From contig WARS01002873.1 in NCBI GenBank assembly GCA_008933995.1, positions 248,001 through 312,000 of the forward strand: a stretch of 64,000 nucleotides of DNA. The letters are read 5' to 3'. A program made the translations under genes and the position numbers. This document shows positions 1 through 64,000 of this stretch, in pieces; positions within the stretch are counted from its first letter, which is position 1; each line of letters begins with the position of its first letter. This DNA is from Datnioides undecimradiatus. Its lineage: Eukaryota; Chordata; Actinopteri; Lobotiformes; Datnioididae. The notes under the pieces are model-generated. The model worked only from the letters and a program-made list of their open reading frames with translations, had not been told where the DNA came from and searched no databases.

Positions 1-1686
1 CTGATAGAAGCCTTTGCCGCAGATACTGCAGAAGTGTTTGCGACGGTGATCTGGTTCGCCGCCCTCCTCCAACAGCACTGGCCGGAACAGCTCCTGGTCA
101 TGGCAGGACAAAGCGTGCTCCAGTGCCAGGCTCTCGTTCTGGAACAGAAGCCCACAGTGAGAGCAGGCGAGGTCGGCGGCCTCCAGCAGGCCCTCATCCA
201 TCCCCTGTGGTTCCTCTAGCAGGGACGCTTCGTCCTCCCCATGGGAGTCTGACTCGCCGCCTTGGGATTCGCCGCAGCGCTCTGCATGCTCCTGGAGCTG
301 TCGACCTTTGATCAGCACCTGGCCACACCTCCCACAGGCGCACATATGGCCAATATGGTTGGACAGGTAGTGGGCTGACTTGTCCTCCTCTGCTAACAGA
401 GTGCCACACAGTTCACACGGGGCACAGTCGGCGTCCTGCTTCTCATCTTTGACCTTGCGAAGCTTCGCAGGAATTCCTAAATCTTCGCAGCTGGACATCT
501 GGCCTTCGAAAGGCTCACTGCTGGTGTCCCTACCTGAGACTCCGGGCTCTGCTTCGTGGTCTGATCCAGTTTTTTCCCTGCGCAAGTCTTTATGTGTTGC
601 ATCATTGAACCGTGAGCTACAGTCTCTGTTGGAGTGCTCACCGACCCGGACCACCTCTATCTCAGGAAAGGTGCTCTCTTCTGGTTCTGTCTTGATGGCG
701 ATGCTCCTGGTTGATACGGGCTCGCCGTCTGACCCGGCTGCCACTGATCTGATCGTGAGGTCAGAGTCGGCCTTGGCTTCGGACCAGTCGTCCTCGCCTT
801 TACAGACGACCCTGTGTTCCTCAGTGCTCTCAGAGGCTGAGCTCTCAGCTTTACTGGAGTCATTGTCGACTTCAGCGTTACCTCTTGGCTGATGAAAGGC
901 CTTCCGGTTGGTGCAGGTCAGGATGTGTTCGATTAAAAGCTTCTCGCAGCTGAAAACGAAGCCGCAGTCATCGCAGGTGTAGGTGCGGCCAAACCGAGGA
1001 CGGTCTTTGAGAGCTGAGCTCCTACCACTGGACCTCTTTCTCAAATCACATGGCTGCTCAACTCCTCCTTCCCCCACAGGTGGCGGTGGCACTATCAGAG
1101 CAGTGTTCACCACCTCCTCCACCGTCACTGGTCTGCTGACAGTCGCAGGAGCCGCTGGTCGGCCAGAAGTGCTGTTGACTGCTTTTGGTAAGCGCTCTGT
1201 ATCTGGTGCAGCAGGCCTCTGCTGCTCATACATGCGGACTCCAAACATCATCTTCCCACTGGCAGTGCCGGTGGATGAGCTAGACGAGGAGGAGGAGGCT
1301 GAGGAGGACGGGGTAAGGTTGGAGCTCCTGATGTCCCTGAGATCTTCCAGCGAGTCAGGGATGTAGTACATCTGCAGGTACACCATGGAGGCTTTGAGCT
1401 CCTCAAACTCGTAGCTCCCCACAACAATGCGTCCAAGGTACATGAGCTGCAGGATAAGGTCAAAACACTCTGCACTGATCTGCATGTTGCTGAGGTCCAG
1501 GCGGCCTGCCCCCTGCTGGTCCCGGATGAACATCATCCTGAAGTAGGAGCTGCAGGCAGCCAGGACGGCCTTGTGTGCCCTGAAGTAGATGTCACCAATG
1601 GCAATGAGGCAATCGCACAGGAAGCCCCACTCCCGCTGGTTGTTGAGCTGCTGGAGGACATGATCGCTGTGGCTCGGCCTCGCCAT
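1..1686 (-). CDS. zbtb1: Zinc finger and BTB domain-containing protein 1, 5' part of CDS (3' end outside window)
   Basis: BTB/C2H2 transcription repressor, nuclear; in vertebrates ZBTB1 acts in lymphoid development and DNA-damage tolerance (family knowledge). The first 562 codons are visible as one uninterrupted exon; the reading frame runs off the left edge. The start follows a splice acceptor (CAG at 1693-1691) and begins MARPSHSDHVLQQLNNQ, the usual ZBTB1 opening. The BTB domain spans about residues 10-115 (REWGFLCDC, AHKAVLAACSSYFRMMF). A serine-rich linker follows. An atypical finger CDDCGFVFSCEKLL starts near residue 238 and matches the characteristic ZBTB1 central finger. Further fingers (CELCGTLLAEED; CSICGKGF) lie near residues 420 and 550. 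Vertebrate ZBTB1 is about 700 aa, so roughly 150 residues are missing at the edge. It is head to head with zbtb25, as in human. Confidence 0.93.
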   Translation of the reverse strand, partial: MARPSHSDHVLQQLNNQREWGFLCDCLIAIGDIYFRAHKAVLAACSSYFRMMFIRDQQGAGRLDLSNMQISAECFDLILQLMYLGRIVVGSYEFEELKASMVYLQMYYIPDSLEDLRDIRSSNLTPSSSASSSSSSSSTGTASGKMMFGVRMYEQQRPAAPDTERLPKAVNSTSGRPAAPATVSRPVTVEEVVNTALIVPPPPVGEGGVEQPCDLRKRSSGRSSALKDRPRFGRTYTCDDCGFVFSCEKLLIEHILTCTNRKAFHQPRGNAEVDNDSSKAESSASESTEEHRVVCKGEDDWSEAKADSDLTIRSVAAGSDGEPVSTRSIAIKTEPEESTFPEIEVVRVGEHSNRDCSSRFNDATHKDLRREKTGSDHEAEPGVSGRDTSSEPFEGQMSSCEDLGIPAKLRKVKDEKQDADCAPCELCGTLLAEEDKSAHYLSNHIGHMCACGRCGQVLIKGRQLQEHAERCGESQGGESDSHGEDEASLLEEPQGMDEGLLEAADLACSHCGLLFQNESLALEHALSCHDQELFRPVLLEEGGEPDHRRKHFCSICGKGFYQ

Positions 1687-1693
1687 CGCCCTG

Positions 1694-3309
1694 CAGACAA
1701 CAGAGGACATGAAAATCAAACGGCTGCATTCTTTCTGCTGTGAGGTTTCTCTGTGGTTGGTCTTTATTGCGTTGCAGAGTATTTCATAAGGTTTGGCTGG
1801 CTATGCTAAGCGAGGCAGAACCAGCTCTCAGTCCAACTATGACTCAAGATCAGAGTGAATAATTAAGAGATGCGACTTCAGCTCAGCTCAGAGTGGAGGG
1901 TTAGCGTGACTTGTTTCAACCTTTCATCCAAACAAAGTTGAGGATTTTTATTTAAATAACTAACATGAATTTGAAATTCAAATTTCTAAAGTTTATTGTA
2001 CTGTGAAGGACTCTGTTTTGCTTTTTGACACAGAAATGAAGTTTGATTCATTCTCGTCCTCCAGTTCCCACTGATTCATCTATAAACTCAGCGTCATGTG
2101 ACCAACAGTGAAACTGAGCAGCAGAAATATGGAGTGTGTGTTTGGAGTGTGACATCCTGCAGACAATAAAAACCGTGAGTGTGAAGTGACAAACGCACAC
2201 GGACACCTCATAACCATGTCACACATCATCAAATGTGCACCTGAACCCAGATGTGCCCCGTGAGATCTGCTGTACTGAGCTCTGTCGGCCATGACTGAGT
2301 GACTGTACAGTTACAGTACAGTTGTAGCACAGTTGGAGCAGTAATGGCACTGTTAGTTTGCAGATAGATGTAGAGGATGACTGCTTCAGTAAAGTGGGAC
2401 AAACAGCCGTTCAACACCAGGCTGTGTAATATTGCTGAAGATATACAGTGTCCTGTGTGTGGATTAGATATAATGCCGATATGATACATATGAGCTGCAT
2501 GTTCCAAACATGATGCATGTAAAGCAGGTACAGAGTTTGCTTAAGATGTTAAACGTGACACTAAACTTCAGTTGGGGGTTTACGGTGCTTGGTGAAGTTG
2601 TTAAACCTAACCAGTGGTCCGGTTCACGGTAACGGAGCTGCAGCGGCTCTCGGCTCGCTGTCCGCCCCCGCAGTGCCGCCGCGGGCATGTGGGGGACGTT
2701 CGCGCCCTGGCCGTGTGTCAGTCGGCGAGAAGCTACCCTGACAGAGCCGACAAAGAGCCAGAGAGGCGGCAAGATGACACCGGAGAGGAGCTACATCTGA
2801 GGGAAGGCAGAGGACGGAGGCACCGACGAGCTAAAATGGAGATTACAGCTCCGCGGAGGTTAGCGCAGTCAAGCTAAAGGCGGCTAGCAGCGAACAGGCC
2901 AGAGCCTCCTGCAAGTGCGCTACAAAATAAAACGAATAACACTCGAGAAATAGTTTAATGGACAATGTCAGGGTTGGAAGAGCTGGATCAACTGGCGCAA
3001 ACTGGACTATATTTATCTATTTACAGCTTTATCATCATTTCGGTTGTAATTTCATCTGAAGCTTCTCAAATCGCTTCAAACTCTTAATATCCAGAGATCG
3101 TCTATTTATTTTGAAAAGCCAAAGCGGATGTAGCAGTTGTGAGCGCTGCCACGCTCACGGAGTACAGTGATATCTCCCGCAAACAGTCCCGCCACCCCCG
3201 CACTGCCACCCGCATTCAGCTAGCACCGAGAGCAGCAGGCCGCGGGGATTTCTCTTCAGTCTTCCCGGCCTGGTGGCTCTGAGGGCCGTGCAGAAAGACA
3301 TCCACTCAC
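1694..3309. other. zbtb1 first intron (inferred)
   Basis: No coding potential recognised. GC-rich stretch at about 2640-2830 could be an alternative zbtb1 first exon or promoter. The rest is AT-rich and unremarkable. Confidence 0.4.
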
Positions 3310-3480
3310 CGTAGGAACCGGAGGCCGGCGGAGGAGCTGCTACTGTCGGGGCGGGTGTGTGGATGTTCCCGGGGGTCAGGAAGTTTCCTCTCCGGACGTT
3401 TGTTGTGTTCAAGCAAAAAGTTGAGACGAAGGAGAAGCTTCTTCTTCTTCTTCTCCTCCTGCAGGATGAAAGAACTTCCG
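3310..3480 (-). promoter_or_regulatory. zbtb1: Candidate zbtb1 5' non-coding exon and promoter region
   Basis: The minus strand has a strong donor (CCTACG then GTGAGTGG, boundary at 3310/3309) at the end of a GC-rich segment, upstream of the zbtb1 coding exon, whose acceptor lies at about 1693. This would be a 5'UTR exon with a first intron of about 1.6 kb. A consensus ETS/GABPA-type site ACCGGAAGTG lies further upstream at 3785-3794. The exon start is a guess; only the donor and base composition are seen. Confidence 0.4.
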
Positions 3481-3794
3481 CACAGTCTGCCGCTGCGTCA
3501 AGCCGGACACAGTGAGGCCTCAGGGCCTGGCGGAGTAAGGGACTTCTGGTCACAGAGCGCGGCTTCAGAATAAAAGTATTGTTAACTGTAAAGGTTTTAA
3601 TCTCATTACAACAGTAACCATTCACCAGGACAACACCTGAACCTGTGAACCTGTCAGACTCACAACATCACCTCTGGATCCACTAGGACAGGTGGTGACG
3701 TGATGATCGTGATGTATAAAACTTACATGATAATCAACTGTTGGATCCACGGAGTCAAACACGACCTTCACTTTGAAAGCCTGAACCGGAAGTG

Positions 3795-4740
3795 TCCCAC
3801 TTCACTTTCCGTCTAACTTCACGGGGCTGAGTCGGAGGCCGTGAGCCAACCGGATCCACCAGAGAACAGGAGTCATGAAGAAGTCTCACTCTGGACTGAT
3901 TTTCAGAAACCATGCTTGTTTTCGGTCTCGATGATGAATGAGCGACATCTCACTCCGTCTCATTTTGCTGTGAGCGCGTCGGGGCGTCCCGTGTGATGCA
4001 CACACATATGACAAATGATGTCATATCATCTGATTTACTCTGTCTGATCAAACAAACATTATTTCCCGTCATTTGTAAATGGAAAACTGAATTTTTCAAT
4101 ATGTTTGTGTATGTATGGTCCAGATCAGAGGAGGAGGAAGAACTCATTGTGTCATATTTAGCTATAGTATCGGCTATGACCAGTGAGGGATCTGATCACC
4201 TGTAGTCCTCTAATCACCTGACCAGGTGTGTGAGACCTTCACCTGCTGGGTCACGTGATTCATTTTAGCTACAAAGTTTCTTGTTGCTGCAGAAAATCAA
4301 TAAACCACGTTTGTTCTATTTTCTAAACAAATGATATTGATTCATCATAACATGAGTTTTATATATAGTTATATTTGACATGAATCTGAGTAATGTGACA
4401 TGAGAAACACTAATTACTTGTGACTGAACACGACTTTTACATGTAAGTGTATAATAATAATAGTAATAATAATAATGATAGTAATAATAATAATAATTTG
4501 ATGTTCACGTGATCAGCGTGTTGACAAAGGTGCCTCCTTAGAACAGAGTAACACAGGGAGACGTTACTATCACAGTGCAGCTGGTTATTATGATTATTAA
4601 TGATGATTTTCATTATTAAAGCTTTATTTTCTTCAGCGTCATCTTATCTCACATTCAGAGTTTATACAAATTAAAACCGTCAATCAGGCGTCACTGATCA
4701 TTAATTACATGTTGGTAGGTGACGCTGTCGGATCACGTGA
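3795..4740. other. Spacer between the two BTB-ZF promoters
   Basis: AT-rich, no gene recognised. It holds a short TAA/TAG-type trinucleotide run at about 4450-4498. Confidence 0.5.
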
Positions 4741-4800
4741 ACAGCCCCTTTGACCCTTCCTCTCGCGAGACGTGACGTGGGCTTTTTGCGAGATCATCTG
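4741..4800 (+). promoter_or_regulatory. zbtb25: zbtb25 core promoter with TCTCGCGAGA palindrome
   Basis: The perfect 10-bp palindrome TCTCGCGAGA sits at 4761-4770, followed directly by a CRE-like TGACGT at 4773-4778. TCTCGCGAGA is an established vertebrate promoter element for TATA-less housekeeping and bidirectional promoters. It lies a few tens of bases before a plausible zbtb25 5'UTR exon that ends at a GTAAGA donor (4849/4850). That supports transcription start at about 4780-4800. The start site itself is inferred. Confidence 0.6.
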
Positions 4801-4849
4801 CAGCAACAAATCGGCTCCAGAACCTGAAGACAATCTGCACATTTCTGCG
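4795..4849 (+). other. zbtb25: Candidate zbtb25 5'UTR exon
   Basis: Non-coding segment downstream of the TCTCGCGAGA element, ending in TTTCTGCG before the consensus donor GTAAGAC. The next acceptor (ATTGCAG, ending 5867) precedes the coding exon that carries the start codon. The 5' boundary is not visible and is approximate. Confidence 0.45.
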
Positions 4850-5875
4850 GTAAGACACCGATTAACGCCGCCGGGCACGGCGCGCGTGCACGACACAGAA
4901 AGACAGAGGGTGTGTGAGGGGCGGAGGGGCCTGCGCACGCGCCTGTGTGGGTGTAGGTGAATGAGGACGTGCGTGTTGCTGAATGTGAATGAGACAGGAT
5001 GGAGGAGGCTGCAGGCTCGCGGGCACGACGCGACGTGCACGCGCTGGGCTTTATCGTTGTCTGGTCGTGCAGGTGTCCAGTTTCCGGTTTGCTTAGATCA
5101 GAGATGGTTTTGTGTGTGTGTGAGTGTGTGTCTGCAAGTGTGTTTGTCTGTGTGAGTGTCTCTGTTAGTGTGTGGTTGTGTGTATCAGGTGACCTTCAGT
5201 GATGTCACAGGTCAGCTGCTGACCTCCTGCTCACCTGTCCTGATGTTCTCAACATACCTGAGCTCAGGCTGAAGGTGGGCGGGGCTTATCATGTGGCGGC
5301 TTTGCATCATGGATTCATGACAACAGCAAATTTTATCATTGCTGATTAACATCTGGTCCTTTGAGTAAAACAGACGTCAACTACGACTCCCATGATGCAC
5401 CTTACCTTACTCCCAAACATCCAATCAGAGAGCTGCGTCCTCTGTGACGAGGACAAAGTCACCAGCAGATCAAAACATTTCACTTTCTGTTGGATGCAGT
5501 TGCTATGGTGATGTGATGGAAGTCTGTTCTGACTGGACATGTCTCCATGGAAACAGCAGCTGAGGCTCATGGGTATTGCAGTGTTTAGTCAGATCCACAG
5601 TTAACTGTACTGCGAGTACTCATCAGTATTACAGTATAAGTACCGGTACTGAGTCTGTGTGGTGGCTCTGACAACTTCCTGTTGTCATGTGTCATGTGGT
5701 CTGCATACAGGAAACACATCTCTCATGTGTCGTCATGGCAACAGAGACAGAGTGCAATAATGAAAAAGAAACTGATTAAAAACAATCAATAAACTTGATT
5801 CATAAAGAAAGGTGAGGAGGCGGGGGAGGGGCCAAACTGTGTCACATGACCAGGTGTGTCATTGCAGGCGGGGTC

Positions 5876-7429
5876 ATGGAGGTGTCGTCTCACAGCCTCT
5901 TCCTGCTGCAGCAGCTCAACGTTCAGAGAGAGTTCGGCTTCCTGTGTGACTGCACCGTTGCCATCGGAAACGTCTACTTCAAAGCCCACCGGGCTGTGCT
6001 CGCCGCCTTCTCCAACTACTTCAAGATGATCTTCATCCACCAGTCCAGGTCAGGAGGCGGGGGTAATCAGAGTACATCAGTAATCAACGTTTAGTAATCA
6101 GATTACATAGTAATCAGAGTAGGTTCACATCTTCGCTCAGGTGTAACAGCTGTGTCACCTGGGAGGGGCAGGGCCTCAGACGTGTTGATTGGTCGGCTGA
6201 GTGGTGATGTGCTTCCTGTTTCTTGTCTGTGCAGCGAGTGTATAAAGATCCAGCCCACCGACATCCAGCCCGACGTCTTCAGCTACCTGCTGCACATCAT
6301 GTACACCGGCATGTGTCCCAAACAGCCCGTGGACCAGAGCCGGCTGCAGGATGGCATCAAGTTCCTCCACGCCTACCAGCTGTGCCGGAAGCCCGGCGAG
6401 GGTGCCACAGACACCGCCACCGACGTGGTCCGCATGTCCAACCTGTACGGCATTCAGATCTCCTCCCAGCTGGCCAACAAGGAGGCGTCCGGAGTCCCCA
6501 AGTCCACCACGGTGTCCTGTGGCGCCCCGGATGACGGCCGGTCATCTGGCCGGGGGGGGCGGTCCCACTCCCAGCTGTCGCTCGCCGTCGGACTGGAGGG
6601 GGTCCCGTCAGACCGCCAGGTCTCGGCACTACACAACGTCTGCTCCGTGGCGTCCGGCGACGACTCGGACATCTCGACTCGCATCAAGCAGGAGCGGTTG
6701 GAGGAGGAAGAGGGGGAGGACGGCGAAGGGGAGGAGGTGCAGGGGGCGGGGTCTCCTTCTCCGGCTCAGGGGAGCAGTCCCAGTCAGAACCTCCTGTTCA
6801 AAGACCGGCCCCTGGTCCTGCTCTGTCCACGTTGCGGGGAGCGCTGCTCCTCCCCCGAGGGCTTGCGGGAGCACCTGTTCAGCCACGCCCTCGACCCCGC
6901 CCGCCTGATGGAGGGGCTGTCGCAGGGCAGCGAGCTGGATGCCGGTGTGGAGGAGGGGCCGCCGGGGGCCCGGGAGCAGCTGGATGCGGGCTGTCTGGAG
7001 GAGGCACTGCGGCAGAGCCAGGCGCTCGCTAACCAGCTGGCTGCGGAGCTGCGGCGGAGCCGGGGCGGAGGCAGCGGCGGGGGCAGCAGCCCCAACCCCG
7101 GCGTTCTGCACTCACGAAAACGCAAGATCGCCTGCGCCGTCTGCAGCCTGCGCTTCTCCCACAAGAGCCAGCTGCAGGAGCACATGTACACCCACACCGG
7201 CAAACCGTCCCGCTACCACCGCTACAACCGCCTCTGCAGCCAGCTCTTCCAGGCCTCCGCCCACTTTTGCGAGGGCGCCGCTGAGCCTGGGGGAGGAGGT
7301 GGGGCCTCGGCCGGCGCCGCCACACTCTCTGAGGATGCCAACAGGGACACTCAGGACAACGGCAGCTCCTGCTACTCCCTGGACTCTGAGATCTCGCAGG
7401 AGAGTGTGGACGGCGTGGCCGTCGAGTGA
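5876..7429 (+). CDS. zbtb25: Zinc finger and BTB domain-containing protein 25
   Basis: Nuclear BTB/C2H2 transcription factor (ZBTB25/KUP family). Two coding exons: 5876-6048 and 6235-7429 (1,368 nt, 455 aa; human protein about 435 aa). The start at 5876 lies 9 nt after an acceptor and gives [15 protein letters not shown], matching the family N-terminus. BTB domain covers residues about 10-115 and is split by the intron between HQS and ECIKIQ, where the codon AG|C is joined. Two C2H2 fingers begin near Cys255 ([10 protein letters not shown]) and Cys358 ([13 protein letters not shown]). An acidic linker with IKQE (possible SUMO site) lies between BTB and finger 1. The C-terminus ESVDGVAVE parallels the human ending. 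Upstream in-frame ATG at 5846 is before the acceptor, so it is not used. High GC3 in exon 2 produces long shadow frames. Confidence 0.95.
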
Positions 7430-8280
7430 TGTCACCAGCCGGGTCAGAACAACTCGCTGCTCACAGACCACAGAGCCGCCATCGTGGTCTGTGAGCACTG
7501 AGTCATTCTCTGCACCTCTGCTCCTCTACCTGTGCAGGTGTGTGTGTGAATCAGTCATGTGATCATAGTGAGGTCATCAGCTGCGAGCAGCTGCCGCGGG
7601 GTCAGCTGACAGGAACAGCTTTTGACTTTCTCCGACGTGATGAGCGCTGCCGCTTCACCGCGATACGACCTTCAGATGAGCGTCATTGTGTCATTGGTTC
7701 ATGTTTTTGCAGAATCTGGATCTTCCACAGTGAGCCGAGCACGGGGCCGCCAGGCGCCGTCGTGTTGTTGGACGGCGCTGCAGTGCCTTCATGTGCTCCT
7801 TCCTCACCTCGTCGTCCTCTGGCTGAGGAACCGCAACTTCCTGTAAAGGATGATTCCGCTGTTTTGTAAAAAGGACGCATCTTCTTTGTTCCTGTTTGTT
7901 CACTCACGTTCACGTTGTTATTGATTAAAGCTGCAAACAACGAGAACAAACAACAATAAACGACAACAACCTACATGTAAATAAATAAAAGAGTATCAGC
8001 ACTGAACTGGGGCTTTATTTTGAAAGGGTGTGGGGTTAAAAACTGCATCACGGTCCTTCAATGGCTGTTTTTCTCTGTGGTCACATGACCAGTGTTCATC
8101 AGTTCCAGTTGAGCTGTTATTGATTGTTGATTGGTGAAAGTCTGATTGACGTCGTCTTCACTCTGTGTTTCACTGTAAAACAAACAAACAAACAAACAGA
8201 AAGTCTTGTGATGTTTTTGTACATAGACGTCTGTTTTTCATCAATGGAACAATAAAGTTTTGTAAATAAATGTCTTTTTC
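7430..8280 (+). other. zbtb25: zbtb25 3'UTR and polyadenylation signals
   Basis: AATAAA hexamers occur at 8251-8256 and 8265-8270, with earlier ones near 7980-7990. The T-rich stretch after 8270 suits a downstream element. The 3' end at about 8290 is inferred. Confidence 0.6.
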
Positions 8281-8289
8281 CACCAATCA

Positions 8290-9660
8290 GAGCTTACATT
8301 CATTCACATCTTTGATTTAAATCTACAGCTGATTAGCCTCTCACAGCTGATCAGTTAATTAATAATATAAACATATATAAACAAAAACAAACGCTGATGA
8401 CACTGACTCCACCTGGAGACACCTGGAAACACCCGGAGACACAACAATAAACAGAAAATAACTAATAATGTTACAGTGAAAACAGAAAATCAAATGACAG
8501 AAAGACGAGAAGGTCGTCCTGCACTGATTTCCAGCCTGCAGCTTCTTCTTCTCTGCAGCTTCTTCTTCTCTCCATGTTTGAGTTGTCATTGCTTCGCGTG
8601 ATGACGCTCCGTCAGCTGTCTGACTGATCGCAGCTCATTTGTCTCTGGACTCAACAGGAAGTTGATCTCCTGCTTCCTGTTGAAATTCCCTGCAGTAACA
8701 GATGACGTCCAGCAGGAGCCAGCAGAGAGCAGAGCACCGCACTGAGCAGAGGCATGCTTGAGTATTTGCATGAGTATTCACATCGCAGAAGAGGATGTGA
8801 ACGTTCATGTTATTCTTTCAAAGTAAAACGTCCAGAGGAGTCAGAGCACATTTTCACCTGTGGGACCCGAGGAAATGACGTGATCAGTTTATGGGACGGT
8901 GGGGAGAACATATAAAACATATTTAAACATGAATAAACATATAAAACAGATTTAAATATGAATAAACATATAACAGTGATGAGCGGTGTTAACAGTTGAT
9001 GACACCTCCTGCTCCTGTTCCTGCTCCTCCACCTCCTGCTCCCTGTCCTGCTCCTCCTCCTCCTTCTCCTCCTGCTCCTCCTGCTCCTCCTGCTCCTCCT
9101 GATCTTGTGGAAACTCATGGTAGAAAATAAAAACACATCTTGTTTTGTGTTCTCCTCCCCCGGGCACACGGCTCCTTGCCCTCCCACTGACTTATTGAAG
9201 AAACAGTTTGTGTAAAAGAAAACGCCAATCAGTGTCGTTACCACGGAAACTGAGGTGGAGGAGAGAGAGAGATCGGTGTTTCCTGTGTCTCTCAGAGAAA
9301 CAGATCAGATCAAACAAGAACAACATTTAGGTTCAGGTGAGACTTTCTTCCCCATCAGCTGATGACATCATTCAAGTCCATTGCTGTCACCTGCGCTGAT
9401 GTTCAGGTGCTCTCAGGCTTCCTATGAAGATGATGAAGGCTGATGAATGTGAGCTGCAGGTGAAGGAGGCAGTCTGAACCAGGTGCTGGTCAGCTGCAGT
9501 GGTCTGTAGTTTGGTTTGTTGGCATCTCCTGGTTCATCGTGAATGATGCGCTCACTTCAATCTGAATCTGTGTGATGAACAGGAAGTGACACCTGCAGCT
9601 GTATTTAATCTGCCTCTGTGTGTCCTGTTTAATCAGAAGGAACTGGAGAAGACACAGAGC
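8290..9660. other. Intergenic spacer with CTCCTG repeat
   Basis: No gene recognised. A (CTCCTG)n-type low-complexity run occupies about 9004-9103; it makes long Arg/Glu-rich spurious frames on the minus strand. The rest is AT-rich. Confidence 0.5.
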
Positions 9661-9666
9661 TTCACC

Positions 9667-11150
9667 ATGGAGACGATGGCTGTGGAGGACAGACAGGACG
9701 TCTAGACGGCAGACGGAGTCACTTTGAAGAGGAAGCTGATGGGTCCTCCGAGGCTGCTGCTGGGAAAAACCAGGACCAGGAGCATTGGGGAGGACAGACC
9801 TGCCGCAGGGAGAGACAGCACCGAGCTGACAGTCACCGCAAACACAAAACAAGAAGCCTCACCTGAAGTCCACGTCCGGGGCTCCAGGGGATGCTGTGGA
9901 GCTACAGGTGTAGAAGACAACATCAGGAACAGGAAGCAAAAGAGACGCAGGTGGTCGAGAAGGTTCTCACCTGCTGATGTTTGTAACAGGAAGCGAAAGA
10001 AGGAGGTGGTACTGCAGGAGACCGCTTCACCAAACCCCTCCAAAGAAAACACAGGGGGAGCTGAAGGGAGAAGGTTTAACATGAGGATGTGGCCGAAGTT
10101 CACAAGGGTCCTGACCTCCTCAAACGATGTTCCATAAACTCTTGAGAAGCAGAGACAGTGACGAAGCCTTCCGCAAAAAAATATGATGGCTTTTCACCAA
10201 AACAAGAAACAGCAGATCTTCTGGTGTCAGTCTGGACAGCAATATGGACCACTGGGTGAAGTGTGAGGAGCCCCTGCGTTCACCTGGAGCTCAGGTAGGC
10301 GAACCAACCGAACTCCACAACAATGTGATGGTTCAGACTGTGGAGGTCTGTGTGAGCTTCCTGCCAAGGATTTAATGGACAGCGCTTCTCCAGACAAAGG
10401 CAAGCTTCTCTGTGACACCAACAGAGTCATCCAGGAAGTTTTGACCTCCAGCGCATCATCTCAGGAGGCCTGTGAGGAGAAGATGGACAAGGCTACTTCA
10501 CACTCCCTAAAGACAGCCAAAGGACCAACCATCCGGATCGAGCTCGTTCCTCCAGACAATGTCAGTCAAGAGAACGCAGAGGAGGAGTGTTGGGAGGGCA
10601 GCTCCTCCTCAGAGAACCACAACCACCTCCAGTCTGACAGTCACAGCTCAGGGCCGAGAACATGTCACTGATCAGGGCTGATTCAGAGTCTGCTCATTAT
10701 CTTACTTATAACTAATAACTAATTGGTATTAATTAATAAGTTGGTTGTGTGTTTGAGCGGTTCTGTCTAATCTGCCGTGTGTGAAAAGAGACATGTTGAG
10801 TTTATTATGAGAACGATCTGCCTGTAACATCAAAAAACATGGTGCAGAATCAGCTCACATCGGACAAGTTCAGAAAAACTGAATCAAAACACAACCAGGA
10901 GGAGAACCAGGAGAACCAGGAGGAGAACCAGGAAAACCAGCAGAGCCATGAGGAGAACAAGGAGAACCAGGAGGAAAACCAGGAGAACCAGGAGGAGAAC
11001 CAGAAGGAGAACCAGGACAACCAAGAGGAAAACCAGGAGATCCAGGAGGAGAACCATGAGAATGTGGGGAAGACGCAGCTGAAGAGCAAATTGTTCTTGA
11101 CGAGCCTGGACCTGAACGAGCAGATAACACTTCCTGTGTGTCATTAGCAC
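9667..11150 (+). pseudogene. Unassigned broken reading-frame cluster (decayed akap5-like gene considered)
   Basis: Not identified. From an ATG at 9667 one frame reads METMAVEDRQDV and meets TAG at 9703-9705. It reopens to 10137 with strongly basic patches (KQKRRRWSRRF, NRKRKKE, MWPKFTRVLT). It is open again from 10375 to 10671 with an acidic, serine-rich segment (EECWEGSSSSENHN). A third frame, 10839-11147, is an Asn-Gln-Glu repeat made by a tandem of GAGGAGAACCAG units. The position between zbtb25 and mthfd1, the MET start and the basic W-x-x-x-x-R-V-L-T patch recall AKAP5. However, human AKAP5 lies on the same strand as MTHFD1 and this is the opposite strand. No RII-binding helix could be confirmed. 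It could equally be an unrelated gene with unseen introns or a remnant. Confidence 0.25.
10878..11066 (+). repeat. GAGGAGAACCAG tandem repeat (Glu-Asn-Gln coding)
   Basis: Imperfect tandem copies of GAGGAGAACCAGGAGAACCAG-like units. It is open in one plus frame as an (EENQENQ)n tract, and the antisense frames are open too, so openness alone is not evidence of coding. Confidence 0.8.
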
Positions 11151-11828
11151 TAATTAGCTGATGTCAATTAGCTGTGTGTTCCCATCTGCAGGGCCTGGTT
11201 ACCATGGTGACGGTACGAGCCTCGGAGACAGAGAAGAAGAGTGATGCTGCCGAACTCAGTGTGTGTCAAACAGCAGCGACGCAGGACGTCGGCTTCTCTG
11301 TTCAATCGTGCAGAAATCAATAATTAATCAAATCTATTGACGAGTCAGCGTGGCCTCATCGATTAGCTTGGGCTGAATGAAGGAAGCAACAGGAAGCAGA
11401 GTCAGTGAATGCATCAGACTTTAATGTCAGTGTGTCCAACAGATGGAGCCAATAATCAAATCATCAATACTTCATGTTGACTTCAGCCCACAGCAGGAAA
11501 CAGCTGTCTCTGTTCCCATGGCGATGACCTCGGGACCAACAGCCGGACACCCCGCGCTCTGACTGATGACAGGCTCCACCTCCTCTTCTCTGCATCAGAG
11601 CGCCGTCTTCCCGTCAGACGGGTCCTTCACAGAAACAAGCTCAGGTAGGGAGACGAGGACTCAGCAGCACAGAGACAGACACCTGTCTGTCTGCTCACCT
11701 GTCTGTCTGCTCACCTGTCTGCTTACCTGTCTGTCTGTCTGTCTCCTCACCTGTCTGTCTGCTCACCTGTCTGTTTACCTGTCTGTCTTTCTGCTCACCT
11801 GTCTGTGTGTTACCTGTGTCTCGTGGTT
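11151..11828. other. Spacer at 3' side of mthfd1 with CTGTCTG minisatellite
   Basis: An imperfect CTGTCTGTCTGCTCAC minisatellite covers about 11686-11812, within the inferred mthfd1 3'UTR. The variant polyadenylation hexamer ATTAAA is present on the minus strand near 11419-11424. No synthetase-domain exons were found here. Confidence 0.5.
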
Positions 11829-12893
11829 TCATCTCCTTTGGTTCTTCAGGAGGAATCTCTGTGCGCTCTGCACCGTGTTCTGAAACAGAGACCTGAAGAG
11901 TCACAGACGTTCTCCAGAACGTTCAGGCCTGATGCTCTGCAGCAGAACCTCTGACTGATCTCTGGAGAACCACAGCTCCACACACACACACACACACAGA
12001 CACACACACATACAGACACACACAGACACACACACAGGGCCATACCTCCATCAGCATGGCCACCGTCATTGGCCCGACCCCACCTGGAACAGGTGTGATG
12101 AATCCTGCCCTCTGATTGGCTGAGGCATAGTGGACGTCTCCAACAACTCGTTTACCGCTTGCCTTCGTGTCATCTGTCAGAGACGAGCATGCACACACAC
12201 ACACTGAGTCAGCTGACGTAGCAGCAGTGTGTACCTGATGTAGAAGCTGATGTAGCACAGTGTGTACCTGGTACATGGTTGATTCCACAGTCGATGACCA
12301 CAGCTCCCTCTTTCACCCACTCTCCTCTCACCATCTCTGCTCTCCCCGCCCCCACAACCAGGATATCAGCCCTGCCCACCTGCAAACACACAGGAAACGC
12401 ATCATCAGACAGGAAACACATCATCAGACAGGAAACGCGTTGAGAAAGTGGCACAGGTGAGTCACCTGCTCAGGTAGGTCTGGTGTCTTTGAGTGACAGG
12501 TGGTCACAGTAGCGTGGTTCCAAAGCAGCAGGTCATGCATCGGTGCTCCAACAATCTTACTGCGACCAATCACGACCGCGTGTTTGCCCACCACAGACAC
12601 ACCTACACGGGAACAGGAAGTAGCAGGAGGTGACAGGAAATGACACGTGAGACTTGTTTGTGACTGAAGAGCAGGAGCCGACGGACATTTGAACCTCCAG
12701 CTGCTCTGCTTTGTGTGTGTTTGTGTGTGTGTGTGTGCGCGCGCACGCGTGTGTGTGTATGCGTCTGTATGCGTGTGTGTGTGTGTCACCTGTCTGTCTG
12801 ATGAGCTCCATGCAGCCGTTGGGGGTGCAGGGGATGAAACAGTGGTTAAGGTCGCCTCGAGACAACTTCCCTGCATTAATACAGGTCAGACTT

Positions 12894-12924
<31 letters not shown>

Positions 12925-14256
12925 TAATAAAATAAGACAAAGACACTTCCTGCGGGTCACTTCCTGTGAAGACTCACCCGTCCACGTCCTTCTGTGGAGA
13001 CACGGCGTTGGTGATGAGTTCGGTGTCCATGGAGTTGATGGAGTCCAGAGGCAGCTGGACGATCAGGCCGTGGATGGACGGGTCCTCGTTGACAGACGTG
13101 ATGCTCTGCAGCACCTGCGGGACGACAGGAAACAGGAAGCAGTCAGAGCGGCTGCTGTCGTGGCTGCTGGATGTCGTCGTAGGCTGGGGGTTAGGCACCG
13201 ACCTCATCCTGCGTCGCCGTGTTCGGCAGCCTCAAGTGTTTTGCATTGATTCCAATCTGCAGACCAGAAACTCAGTGTCATTAAAACCACAACAGTCCAC
13301 ATCAGACCAGATCCTGATCCCCAAAACCAAACTAAGCCCAGAAGTTTAGAGGAGAGACCCAGACACACAGGGGGGACAGATGGAGGACAGACAGGGGACA
13401 GATAGAGGACAGACAGGGGACAGATGGAGGGAGGGGACACACAGGGAGGGGACAAGTGAACAGCTGATGAACAGGACCTCAGCTGCCGCCTTCAGTTTGG
13501 AGCTGATGTAGAGGTTGGAGTCGTCTCTGTCGCCCACCTAAAACACAGACAAACAGGTGGAGTCACCTGACCAACAGCAGGTGGAGACAGTCACGTGACA
13601 TCAAAAACACAGTCAGTTATCTGGAGGTGAACTACGGCAAGTCTGGAGGCTCAAAGCTGTTCTTTGCTGGAAACTGATTGTCAACATCACGATGGCCTCA
13701 GACCTCGGGCAGGAAGTCGGGCTCGGATTGAGCTGGACTCTGCAGGTTCAGGTCTGTCTGACTGCTGCAGGTTTCGGTTTGCAGGGCTAAAGGTCATCAG
13801 AGTTCGTGGGAGGAGCAGCAGCTGCAGACTGAGCCACCCGCCTGAGTCTGCAGAGTCAGCGGCGAGCAGCACGTCTGAACATTTGGCTGATCTCAGACCA
13901 GTTTGATTCCACCGCAGCAGCAAAAAGCCAGAGCCTGAACGTTCAGTGCAGTGATACTCTGCTCATGTGACTTGCAGGTGGTCACATGACTTCCTGTAAC
14001 GCCTGATGATGATGATGATGGCGATGATGTCCTGATTCTCACCTGTAAGATGACCAGACCTGGTCTGAACCCTGAGAAACCGCCTTGCATCTTCTCCACC
14101 TCCATCTTCAGCCGCTCCCTCACCAACCTGCTCACACACAGACTCCAGATCAGCTGACAGAGGTCACATAACTTCAGACTGGTGGCACTGGACCAACTGT
14201 GAGGAAACTGGACCGACTCACTTGGACGTCTTGTTGCCGGAGATGACAGTTGCCAT
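11829..14256 (-). CDS. mthfd1: MTHFD1-type bifunctional methylene-THF dehydrogenase / methenyl-THF cyclohydrolase, lacking the synthetase domain
   Basis: Interconverts 5,10-methylene-THF and 10-formyl-THF (NADP-linked; cytosolic in MTHFD1). Ten exons, complement: 14256-14222, 14127-14043, 13537-13478, 13256-13203, 13114-12978, 12890-12790, 12602-12466, 12379-12268, 12173-12046, 11879-11829. All have GT-AG borders and the sum is exactly 900 nt (299 aa plus TGA). Catalytic residues are at a constant offset of -2 from human MTHFD1: Tyr50 and Lys54 (SNLYISSK), Gln98 (VQLPL), Asp123 (KDVDG), Cys145, and NADP-site Arg171 in GRSKIVGAP. The last exon matches the final D/C helix ([10 protein letters not shown]) and then ends KNQRR-stop. 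The C-terminal 10-formyl-THF synthetase domain (about 600 aa in MTHFD1) is missing. MTHFD2 is less likely: RDDSNLYI is the MTHFD1 form and no mitochondrial leader is seen. Confidence 0.92.
12700..12789. repeat. GT/GC microsatellite in mthfd1 intron 6
   Basis: TG-rich run with GCGCGCACGCG interruption, directly beside the exon 6 donor. CA runs also occur at 11978-12036 (intron 9) and 12893-12919 (intron 5). Confidence 0.8.
13366..13456. repeat. GGACAGAC(A/T)G minisatellite in mthfd1 intron 3
   Basis: Imperfect copies of GGACAGACAGGGGACAGAT-like units lie between mthfd1 exons 4 and 3. Confidence 0.7.
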
Positions 14257-14697
14257 GGAGCACCTGCTTCCTTGGCAACCAAAGGTCCCAAGATGGAGTG
14301 AGAGGGCGGCCAAGGATAACATAACGGGGTTGGAGCAAGCAGCATGGTAATCGTGTTTATTAATCAATAACTTTTATTGATCACTGCTGTTTAATCATCT
14401 AATCTGTTTCTGCACAGCTTCACCTCTATGAGGAACGGCCAAAAGTATGTGGACAGCTGAAGGTCCACACAGACACACATATACACACACACACATCATT
14501 GTCACACAGCTGCTGCGTCCAGGCTCCACGTCAGCTCCTCCGTCTCCGCAGGAAGTAGCAGTAAAGTGTAGAGACAGAAGCAGACGGTCAACAGGTCGAT
14601 GATTAAAGACACAAACACAAACTGAACGTTTCCCATGATCCCTCGGTGCAGCTGCAGACATATGAAGATAATCAGACCTAACGTTGCTGCAAACTGA

Positions 14698-14703
14698 GAG
14701 CAA

Positions 14704-14734
<31 letters not shown>

Positions 14735-14826
14735 AACAGCAACAGCAGCAGCAGCAGCAACAACAGCACAACAGCAGCACAACAACAGCACTAACAGCAG
14801 CAACAGCAACACCAGCAACAACAGCA
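14698..14826. repeat. CAG/CAA trinucleotide repeat upstream of mthfd1
   Basis: About 130 bp of mixed CAG and CAA triplets, 440 bp upstream of the mthfd1 start codon. It yields poly-Leu and poly-Cys frames on the minus strand that are not credible genes. Confidence 0.9.
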
Positions 14827-16294
14827 ACTTACCTGAGAGACGAACAGTAAACACACTGCTGCAGGAGTGTGTGTGTGTGTGTGTGTGTGATGTTTGTTCA
14901 CTCAGTCCTGTGGGCGTCTCTGTGATGGTACGGAAGCTCATTAATGCCAAAAAGTCTGAACCAAACTTGGACAATGATCAGTCCGAGAGGGACAAAGAAT
15001 TCAGAAATAAGAATGAAGAAGAAGAAGAATGCGTCCCTGTGCAGATGACACGTGTGTGTGGTGTCTGTGATCAGGGAAACCACATGATTTAATGAGAAGC
15101 CTGTGTCAGTGATCAGAGACCTGCTGAGTCCAGACTGATTGCGCTCAGTGAGGTGCGGCAGGTGCAGACTCACCTGAGGCGGTGCTGCAGACAGAGACCA
15201 GCCTTCACAGGCTTCATACGCCACCTCCTGCCCGAGAAAGACAGAAAAACACCCTGCACCGCCGACCTCCACCATCCTCCACCGACCTCCACCCATCCTC
15301 CAATCGGCCTCCATCAGGTCTGTTAATATCGCGTGCAGTGATCAGTGACCTGATCTGTTATTTTATTTATACCAAATAATAAAAAGTAGAATAAAAAATA
15401 AATATATTACAATAAGTATAACTTGTGTGTGTGTGTGTGTATGTCAGGTCTGATTCACAGTCAACCTCAGTTTTTGACACAAACAGGCTTCCATACTTGT
15501 ACATGGGTTTAGACTCTGTCACTGTTTGTGTGTGTTACTGTGTGTGTGTGTGTGTGTGTAAATGTGTGTGTGTAAGAGTTTGCAGGCCCTCCCTGTGGTA
15601 ACTGAATGAAACCAGACTGATAGAGGAGGGAGGTCGAAGGTCAGACTGAAGGAACTCTTTACACAACTGCCGGGAAGCCAATCAGATTTCAGACTGCCAG
15701 GAGGAGGAGAGAGGGGAGGAGAGGGGAGGAGAGAGAGGAGGGGGAGGAGAGGGGAGGAGAGAGGAAGGGTAGGAGGAGAAGAGGGGGAGGGGGAGAGAGG
15801 GGAGGAGAAAGGGGGAGGAGGAGTCTTTGACTTTTCTCTTCAGTGAAACAGTTTGTTACAGCTTAAAACACACACACAGTTACACACATACATTCACAGT
15901 TACACACACACACACACACACAGAGTTGCACACGCACAGTTACACACACACAGTTACACACACACACATTCACAGTTACACACACAGACAGAGTTACACA
16001 CACACAGTTACACACACACATTCACAGTTACACACACACAGTTACACACACACAGTTACACACACTCCATCTGTTCATCATTATTGATCCGTCCATGTTG
16101 AACAGGTTAATTGGCCCTCAGCTCTGATTGGTCAGTTTCTCAAACCTCTGCAGACACAGTCCGACCTCTGCTGATCGGACACCCAATCACACAAGAAGAC
16201 TGTAGACCAGGTCAGTCACTGTAGACCAGGTCAGGTACTGCAGACCAAGTCATGTACTGTAGACTAGGTCAGGTACTGTAGACCAGGTCAGTCA
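14827..16294. other. Gene-poor repeat-rich spacer
   Basis: Contains GT runs (14868-14889, 15424-15440, 15540-15560), a purine-rich GGGGAGGAGAG tract (about 15697-15822), a CA minisatellite built on CACAGTTACACA (about 15866-16068) and a 22-bp-type repeat CTGTAGACCAGGTCAGTCA (about 16196-16300). No exon recognised. Confidence 0.6.
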
Positions 16295-16915
16295 CTACAG
16301 AGCAGGCTTCAACCGGCATTGTAGACCAGGCTGCTCACTGTAGACCATGTCAAATGGCATTGAGTGCAGGAGGCGATGCAGGTGTGGTTCACCTGGAGCA
16401 GATGCTGTTGATGAACAGGTGAGATCAGCTGCTAGGACTGAAAAAATGCAGGTGAGCAGGAAGTGAAACTGGAGGTTCACAGGTTTTAGAACAGGTGAGA
16501 GACACCGTCTGATGTCCCTGATGTTTCTGCCTTGGTCAGCTGCCCCTCTTTGCCTCATTAGTCCTGGGATCGCCTTGATTAACTGATCTTTACTTTCGAA
16601 CCTGAGGTCAAACCTTTGATCACGAAGTGGACGCTCCTGTTGTCCTGGAAACAATAAAGTCTGAATGATCGTCACAGGAGGTTTGAACAGGTGAACTAGC
16701 AGGTGGAGCAGGTGAGTTGAGTCCAGGTGAATGCTGCTCAGGTGTGTCATTACCTGGCCTGGCAGGTAATTCCAAGGAGCCGGGCAGACCGGTCGCACCT
16801 TGCCCCTCCCTCGGCGAGGACGCCCAGGGTTTAAAATGTTGAAGATCACAGATTGAAGCGCCACAGCTCGGTGGACTCTGCTGGTCCTCTTGGGTCCAGT
16901 GGCTTTACAGTTCAC
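16295..16915 (-). other. 206-codon open frame, unassigned
   Basis: One uninterrupted minus-strand frame, notable for an otherwise repeat-filled spacer. No known domain or motif recognised. It is basic near the N-terminus (RPRRGRGK) and holds a charged segment (RDQRFDLRFESKDQL) midway. No splice or promoter signal was linked to it. A chance frame or a fragment of an interspersed repeat is more likely than a gene. Confidence 0.15.
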
Positions 16916-19194
16916 TGTGCTGTGAAGCCACTTTCAGAAATGTTCAGGACCACTGGATTGAAGTGAAGGAACTCTCACCTGAAAAACACCTGGATGTGCC
17001 TCCAGCTGCTGATTCAACAAGCCGTTTGTCAGAACAAGGTGGGTCCAGATGTTCTGACATGGTCTTAGCTGTGATAGCTCTCTCAGCTGCTCCACTTGCT
17101 GATGTGTTTAAGATGCTGACATGAAGATGTGGTGGTGTTTTCTTCTAGGAGTCTGAGAGCAGAGAGGGTTCTTCAGAGCAAACAACAAAAACCAAAGAAG
17201 TCAGACTGTTCTGTCTTCACCTCAGAGATTCTTTTTCTGTCCCAGCTTATTACTCGAACACAAATCATCGTGTAACTGGTGCTGCATAGCCTGGTGGGCA
17301 GCAGAACATCTGGGCGCTGGCATGTCAGACAGGAAGTTTGTTGATTGATCCAGAATTAGTGTACCAGGAACCATGCAGGAAAACAGGTTTGATGTCTGAT
17401 GTGAAGTTTCTTTGTTTGTGTCATCATTGATCATGAGTGTGTGTTATTAATGACTGATGTGTGCGCTGTTTCAGCTTTTGTACGCTGTAAAGTTGTTTGT
17501 TTTGTTGTTGCTTTATCAAAACAAATAAATTCAGGTCAAACAGTTTATCATTTCCTTCATATATTTTACATTTGAGGTTGAGACTGAACACGCTTCACAG
17601 ACACTGGAGTATTATTCCTTGAACGCCATCACGCCAACTATAATTTGAATGATCAGTCTCAATGTGATGTTCAATAAGTTTAAGGCCTGTGTGAAGATGA
17701 AAGAATTGTTTTGTTGAAAGGATGAAGCACACAGGTACAAAGGTGTGTTAAAACCCTTGCCTGATTGGTTGCCCAGCCCATTTGTCGTGTCATTGGTCAT
17801 GTGATCACTTCCTTGAAACATGCAGATTCACACCAGATGATCTCCGCCCGGACGCTGACCTCAGACCTGTCCATTCCTGGTATGAACAGAAGTGTTTGCG
17901 CTAGTGACGCTGACAGAAGTGAGAAATAACAAACAGACTTTATCTGGAACAACAGCTTTTAAAGCACAGTCTGCACAGAACAAGTGGATAAAACAGGACT
18001 TTACAGAAAAGCGTTTGACAGCCGGAGTCTGTCTGAGGAACAGGTTTAACAGCAAACAGTCTGTGGTAAATTGAGGTTCTGGAGGGTCAGGTCCTTAGGT
18101 GAGGAATCAGTAACAGGTCCAGAGTGAAGGGCTGTGCCCAGAGATCTCAGGCTGCATTCAGCCTCATAACAAAGCAACACGTCCTAATTACAGAAGTGAA
18201 GCCATGTGATCCACACTGCTGCTTACTTCCATGTTTCAGTGCTGAGCTGATCTTCATCTCATCAGATGGTCCGTCAGCAGCATCTAGTGGACAGATGGTG
18301 GAACTCCATCATCTGCAGCGTGATCTCTCTGACACTGACGTGTTTCGGTGCAGGTCGTAATCGTTTATTCTCACTTGACGTGTTAAGCTTCAGGCCTGGA
18401 CTCTGAAGGTTATGAGGGTATCAAGGCCTGTGATCAGACGCACACAGACAGCAGGACTGGACGAGGAAGCATGCAGTGGAGAGCAGCTTTTCTCTCCCAG
18501 TGTTTCTCTTACACATGAAGCTGGAAAGTGTCTGTGGTGGACCTGAAGGGAGTTCAGCAGGTGAGAACTCCCAGCAGAGAAATCTGGAAATGTCTGATCA
18601 TCAGGATCACTTGATCACATGCTGCTGTGCCACTGTTTAACTGGACAGTGCTGATGTTGCTGGATGCTGATTGGCTGAGCTGACAGTGTGTAGAGTTTCT
18701 CTGGAGTTAAAAGCAGAATGGATTTAGACAGGTTGAGCTGTGATATTGCTGGTGTTGCTCCAGGAGAATCAACAGCAGCTGGACTGTAATCTGAGCTCAC
18801 ATCATCAGTGAGAAATGTGTCTGAACTGGTCTGACAGCTCAGATCAACCGGGCTCAGCTTCACTTTGAACTGTTCACAGTCTGACGTTCAGTTCATGGAT
18901 GAAGTGTTCAGAGCTCAGATATCAGAAAACTCTCTAACACCGACATCACTTGGAGCCTCACCAAGCTCAGTCCAGGTCTCAACAGACCCACAGACTTCCA
19001 GACCCTTCGTGGATGAACCAGAACTAGCCCAGGGTCAATTTGAGTTCATCAGATCCTGTTCAGGACTCCAACAAGGTCTGTGTCTTCCTGAGCATCAGTG
19101 TGATGTTACTGAGAGTAATGAGAACTAATGTGTGTGAGATGTGAAGCTGGTTGTAATGAATGAGCATGTTGTTGTGTTTGTGTGAAGGTGTGGG
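16916..19194. other. Spacer with no recognised gene
   Basis: Unique-looking AT-balanced sequence. A weak plus-strand frame at 18865-19128 (starts MNCSQSDVQFMDEVF) could be an upstream exon or UTR of the following NLR-C remnant, but I could not place it in that family. Confidence 0.4.
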
Positions 19195-19200
19195 CTCTGC

Positions 19201-22200
19201 TATGAATCAGTGTGAGGACAGAGAGGAGGGAGTCCCTCCCTCTGAAACCACTCTGTGTGGGGAACATGACAGCCAGACCAAAGCTCAGAGGTGAGATGAG
19301 GATCTCTAACTGTCCATGACTCTTCTCCATGTCACAGGTCAGCACTCACATCACTCCATCATTATTCACATTCAGAGCTCTGTGTGTGTTGTATTGAAGC
19401 CTGAGAAGCAGCAGAGACCAGGCTCTGCTGGACCTGACCAGCACCTGCTGTGTGTCCTTGAAGAGTGACCGGTCTATGAACCAACGTGATTCTTCAAAGG
19501 AGTCCATCAGCGGCTGGATCAGAGGTCAGAGCTGCCTGGCATAACTGCTATAATCCTCTTTCTAAGATCTATCACCTTTCTGCTGCTGCCCTTCATGAGG
19601 TTAAAGTGTTGATGATGTTCCCAAACAAAAACCTTTGACTTGACATCCTGATTATTTACAGTCCAAACTTTGTGTGTTGAAGGAAAAAGCAGCAGCAGAG
19701 ACCAGACTGTTGTAAAGAGTAATATTTTGTGGAGGACCCCAAGGTGCAGACAGACACACAGAAACAGTCAGTGAAATAAAAATAATGATCTAGTTTATTA
19801 CATACACAAGGTAAATGAATATACTTTGTTCAGTGAGGCAAGGAGTTAGGCAGGGGCAGAGGGGAGTCCAGTGGGGCAGGTGAGAGCTGAGGGGCTTAGG
19901 GGAGAGACAAGGTCTGAGGCAGGAGTCCAGGGATCAGAGGTGAGGACGTTCCTGGGTTGAGGCAGGCAGGGCAGGAGTAGGGTCTCCAGAGTCCTGGAGC
20001 GGAGTGCTCCTGTGAATGGTAAGACTAATTGTTCATGGAGACTCATTACTGACCTGGAAATAGGAAGGATCTGGCTGGACGGAATGGGCTTGCAGGAGAC
20101 CCAAAACACGGCTACCAAGCTGAGGCAGGTAATCAGGATTGCTGAGGTCGGTAAACACCCAGGAAGACTGGAGAGCCGAACTGAGTATTTAAGCAGGAGA
20201 GTCTGTAGATGGCTGATCAGTGGATTGATTGCAGGTGTGCAGAATGAAGCAGCTCCAGCTCCACCCAGCACAGGCCAACCTCAACACAAAACACAGGGAA
20301 ACAGACAAAAAGACATGGCACATGCCCATAAAAGGGGAGAGGTGCGGGGAATCTAGGGAAACCCCAAGGGCCTTGACACAGACTCTGCTTATCCAGACCT
20401 GGACCTGGATCGGCAGCCAGCTGTGTGTCCTTGAAGAGTGACTGGTCTATGGACAAACTTATTCTCTTCAAAGGAGTCCATCAGCGGGCTGATCAGAGGT
20501 CAGAACATCAGATGTTTGTCTCTGTTATTGTCCGGCCTGTCTTGGTATTAGGTTTATGGTTGTGATCACTTTCTTCTTTCTTTTGCTCTTGCTTTTTTAA
20601 CGGTCTCACATTTGCAGATCTGATTCTTAGAGTTAAAACCACCAAACAGTTGGTTTGAGACGGTGTGAGAACATTGAAGGAGATCACCTGTGAGCTTAAG
20701 CTCATGAAGCTCTTTTAAACCAGGACACACATTCATCAACAAAATTGAACAGGTGTGGCAGCATGTACAGACTGAACAGTGACAGACCAGCAGCAGAGTC
20801 CAGACTCTCTGAACCTGAACCCAGCCAGCTCAGCTTGAAGAGTGTTCTGAAACATCGCACCTGGCCCTATACCCTAAATATGGACACCTCAGCTTATTCA
20901 GGAAACAGGCACCTTCTTGTTTGTCCAGTTGTTCGTGTCTTAGTCAGGCACTTTTAGAGTCTGTGGATTCAGCCAACCACAAACTAAATCCTGAAGCAGC
21001 ATCTGATCCAGTCTTCATGCTGCAACCTGCAGACAGCAGGATTTCTGTCTGTCACAGACATCTGATGTCTCTAACAAGGAAAGTTCATGTCTCTCTCTGT
21101 TCCAGCTGCTTGAAGGAAACATTGTCAGTTTTGTGAAGAAGGAGCTGAAGAAGATCCAGAGAGCTCTGAGTCCAGATTACCTAGAATGCTTAGAGAGTCA
21201 GAGGGAGGAGGAGGAGGTGTTGGATGGTGAGGATGAGGAGCAGAGGAGGAGCAGCAGAGAGGCATTTCTGAAGATCACCCTGGCCCTCCTGAGGAGAATG
21301 AAGCAGGAGGATTCTGGCTGAGCTGCCTGCAGAGCAGTGGGAGCATTTTAAACACATTTAACATGATGGAAAGAGGAAATGGAGGCACCACAAAAAGTCA
21401 AACTGCTGTTAATATGATGCATTACATTTGAACAGATCTATGAATTCTTTCTTGCTCTGAAAACAATAAAAAGTGTTTACAACTGATGTGCTGAAGAGAT
21501 CTGATGGAGGGAAAGGAGAACAAACACCATCTGAATGTGATCTGGAAAAAGGACACTCGATCAGATTTATTGTAGCTCAAAACTCAGCACTTTCATCTGT
21601 TTGCCTCTATTCAGGTCCAAGCCTGCAGGACACACGTGAACTCAAGTCTAACCTGAAGAAGAAGGTCCAGGTGGTGCTTGAGGGGATCGCTAGCGCAGGG
21701 AAACCCAACCCTCCTGGAAGCAGATCTACATGAGCCTTACATCACAGAGGGAGGGACTGTAGGGGTCAATGATGCAGCTCATGAGGTCAGACAGATTGAA
21801 ACAAAGCATCCAGGAAAGCACACAGAGAAACAAGCATCAGACGAGAAGACATCTTTTAAAGCCCTCACCTGAAGAGAGGAACCAATCAGAACAGGATGTG
21901 ACAAAGGGAGTGGCTACATTGGGAAAAACAGTCTTAACACAGAAGTTCACTCTGGACTGGGCTGAAGACCAAAGCAACCAGGACATCCAGTTCACATTTC
22001 CATTGACTTTCAGAGAGCTGAATAAAAGGAAAGAGAGAAATAGCTTGGTAGAACTTGTTCATCACTTCTTCACTGAAACCAAAGAAGCAGGAATCTGCAG
22101 CTTTGAACAGCTCCAGGTGGTCTTCATCTTTGACGGTCTGGACGAGTGTCGACTTCCTCTGGACTTCCACAACAACCAGGTCCTGACTGAGTCCATCTCA

Positions 22201-24125
22201 GTGGATGTGCTGCTGACAAACCTCATCAGGGGGAACCTGCCTCCCTCTGCTCGCCTCTGGATAACCACACGACCTGCAGCAGCCAATCAGATTCCTCCTG
22301 ATTGTGTGGACACAGTGACAGAGGTCAGAGGACTACTGACCCACAGAAGGAGTGTGAGTACTTCAAGAAAGGTTCAGATGAGGAGCAGGCCAGCAGAATC
22401 ATCTCCCCACATCAGCATATCACGAAGCTCTCCACATCGGCGGTGCCACATCCCCCAGTCTTCTGCTGGATCACTGCTACAGTTCTGGAACACATGTTGA
22501 CCACAGACCAGACAGGAGAGCTGCCCAAGACCCTGACTGACATGTACATCCATCTCCTGGTGGTTCAGTCCAGACTGAAGAACATCAAGTGCGATGGAGG
22601 AGCTGGAGAGATTCACAGGAGTCCAGAGAACAGAAGGTGATTGGAGTCTCTGGGAAAACTGGCTTTTGATGAGCTGCAGAAAGGAAACCTGATCTTCTAT
22701 GAATCAGACCTGACAGACTGTGGCATCGATATCAGAGCAGCCTCAGTGTACTCAGGAGTGTTCATACAGATCTTTAAAGAGGAGAGAGGACTGTACCAGG
22801 ACAAGGTGTTCTACTTTGTCCATCTGAGTGTTCAGGAGGCTTCTGGCTGCTCTTCATGTCCATCTGACCTTCATCAACTCTGGTGTCAATTCCAAGGTCA
22901 CAGCAACGATCAACATCGGCAGTTCAACTCTTCAGAGCAAAACCTGAACTGGAAACATTCCACTAGAGTGCTGGGGACTACGCCTTACAGAGTCCAAATG
23001 ACACCTGACTCCGCTTCCTCCTGGGTCTTTCACTGCCAACCAGCCAGACTCTCCTACGAGGTCTGCTGACACAGACAGGAAGTAGCTCACAGACCAATCA
23101 GGAATCAGTTAAATACACCAAGAAGAAGATCAGTGAGAGAGAGCTGGTCCTGAGCTACAATCATCCAGGAGACTCAGGTGAAGCTGTCTGGTTGATCTCT
23201 GGAGAACTTAGACTGAGACCTCGGCCACTCAATGCATGGACAGAAATAGTGACCCACACCTGCAGCTGCCTCTAATGCCTCATCATGAAGGAACCAGTTT
23301 CATGTTGAGCAGCAGTTTGGACTCATGCTGGATAGAAAATCATTCCTGACTGTGTTTCTTCCTCCAGGGTGACCATGGTGGACAAGCACAGGTTAAAACC
23401 TGGTGTGTGAGGAAGTGTAAGTGTGTGATTTAACTTGACTAATGATGGTAAAAGCAGCACACAGTCAGTTTGTGTCTGAGTCCGTGCTGATAGTTGTGCT
23501 GTTTCTTCATTAAAACCTGACTGAGCATATGGAATAAAGCCTTCAGATGTGTCTGATGATAAACTGGCTGCTGTGTTAGCCTTTTTCTTTTCTCCATCAG
23601 ATTCCTGTGAACTCACACTGGACACAAACTCAGTGCACAGGAAACTCAAACTGTCCCACAACGACAGGAAGGTGACACATGTGAGAGAGGAGCAGCCATA
23701 TCCTGATCATCCAGACTTGACTACTGGGCTCAGCTGCTGTGTAGAAATGGTCGCTGTTACTGGGAGGTCGAGGGAGCAGAGAGTTTTTATATCAGTGACT
23801 TTACAGAGAATCAGGAGGGAGAGGAGACACGAATGACTCTGTGTTTGGAAGAAATGACTGGGGTCCTGACTCTGAGCTGTTTGATGGTTGTTACTCAATT
23901 CAAGCAAGAACAGAGTAACAGTCCTCCATCCTCCTCCTCCTCCCTCCTCCTCCTCTGGTAGGAGTAGCAGTGTATGTGGACTGTCCGGCTGGCTCTCTGT
24001 CCTTCTACACAGAGTCTCCTGACAAACTGATCCACCTCCACACCTTCAACACCACCTTCACTCAACCTCTTTTATCCTGGGCTTGGATTCTGTCTCCAGG
24101 TTCCTCAGTGTCTCTGTAGGAGGGA
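19201..24125 (+). pseudogene. NLR-C (NLRC3-like) innate immune receptor, disrupted: N-terminal repeats, FISNA, NACHT, LRR trace and B30.2
   Basis: Remnant of the fish-specific NLR-C family, cytosolic NTP-dependent sensors. Visible in order: N-terminal exon MNQCEDREEGVPPSETT (about 19204-19290, followed by GTGAGA); a short CVSLKSDRSM-type repeat exon at about 19410-19520 and again at about 20375-20490; a helical charged exon (KKELKKIQRALSPDYLECL) at 21100-21321; FISNA (GPSLQDTRELKSNLKKK) at 21615-21800; NACHT at 21890-22640 with Walker A GVATLGKT and Walker B FIFDGLDE intact; winged-helix part to about 22850; an LRR trace (SYNHPGDSG, about 23150); and PRY-SPRY at 23600-24120 (DSCELTLDTNSVHRKLKLS). 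The reading frame is broken repeatedly: frame changes near 21700, 21860, 22340, 22840 and 23830, and an in-frame TGA at 22638-22640. It is therefore called a pseudogene. Sequencing error could explain one or two breaks, not all. Confidence 0.85.
19725..20370. mobile_element. Probable non-autonomous interspersed element inside the NLR-C remnant
   Basis: The stretch from about GGAGGACCCCAAGGTGCAG to CCCCAAGGGCCTTGACACA has the composition of repeated elements found dispersed in percomorph genomes: AGACACACAGAAACAG, a GAGTATTTAAG segment, GATTGATTGCAGGTGTGC, and an internal AATAAA-like A-rich part. It separates two copies of the same NLR-C exon. No transposase frame is present and I could not define terminal repeats or a target-site duplication, so class and borders are uncertain. 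Confidence 0.4.
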
Positions 24126-25097
24126 GACAACTTCCATCCCTCAGCACAGTCTGACAGGACTGATTTATCTCAGCCCTCAGCACGGTCTGACAGGACTGAT
24201 ACTTTCAGCCCTCAGGCACAGTCTGAGTTAGTGACTATCTCTCAACCTCAGCACGGTCTTGACAGGACTGATTCATCTGAGAACAGGCTTATAATGAGCC
24301 AGTCACTGTAATAAAAACAGATCCAAACATTAAAATGTAGAATGTGTGAAACCAACAACCCTCTGTGTTCATATATGTGGTAGAAGAAGAACTCAGATGT
24401 TTGACTGAAGTCAAAGGAGTAAAACTACAGTGTAGAAATCCTGAAGGAAAAGTCCTGCATTGATATTTCGACGAAAGCCAAAGTGTAAAAGGCACAGGAA
24501 ACAAACAGAAACATATCTATATAATCTGACCCCTCTGTCTGCAGAATAATCTGGATTATATTACTGGATTATAATGATGGATCATTCATGTGTTCATCAC
24601 TTTAATGTTGCAGCTCAGTGTAATGACTTTCTATCCTGCTGCTAGTCTATGAATTTCCCCCAGAGGATCAATAAAGTCTGATCTGAACCAATAATCAGAG
24701 CTCATCATTTCTCTGTTGGCTGTGTTTTGTTTTAATAATCTGAGTGTCACTGAGTCAAATGTCAGTGTTTCCCTCTGAGCTGTATCAGTAATACAGTCGT
24801 TATAATAGGGCAGTACAGCTGAGTGCAGTAGTTGAGTAAATGTACTCGATTACTTTGCAGCACTGCTCTTTCTCTTCGTCTGATATTCACCAACTATGAG
24901 CTCAGCGTCTCCATCCAGCAGTGATATAAGCGAGCGTCAGAGCAGAGGAGCTCATCTCAGCCTTCACTTCCTGTCCTGCTGTCTGCAGGTCCACGCCTCA
25001 GTGACATCACACACACACACTGACACCACCCCAGCAGCAGCAGCAGAGACAGGAGCTGTGTCTCTGCTGCTGCCTTCCAGACAGTTTATCAGCAGAG
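24126..25097. other. Spacer between NLR-C remnant and kif26a
   Basis: Imperfect repeats of CAGCACGGTCTGACAGGACTGAT at about 24140-24270. The rest is AT-rich with no exon recognised. The kif26a promoter should lie just before 25098, but no core element was recognised. Confidence 0.4.
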
Positions 25098-28000
25098 ATG
25101 GACTCACAGTACTGGAGCTCAGCTCGGGGACACAGACCGGACTACAGGAGATACACAGTGAGTATCAGACTCTTCACTGTCTGCACACAGTCCTAAAACC
25201 AGGACCTCAGCTCTGGACTCTGAGCTGGTTCGGCTCAGATGTGATCTTCTCCAGCTGTGGCTTCACTGGAAACTGTCTTCATCACTCGTTTGTCCACAGC
25301 TGCAACACCTGCACATGTCCTCCTTCATGGTGAAGGTACAGTAAGCTCAGGTGATCGTCCTGTCTCGTGCTGTCTGGGTGGATGCAGGTGAAGCTGACGA
25401 GTTTGGACCTTCTGTGTGAGGAAGCTGATCACGTGCACTCAGAAACTTTGATGTGCTCCACTTCCTGCTTTGTCTCCTCACTTCCTGTTGTCCTCTAAGT
25501 AAGAAATAAGCTAATGTCTAAACTCTTTGTCCTGCAGGTGGTGGAGGGAGACACTCCTCTTCCTCTGGGCTCAGCCTGTCACAGGAAGCGTCTTCGTTCT
25601 GCAGGAGAGGATGACCTGGAGGTGAGAAGCTGCATGTCCAGGCCAAAGCCCGAAGGCTCGCTGTCAGCCGACCAACTGAGCCACTACGGCAAACTGGAGG
25701 AGGAGGAGGAGCTACAGAGGCTGTGTCGGCGCTGCCACATCGTGACGTCACAGCTGAACAGACAAGCTGCTGCTCTGAAGGTCAGGACCAAAACTTCCTG
25801 TCTGAGTTATGAGGTGTTTCAGGTGGCTTCAATACACAAGAGCATTCACATTAAAACACATACACCAGCATTCAGGAGCGAGGACCACGTCCTCGCTGTG
25901 TGTGACACAGTACTGACAGAGAAACTGTTGAGACTGCGTGTTCATCACTGAGTTCGATGAGGAACCAGCTGTAGCTCCTGGGCAATCATTGGTAACTTGA
26001 GGTGAGATTGGGCTGATCTGAGATCTTCAAGACTTAACTAGATAGAACGGTGGAAGGCTTCACACGCATGCATCCACATACACATGCATGTATTTCAGTG
26101 CATACACAAGCATTTACCTGCACTGAAACAGATGCATCACACACGTTTGCATACACTGCTACGCATCTACACCCAACCCTGTCATCCATGTGATGCAGGA
26201 GTTTGGGGCTCAGCTGATTTTGGACTCTGAACCTGAGAGAACTGTGACGTGGCTTCACTGTCCGCGGATTTGAGGAGGTGGTTGTGGACTGGAGTCTCTG
26301 AGCAGAGAGGAGCTCTGGGTGAACGTTCGCGTCACTGGTTCTGAGGTTCAGTGGCGCGAGACATTTGCTTGACGTTGAACTCGTGTGGCAGGATTTTCTA
26401 TCTGAGCGAGTGGAGAGCCGCTCTGACGGAGCGAGAGAGCTTCACTCTCTGTGGCGTCCACGCTCCCTCTGATCTGTTCAATGATCTTCCTCTCTCTCTT
26501 TAGCTCAGCGTTTCTCGTGCTTGTTTGCCCATTCTCAATCCACTGTTGTTTGCTCACACACACACTGTTTGCTGCAGCAGGTTGCAGGTTTGAATTCCTG
26601 CATATGAATCTTCAGCGTGGGAACAAAAACTCGTTTGACCTTTGACTGGAGCTCGTCTCTTCTTCTGTGGTGGTTTATTGGCAGTGAGCTGAGGAGCAGC
26701 TCCACCTGCTGTTTGTCTCCATCAACCAGTGATAGCTGATTGTTCAATCAGGTAGACAGGTAGAGGCTGATAGAAGGAAGTGAAGGTCCTGCTGCAGTAA
26801 AAGCCTGGAGAACCTGCTGGGTCAGCAGTCAGCAGGAGCTTCAGGTCATTAGCATCTGAATTCTGGGACGCTGGTGGACACGAAGAACATCTCATCATAC
26901 ATCATCAGTGGGTGTGTCCAAGGCTTCAACATCTCGGCAAATCACATTCTTTATTCATCAGCTTTAAACACAGAGCGTTCAGCGCCATGAACCTGGAAAC
27001 TGGTTGAAGATGTGACGTCCACATGACATCAGACCACACACCTGTCCCTCTGAGACAGGTAAACAGCAATGAAGCAGGTGCTGCTATCTAACCACCAGAT
27101 ATGATCCAGAAATAAATGCGAGCTTTAAGATGAAACAGTCCACTCACTGATCTCCATGAAGAAGGAAGTTTGTCATGTGACTAGATGAGATCAGCTGTCC
27201 TGAAGCCATTTAATTCACCTGATCTCCATCCTGGACCCTGGACATCAACATACCAGCCTGTGCTACAGAACCATGATATTAAGTCATATTCACTGTGAGG
27301 ACCAGAGTCCTCTGTCCCGCTGAGGATACCTGTCTGAGGATGAATGAACCTCCTGCTCCTCCTCCTCCTCCTGCTTCTCCTGCTCCTCCTCCTCCTGCTC
27401 CTCCTCCTTCTCCTGCTCCACCTCCTCATGCTCCTCCTCCTCCTGCTCCACCTCTTCATCTCCTCTTCCTGCTCCTCCTGCTCCTCCTGCTCCTGCTCCT
27501 CCTCCTCCTCCTCTTCTCCTCAGAGGAGCCCCAGATCTGTTACTGATGACAAATCGAGTCTGTGAAGCTGTTTTTTAATGGAGGCCTGCAGCTGACTGAG
27601 ACTGATGACCCTCTGCTCAGTGCACAACCTGGAGACCAAGCATCCTCCTTCAGCCCGCCTTTCTGCTCAGACATACAGCTCACACACCGTCATCATGTGA
27701 CCACTCTGTCGCTCACACATCATATGTGTCCTGTGAACACGTCTGCAGCTCAACTGCCAGGTATCAACAATATTTACCTGTCAGCATCATGTCAGCATCA
27801 TGTTAATATCATGTCAGCATCATGTCAGCATCATTCAATTCAATTTTATTTATATAGCGCCAATTCACAACCAAAGTCATCTCAGGGCACTTTACAGTCA
27901 GAGCAGGTCTAGACCACACTCATTACTGTTAATTACACCCAACAGATCCACCATGAGCAAGCACCTGGAGACAGTGCTTTCTCAACATCTTTGAGAAGAC

Positions 28001-31000
28001 GAGTTGGGATGGGGTCCAAGAGACAAGTTGAGGGTTTGGATCTAATGATTGTTGAGGACAGTTCAGTGAGATCTATAGGAGAGAAGTGGTCTAGAGATAA
28101 ATCAGGGCCTGCAGACGTTTCAGGGGCTGCTGCAGTTGACACACATGGATCTCTAACAGTTGAAGGGAGGGTGCAGTGAACACTTTCTCTAATATCTTTG
28201 ATTTGACTAGTATACAAATCCATAAAGTCATTGCTGCTGAGAGCTGAGGGAACAGTTGGCTCAACAGAGCTGTGACTCTTTGTCAGCCTGGCTACAGTGC
28301 TGAACAGAAACCTGGGGTTGTTCTTATTTTCCTCTGTTAATGTGGAGTAACAGGCAGTTCTTGCCTTACACAGGGATCATGTCAACATCATATCAGCATC
28401 ATGTCAGCATCATGTCAACAAAAAGATCCAATTGTTGCTAATGTTGCTTTAAAATCATAGAGACTCACTCCTGATAACATCCTCCTGTGCAGCTGATTAT
28501 GACTAACAGGAACTTCAGTCCCGCTGCAGCCGCCTCGTCAGCACACATCACCTTCAACATGGCCGCAGAGCAGCTCATCCATACAGAGTCGGCCCTTCTA
28601 CTCTAACAAGCATCAGAGGAGACCAGAGCCTGCAGGCAGCTCGCTGGGGAACAATGGAGCAGAAGAACAACGCGTATCCTACTTCCACTCCTGCTCCTCT
28701 GCTGCCCCTATTCCCTGCTGCTTCTATTCAACTGTATGAACTCCCATGCTTCTACAACCTTCACTCAACAAACAACACAGGCTGCTGAGATTCATGCAGG
28801 TGGGAGAATGGGATGAAACTGGATCAGGAGGGAAATATTGGACAGAGGAGGAGCCTGCAGGGCCTCCGTCCTCACTGTTATCATCTACATCAGCTGCTTG
28901 CTGGTCGTCCTCTTCCTGCCATCTGATGAGTTCAGAGACACTCAGACATCAGTCTGCTGGTTTTGGATCAGTTTGGTGGAGATACCAGGCTGGTTTTGTG
29001 TTGTGAGGCGCAAACTGCCCTTAGAGTTAAACAGACTGTTCCTGGTTTAAATGTGTCCTCTATTCCTTATCTGATGCTGCTGACTGCTGGCACTGTGTGA
29101 TACTGCTGACTGCTGGCACTGTTTGATGCTGCTGACTGCTAGTTCTGTCTGATGCTACTGTTCATGTTTAATTAGATTGGAGATTGGAGCTGGGGAAGTT
29201 CACGCTCACCTTCAGCAACATCAAACAGACTTTCAAAGACTAATTAGTGTTCAAGAGTTCATCAGCTGATTAATGCGACTGTCAAGGGAAAATCCGTTTT
29301 GTCTGCAGGGCGAAAACAATGAATGTGAACAAACATCCAGAGGACCAGGAAGACTAAAACACTCGTGTCCTTCAGTCTTTATGTCCTTATGTCCTTATGT
29401 CCTTGTGTCCTTTGGTCTCTCTGTCTCTTGTTGTCGTATCTGAGGGTCATCCTGTTCATTATGGGATGGTGTTGACCATGTTGTTTCAGGTATTAGTCAA
29501 ACACTCAGCTGTTGCCATGGAAACTGCCAATCATGACCTCAGGATTCAGGCTTCGGCCTCATGTCGTATTTCTCAGGTGATGAGTCTCAGCAAGTTCAGA
29601 TTTACCTGAAAACTGAAGTCAGACTGTAAAGTTGAACCCAGCAGAGAGGAGGTCAGCTCTGTGCAGGAGCAGTGGACAGCAGCAGCTGTGAGGCCTCACT
29701 GAGATTTACTGACTGACGTCTGAACGCAGGGAGGAGCAGACGGCTGCTGTGCAGACAGCTGCTCCTCCTGCTCTCACAGGTCAGTTGTGACTCTGAGGGT
29801 TCAGGAGGTGTTAAGGCTGTAAATGTGTGATGGTGGAGCTTTGTGCTCTCACACCATTGTGTTTGTTCTGCTGTTTCTCATAAACTGTGAGGAGATGTTT
29901 CAGGAGTTAGAACTGTTTCTGAAGGTTCTCCACTCCAGCACACACCGGTTTGTTACGGTTTGTTACCAGTTTGTTACTGTTTGTTACTGGTTGTTACTGG
30001 TTTGTTACCAGTTTGTTAGCATTTGTTACCATTTGCTACTGTTTGTTACTGGTTGTTCCTGTTTGGTACTGTTTGTTCCTGTTTGGTAGTGGTTGTTACT
30101 GGTTTGTTACTGTTTGTTACTGGTTGTTACTGGTTTGTTACTGTTTGTTACTGTTTGTTCCTGTTTGTTACCGTTTGTTCCTGTTTGTTACTGGTTGTTA
30201 TTGGTTGTTATTGGTTGTTACTGGTTTGTTGCTGGTTGTTACTGGTTGTTACTGGTTGTTATTGGTTGTTACTGGTTTGTTACTGTTTGTTGCTGGTTTG
30301 TTACTGGTTGTAGAAGCTGGATGACGTGTTTGAGGCTTTGACTTGATTCTGTTATTTAATATTTAAATGGGTTTCTCTGAGTTCCCATGAACTGCTCATG
30401 ACCTCCAGCTGCTGTTTGACCTCCTGCTCCTCCAGCTGCCAAAGGTCAAATGCTGTAAAGTCTGAATGGAGCTGCAGAGTGGCATCAGACTGACTTCAGA
30501 GCAGTTAGAGTCTTTGAACACACTATCAGTTCAGATGTGACGTTACAATCAGATATCGACTATTCTTCTGATGTCACAGAGACATCCTCTACTCACAAAC
30601 AAACAAACAAACAGACAAACATACAAACAAATGATAACAAGTTGTTGCAGATCATCAGATCATGTTGCAGATCATCAGACATTAGACCTACCCCCCAGTG
30701 ATGATGCAGCTCTGTGATTGGTTGAAAATCCTCAGATTAACTGAGCACTCACAGGGAGTGTGTGTGTTTGCGTGTGTGTGTGTGTTTGTGTGTGAGCAGC
30801 TGCTGTGTCTTTGTTCTGATGACAATAACGTCTGTGTGTGACTCCGCCCCCCCAGGACCCGGAGTACACCTCCTTCCTCCTCGATAAGCTGCGGTGGCCT
30901 CACCGTGGCCACCATGCTTCGGTTGATGCTCGCTGTGAGGTGTGCGGCGCCTCCTTCCACCAGCTGAGACGTGTCGCTCTACGCCGCGCTCTGGGAATGA

Positions 31001-34000
31001 CCCCTCGGCCCGCTGCCCCCCCCCGCTCAGACAGCAGCTGGGGAGGCAAGCTACCGGTGAAGCAGCAGAGATGGTCATATGAGGAGCAGCAGGGGGGCGG
31101 GGCTTTGTGGGGATGGGGTGGCGTTCAGAGCTCCTACCTGGGTGTGGGCGGAGCCAAGGGCCTGGCCACAGTCACCCCCCTCCACCTGAATGCACAGCAC
31201 CACCTGGAGGGAGTTTGGAGGGTCTCCTGCTGCAGACCTGAATACCAACAGCACACTGCGGTATGCAGAGAGGGACAAACACAAAGTCCAGCTCATTAGG
31301 AACATGCAGTCACCTCACCACTTCCTATTGTGACCTCACCTCTTCCTGTTGTGACCTCACCACTTCCTGTTGTGACCGCACCACTTCCTGCTGTGACCTC
31401 ACCACTTCCTGTTGTGACCTCACCTCTTCCTGTTGTGACCTCACCACTTCCTGCTGTGACCTCACCTCTTCCTGAGGACACAGATAATCAGATAATTAAC
31501 AAATAAACAGGCGTGTTTATTTGATTTTTCAGAGAGTTGAACTCTAAAACACATGACCAGCTGGATGACGACAGTAAAATCTATTTTACTGGAATTTCAC
31601 CTTCAGTTAATTAAAGTCGCCTGTGTCCTCTGGTCATTAGCTCGATTAGCTATTAGCTGCAGTGAACCTTCAGCTCTTGACTGAGCAGCCACATTGAAGT
31701 CGAGCAGAACAGGTTTGGTGAACGACCTCATTCAGAGCATCAAGCTAACAAAGCAGCAGCGGGGGCGGCCATGTTTTCCACCTGCAGCTCCTCTGGGACC
31801 CGGACAGCTCCTGCAGTTTTAGACCAATCAGCGTGGCCTCTGTGACAGACAGAGATGTCGTGTTTTACTGAACAAAGAACGTGAAAGTAGTTGTATTTAC
31901 TAAGTCTTTGTGCTAAGCTAGGCTAAACACCACTGGCCCTGTGTCTGTTCTGCACACATGAAACTCAGTTCTGTTTAAAACTACGCATGAGGAAACGCAT
32001 CATCACAGTGACTCACAGTCACAGCATCAAACTGTAGCTTAGCATGATGAACCGTGTAGTGTTAGCTGCAAAGTTAGCATCCTAATCAGAATCCATCTGA
32101 AGCTCTGTCTTGTCTCAGGACGCCAAACCAGCCTCTCACAGCATCGCCACCCAAACCAGCCAACCACCGTCTGCTGCTGCCGCCTTCTTCATCAGGTCAG
32201 TGAACGCAACACTCCTTAGACCATTAACCAACATCTTCCATCCGCAGGATGTTTAAATGTCTCATCCTCTCAGTTTGTAACCAACCAGCTCAAAGGGAAG
32301 CCGGTGCTTCAACGGGTTTCAGTTTGCAGGGAAAGGGACTTTTACTGTGAGGAGCTGGGGACCATACCTCCTCACACACCTGACGCCCTTCAGACGAGGC
32401 TGAGGGCCCAAGCTACCCACCGTTCACCTGCCTCAAAGACTTCCCAGCATGTCCTGCCTGTCTGTGTTGACTGAGGAGGGACCGAGGCTTTGGGTCAGAG
32501 GACGGAGCTCCTCCTTAAGTTATCAGGGAAACAAGCTGAGCAAACGTTAGCAGCAGCTCGGCAACGTGGGAGAGACAGTGGTATTTAAGGTGGAACTGCT
32601 TTATTCAGTGTTTCTCCGGGTTTGAACAACAACTCCCATCATCCCATCTGTTTGTGGAGGAGCCGCCTCTGTCTCACTGTGAGGACTCGCCGGGTAACAA
32701 TGATTGTCGTCATTTACACCTTTAATTATCCATAAAGTCTCTTTGTTGGTTTGGACTTTGCAGCTAATCCTCCATGTTCACTGTGTGACGACCAGTGACG
32801 GATGAACATGACACGTAATGGAAACGTCACACCATGTCACATCACCCAAAGCGGTGTGTGGAGCTGGACGTCGGCCATCTTGGCAGTGCATGATGTCACC
32901 TAAAGTATCTAATCTAAACAATGGTCAAAGAGGTGCCAGGTGGGCGGCAGTGAGGCTGAAACACAGCAGACAGCTGGCAAACAGCTGTCAGTCAAAGAAG
33001 CCCCGCCCCTTAATTCTATTAATCTGATTTAAAGGAGTGAGTTCTATATAAATTCAGCCCGTACAGACGTCATGAATGGGGAAACTAGCTACAGAGACCA
33101 AACCGTTGTTTGTACCAGGCTGTAAACATGTTTATTGCTGCATTTTAACATGGGGGTCTATGGGGACTGACTTGCTGCTGGAGCCTCTAGTGGACGCTCA
33201 GGGAACTGCAGCTCTGACGCTGCAGCTGCAGGGTTCAGATGAAGTTTGGACCAGGGGGGTCATGCACAGTTTCCCCAATCATGAAACATGTAACTGGACA
33301 CACACACACTCTCACACACACACACAAACATACATACACACACACACGCTGAGTGTCTTTGAGGTCCAGTAGTGGGGGGGGCGTGGGGGTGTCTGTCAGC
33401 TCATGAAGTATTCATGCAGCATGTCAAGTGTCTGTGCGTGTGTGTGTGCGTGCGTGTGTGTGTGTGTTTCACGGCTTCTGTGTGTCGACACATTGAGGCG
33501 GCGGGGCTGTGAAGAGGGAGGGAGGAGGAGGTGAGGTGAGCGTGGCGTACAGACGGACGGACAGAGGGTGGGGGGGTGGGGGTGGGGGAGGGGCTGGAGC
33601 ATCGCCAGCTTTTCCTGGCAACAACAACGACGAGAGGCAGGAATCCAGCCACTCCTCATTCACTCGCTGATTTCCAATGTTAACGTCTGTTATTCCTCCT
33701 CTGCTGCCTCCCTTCACCCCCTCTATCACTCTCTCCTGGAGTTAGAGGACAGGGAGGAGGAGGAAGGAGGCGGAGGAGAGGAGGGGGAGGAGGCAGGGGT
33801 GGAGAGGAAAAGCATTGCGATACTGCAGGAACAGACTGAGGAGCTACAGGAGAGAGGGAGGTGAAATGGACAGAAAGAGGTGGATTTAAAGGAGAAACGG
33901 ATGAAAAACAAGTGAGAGGAACAGAAACGATGGATCCAGGAGAGCTATGGAGAGACTGAAGACTGGAGACGGAGCAGCAACGACGAGGATGAGAGGAAGG

Positions 34001-36297
34001 TTCAGTTCAGAGGACATGTGACCGAACGAGGAGTGGGGGGGAGAGGAGAGGAGAGGAGAGGGGAGGAGAGGAGAGAGGAGGAGAGCAGGAGGAGAGCAGG
34101 AGCCTGGAGATCAGAAGGAGACATCGAGGGCTGAGGCTGAGACAGGTGGAGGTTCGCTGCAGTGTTTGGCTGACAGAGGCGGTCGGATGGAGGACTGTTC
34201 AAACAGGAAGTCCAGCGTTCACACAGCTGATGAGCTGGTGATTCAGGTTGTGGGAGTTCCTGAGTTTCTCTGAAGGACAGGAAGTTGGACTGTTTGGTCC
34301 TAACGACTGACTGGAGCTGAAGAGTCTGTCCGCCCTGCTCAGGACGTCGGTGACAATGGCGGGAGGCGCCCAGAAGGTAGCTGCAGGTGCTGATGGATGG
34401 ACAGTTTACTGATGAGTCTGCACCAACAGGTCGCTTCATGCAGCAGAGCTCTGCTGGACCTCCTGGCCTGCTCCAGACAGGATACCTTTGGGCTTGCGTT
34501 GCTTTGTGTTAGTCGTTGTGGATTTCAGATGGACCAGCTGATCTAAACTCCCTGAAGCTCCTCTGAGGCTGCTCTTACCCTCCATCGTTCTCTGAATCAC
34601 CTCGTGAGACCATGTGTCGGCCATTCGGTGCCGTCTTTGTCAGATTTCCCTCCGTTAGAGTCTAAACGTGGTTCTTTTACGATGGCGAATGAAAACGGGA
34701 ACGAGTCTGGACCTGGTTCCTCTGCAGGGCGAAGGAGGCTGAGCAGATGATGGACTGGAAGGACCTGTGAGTATCACCACTTCCTCTCAGATGTCGGGTC
34801 GTAAAGTAACGACGCCGCCTTTTCATTGGCCGGAGCCTCTGAGGTGCTGCCGTGCTCAAGGCGGGTCATCGTGTTTTAAAACAGCAGCTGAGTTTAACTG
34901 AACCGCGGTTTGGTCTCAGCTTCATTCACAGTGAAAACAAATGGGTTTGTTTATCATCTCTAATGTGACCTGACAACAAACAAACAAGCAGTTCATTAAC
35001 AGGAAGTTAATTAAAAAACTGTGTCCGTGGGGTCCCTCCTCCGGTAAGAGTTAAATGTTCCGTTTGTTGTTTTTTGTTGTTGTTGTTTGTTTGTTGTTGT
35101 TTATTGTTGATGTTGTTGTTTTGTTTGTTGTTGTTTGTTGTTGGTGTGTGTTATTTTTGCTTGTTTGTTGTTTGTTGATGTTGTTGTAGTCTGTTGTTGT
35201 TGGTTGTTGTGCTGTGTTATTGATATAACCATGATGCTGAGGGTCTGTGGCTGCAGAGGAGAAACAGGAAGTGATCAGTGATTGGCTCGCGGGGCTGAAT
35301 CTTTGTCTCTGTCTTCAGGGCCGCTCAGAAACTCAGTCTGTCCCGCAGGAGGAAATCTCATTCGGGCCCCGCCCCCTCGCCGGCTGAGGCCCCCGGGCCT
35401 CTGCTCTACACCGGGGGCTTCAGCGGCGCCCTGCGGCTCTCCCCGCCCACCGTCCCGCCATGCCTCCTACGGGCCGGGTCAAAGGTCAAGGATGCACCGA
35501 GGATGGGGAAGGTGAGATGTCAGGCTGTTAGCCAGAATGCCGTTTAGATGCGTCAGTGCGAGGAGGCAGGGTCCTCGCCCTCTCCTTCAGTTTATCTTGT
35601 TTCCTCATTTCTCATATTTCTCTCTGTGGTTTCGGTGAGAAAGTGTGGAGTCAGCTGACTCCTGGCGTCCTCCTGTGGGCGTCGGTGCCACCTACTTCCT
35701 GCTGCAGGTGATGATTCGCTCCGCTGACTCGCAGCGACACATCGTTTAAAACTGCTCTCACTTCCTTTAAACTTGACCTCCTCACCGCCAACTCAGCAGC
35801 TCTGAGACAGGCCAATAGGGTGCACGGGGGGGGGTCACCTGTTCTAATCTCACCTGTGAGCTGGTTCAGGACTTCCTGTCTGTCTCCAGGTCAGAGTCAT
35901 GGTCAGGATCTGTGCGGTCCACAGCAGCGAGTCCTCAGAGTCCATGTCCCTCCTCAAAGTGGACGGCAGGAAGCAGCTGACTCTGTGCAATGCGTCAGCC
36001 GGAGGACAGTCCGGCGCTGCCCACAGACGATCAAACGCTGCTGCGCCAAAGACCTTCACATTCGACACCGTCTTTTCCCAGGATGCTTCACAGGTGAGAC
36101 AGCTGGTCCACTTCAGGCTCATGTTTGATCTTCATATCGTACCATGTGACCAAATGTATGGCTGAGCACTGATGTGACTGGATGATGCTCTGCATCCTGA
36201 TAGGCTGAGGTGTGTTCAGGGACGGTGGCAGAGGTCATCCAATCAGTGGTGAACGGAGCAGACGGCTGCATCTTCTGCTTCGGACACGCTAACCTGG

Positions 36298-36334
<37 letters not shown>

Positions 36335-39300
36335 AGACACACATCTGTCTTCACTGTGTTGACTCCGCCCTCCTCAGGTAAGACGTACACCATGATTGGT
36401 CGGGATTGCTCCACCCAGAGTCTGGGCGTGGCTCCCACAGCCATCTCGTGGCTGTTTAAGCTGATGGAGCAGCGGCGGGAGAAGTCCAGGGCTAGTCTGT
36501 CTGTCCGGGTGTCGGCGGTGGAGATCTCCGGACGGGAGGAGACGCTCACCGACCTCCTGGCTGAATTCTGCTCCTCCTCCTCAGCAGGGGGATGCCAGAA
36601 AGCGCTTCCCCTTCCGGTGTCCCTGCAAGAGGACCCGCTCTGTGGATCCCAGGTAGCCCCTCACCTCCACCTGGTTACACTAAAACAGCAGCATGTGCAA
36701 CAAGAAGTGACGTGACACAGCATGTTAGTTCAGTTAGCCGTGCAGCTAGCGTTCCTGTTAGAGACTGATGGAGGCTCTGAAGCTAACGAGCTAACAGGCT
36801 AACGGGCTGACGGCTGCTTCCGTTAAACTGAGTGTTGATCCTGAACAGAAAACATGATCCAGCTTCTCCAGAATGTGCTTTCTTCAAATCTGTGTCCTCG
36901 ATGTGTCACACGACAGGTCACATGACACCATCAGGTCGCCGTGTTGACTCTCTGCTGTCTCCTCGCCTCCTTCCCTTCCTCTCCTCCTCTCTGACCACAG
37001 CTGTCCAATTAGTTCTGTCCTCCTTCTTCGTGCGCTCAGTCTGTTTCATCTCCCCGGGCTCCTGACACATTTTTATCTCATCTCACTCTCGTTCCTCCTC
37101 TTTCTTCTTCATCAGACTTCTTCTGCTTCATCTCAGATGTTGTCTTCTTCTCACTTTGATCTCTGAGAAACGCATCAGTAACGACTCCATCTCAGCTGCA
37201 GACTCACCGGGTTTCTCCTGCTCTGTCACTTCATCACACTTCCTGTTTAGTAGTAGTTTAGTGTGTGCGTGTGTGTTGGGGGGGTTCCCTCTGGGTTCTT
37301 TTATCTTTCTCATTGTTATCCTCTCCATCAGTTGCAGAACCAGACGGAGCTGCGGGTGACCAACGCCGAGCGAGCGGCGTTCTTCCTGGACGCCGCTCTG
37401 GCAGCGAGAAGCAGCAACCAGATGCCTAGCGACCAGGAGGCCCGCAAGAACTCACACTTCCTGTTCACCCTGCACCTGTACCAGGAGAGGCTGGACAAGA
37501 GCAACAAGGCTGCAGGTCAGTTTGAGATGTTTGTCAGTTTTGATTTGAAAGAGATGAAAATGTGTCGTTCGCAACAAGAAGAAACTACAACTCCCAGGGT
37601 GCATTTCACCAGCACACACCCAGTCAACAGCTCCTCATTCTCACTGCGTACTGTGCTAACGGCGTGCTGAAGCTACAGAGGATGGATTCAGTTATGGCGA
37701 CAAATTTAATCCCTAATTGGATGATGCTCTGAGGCAGAGGCTCATGGGTAATGTAGTACAGTAATGTTGTCAGAACCAGCTCTGAGTTTCCTGGAAACTG
37801 TGACTCTGCGGATTTTCAGAGTTTGTCAATACTTTTATGTCTTTATGTCCAACGAACGTGTCTCTGAGCAGAATGTGCTGCGCAGAACGTCAGACACTGT
37901 TGTGCAACATATATTTTAATACTAATCCAAAACCTTATCTGCTGTTCAGCCGATTATTGAATAACTGACTCTTTAATTAATCTAATGAGGTGTTTTCAGC
38001 CAATGAGCTTGCAACTGAGAGCCTCAGACAGGAAGTGCGGCAGTTTGACACTGCAGCTATGGTTTGTGGGTAAACTGCTGTTGTAAATGATGACCTCAGT
38101 GAACTGAATAGTTGCAGGAAGCTGATCAACAGCACGATTAACCAGCAGAGAGGCTGCTGACGATGCCTCTGTCGCAGCACAGACGTTTCCACAGTTGTTA
38201 GTGTTTTCGCTGCTTCTCCATCCACGCTGGAATAAATCTGCATGACTAATGAGGCCTGAAGCCGCTGCGCCCTGAAAACTGTGCACTCAGCAGTTTGTAA
38301 ATCCTGCTGACGCCCTGCGTTGATTGTTCCCAACATCGTTTCTCTGGATTAATGAAGTGAACAGGAAGTTGAACAGACACTGATGTGGACGATCAGAGCT
38401 GAGGCCTGACACAGAGTCTGATCGTCTTGAGGCTCGATGCATGAACAACTGTTCTTGTGTCTTTGGTGAGGTCTGTTGTGTTCATGCAGTCAGAGTCCGT
38501 CTGAACTGTAGTCTGAAGACATAAAAGTGTCCGATCTGCAGCAGAGACTCTGTGTCTTGTTCCTTTCCTTGATAAATGTCAATCAGCACTAACAAGCACC
38601 CCCCCCATGTCTCAGCATCCGGCCGGAGTCGTCTGCACCTCCTGGACTTGGGGAGCTGTGAGACGGACAACAGCAGGACCAGGGAGGGAGGAGGAGGTCG
38701 GTGTCTGTCTCTGTCTGCGCTGGGAAATGTCATACTCGCCCTTGCCAACGGCGCCAAGCACGTTCCCTACAGGTACAAGCTCACACTCTCAGATCTCAGG
38801 TGGCAGGTGGGGGGGCGAGTTTCTCTGGGTGATTAGACTGATGAATAAATCTGTCTGTAATGCCGACTGACACCTCCAACGCAGCCTGATTGTTTTCCTG
38901 AGCTCCGTCTCACTTTTGTCTTTACACCTGTGAATATTTGTTCCGATGCCGTCGTCTCTTTGTTTACTTCCTGTTTGATCTCATGCTCGTTTACAAGCAG
39001 CAGACAAAGGTGAAAAGATGCCACGCAACAGTCAGAAGCTGCTTTCTGAAACACACCACTGTGTTACAGCAGAGACTCACCTTCAATGCTCTGCAGAGAC
39101 TCTGGAGTCACAGCAACACATCGCCACACACTGTCTCTGACTCACACACAGCAGACACACTGCTGACTCAGCAGGTGATGTGGGGAAGCTGATGTGTCCG
39201 CAGTAGGTGATAGATGCACCAACTGTCCACAGTGAACTTCTGGTCTTCAGTTAACGATCATCTGTTCACACCCTCTGACTTGACTCGTGCACAGAAACCC

Positions 39301-42300
39301 TTCATCAGACGTGAAGCTGCTGGAGGTGAAGAGGCCGGTTGTGGTTAAGAAGAGGCTTGGTTTGCCGATTCGTGTCTTTACTCCAGATTTCAAAGACAGA
39401 TCACGTGTAGTTAAAAGTGGGCTTCATTAATGTGCAATGAGAGATCGTTCCTGTTCCTTCTCGTGCCCAACTGCTGCGCGAAGGTAACGAGCGGTTTCTG
39501 GGATCCTGGGGGGATTCTCAGGCCCTTTTTCTGCTAACAAGGGGTTTCTTGATGTATTATTCAGGGACAGTAAGCTCACCATGCTGCTCAGCGAATCCCT
39601 GGGAAACATCAACTGTCAAACCACCATGATCGCCCACATCTCCGACTCCCCGGCCAACTACATGGAGACGCTGACCACAGTGCAGCTGGCCGCCCGCATC
39701 CACCGCGAGAGGAAAAAGAAGTCCAAGGTACTTGAGGTCAACTGGCAGGAACAGATTGATTATAGCTCTGATTATTGATCAGTCTGCAAAATAATCAGCC
39801 ATGTTACTGTATACATCCCACAGGGGGCAATTCAAACTCACATAATCAGTTTATTACCCAAGAGTAAAACCCAGCAACACAAAGGCTCGTGGAGTCTCTA
39901 CATGTGTTGAAGTCACCTTTCATTGTCAATTATTTCTCCACTGACACGTAAACAATTGCTGCGTTACAGTTTAAAGACACAAAAACAAATTCATGACATT
40001 GAAGCTGCTCATAATTTAATTTAAAGGGAAAAACGAGATCCTAGACGTCAACTGATTCTTGCAGTGGATCTCTGAATGAGTCTGAGCTCATTTCCTGCAG
40101 CGTGTGACAGTAAAAACCTAAAAACCATCCAGTTTACCCTGTGAATCTGTTTCATCAGGTCATAGAGTCATATTCTCATAAATCATAAGTTTCTTCCAAC
40201 CACAACGTGACAGATAATCACCATCACTGGTCCTGTGGGGACAGTGGCCTGATGGACATGAGACCACTGTTCATTCTCGCTAGAGGCTGAACTGATTGAA
40301 AAAGCTGAATGGAAATAGTTTTAAGCTTCTGCACTGACATTCATTGTAATCCAGTGTGCACTTTGAACCTCATGCTGCAGCCACAGAGATTTGCCTTCAG
40401 GCTGATGCTGGTGGACTTCAGGTCTCTTCAGGTTAATGCTCTGTGGTTTCTTCTTCTCTTGCAGTACACCTCCAGCTCATCCGGCGGGGAGAGTTCCTGT
40501 GAGGAAGGCCCATCTCACCGACCTCCTCATCTGAGACCATTTCACCCTCAAACCGTGGCCCTCGACCCAGACACGCCCCTGCTGCTCTCCAGCGATCCTG
40601 ACTACTCCTCCAGCAGCGAACACTCCTGCGACACTGTCATCTACGTCGGGCCTGGGGGGGCGGCTATCTCAGACCGAGAATTGAGCGACAATGAGGGACC
40701 TCCTTCCTTTGTTCCTATCATCCCCTCTCTGAACAAAAAGAGGGTCAAAGATGCACCCAGGTCAGATGGAGATCACTTCAAGTGTAACACTTTTGCAGAG
40801 CTGCAGGAGCGACTCGATTGCATCGATGGCAGCGAGGGCTCGTCAGTGTTCGGGCCAGAAGGCAAAGCAGCAGCGCTCCGGACTCAGACTGGAGCTGCTA
40901 AACCCACGGAGGCAACATCTCCACCCAAATCTGATAAGATCTCCTCTCACAGGTTCTTAGAAAGTAAACAAACCACATGCACAAATAAACCTGATCAGGA
41001 ACTTCTCAAGGTCCTCTCAGCTGGTGGCCTCATCGCCACATCGAAACAGACCAGTGCAGACAAGGAGAAGCTTTCAGCCACCCCCTCTCAGCCCTGTGTG
41101 GCACAGCCCATTGGGACGTTTTCCCAGGACTCTCAGTCTGTGGTGCGAGAGAAGGTCTACCTCAAAGAAGGTGTACCCAAGCCGTCTCCCTCACCGTCCT
41201 TACCCAAGACATCCAGGGCAGCATCTCAGCCTGGGGAGGTTGTTGGTAGGACTCCGCCTGTGGGTATGAGCCAACAAACACTGAGGCAAGGCCAACCAGT
41301 GGCCAACCCTGACACAGAGAGTCTCCCTGATGCTGGCAGATGCCTCATGGAGGTGAGCAGTCTATGGGCTGCCCTGTTGGAAAGATGCCTCAACAGGGAC
41401 TTTCTGACTACTGTTACCCTGCAGCAGCCTGTGGAGCTGAACGGGGAGGACGAGCTTGTGTTTACAGTCGTAGAGGAGCTTCCTCATGGCCTTGTCCGAG
41501 ACAATGGCCACCCCTCCAACCTGCTCAGCTTCAACAGCGGCAGCTCTCTGCAGGCGTTAGCCTCTGGCTCTCGCCCTGTAAGCATCATCAGCAGTATTAA
41601 CGATGAGTACGATGCTTACACATCTCAACAAGGAGCTGTTGCACCTGCTGCTGATGCGAGCACAGACTGCAGGGAAAGTATGTTTTGCCAACATGGCAAC
41701 AAGCCGTCAGTTATTGAAGTGGGTGGTGATTGGGCTGAAGGTGAAATCAGCCTTAATTTGAGGGACAAATACAAGGCAACAGAGAAAGCATCCACGCTAA
41801 TGTCCCCGAGTATATTCCTTAAACAGACATCCTTGCAGCACGGCATCAAGAGCTCGCTGAGGGACAGCGGCTGTTTCTCAGAGCTGGACAGTAGCCACGC
41901 TACTCCAAACAAGCCTCCCTTTACCAAGTGTCCATCCTCCCCTGACTCAACAAAAGCCTCCACAAAAGGCTCTCTAAAGATGAGTGCAAACACTTCATTG
42001 TCAGCCCAGATTCCTCATCATGCCGCTCATTCCAGTCTTCCCAGGAAATCCAAGCTGACCTCATCTGTAACTGTGGGCAAGCAGGAAGGCAGACATGATT
42101 ACTTTTTGCTTCAGGGAAGCAGCGACTTTGACCCCAGAGAGGTTGAGTTTCTCTCTGCAGGTAAGCCACAAAAAAGTGGCATGAGCGGTGTTTCCTCTAA
42201 GAGGCCTGGTGGGAACAGCAACAGCATGCCTCGACCACCGAGGGCTCAGGTTTCATCTTCAGCTCAGAGGGTCGTGGATGGTTGTGAGAGGTCCAGCAGC

Positions 42301-45300
42301 AGGAGAGGAGACACTCTCGTCAAGCTGCCACAACTCACACGAGGAGCAACCACTCTGGGAACTGTTTCTATTCCCCAGACTTCTGAATCCAAGTGGGCTC
42401 ATGAGGGCGCTGCAGTGATGGGTACCCTGAGGTTTTCATCCTTGGGTAAAAAGTCAAATGGGCAGAAAAGCATTGTGATCTCCAAGTCTGGAACCATCTC
42501 TCCCCCTGCTCCACCTGTCAGACAGTCAAGCCAAGAACAAAAGACAAGGACCGCATCATCAAGTGCCTTAAAGTCCTCACTATCCAAAACATTGCCCTCA
42601 GAGGAAGAGTTCAACATCAGGCTGCGGGCAGATTCATTCAGTCACAGGACATCTGGTACAAAAACTGAGCACGGCTCTGTCAGGACATCTTTAAGCCTGA
42701 AGACACGTGGGACCAAAGCAGAGTCTTCCAGATACTACGGGAGTCTGATGTCTCTGGAAAGATGTGACAGTCAAATCTTAGCTGGGTCTAAGCCTGAACC
42801 ACTCGCAGAGAACAGTGGCGCTACTCCAGGAGGTAACAGCAGATCCAACAGATCAGTGCCACGACTCAGGGTTCCAGCATCCACCTCCACATCTGCTTCA
42901 TCTTCCCAACTTTCTCCGGGTGCCTTTGCAACCGCAATCAAGGCACTGGGGCAGGTCAAAGTCAACGGCAGCTCACAAGCAGCAGTTTCTGGTGGATCAA
43001 AGGTTCGAATACTGTCGACCAGTAGTTCCAAGAGTCTAAGCTCCCCCCCTAAACCTCTTGATAATGTAGCTGGACGCAACACAAGCCTACCTCCAACTGG
43101 GAAGTCCCCAGCTCGGTCAGTGACAGGAGCCAAGATGGGAAGAGGCACCATCATGGGCACGAAGCAGGCCATCAGCAGGGCAGCTAACAGCCGGGTTAGC
43201 GAGCTAGCCTCTGGGAGCCAAAGAAAGCAGCTCAGCAGACAGCCCAGACTAACAGGAAGTGAAGGCACTGACAGCGGGACCAGCAGTGTCAGCAGGTCAC
43301 CAATCAACACACCGCTGCCATCGCCTTACAGCAAGATCACAGCGCCTCGGAGGCCGCAGCGCTACAGCAGTGGGCACGGCAGTGACAACAGCAGCATCCT
43401 CAGCGGGGAGCTGCCCCCCGCCATGGGCCGCACCGCCTTGTTTTACCACAGCGGGGGGAGCAGCGGCTATGAGAGCATGATCCGAGACAGCACCTCTTCA
43501 GCTCATGACTCCATGAGCGAAAGCGGAGTGTCATTGTCCAACAGAAGCAGAGTCTCGAAATCGCCCAAGAAGAGAGGAAACGGTGAGTCCACTTTGCAAA
43601 GTTAGAAAAAGGCATCAGAGAATATTTCATCTGAGCAATGAGTGGCTCGACACTGACCAGACTGACCAACAGCTCAGTCAACGCCACTGCTGTTCAACCA
43701 CAGTACCTCCACTTCAGGGCTTTAGACCATAGCAGCCCCTGGACTGCGTTAGCATGTTAGCAGCTCAGGCTCTTGCCGAGGAAAGTTAACTGCTCTAAAG
43801 GCTGTGCTGCTTTTTCACATCATCAGAGTTAATGGAAGAAGTTTGACACTTAAATTTGACATTCAACAACTTTTTCTCCATGTGTTGATTCAGAGAGTGA
43901 CGAGGCCACGAAGCTACACTGCACAGAGAAATGAACATATTTATGACTTTTCCCAAAATGAGCCTCGATCCATCACAGTGCATGATGATGGCGTGATGGC
44001 TCTTCAGGATGATGTGTTCATGAATGCTGAGAGGAGGACAGGTATTACTGCTGTGGAGCATCCATCACCGGCTGCTCTGATGCTTCGCCGCATCAATTTA
44101 TGTCTGGTGTTATCGTAAAATCTACATGCGCGTTATCTGGGACGCTGTCGTCGTGCATTCAGCCTCTGTGCTGCTGGTCGTGATTCATGCGGCTTATTGG
44201 CAGGGGCGGCGTGCAGGTCAGCCTGATGCATATGGAATCAGCACTCATGTGATCCGCCTGCCATCAGTTTGAGCATCTCATGAATATTTCATAAGGCTGC
44301 TGCGATTCCCGGTGTACATATCCAACTCCAATTATCACCCACACAGCCTCCCTCCACATCCACTACACAGCACTCCACACACACCCACACACTCCACAGT
44401 CCAACGGTAATGGCTTTGTGTTTCTGCTGCTCGCTGCCGCAGCGCCATAATGATCATGAAATTAATTTTGACAGCCGTGTGTACGAGGTCGTTATAAATA
44501 GGACTGAGGTCTTTAGGTGTAGGCAGAGGTGCTGGACCTTAGCAGCAGTGTGACGTGCTGGTGGAGTTAAACTGGGAGTTTTCTGATAACACGAACTAAA
44601 TAAAACCTCACTTCAGAGATCTGCTCATCAAATCTGTCTGTTGTCCACATTATATTCATTTTAGTAATTCTGCCTCCATCAGGTTTCCAGCGGCGCCGCC
44701 TGATCCCAGCTCCCCTGCCGGACCCCTCCTCTCTGGGCAGGACGGTGGGGGGTCAGTGGGTGGACCTGCCACCGCTCGGCGGTGCCCTGAAGGAGCCCTT
44801 TGAGATAAAGGTGTACGAGATCGACGACATTGAGCGCCTGCAGAGGAGGAGGGAGGTGGTGACGGGGTCAGAGGTGAGACAGCCTCCATCTGCTCAGCTG
44901 CAGGAGAAGGTTCAAGAAACTCTTCAGATGCAGTTGAGTTGCGGTAGAATCAGGTCGGGTCAGGGTGCAGACAGAAAACCAGAGGCTCATGGGTACTGTA
45001 CTGCTGCACACTCAACAAACATGTTCAAATAAAACCAGGAAGAGACTTTTTAATATTTCACTGAACCAGTCAATGTCAGCAATCTGTTCACCGGTTTGAA
45101 AAGGAAGTGGATTCTTAACATCTGTCAAATAAATGAACACATCGTCTGCGTATAATGATATTTAATAAGCCAGGAACTCTCACTACTAGGATAAATCAGT
45201 TTATTCAGATCTAATTTCAAAAGTGTCAACAAATAAAGCAGAAGCCAACACCTGCACACACACAACAGTCAGCATTCACATCAACATTACACTGTCAAAC

Positions 45301-46426
45301 TAAACTAAATATTTCATTATTATTATTATTATTATTATCATTAGCATCATTTGAGGTTGGAACATGTTTCTGTATTCTGTGTTTGTGGCAGCTTTGTTCT
45401 TAAATAAATGCAGAGACCTGAATTTGAGGTCAGACCCGTCAGAGTTCATCACTGTGTCGATTACAGCTCAGCCCTAATTGGTTTAGATGAGTGTGACAGC
45501 CGGAGGAGGCGGAGGAGGAGCGGTGCAGTGATGGATGAAGGTCTTTCCTTGGCCGGTTGGTCTTTACAGCCGCCACCTCTCTCTGTGTTAACGGGTCATT
45601 AACCTTGAGCACGTCGGGGAGACGAGGATTCAGCTGCAGCGACTTTATTTCAGTTAGAGGACGATGACGTGTCTTCATGTGTCCATCGTCTCACTGAGCC
45701 TCTCTCTGTGTCTCCCTCTGCAGCCCCTCCATGACGTGGAAAAGGTGAGTTATGATTCAACATGAGATCCGACCAATCAGCACGCAGCAAACAAACCCAG
45801 CACCTTCAATTCATGCTCCATCATTGAGTCTTACAAAGGAAATTATAAGTGATTCATAAATCAGGTGATCAGCTCATTCATAAATGTTTGTTGTGTTGAC
45901 TGGATGACAAATATTTCCATGTTCACACATGTTTGAAATCAGCCAGTAAATGTTCATCTGAATTAAGCTCATTGTAATAAAATCCCTTTATACCATCGGT
46001 GCGCTTGTATTTGGTAACAGCAATGCTAGCAACACGGATATAAGTTCTGTAGTTGAGAAAAATGAAAAAACACGAATGAGGTGATTTTTGTCCTAATTCT
46101 GAATTTTACTGAGATAAAGTTTCTGCCGCAGCTCACTCAGACAAACAGCTCAGCAATAGCCAGTGAGAGTTTACATGTGAATGAGATGAGATACTGAGGA
46201 CGGCTACAGACACAGCAACAGACACAGCAACAGACACAGCAACAGACACGCAACAAACACAGCAACAGACACGCAACAGACACGCAACAGACACACCAAC
46301 AGATACGCAACAAACACAGCAACAGACACAGCAACAGACATGTAACAAACACGCAACAAACACACAACAGAGAAACAAGAACAGACTCAACAGACCAGGA
46401 CAGGGAAAACTCATCAGTGCTGCAGC

Positions 46427-46472
<46 letters not shown>

Positions 46473-47679
46473 CATAACATTAATTACAGACAAGAGGTTT
46501 CAACAATAGCAGAGGTTAAAGGATGAAGAGAAGAGAGAATAATCATAATAATAATAACAATAATAATAACGATAATCACAACAACAACAACAACAACAAC
46601 AACAATAATAATAATAATAAGAGACAGAGGAAAAAGAAGGAGAAGTCTTCATTAGTGTCTCGGACCCCCGGTATCAGACTCACTCCCTCTGTAAATCATG
46701 CATTGTGAACTTTGGTGATTTCCAGTTCATGAGGATTGCTTTCCTGGCGATAGTCAGCGCTGCCAGCAGCAAGGTGTTGCTTGTGTTGTTTGAGTCACTG
46801 GGAGGCCAGATGGCGTGAACATACGTGTCCGGGCTGCTTTGTGTGCAGTGTGAACTGAGTGAGGTGAGGATGGCAGAGCATCTTATGCTGGAGGAGCTGT
46901 CGGTTGGTGTTTTTAGTCATGTGACTGGCAGCAGTGATGGATGAGTCAGATGGTGAGTGTAGGACATAACTGATATCTGCAGCAGGAAACAGGAACCAGC
47001 ATGTGGGGCCTCCGGCCAATCAGAAGTCTTCCCCTGAACATCTGTAATTAAGTGAAGCTCTGTCTCGCCTGCTCGTCCTCCGCTGTCCCTGATCCTGCAG
47101 ATTATGTCTCCTGGCAGCAGATTAGCGCTCATGCTAATTTTATCTGTGGCTGGCTTCTAACTAGAGCCAGCAGTCTTAAGTCTCAGAGCAGGTTAGTGTG
47201 TGTTAATCCCCCTCCACCCTCCACCTCACCGTGTAAACCAGCCGCCGCTCGTCACGTCGCTCTGTGTACGGTCCGCAGGGTCTGCTCTACTTTAACGCCC
47301 GGCTGAGGATGCTGGAGAAGAGGCAGCAGCAGATCTGGGAGCTGAAGAGCAAACACGAGAGGCTGAAGGTGGAGCTGGAGGAGGCCAAGAGCCGGCTGAT
47401 GCTCCACCCGAGCAAGTGGAGCGGAGAGTGTGAGTATAACGCCGTCAGCCGAGACCCTGCACAGGTAAATGCAGGATCAACACCTGTCTCTGTCCTGCAG
47501 TCAGTGTAGACCCGGACCTGGACCAGGAGTCCCGGGAGTACCTGGAGGCCCTGGCTCAGGCCACAGCGGAGCTGGAGTACTGCGTCAACCTCTGCAAGTC
47601 CCGCGTCATGATGGAGACCTGCTTCGACATCACCGTGACAACAGCCACGCAGGGAGGACAGCAGGAGTTGGAGGTGTGA
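25098..47679 (+). CDS. kif26a: Kinesin-like protein KIF26A (atypical kinesin), 16 exons
   Basis: Atypical kinesin-11 family member; mammalian KIF26A binds microtubules without ATPase activity and restrains GDNF-Ret signalling through GRB2 (family knowledge). Exons: 25098-25157 (tentative first), 25538-25780, 30856-31260, 32119-32195, 35319-35511, 35890-36093, 36204-36297, 36378-36652, 37332-37515, 38616-38772, 39565-39727, 40465-43582, 44683-44873, 45724-45744, 47279-47429, 47501-47679. Phases agree at every junction; total 5,715 nt, 1,904 aa (human about 1,880). Cysteine pairs CRRC and CEVC lie near residues 66 and 120. The motor-like domain runs from about residue 325 to 685, with P-loop-like [13 protein letters not shown], degenerate switch [12 protein letters not shown] and switch [10 protein letters not shown]. 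Exon 12 (1,039 codons) codes the Ser/Pro-rich tail with the conserved [15 protein letters not shown] and [35 protein letters not shown] and the ELEV end favour KIF26A over KIF26B. Confidence 0.95.
27353..27525. repeat. CTCCTC/CTGCTC low-complexity tract
   Basis: Pyrimidine-rich triplet repeat that gives poly-Leu, poly-Pro and poly-Ser frames on plus and Arg-rich frames on minus. Confidence 0.85.
27778..28420. repeat. CATCATGTCAG minisatellite split by a LINE insertion
   Basis: Copies of TCAGCATCATG-like units occur at 27778-27832 and resume at about 28376-28420. The sequence between is the LINE-derived segment. The same unit on both sides implies one array that was interrupted. Confidence 0.65.
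27834..28375 (-). mobile_element. LINE-2/Maui-type reverse transcriptase fragment
   Basis: Minus strand reads as one frame or nearly so with typical teleost L2-clade ORF2 text upstream of the RT catalytic core: [53 protein letters not shown]. The catalytic YxDD region is not present, so it is a short internal fragment. At the other end (about 27838-27900) lies the common fish repeat motif TTTATTTATATAGCGCCAA. No intact ORF, so the element is inactive. Confidence 0.8.
29948..30310. repeat. TTGTTACTGGT decameric array
   Basis: About 360 bp of imperfect 10-11-bp units (TTTGTTACTG, GTTGTTACTG, GTTTGTTCCT). Several plus-strand frames stay open through it as VCYWLL-type repeats; these are repeat artefacts. 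Confidence 0.9.
31313..31471. repeat. 21-bp minisatellite TGACCTCACCACTTCCTGTTG in kif26a intron 3
   Basis: About seven copies in tandem, about 50 bp after the exon 3 donor. Units contain ACTTCCTG, an ETS-like core on the minus strand (CAGGAAGT). Confidence 0.9.
32196..35318. other. kif26a intron 4
   Basis: Contains CA/GT runs (33301-33347, 33434-33468), a G-rich stretch (33565-33595), an acidic open frame (33727-33864, [13 protein letters not shown]-like) without recognised homology, a GGAGAGGAGAG purine tract (34038-34095) and a TTGTTGTTTGT tract (35058-35215). No exon is needed here for a continuous kif26a frame. Confidence 0.5.
35058..35215. repeat. TTGTTGTTTG low-complexity tract
   Basis: T/G-rich imperfect repeat in kif26a intron 4. 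Confidence 0.8.
36653..40464. other. kif26a introns 8-11 between motor-domain exons
   Basis: Four introns (36653-37331, 37516-38615, 38773-39564, 39728-40464). No independent gene or notable repeat recognised. Frames such as 37977-38336 (minus) show no known motif. Confidence 0.5.
45724..45744 (+). other. kif26a: kif26a 21-nt microexon (exon 14)
   Basis: CTGCAG acceptor, then seven codons reading PLHDVEK, then the consensus donor GTGAGT. Both flanking junctions are phase 0, so it can be skipped without frame change. It sits between the conserved [13 protein letters not shown] exon and the coiled-coil exon. Confidence 0.75.
46203..46375. repeat. CAGCAACAGACA minisatellite
   Basis: Imperfect 12-13-bp units (ACACAGCAACAG, ACACGCAACAG) in kif26a intron 14; it gives Cys/Val-rich antisense frames. 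Confidence 0.85.
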
Positions 47680-48890
47680 GAGGAGACCTGGCACCTCCAC
47701 TGCCCCCCTGAGGTCCAGGTCTTCACGTCACTTCCTGTGGACATCATCATCTCTGACTACGCTGAGACTAAACAACGTGTCATCGACCTGCAGCTGACAT
47801 CACATCGCTGCTGTTAGCATGTTAGCAGGCTGACAGCAGCACACACACACTCAGCTGGTGTGTGTGTGTGAGTGATGAGGAGGATCATGTCAGAGGGGAT
47901 GAAAGCTCTGGAAGTGCCTTCATTTCTCTCATGTAACACTTGTTTCTATTTTTGTTTTTATCTGTTGCTTTGTATTAATCATGTTTGTTTTCATGGTGCT
48001 GAAGTTATAAACAAATGTCTGAGATATGATTCATGCAAAAGTCTGATTTTGGAGCAGAAGCTGAGTTATTGAACCTTCCTGTCTGGATGTGGACTCCGCT
48101 CAGAGGACGCGGGTCTGTCGCGGGTCCAGATCGGTGCTGTGATCCACCATCCCAACGTCCACCGTTCCACTGCCGATGCCGTCACTCAGCTCCAGGACTT
48201 CCTGCTGAGACTGTGCTCCTGTTTAACGTGACAAAACACGGTTCCTTCTATTAAAACCTGTTCACCTTCCTGTAAAACACAACCTGACCTCAGATGGAAC
48301 CGACCAATCACATCTTGCCATCCAGCCACCAGTCAGAGTCCAGCTGTTAGCATCAGAGCTAAGGTTCATCAGTTAGCTAGCTAGCAGCAGCATGACGTGA
48401 ATGAATCATCATCATCATCATCATCCAACTCTGAATCACTGGAGCTCTCCATGTTTGTTCTGACCCCACCCACATTTCAAATGGGCCAATCAGATTCCTC
48501 CAAACATTATGCCCTGTCTGCACTTCCTGTTCTGCTCAGAGATGTGTCACTGTACAGAGGAGACAGACTGTCCACAGCAGGTGTCTTCAGGATCTTCTCT
48601 CTCTTTGTTTTATTTCTTCTTCTTCTGTTTCTGCTTTGCCGCTCAAACATTCTCAGGCTCCTTTTAAAGCTACCACATGAAAACCTTCTTCTCTCCTTCC
48701 CGTGGTCGGTCTGTCATAGAAACACGTTCCTCTGCTGACATCAGGTCTTCAGTGTGATGTTCACTTGTTTTGTTACTGTACAGTTTTATAATGATTTGTA
48801 GAGACGGCAAGGCGAGCGCAGATGTAGCAACAAGTCGATGACCTCAGGTCAGACGTGTCAATAATAAAGAGTGTTTTGGTGAAATCAGAG
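47680..48890 (+). other. kif26a: kif26a 3'UTR with polyadenylation signal
   Basis: AATAAA at 48863-48868, followed by a GT-rich element (GTGTTTTGGTG). A CAT repeat (TCATCATCATCATCATC) lies at about 48406-48425. No other frame of note. Confidence 0.7.
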
Positions 48891-49364
48891 TGTTTTCATT
48901 GTTATTTCACACATTTAAACGAGCTCCTCATTGGTCAGACAGCTTCCTCCACCAGCCAATAAGATGTCCTGCTCACTGTAAACTGTCATGGACATTGTGT
49001 CAGTAAAGTTTAGTTCAACAGGAAGCAGCAACAAAACGAGGACACAAACACGCAGCCGTTTGGTGAAGCGACGCTAATGCACGGGAACGTTGTCGGCCAT
49101 GTTTCACACTGTCCTGCACACACAGTGCATCAGCACTGAGTGACTGGCTGCTGTGCTAATGCTAATGCTAATGCAAATGCTAACTGATTGGGAGTAACCA
49201 TGGTGACCGTCAGCCTCGTCTCATCTGATCTCACACAGGGCAGCGGTGGCAGCAACAGCGTTCGCTCAGACACGTTTGAGCATGAAACCCTCAACAGAGT
49301 CATTTGGGAGATGAACTGCAATGTGAGTGTGTAAATGTCAGACGAGTGTGTGTGTGTGTGCGTG

Positions 49365-49412
<48 letters not shown>

Positions 49413-49661
49413 TTCATCCTGTCAGGAAACATGACCACTACAGATTATGTTTGATGTCACGGTGGGAACAGAAAGTGTGGAACCTGACGCTGAGTCACCA
49501 TGGTAACTGTTGCCATGGAGACCGACAGAGGGAGGCACTGACCTGTGGGTGTGTGTGAGGATGTTTCCTGTAATCAGGCATTTATAATTATTAGATTTAT
49601 ATTTATAAACAACAACAAACAAAACAACTAAACAGCTTCATGTTCCGCTCATTTCCTGTCT

Positions 49662-49700
<39 letters not shown>

Positions 49701-51224
49701 CTGACTGAGATGAAGGCGCCATGGTAACCAGGATAAAATGGTTTTATTGAGTCATTAGTGAGTAAATTAGCTTCAGTGAAGATGATTCAATTGCTCCACC
49801 ACCTCCTCTTCTCTCTGACGAGTCTTAATTAGTGTCTGTCACTTGATCTGCTCGCTGTGGAAACACTCGCCGTCTCTAAACAGTCAGCTGTTTCCTTGTC
49901 TCACTGATGTGTGACGGAAACATCCTTCACGTCGTTCTCACGCCTTCTTGAATCGAAGTCGAATCGGCGCGTCCATCAGGTTACAGTTTGAACTGAAGTC
50001 TGAGCTCTGATCAAACAGGAAGTGAGCTGCAGGGACAACAGGAAGTGAGCTGCTGCACTGACAAACACGTCTTTGTCCATGCGAAGACAGTTAATTAACC
50101 TCTGGGGTCATGTGACCTCTGGCCTGACATCGTCAGCGTGCTGAGCTCATGCTTTGGTTTCTCAGAGTTGTCTCTGACGGAGACATTGGCTCCTCTCGCT
50201 GTCAGGTGACTGAGCCTCTTCTACTCTGCTGCTGTGATGTCGTCTCCCTGTGGACTTCCTGTTTCCTTCACATCAGACGATGTTCACTTCCTTCCTGCTG
50301 CCAGAGTCGTGCTGAGTCGATAAAGACGTTTCCTCCGTGTTGAGAAGCTGATCACAGCATTTAACCTGTCGATGGCTCTTAATTAACCCTTTAATATCAT
50401 TAATTAACCCTTTAATATTGTTAATTAACCCTTTAATACTGACTCGGGGGACTCAAGTGGACTCAGGTGGACTCAGGTGGACTCACTGATGTACTCACAC
50501 ACACATTAGCACACCTTGTTACCATCGAGCCTCCTCTGGCTGCTAACGGTACATTAATATTGTCGCTACACATCCAAACACTCTGTGCATCATGTGACCT
50601 ACAGATGACCTCTGACACCAGCCATTAAATCTGCAGTGACGTGACCATGTGATCATGTGATAGTCAGCTCAGGGCTCTGACATGTGACCGAAGATGTTGA
50701 ATCTGTTTCATGTGAATCCGATCAACAGCTCAACACGACTCACAGTAACAAGCTCGACATCATGTGACCAGCGGGTAAACTTCCTGTCCAACAGGAAGTT
50801 GTCCAGCTGCTGGGAAGGCGGCAAGCGACTGATGACGTCAGGTCACTTTGTAAAAGTCTGTGCTTTTCTTTTGTCATGTGCAGTGCATGATGGGAACATG
50901 TGCAGTGCATGAAGTAAACAGATAATCACAGGAAACAGCAGCAGAGATGATGTCACAGATAATCGATAACTATACTGAAACAGTTTCTGCTGATTTTCTG
51001 TTATTTCTACATTTTAGAGGAGATGTTGTGAATTTGTCCTTATTCACATTCAAAGAGTTTCCGATCAATTATGTTTCCTCTCTGTGAATTGATCATCGAT
51101 CAGTCCGTGTTGCTCAGCAGGGTCATGGTGTTCTGCAGCGCTGCAGCGCCGCCTGCAGGTCTCTGACAGTCAGTGCAGCCGCTGCTGGATCAGACCGACT
51201 GAATCAGGTCCACATGTTCAATAT

Positions 51225-51485
51225 TAGACATTAAACTATTAAAACTGCTCATTAAACTATTTATTAAACACATTAAACTGTTCATTAAACACATTAAACT
51301 GTTCATTAAACTGTTTATTAAACACATTAAAATGTTCATTAAACACAAACTGTTTATTAAACTGTTCATTAAACACATTAAACTGTTCATTAAACTGTTT
51401 ATTAAACACATTAAACTGTTTATTAAACGGTTTATTAAACACATTAAACTGTTCATTAAACTGTTTATTAAACATATTAAACGCA
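51225..51485. repeat. AT-rich minisatellite ATTAAACTGTTCATTAAACAC
   Basis: About 260 bp of mixed 12- and 21-bp units based on ATTAAAC(T)GTT(C/T). Several minus-strand frames stay open through it (NSLMCLINSL-like); these are repeat artefacts. Confidence 0.9.
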
Positions 51486-51603
51486 TGTTGAACAGAATAT
51501 AAAACGCTCTCTGGCCAAAGCAGCAGGTCGGAGCCTCTCACTGATTAAACGCTGCAGTGATCAAGATGTTATTAACTCCTGACTGATGCAGCGAGGACAA
51601 CCC

Positions 51604-51812
51604 TGGAGGAGACACATCCTATGGAGGAGACATCCTGTGGAGGAGACAGGTCCTGTGGAGGAGACATCCTGTGGAGGAGACAGGTCCTGTGGGGGACACA
51701 TCCTGTGAGGGACACATCCTGTGGAGGAGACAGGTCCTGTGGGGGACACATCCTGTGGAGGAGACAGGTCCTGTGGGGGACAGATCCTGTGGGGGACACA
51801 TCCTGTGGAGGA
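51604..51812. repeat. GGAGGAGACAGGTCCTGTGGGGGACACATCCTGT minisatellite
   Basis: About 200 bp of imperfect 17- and 34-bp units. Each unit carries a short inverted element (ACAGGTCCTGT / ACATCCTGT). All six frames remain open in parts. Confidence 0.9.
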
Positions 51813-52946
51813 CTCCATCGGTGCCTCAGAGTTGTTCTGCTGATGCAGCTGCAGCGTCATTAGCACCAACCACGTGTGGCTGGAAACCAATCCTGATGTG
51901 ATGAAGTGTTTGAGTGTTTGAGGTTCTTGTTTTCGCTCGGTCTCAGAGGAAAACTGTTTTTATTTACCTGATGAAGTTTGCTGCAGGATGTCAAATCATG
52001 TAATCAGAGTACTAAAGAGTAACGAAGTACGTTGCCCTGCATCATGAACATTACGCTTCAATGTATGAGATGCTGTTCTGTGTCTTTTGGTACTTTAAGC
52101 AGATTGGGTTCCAGTACTTTTGCACTTCTGAATGCAGTACTTCACCTTGTAACTAAGTATTTTTACTCTACAGTAAAACACATGAAGTGCCACTGTGAGC
52201 CGCTGCAGCTGCTGCGACACAAACACAGTGTGCTCAAATGTGGACAGTACTGGAGTAAATGTACTTAGTTACTTTCACTTGTACTTGAGTCTGGTCGTGG
52301 AGAGTAATGTAACTTTGAGTATTTCCATTCTGTGTACTGTGTCTGCTCTTGCAGATAAGAGTAGCAGCAGAGTGTAAAGTCCGTAAATGAGCTCGTTAGA
52401 GTGATGAGCACGTGAACGTATCACTAATCAGGACCCAGTAACAGATTACAGTATCTGAAGCGTGTTCTCGTGTCAGAGAGCGGGACCCCTGTTTGTTCTG
52501 CAGGAACCATCTCAGTGGTTCTGCACAGACTCTTTGTTCCTCCGAGCTCAGTCACAGGGCGGCAACACACAGAACACAGAGTCCGGTGAGAAGCGCGAGG
52601 AGGAGGCGGAGGAGGAGGAGTGTCCACACGGCCACTCTGCGTCTTTGTGTCCGCAGACCTCCGGGCTCTGCAGCGGGGTGACGAAGCGAAACTCCGCGCG
52701 CAGCAGGCAGGGGATCCCGGCTTCATCAGGCACCGCGCCCCGGTAGAGGAGCGGAGGATGGAGGATAAGGAAGAGACCGTTATTACTGTGTAAAGAGGAA
52801 GGAAAACTTGAGCAACAGAGACAATAAAGGAGAAGAGGAGGAGTGAAGAGGGGCGTTCACTGCCGAGGACAGAGAGAAGTCTGGAGCTGCAGACGCATAA
52901 TTGGACAGGACCGGGATCAATCCGGTCCACGAGAGACCCGGAACAA

Positions 52947-54170
52947 ATGGAGGCCAGTGAGGCGAAAGAGTCGGGGAGCTCCTCCGGGGATCTTTGTTCT
53001 CGGCTCGGCTCCGCAGCTGCAGAATTGCCGCAGCAGGTCAGCGCAGAGAACTGCTACGAGCTGCTGACAAAAGCCAAGAGCGAAGGCGCGGAAGGCGCGA
53101 CGGAGCGAGTCTACCGGTTCATGAGCGACCACTACCTGCAGGTGCTGCGGGCTCCCGGCGTGTACGGCCGGCTCACAGCGTGGGAGCGGGAGCACATCCT
53201 GGCCCGCAGGATGGAAGGCAGGAAGGTGCTGGCGGTGGCCGAGAGCAGCGAGGTGTTGGAGCGCGGGGGGAGCCGGGAGGACAGCCGGCCCCAGAGTCCG
53301 CTGCTGCACGGCCCGGACGACACCAACCACCGGCGCGTGTTCTGCCTCCACCCGGAGCGCCAGCAGTGGGAGGTGCTGACCCGCCTGCCGGAGGAGATCC
53401 CGGCCAAAGGCTCCGGGATGTGCACCATGTACAACTACCTGTTCGTTGCGGGGGGGATGAGGGCACACGGGGACGGTCGCCCCAAAGCGTCGGACCGGGT
53501 CTTCTGCTACAACCCGCTGACCGGCGCCTGGAGCCAGATGCGCCCGCTGACGCAGCCCCGCTGCCAGCTCCGGCTGGTCTCCATGGACGGACACCTGTAC
53601 GCCATCGGGGGGGAGTGCCTGTTCACGGTGGAGCGCTACGACCCGCGCGCGGACAGGTGGACTCCGGTGGCTCCGCTGCCAAAAGGCTCCTTCGCCGTTG
53701 CGCACGAGGCAACGTCCTGCGGCGGGGAGCTGTTCGTGTCCGGCGGCTCGCTCTTCTACCGCCTGCTGCGGTACGACTCTCGCCGGGACGAGTGGGAGGA
53801 GTGTCCGTTCAACGAGAGCCGCCGGCGATCCACGGACATGGTGGCGCACCGCAGCCTCGTGTACCGCTTCGACGTGGACCGGCAGCGCGCGGGGGTGAAC
53901 GTGTACAAGTACAACACTGTGGTGAAGGCGTGGCACGGCGGCTCGTCCTTCCCGCTCCACAACCCGCTGCCGTTCCGCTGCGCGGTGCTCGGGGACCGGA
54001 TCTACTGCGTGAACCGGAGCCAGACGCTGCAATTTGAGGTGCGGGAGGAGCAGGAGGGGTTCCTGCAGGAGGTGCTGCCCCCGCCCGTAGAGGCCAGAGG
54101 AACGCTGGTGCCCTTCGTCCTCTCATTGAACCGGGACGTAACCCGGGATAAATCCGGCTGCTGTGTGTAA
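52947..54170 (+). CDS. klhdc7: Kelch domain-containing protein 7 (KLHDC7A/B-like), intronless
   Basis: Kelch-repeat protein of unknown molecular role, probably a substrate adaptor or scaffold by family. Single exon, 407 aa. The frame is closed upstream by TGA near 52809 and the first in-frame ATG is 52947. Residues about 30-95 form a BACK-like helical region (YRFMSDHYLQVLRAPGVYGRL, given here in two parts: YRFMSDHYLQVL and RAPGVYGRL). Kelch blades follow from about 130: CTMYNYLFVAGG, DRVFCYNPLTGAW, DGHLYAIGGECL, VERYDPRADRW, VSGGSLFYRLLRYD, and the family end RGTLVPFVLSL. The KLHDC7 proteins lack a BTB domain, as here, which separates them from KBTBD11. Human KLHDC7A/B have long N-terminal extensions; this protein does not. 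Very GC-rich, producing long shadow frames on both strands. Whether it is the A or B paralogue cannot be told. Confidence 0.85.
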   Translation: MEASEAKESGSSSGDLCSRLGSAAAELPQQVSAENCYELLTKAKSEGAEGATERVYRFMSDHYLQVLRAPGVYGRLTAWEREHILARRMEGRKVLAVAESSEVLERGGSREDSRPQSPLLHGPDDTNHRRVFCLHPERQQWEVLTRLPEEIPAKGSGMCTMYNYLFVAGGMRAHGDGRPKASDRVFCYNPLTGAWSQMRPLTQPRCQLRLVSMDGHLYAIGGECLFTVERYDPRADRWTPVAPLPKGSFAVAHEATSCGGELFVSGGSLFYRLLRYDSRRDEWEECPFNESRRRSTDMVAHRSLVYRFDVDRQRAGVNVYKYNTVVKAWHGGSSFPLHNPLPFRCAVLGDRIYCVNRSQTLQFEVREEQEGFLQEVLPPPVEARGTLVPFVLSLNRDVTRDKSGCCV

Positions 54171-54365
54171 ACACTGATGATGACCCGTGTCCAGCCGCCC
54201 CCCATTATCCGGAACTTGGGTTTCACTTGTTGCTGCACGAGAACTGATCGATCCCAGTGACAGGACCGATCAGAACACGTGACTGACTCCGGCAGGAGGA
54301 AACACGATGCTGACTGAAACTCACTCGCACACACACAGACACACCACACACACAGACAGATAAAG

Positions 54366-54398
<33 letters not shown>

Positions 54399-54922
54399 CA
54401 AACACACACACCACACACACACAGACAGATACAGACACACACACACAGACAGATACAGACACACACACACACCACAAACACAGACAGATACAGACACACA
54501 CACACACACTTTAAACACCCAGCCTTCGTCAAACAGCTAAAACAAACTGCACTTGCTGACATCATCCTGTGAGGCCAGGTGGTCTTGGCCCCGCCCCTGT
54601 CAGTGTGAGCAGGTGCAGGTGTCACCTTCAGTGACTTGAAACACTTTGAATCATATCATAAAGTTTGTTTTACCTGTGAAACACGAGTCTCTGTCACAAC
54701 AAACGTCACCAGACGTGAACCCTCTGAGCGCACTCAGCAGCGTCACAGCGCGCGGGTTCACCGGGAGCCGCAGGAGCCAAATCAGGGTCCAGGGTCCGAG
54801 TCTGCATGTGTGTGCTCGCGTCTGTGTGTGTATGTGGGTCCATGTAAATGTATGTATGTGTGTGCGTGTGTCTGTGTTCGTGTGTGTGTGTTTGTGCGTG
54901 TTCGTGGGTGTGTGTGCGTGCA

Positions 54923-54967
<45 letters not shown>

Positions 54968-55095
54968 CCACTGGGGGGCAGCATAACACAACAAACAGTG
55001 GCGACGCAGACAGGAAATGGTTTTATTCTGAAGTGAACAGTTTTAAAGCTCCACAAACTTTAATGATTATAAATAAAGTTTGATTGACTGACGAT
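54171..55095 (+). other. klhdc7 3'UTR with microsatellites
   Basis: CA-rich tract with AGACAGATACAGACAC units at 54325-54510 and a GT tract at 54800-54965. AATAAA at 55072-55077 is a candidate polyadenylation signal. Antisense and sense frames in the microsatellites are artefacts. Confidence 0.55.
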
Positions 55096-55691
55096 CGATA
55101 ATGTCAGCGCACTTTGTTCATTAACAGTGTGAACGCTCGGGTCAGAGTGAAAAACTGCTGAAATCACAAAAACCTGAAATCTGACAGACCAAAGCTGAAA
55201 CACGTTCGTCAGAGCGGCGTGAACACGGATGCCCCAGCTCAGTCTGACGTCACGTTTCAGCTTTTAGTCCTGAAGATCAGCTGGTCTGAGGTCATGTGAC
55301 CCAACAGCGACTTAAGACGACTCGTCACTTCTCTGATGTTTCACTGCAACTCTGAGCCAACGTTAAGTCCAGACCGACCAAGAACTGTCCAACATGGCGG
55401 CTCCGGTGTTTCCTGTGGACCTGGCAGAGCCTCCTGAGCCCCGCGCTCAGGTTCAACAGTCCTGACGACATTAAAAAGCAGAAGCTGCAGAAAACAAAAG
55501 GATTTTAATTGCTCTCATTTTAATCTTTTTAGAAGATTCACTTTATTTTATTTTATCTTTTACTTTATTTTATCTTTGAAACTATCTTAAATGTCTCAGA
55601 GAGAGCAGCAGGAAGCAGTGCACGACGATGAAGAGATCTGCAGTCAGGTTCAGCTGCCGGGGACCAGCAGCTCCGGAGGTCCAGGACGTCC
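55096..55691. other. Convergent 3' spacer and ccr6 3'UTR
   Basis: Minus-strand AATAAA-type hexamers (TTTATT on plus) lie in a T-rich stretch at about 55543-55570, about 120-150 bp beyond the ccr6 stop. No coding signal. Confidence 0.5.
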
Positions 55692-56810
55692 TCACATGGT
55701 GAAGGACGAGCCATTGTCGCTGGATCCGTCCACTGAGCGACGAGAGGACACGTAGATCTCGGAGGTGACCCTGGAGAAGCGGCGCGGGGCGATGTACCTC
55801 TTCCCCAGACACCACAGGTCCTGGACGATCCGCCTGAAGTGGTTCCTGAACTTCACCCCAACGAAGGCATACAGCACCGGGTTCAGGCAGCAGTGCAGGT
55901 AGGCGATGGTCTGCGTCACCGTCTTGGTGACATGCACGGCGTCCGACTCTTCGCAGGTCTGCTGCTTGAACATGTTGATGGTGTCGTACAGGAGCGTCAT
56001 GTTGTAGGGCAGGTGGCAGACGATGAACACCGCCACCACAGCCAGCACCACCCGCACCGCCTTGTGCCGCTGGAAGTTCTTGGCTCTCAGCAGGGTGAAG
56101 ATGACGGCAGCGTAGCAGAAGACCATGACGAGCAGCGGCAGGAAGAAGCCCACAGCCAGCTGGGTGCTGGGGACCGCCACCTTGGTCCTCCAGGCTGTGG
56201 CATTGTTGCTGAACCTGAACTCACAGACGTACTGAGGCTGGACAGTCTCCTCTTCCTCCAGCATGAAAGCGTGTGATGGCTTGTAGCGGTCGTAGAACTG
56301 GAAGGTGGGGACGGACAGCAGCAGGGCGGAGGCCCAGACGATAGCGCAGATGAGACGGCTGTACGCCAGCGAGCGCAGTCTGAAGCTGCGGCGGGCCTGG
56401 ACGATGGCGATGTAGCGGTCGGTGCTGATGCAGGCGAGCAGCAGCATGCCGCTGTACAGGTTGACGCTGTAGGAGCCGCGCAGCAGCTTGCACACCACCG
56501 GCCCCATCGACCACGACGACAGCTCGTTGTACACGATGAGCGGCAGCGACACCACGAACAGCAGGTCTGCGATGGCGACGTTGAGCAGGTACACATCAGT
56601 CATGGACTTGGTCCTCTTGTAGAAGGCGTAAGTGATGATGACCAGGACGTTCCCCACAAAGCCCAGGATGCAGATGATGGAGTGGACGTATGGGCCGACC
56701 ACCAGCTCCACGCTCTGGTTGCTCTGGTGAGAACAAGGCTCAATCGTCTCATAGTCAGGGTAGTTGTAGTCGTCTGATTGGTTGGACATCAGTTCGTACG
56801 GGAGGTCCAT
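55692..56810 (-). CDS. ccr6: C-C chemokine receptor type 6
   Basis: Seven-transmembrane Gi-coupled chemokine receptor at the plasma membrane; the mammalian CCR6 ligand is CCL20 (family knowledge). 372 aa in one exon (human 374). The N-terminus has acidic tyrosines (DDYNYPDYE) and N-glycosylation sequons. Disulfide pairs expected are Cys107-Cys196 and Cys26-Cys286. DRY motif at 131-133 (DRYIAIVQ), NPxxY at 310-314 (NPVLY). The tail carries KFRNHF and DLWCLGKRY and ends NGSSFTM, nearly the human ending, which makes CCR6 the best match among chemokine receptors. An acceptor (CAG at 56828-56826) lies 15 nt before the ATG, so a 5'UTR exon exists upstream, not located. Next to cep43 as in human 6q27. 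Confidence 0.93.
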   Translation of the reverse strand: MDLPYELMSNQSDDYNYPDYETIEPCSHQSNQSVELVVGPYVHSIICILGFVGNVLVIITYAFYKRTKSMTDVYLLNVAIADLLFVVSLPLIVYNELSSWSMGPVVCKLLRGSYSVNLYSGMLLLACISTDRYIAIVQARRSFRLRSLAYSRLICAIVWASALLLSVPTFQFYDRYKPSHAFMLEEEETVQPQYVCEFRFSNNATAWRTKVAVPSTQLAVGFFLPLLVMVFCYAAVIFTLLRAKNFQRHKAVRVVLAVVAVFIVCHLPYNMTLLYDTINMFKQQTCEESDAVHVTKTVTQTIAYLHCCLNPVLYAFVGVKFRNHFRRIVQDLWCLGKRYIAPRRFSRVTSEIYVSSRRSVDGSSDNGSSFTM

Positions 56811-56828
56811 CTTCTTCTTCTTCTACTG

Positions 56829-59081
56829 TGAATAAAGAGCAGAGACAGAACTTTAACCGGGGCAGGAACTCAAAGAAGAAGTTTAGGAAGAAACTTTGTT
56901 TGCGACTCAGTTAAAATGAGCCAGCAGCTCGTTAGCCTACCTTAGCATAAAGACAGGTGACAGGTGGAAACAGGTAAAGCGTTTCACTCCTCTCTGACTC
57001 GGTTTATCGAGGACAAAGTGTTTTTCACTCTGACTTTTAACGAGTTTCACTGAGTCTGATGCAAAAACCAACAAAGAGATTCAAACCAAGTGAAAGTGAC
57101 TCCGACGTCCCGGGTTCGATCTGTTGGCTCTGTTGCTACAAACCCGCTAAAGATGTTCCAGTTGTGGTCGGAGGAGCTGCTGAGCGCCTTGGTTCTCAGA
57201 GGAAGTCTGCAGAAAGCAGGTCAGCTGAGCCGGGGGCTGCGGCTGACCTGCTTCACGTAATGTGTGGTTTCCCCTCAGAGGGTTGCAGACGCACGGCAGC
57301 CGAGGAAACGTGAAATTACAGATTCTGTCAGACTTCAGGATTTCAGATAGGCAGACGATGATTCAGAGGAGGAATGGTTCAACGCTGAGCCACGCTAACG
57401 ACCCGGGTGGGCTCTGGTCTGTTGGAGACGTCACCCCGGACACATCGCCGCCACGTTTCTCACTGTTTACACCGTTTTTACAAAACAAACTAACAACAGA
57501 TTCATGGAGGAAAGACTCAGCAGCTGGAGATTAAACTGATCTTAACGGAGGAATAAAGACATTTATGAAAAGCCCAAAGTTCCTCAAACGCATCATGTTC
57601 CCCCTCTCACTTCCTGTTTTTCCAAATGTCACCTGAAGTCAAACAAATAAAACAAACAAACGGCATCAGGATCAACAAGACCTTCACTCCATCGCCTCCA
57701 GTTTGTCTTGGGGAAAAAACTGCTGACTCATGTCATGATCAGCGGGTCAAAGTCCTGAAACCTGCCGTGTCACTTGTCCAGGTGTGTGTGAGGTGACACA
57801 CACCCTCACACACACATACACACATTCTTGTGCATGAAGGACTTCCTATAAATCACTGGACTTCCTTATCAGCTGTCAGTCTGGAGCTAACTTCACCTGT
57901 GTGTAAAGTAATCTATTACCCTACCTGTAATGTATGTACTCCACCCTGTGCACTGCCGCCTTCTGCTGTGGTACACAATAAACGAACTGCTGCAGGTGGA
58001 GCTGTTTACTCCAGTGGGGCCCAACCTGAGGGGTCGGCCCCTCCAGGGGGTCGGCAGGTGGACGTGAGCGGCTGTCACGTGACTCAGAAGAAAAAACACG
58101 AATCTGTTTTTCAGTTTCTGGATTTTTGAAATTTCCCAATTTGGGACGAATAAAGTTTATCTATCTATCTTTTTCTCTGATCGTTGGTTATTGATCCTGA
58201 TCATGTGATCAGTGAGTTATTGAAGTTCAGAGAAATGCTGACGAGGCAGAAGTTCAGTCCTAAAACCGTTTGTCTGACTGTTGAGTACAAATGTAATCGG
58301 TTACTTCTGATCCCCGCCTGACAGCTCAGATCAATACGATTTATTGATGAAGATCTTGATAGAGTCACAGAGGGGATGAAACAGTTTGAAATCTGTCTGA
58401 GCAGCAGAAGAGAAGTTTGTTTTTAATTCAGATGAATGAATTTGATCTTGTCTGTGTCTGAGACAACAAACTCGCCTCATGTCTCCTGAACAGACTCCAG
58501 ACAAAGTGAGGAGCTAACTTCACACCTTCACTGGATCAAAGCAAAGACCAGAGAAACGTCCCGGAGACAAAAGTTTAAAGGAAAAAGCAGAACTCACAGT
58601 TCGATGTGCAGCTGGCTCAGGTGGAGGTGATGGTGCAGGCAGCTGCATCGATCGCACACTGAACACACCGCTGATAAAAGGGAAACACTGAGTGAGTGCG
58701 TGTGTGCATGTGTGTGCGAGTGTGAACCCGAGCCTTCCTTCCTCCTCTCGCTGTGTTTCACTCTGAGCAAACGTTTTGATTCTGAGGGTTTGAAACTTGA
58801 ATCAGTTGTGAAGGATCAGGCCCCACGGTGCGTTCAGGTGCTGCCACTGCAACATGACACACAGATGTTTATGTATGTGATGCAAAGATCAGCCTCAGAG
58901 CTCTTGTGTGTGTGTGTATGTGTGCGTGTGTGCGCCCGGTCCACTGAGCTGCACATGAGAACATCTGGAGAACCAGGACATCTCCACATCTGTGGACGCT
59001 GCCTCCGTGCAGTTACTTTACATTAATAATGATATTTTTGTTGGAAATCAACACAACTCCACCACCTTCGGTAGAAATCCG
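56829..59081. other. Spacer between ccr6 and cep43
   Basis: No exon recognised. Should contain the ccr6 upstream exon and promoter. A TATCTATC run lies near 58160. A short CA/GT run lies at 57790-57830 and 58905-58935. Confidence 0.5.
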
Positions 59082-59166
59082 TTTATTGAAACTGTACAGA
59101 CTTAAATATCGACAACACAAAAAGGTGCATGATGGGACAGAGCGGCAGCCGGGGCAGGTCGGGGGG
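59082..59166 (-). terminator. cep43: cep43 3'UTR and polyadenylation signal
   Basis: AATAAA on the minus strand at 59087-59082, about 80 nt after the stop codon. A short 3'UTR is implied. Confidence 0.7.
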
Positions 59167-62100
59167 TCAGGCCACCTCCTCCATGTAGTCGGCTCCGTGG
59201 CTCTGACTGAGCTGAGAGACGCTCAGGTCCTGCGTCGTTTCATCAAACTGCAGAACACACGAGCGCGTTAGTCGCAGGTTAAAGTCGCTCCGGTCGAACC
59301 TGCAGGACACCGCTCACCTTCTCGCTGTGGTCGGGTCCCTCGATGGAAACCTCCTCGATCTCCTCCCCGATGCTGAGCTCGCTCCTGGACAGGTCGGACC
59401 GATGACTGGATCAGACAACAAAGAGACGAGTGAACGTCTGAACCATCGAAAAGCGACGCTTTCAAGCCTGAGAGTTAACAGCTAACGTGCTAACATGGTA
59501 ACCAGCCAGGAACAACTCACACCAGCCAGCTTGTCTTCACGCTAACGAGCTGCTAAGCACTAACCAATAGCTGCAGAGAGTTAGCATAGCGTGTGCTGCT
59601 CACCTGTTGAAGTCATCGTCATATTCAACGTCATCGTCTGTGAAACAAAGTTTACAACTCGTGAATTTAAAATCAGCGTTTAGAGACTTCGGTTTTTGTC
59701 ACAAACAGCACAGCTCGTACCTAGATGCAGAGAGCCTGTCTTCTCATTGGGGGTCTTCTTCTCTCTGGGGTTCGAGGCTCCTGCAGGAACAAACAAACAA
59801 ACGTTGTGATGATCTGGACATCTACGCTCCTCAGAGGACGAACCCCCTCAGACACCGCCCTCAGGTCCAACAGTTTGGGCTGTGTCTGTGAAGACCTCTG
59901 CAGCCTGCAGGAGGCGCGCTACAGCTCCTGGATGTTACCTCTCAAACTACAGACTGAACTCTGACCGTTCCTGCTGAGGCTCTGCTCCGACACGCTGCCT
60001 CCTGCTCCACCTCCTGGTCCACCTCCTGCTCCTGGTCTTGGGGACTCACACAGGGACCCTGCTGGACTGGCCCTGTCCCGGGATGCCTCCACCTTTCTGA
60101 GAAACAGCAGGAAGTTCAGAGTCTGCAGCAGGACTGAAGAGGACTCAGTCGAGTTGGATTTGATTTGATGAAAGTTTCACTGAGCAAACATCACGACTCA
60201 TTGTTTTCATGTGGAACCACAGAGACACCTGCAGCTCACCTGAGCTCACAGGTGAGGCTGCCATCAGACAGAGGATCGCCTCGCTCGCCCTCTGAGTCAG
60301 CCAGCACGGACAAACTGGGGGGGCAGAGGGAGGGGGTGGGGGCGACAGAGGGAGGGAGGGAGGGAGGGGGTGGGGGGGTGTCGACAGAGCCGCTGATGAA
60401 TCTGTTCTCACACACGGGTCCAGGACACACAGCGCAGCAGGCGAGCGCGCACACTCATGCAGGAAGTGATGCGATGTGATCTGGTTCACAGTGAACTCAG
60501 GGTTCAGGTCTGCGGACCCGCTCACTCCGTTCACACAATGCAGCTCCAGTGACATCACACAGTAGCTAATGATGTCACACGTTAGCTGATAGCGTCACAT
60601 CACACCATGTCCGGTGGGAGGTTGGCGGCGCTCACGTGATCAGCTGTTCAGGGAAAACAAACATCCTGCTGACGTCCGAGCTGCAGGGTGGTGTGAACTA
60701 ATTAACGTCTGACGTTTGTCACGTGAGCACCGCCTCAGCACCCGTTCACACCGAGACACTCAGCACAAGAGCAGCCAGAAGCTGACCCCCGGGTTCACTC
60801 CTCCCACTCTGACCCTGGCGTCTCAGCGTGAACGAGGGCTAAGACACAACTGAGCCAACATGGCGGCCGTGCACACTCACTCGCTGAGGCTTCTGCCTCG
60901 TCTCATGGGGGACAGGATGCGCCCAGAGAGACAGTCCTCCTTCAGAGGGACAACACTGCGGGGGGAGGAGGAGAGAGGGTGGAGGAAGCAGGAGTGAGGA
61001 GGTAGAGAGGACAGGAGAGGACATAAGTAGACAGGAACAGGAAGTAGATTTAAGGACATTGAGCATCGGTTCAGACCAAAGATTCACGATGAGATGAAAC
61101 TGTGTCAGACATGACGCGGTGGTGTGAACTGGGCAGCTGTTTCAGCAGCCAATCAGATCGTAGCAGAGCAGCAGCCACCAGGGGTCCAGGTGTTCTGTCC
61201 TGTCGGCCATCTTTAAATCTTTAGTCTGAGGTTAAACTGTGAGGTTCTCAGAAGGACGACACGTTTCATCTGAATCTTTGTTCTGAGCTGAAGACAGCAG
61301 AGACATGGAGGACAGACAGATAGAGGTCAGGTGACTGAGACACACCTGGACAGGTGAGACAAGAAAGACATACAGGAACCACCGACTTCATCTGCCGCAG
61401 ACGGGTCCAGTGAGCTAACGATATGTCACCACTTCCTGTCTGTACTTCACAATAAAAGCACCTGATGTTGTTTTGCACACGTTGACACTGTTGACGCTCA
61501 GCGTCTGGGTCACATGGTTCTGTGAAACACTTGCACCCAACAGCAAACATCTGACGCGTCCTCAGATGAGATGAGGACAAACAGAAGAAGAAGAGAAAAT
61601 CAGGAAGGAGCAGCGATGCTTCACAGACCAGCTTCGTTAAAAATCACGCCCGCTCATGGGCCAGTGCTCGACTGGGTCATGTGAGACTGCGATGTCACTC
61701 TAACGCTACAGCTCGTGTGCATCTCATCTGATACTTACTCTCTGGTGCTGTTTGTCCTCTCTGATGGGTCCGGTTCTCCAGACAAAGAACTTCAGCGGCA
61801 GCAGAGACAGAGAACACGCCAATGAACAAAGATCACAGTGAGCATGACACAGGGGGAAGCTATCTTAGCTTAGCATAAAGACTGTTAACGAGGAGGCAGC
61901 CAAATTAGCTTAGCATAAAAGACTGTAAACAGGGTGGAAGCTAGCTTAGCTTAGCATAAAGAGTGGAAACAGGGGGAGGCAGCTAGCTTATCTTAACATA
62001 AAGACTGAATGGGGGAAGCTAGCTTAGCGTAGCACAAAGACTTTAAACAGACACTGCTAACCTAGCATTCATACTGAAAACAGTGGAAAATACTAGCTCA

Positions 62101-63963
62101 ACTTAAAAATGGAAACATGACCAACTCTAATCCAATCACAACGAGGCGTCACAGCATGCTGGCAGCTGCCTGTCAATTTGAAGAGGTCAAAGGTCAGGTG
62201 TCCTCACCCGCCATAGGTCTTCTGTGGTTTGGGCAGCGGGTCGTCAAAGAATGAATCTCCATCATCGGGATCGTCCTCCAGGTCCAGGTCCAGATGGTCC
62301 CTCCTCTGGCCGGAGGAAGAGGTCCTGTTGTCGGACGCTGCGCTGTGTTTGGAGTCTTGCTGCTGGACGTCTCCTTTACCTAGAGATGCTACGGCCTCCG
62401 AGTCCTGAGGCAAGACAGGGAAACAGGAGCTTTATTCCAGGTTATTCAAAACCTGCTGATGACTCATCAGTTCATTTCATTGGGTGTCTCTTCATGTTCA
62501 CACAACATGAAACAAACATGATCGACCAAAGAGGAATTTCAACTGAAAATCAGGAACTGTGATCTGCTCTGACTCATCACCGGCTTCATCACCGGCTTCA
62601 TCAGCAGGTGATGACATCATCAGTTTGTCCAGGTTCAGTTTCCTAATTAACGCTGCAGCAGCTGATCTTCAGTTCAGCTTTAGCTTCATGCTAACTTAGC
62701 TTCATGCTAACCTAGCCAGGTTGCAGCTCAGACTTGTTGTTGCAAACATTTATAGCCACTAACTGCAGCTGACAACGCTAACATTAGCATGCTAAACTCT
62801 GAACTGAAACCTGATCAATGCTGTTCAGTGATGATGCAATCTGGAAGACTAAATTAGTATATAGCGTCAGTTAGCTTAGCATTAAATAGCATCAGCTAGC
62901 TGAGCATAGACTCATTATGAACTGTATGAATCCTGCTCACTGTGAAAGACAATAATTGGAAGTTCTGCTAGCATGTGATGCTACAATGACTTCCTGTTAG
63001 CATCTTTGATTGCTTTTGATTGGCCACAGCCCCAGCCGTTTCCTAGCGACAGACTGACGCATCATTAGCTGAGTGGTTTGCTGAGTTTTAATGGTCGGCC
63101 TGGTGAGGAGGAGTTGCTCAGTCATAAACTTTATGGCTGCAGGTTTCGGGGAGGAGATGTTTCCATCTCTCTGAGGTCATTTCACGCTCCCACTCCCACT
63201 CTAAAGGGCAGACGAGTCACAGTGAAACTGGAGAGGGTATGTTCTCGCAGGGAAACCACCCCGCCTATCCACTGCAGAGCTCGCCCCGTGACAGCGGTCA
63301 CAACAGACATCACTTCCTGTTTCTCCTCAGTCTCAACCTGCCAGTGAATAAATGACCTACAACACATGTGTGTATTATAATGACGCCTTTACATGAGGCT
63401 ACAGCCCAGGTGTGTTTGCACCATGCTAACAGTCTGTGTTGCCTGTAACACCCACCCACATACACAGACTCGTTTACCACAGCCTGCCTCATGTAGGTCA
63501 GGACAGCGGCTGAGGCACCATCAGCTTCCTGCAGCTGCGACATCACTCAGCATTTAAACATCCAGCCGGCTTCCACTGCTCTCCACCGTCTGCTCGCTCA
63601 GGTTTATCGCTTCATTTGATCTTTTTTACAGAACAACACACTAGGACAGTCACAGGCAAACATGACAGTGGATTAATTAATGAGGAGCAGAGCTGTTGAT
63701 TGACAGGTGGCAGACCGATCACACTGTGGTGAGCTCCAGTCGACCTGGACTCACCTGAACTTGTGTCTCAAAGTCTTGTGAGAACAACTCAAAGCAGCGT
63801 GTGGAGGTCAGAGTTAGTAAGCAGTGACAGTTAGCATGAGTTAGCATGAGTTAGCATGAAGCTGACAGAGTGCAGCTGCTGAGGTCTGTCTACCTGCTGC
63901 TCACGTTACCTGTGCTGCTGTCTGACTCTGTCCTCTGAGATTCTGGCCTTGGTATCTGGGGAT
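59167..63963 (-). CDS. cep43: Centrosomal protein 43 (FGFR1OP/FOP), 3' part of gene
   Basis: Centrosome/centriolar-satellite protein needed for microtubule anchoring and ciliogenesis (family knowledge). Exons seen, complement: 63963-63910 (IPRYQGQN), 62404-62208 (DSFFDDPLPKPQKTYG), 61789-61739, 60955-60881, 60314-60240, 60096-59966, 59780-59721, 59637-59604 (DDVEYDDDFNS), 59405-59318 (ELSIGEEIEE), 59247-59167 (TQDLSVSQLSQ, stop). The last nine exons sum to 792 nt (264 codons) with matching phases. FFDDP-PKP-KTYG and QDL-VSQLS are signature strings of human CEP43. A possible in-phase extra exon is 63528-63478 (starts EADGASAAV), weakly supported. The N-terminal LisH dimerisation domain (about 170 residues in human) lies beyond the right edge. 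Confidence 0.92.
61853..62105. repeat. AGCTAGCTTAGCATAAAGACTG(T)AAACAGGGGGA tandem repeat in a cep43 intron
   Basis: Five to six imperfect units of about 40-45 bp, each containing AGCTTAGCATAAA and AAACAGGG(G)G. Similar AGCTTAGC strings recur as single copies at about 62690-62900. This unit type is common in teleost introns. Confidence 0.8.
62405..63909. other. cep43 intron
   Basis: Large intron in the current model. A candidate exon at 63528-63478 and another GTGAGT donor at about 63751 were seen but neither resembles a known CEP43 segment. Confidence 0.4.
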
Positions 63964-64000
63964 CTGTGCAGGAACAGGGACACGGACAGCTTCCTGTCAG

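Follow-up and report, generated by a model that had tools for sequence, protein, structure and literature searches.

A probably functional MTHFD1 paralogue of the dehydrogenase/cyclohydrolase-only type in Datnioides undecimradiatus

Introduction

In opisthokonts, the dehydrogenase/cyclohydrolase (D/C) domain and the synthetase are reported to be fused in MTHFD1, with no separate synthetase, according to the excerpted text of PMC11064299. A fish gene of MTHFD1 type that ends after its D/C half raises the question of whether it is a working gene, a decaying fragment or an accident of assembly. Such a gene is present in the window, i.e., the whole stretch of 64,000 nucleotides analyzed here, which corresponds to C220:248001-312000 in the 581-Mb assembly of 497 contigs. 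A selected D/C-only descendant beside the fused enzyme would offer a vertebrate way to ask what the fusion is for, and would also show whether the capacities of D/C and synthetase are separately adjustable.

Gene structure and domain identity

The gene runs on the minus strand from window position 14256 to 11829. Its ten exons join to 900 nt including the TGA stop codon and encode 299 amino acids with the C-terminal end KNQRR; all nine introns are GT-AG. The complete ten-exon, 900-nt gene claimed in the earlier note is thereby confirmed, on the minus strand. The exons are listed below beside those of the other MTHFD1 copy of this genome, which lies on contig C466.

Exon 1, 14222..14256, minus strand: start codon homologous in position to those of human MTHFD1 and of the C466 copy, one to two residues shorter
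Exon 2, 14043..14127, minus strand: GT-AG, same length and phase as exon 2 of the C466 copy
Exon 3, 13478..13537, minus strand: Y50 and K54 (human Y52 and K56)
Exon 4, 13203..13256, minus strand: GT-AG splice structure
Exon 5, 12978..13114, minus strand: Q98 and D123 (human Q100 and D125)
Exon 6, 12790..12890, minus strand: GT-AG splice structure
Exon 7, 12466..12602, minus strand: cofactor loop GRSKIVG, S195 (human S197) and dimer strand
Exon 8, 12268..12379, minus strand: GT-AG splice structure
Exon 9, 12046..12173, minus strand: motif-bearing, GT-AG splice structure
Exon 10, 11829..11879, minus strand: truncated, 16 codons and TGA, compared with 98 nt in the C466 copy
Minisatellite array, 11680..11817, no strand assigned: 16-nt units, beginning 11 nt behind the stop codon, next to the truncated exon

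The protein matches PF00763 (4.7e-33, model positions 1-115 of 115) and PF02882 (1.4e-66, model positions 3-158 of 160), and the top solved structure is the human MTHFD1 D/C structure 1A4I (449.6 bits), where residues 2-295 align without gaps to chain positions 4-297, giving a constant offset of -2 from human. Human MTHFD1 structure entries score 447.8-449.6 bits, while every other entry among the 27 listed reaches at most 234.3 bits, including the MTHFD2 structures at about 220 bits and 7QEI, MTHFD2L by name, at 210.5 bits; by bit score the protein is thus nearest to the D/C part of MTHFD1, not to MTHFD2 or FolD. A PF02882 profile search of the assembly gave 9 matches from 17 candidates, all scored, which fall on C466, on C220 and at two loci of C328. 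An identity as MTHFD2 or MTHFD2L is ruled out by the bit scores and by the two MTHFD2-type genes that exist separately on C328. Two short peptide patterns, compared with genome contigs, found among the matches listed one relative, a FolD at 44%, and in viral contigs none of the 385 pattern matches was a relative.

All nine residues checked (S49, Y52, K56, Q100, P102, D125, R173, S174 and S197 in human numbering) are kept, so the statement that the catalytic residues are retained at a constant -2 offset holds. The functional roles of Y52, K56, Q100 and D125 are described in the excerpted text of PMC6443876, which also names the dimer residues T191, V192, T193, T194 and T199, all identical in the window protein as read from the alignments. 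It has been reported that S197 has a role in NADP+ use, and that MTHFD2 has R233 where MTHFD1 has S197 (PMC9173628, in excerpt). The MTHFD2-type arginine is absent from the window protein, which has Ser195 at this position, and the bifunctional NADP-type set, i.e., the equivalents of Y52, K56, Q100, D125 and S197, is present. Of 80 columns that do not vary among human MTHFD1, human MTHFD2, the C466 copy and one bacterial FolD, 77 are kept, the exceptions being E76Q, V92I and I107M. Judged by its sequence, the window gene is real and probably functional as a D/C-only MTHFD1 paralogue.

In the C466 copy, exon 10 continues with GKWKISYTKLNLQKPVP past the last D/C helix, while window exon 10 matches it for about 14 codons and then diverges to TGA; the ancestral end of exon 10, its donor site and all downstream parts are gone from the window copy. 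Since the stop codon lies inside ancestral exon 10, the KNQRR tail is a leftover of that exon. The earlier description of an end just after the last D/C helix is refined by this, the end being no domain boundary of its own. Relatives of the minisatellite, with 71-88% identity, occur on 20 or more further contigs, in a search that scored 40 of its 744 candidates.

Loss of the synthetase half

Over the whole assembly (497 contigs), the PF01268 synthetase profile yields 17 exon matches, each of its 24 candidates having been scored, with 8 on C307, 9 on C466 and none on C220, the window's contig, where the trifunctional architecture is accordingly lacking. The claim that an MTHFD1-type paralogue here lacks its synthetase half is borne out, and the second, full-length mthfd1 for which a search of the same genome had been proposed is present on C466: tblastn with a human MTHFD1 sequence gives exon matches there over residues 15-935, covering D/C and synthetase. 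The C466 copy was spliced for its D/C part only, and its synthetase exons are known from the tblastn and profile matches. On C307, the same query finds the synthetase and, for the D/C part, a single weak match (43% over 46 residues), the pattern that mthfd1l should give.

No N occurs in C220:208001-322000, which covers 51 kb downstream of the gene. With the C466 synthetase peptides as tblastn queries, the best E on C220:208001-322000 is 0.23, against 0.32 on the reversed sequence, and in the 4.4 kb behind the gene (window 7427-11828) it is 0.69, against 0.51 reversed. The sensitivity of this search was estimated from one simulated neutral decay per distance, in which the best E is 7.9e-28 at 0.3 and 2.3e-7 at 0.5 substitutions per site, then 0.073 at 0.8 and 0.14 at 1.2. 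Detection is lost past about 0.5 substitutions per site, so a synthetase remnant older than that could be missed; because decay up to 0.5 would be detectable and no remnant was found, the loss is either old or a clean deletion. The synthetase half is absent from the window copy, through deletion or old decay. The earlier note had named synthetase exons elsewhere or an assembly break as findings that would overturn its reading; PF01268 occurs only in two other genes and the region holds no N. An assembly gap or loose synthetase exons are ruled out by the PF01268 search, the absence of N and tblastn scores at the level of the reversed control.

Divergence and selection

The window protein and the D/C part of the C466 copy are identical at 234 of 299 residues (78%), and the positions and phases of all nine introns are common to both. 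Their comparison (NG86) gives a dN of 0.154, a dS of 1.8, which is near saturation and imprecise, and a dN/dS of 0.086, a pairwise ratio that also spans the time before truncation and does not directly show selection after it. The near-saturated dS argues against a recent copy, and the retained introns argue against a retrocopy. These comparisons mark the window copy as an old paralogue subject to purifying selection rather than an assembly gap, a recent fragment or a retrocopy, and the earlier preference for a gene over a remnant agrees with this constraint on the D/C part. A second allele or recent segmental copy is ruled out, because PF02882 finds only one such locus (17 candidates, all scored) and dS is 1.8. 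In a search with window 11400-12600, for which 40 of 744 candidates were scored, one place matches at 100%, and the D/C match that follows it, at C466, reaches 65%.

With the human sequence as outgroup, 33 replacements are specific to the window copy and 12 to the C466 copy (Tajima chi-square 9.8), and the two fish copies share 52 residues against human. When exons 1 and 10 are left out, the counts are 24 and 11; only 18 of the 33 window-copy replacements have a BLOSUM62 score of 0 or above. By this measure, the window copy is constrained, yet evolves faster than its C466 partner. In simulations of neutral substitution (2000 runs per distance), no stop arises in the frame in 29% of runs at 0.05 substitutions per site, in 10% at 0.1 and in 1.2% at 0.2. 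It is therefore unlikely that the gene has been neutral for long, but the truncation may be recent and a brief neutral period may have followed it.

Gene neighborhood

Two BTB-type genes lie beyond the 3' end of the D/C gene, both identified by comparison with human sequences:

zbtb25, 5876..7426, plus strand: in two open frames, 5816-6091 and 6098-7426; convergent with the D/C gene at a distance of 4.4 kb
zbtb1 (BTB zinc finger), 1..1686, minus strand: beyond zbtb25, cut by the window start and continuing to C220:247632

Mouse Mthfd1 is followed by Akap5, then Zbtb25, then Zbtb1, interspersed with other genes (PMC4420501, as excerpted; Table 1, columns read downwards), and the presence of zbtb25 and zbtb1 near the window copy agrees with this MTHFD1-lineage neighborhood. 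In the 70 kb around the C466 copy, ZBTB1 and ZBTB25 find nothing but a stretch of 37 BTB residues with an E of 5e-5. The open frames there suggest what we take to be klhl28 and togaram1. Since zbtb25 and zbtb1 stand beside the window copy and not beside the C466 copy, the window copy keeps the mammalian-type neighborhood and the complete copy stands elsewhere. The two copies most likely derive from the teleost genome duplication, with which the pair is in keeping, the date and kind of the duplication being presumed.

The C-terminal 398 residues of zbtb25 match only themselves and two weaker places on C307, which are 43% and 38% identical. A zbtb25-like BTB zinc-finger gene lies at C307:5768039-5769130, at a distance of about 57 kb from the last exon detected for mthfd1l, and this pairing of mthfd1l with a zbtb25-like gene mirrors the mthfd1-zbtb25-zbtb1 block of the window; by its position, the C307 gene is presumably zbtb2 of the MTHFD1L neighborhood. 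Between zbtb25 and the D/C gene, open frames rich in basic residues occupy window 9706-10668 on the plus strand, where 9706-10134 has no Pfam match. That they are an akap5 remnant was considered and dropped, as tblastn of the window with a human AKAP5 sequence gave a best E of 1.1.

Other frames in the window are the following:

21763-22497, plus strand: NACHT-domain frame of an NLR-like gene
39488-43602, plus strand: terminal part of a kinesin motor domain at 39488-39775, then a 1098-codon open frame without a Pfam match; we take this gene to be perhaps a KIF26-type kinesin
52812-54167, plus strand: Kelch-repeat frame
55695-56822, minus strand: rhodopsin-type receptor frame of 376 codons

Translation start and compartment

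Two in-frame start codons precede the D/C sequence, at 14322 and 14256, and upstream of 14256 the reading frame stays open through 39 codons.

Upstream in-frame extension, 14257..14322, minus strand: second ATG, 22 codons, possible alternative N-terminus

The methionine at 14256 has its homologue in the starting methionine of human MTHFD1 and of the C466 copy. The context of the ATG at 14256 is weak, with T at -3, which makes this N-terminus a tentative one; the upstream ATG has G at -3. If translation began at 14322, the 22 extra residues might serve as a targeting leader and the product would be a mitochondrial one, a D/C enzyme of NADP type that shares the matrix with mthfd1l and the MTHFD2-type enzymes. 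The extension, MLSLAALSLHLGTFGCQGSRCS, lacks acidic residues and contains one K/R among its 22 residues, no fewer than the human MTHFD2 leader, and both the open frame and the better position -3 are in keeping with such a start; however, its hydrophobic moment of 0.29 is below that of the MTHFD2 leader (0.38) and that of the protein's own start without the extension (0.33). With an equal basic count and a lower moment, these simple leader measures are compatible with a leader and with none. By estimate, chance alone could well leave 39 codons open, the frame of an out-of-frame ATG at 14345 overlaps both starts, and the C466 copy and human begin at the homologous downstream methionine, which together make a mitochondrial product possible but doubtful. 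In zebrafish, according to the excerpted text of PMC3410756, Mthfd1a has a predicted mitochondrial leader and mutated synthetase residues, the residues are conserved in Mthfd1b, and both are expressed. If the window gene is the orthologue of mthfd1a, the synthetase function may have been lost before the domain itself.

Proposed function and alternative explanations

The reading that we prefer, at a probability of roughly 0.7, is that the window gene is one of two fish MTHFD1 copies that would have lost the synthetase by truncation, kept the D/C part and come to encode a bifunctional product beside the C466 enzyme. The ancestral copy would have lost its formyl-THF synthetase by truncation inside exon 10, where the minisatellite array now stands, and the D/C half would have been kept intact under selection. 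The predicted product is a 299-residue NADP-type bifunctional enzyme, with transcription, activity and cofactor use predicted likewise, which would interconvert 5,10-methylene-THF, 5,10-methenyl-THF and 10-formyl-THF in one active site. It would oxidize methylene-THF reversibly with NADP and hydrolyze methenyl-THF to 10-formyl-THF but would lack the formate step, and the site of action is probably the cytosol, a presumed compartment. Beside the complete C466 enzyme, D/C capacity would be raised relative to synthetase capacity, with the direction of flux presumed. The suggestion that the pathway is split differently from that of mammals is weakened by the two-domain copy on C466; because C466 still encodes both domains, the window gene would be added D/C capacity and not a pathway split or a replacement of the fused enzyme.

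The same ten exons could belong to a young pseudogene, in which the synthetase was lost recently and the D/C half has yet to collect stops. The faster replacement in the window copy than in its C466 partner would suit such a gene, as would the survival of the frame in 29% of simulated runs at 0.05 neutral substitutions per site, but across ten exons there are zero frame or splice-site defects, the overall constraint is strong (dN/dS 0.086 against C466), and no synthetase remnant was found although decay of 0.5 substitutions per site remained detectable (one simulated run per distance), which points to an old loss or a clean deletion; a young pseudogene is unlikely. Less credible still is an artefact of assembly in which the synthetase exons are present behind the gene in the animal and were dropped or misplaced. 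C220 is short (379,895 bases), and a tandem array directly behind the stop codon is a place where assemblies can fail; against this, C220:208001-322000 is free of N and the PF01268 matches in the 497 contigs are confined to the two other genes.

Beyond the preferred reading of a truncated, D/C-only copy, the retained dimer strand would make mixed dimers possible. It is a speculative and rather unlikely proposal that in some fishes the second MTHFD1 copy has specialized as a D/C enzyme and, by way of this strand, pairs with the two-domain enzyme in mixed dimers. If true, mixed dimers would tune the methylene-THF/formyl-THF ratio independently of formate entry, the coupling of the three MTHFD1 activities would be adjustable, and the mutated synthetase reported for Mthfd1a of zebrafish would represent a preceding step on this path.

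Comparison with known systems

In the open-licence literature, as far as its excerpts extend, no description of a D/C-only fish MTHFD1 gene was found, and annotation in gene databases may well exist. The window protein shares with vertebrate MTHFD1, including the C466 copy, the D/C sequence, the intron positions, the NADP-type serine and the dimer strand, and its gene has zbtb25 and zbtb1 as neighbors as in the mouse; vertebrate MTHFD1 differs in having a synthetase of about 620 residues, which makes it trifunctional, while the window protein is without a synthetase. Zebrafish mthfd1a on chromosome 20, compared by its description in the excerpted text of PMC3410756, is likewise a divergent second fish MTHFD1 copy, and its synthetase catalytic residues are mutated, but its synthetase domain is still there, whereas in the window copy it is gone. 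The crystallized human D/C fragment DC301 (1A4I) covers nearly the same residue range (301 compared with 299 residues) but is a laboratory construct, whereas the window case is a gene.

MTHFD2 and MTHFD2L are also bifunctional D/C enzymes without a synthetase, but they are separate mitochondrial types with half the bit score to the window protein. It has been reported that MTHFD2 arose from a trifunctional ancestor that lost its synthetase domain (PMC9173628, in excerpt), which gives a precedent in print for the loss seen in the window copy. The silkworm MTHFD, with 301 residues, is likewise bifunctional and D/C-only; its identity is 41% with DC301 and 49 to 51% with MTHFD2/MTHFD2L (PMC6443876, as excerpted); being nearer to MTHFD2/MTHFD2L, it has another descent than the window gene.
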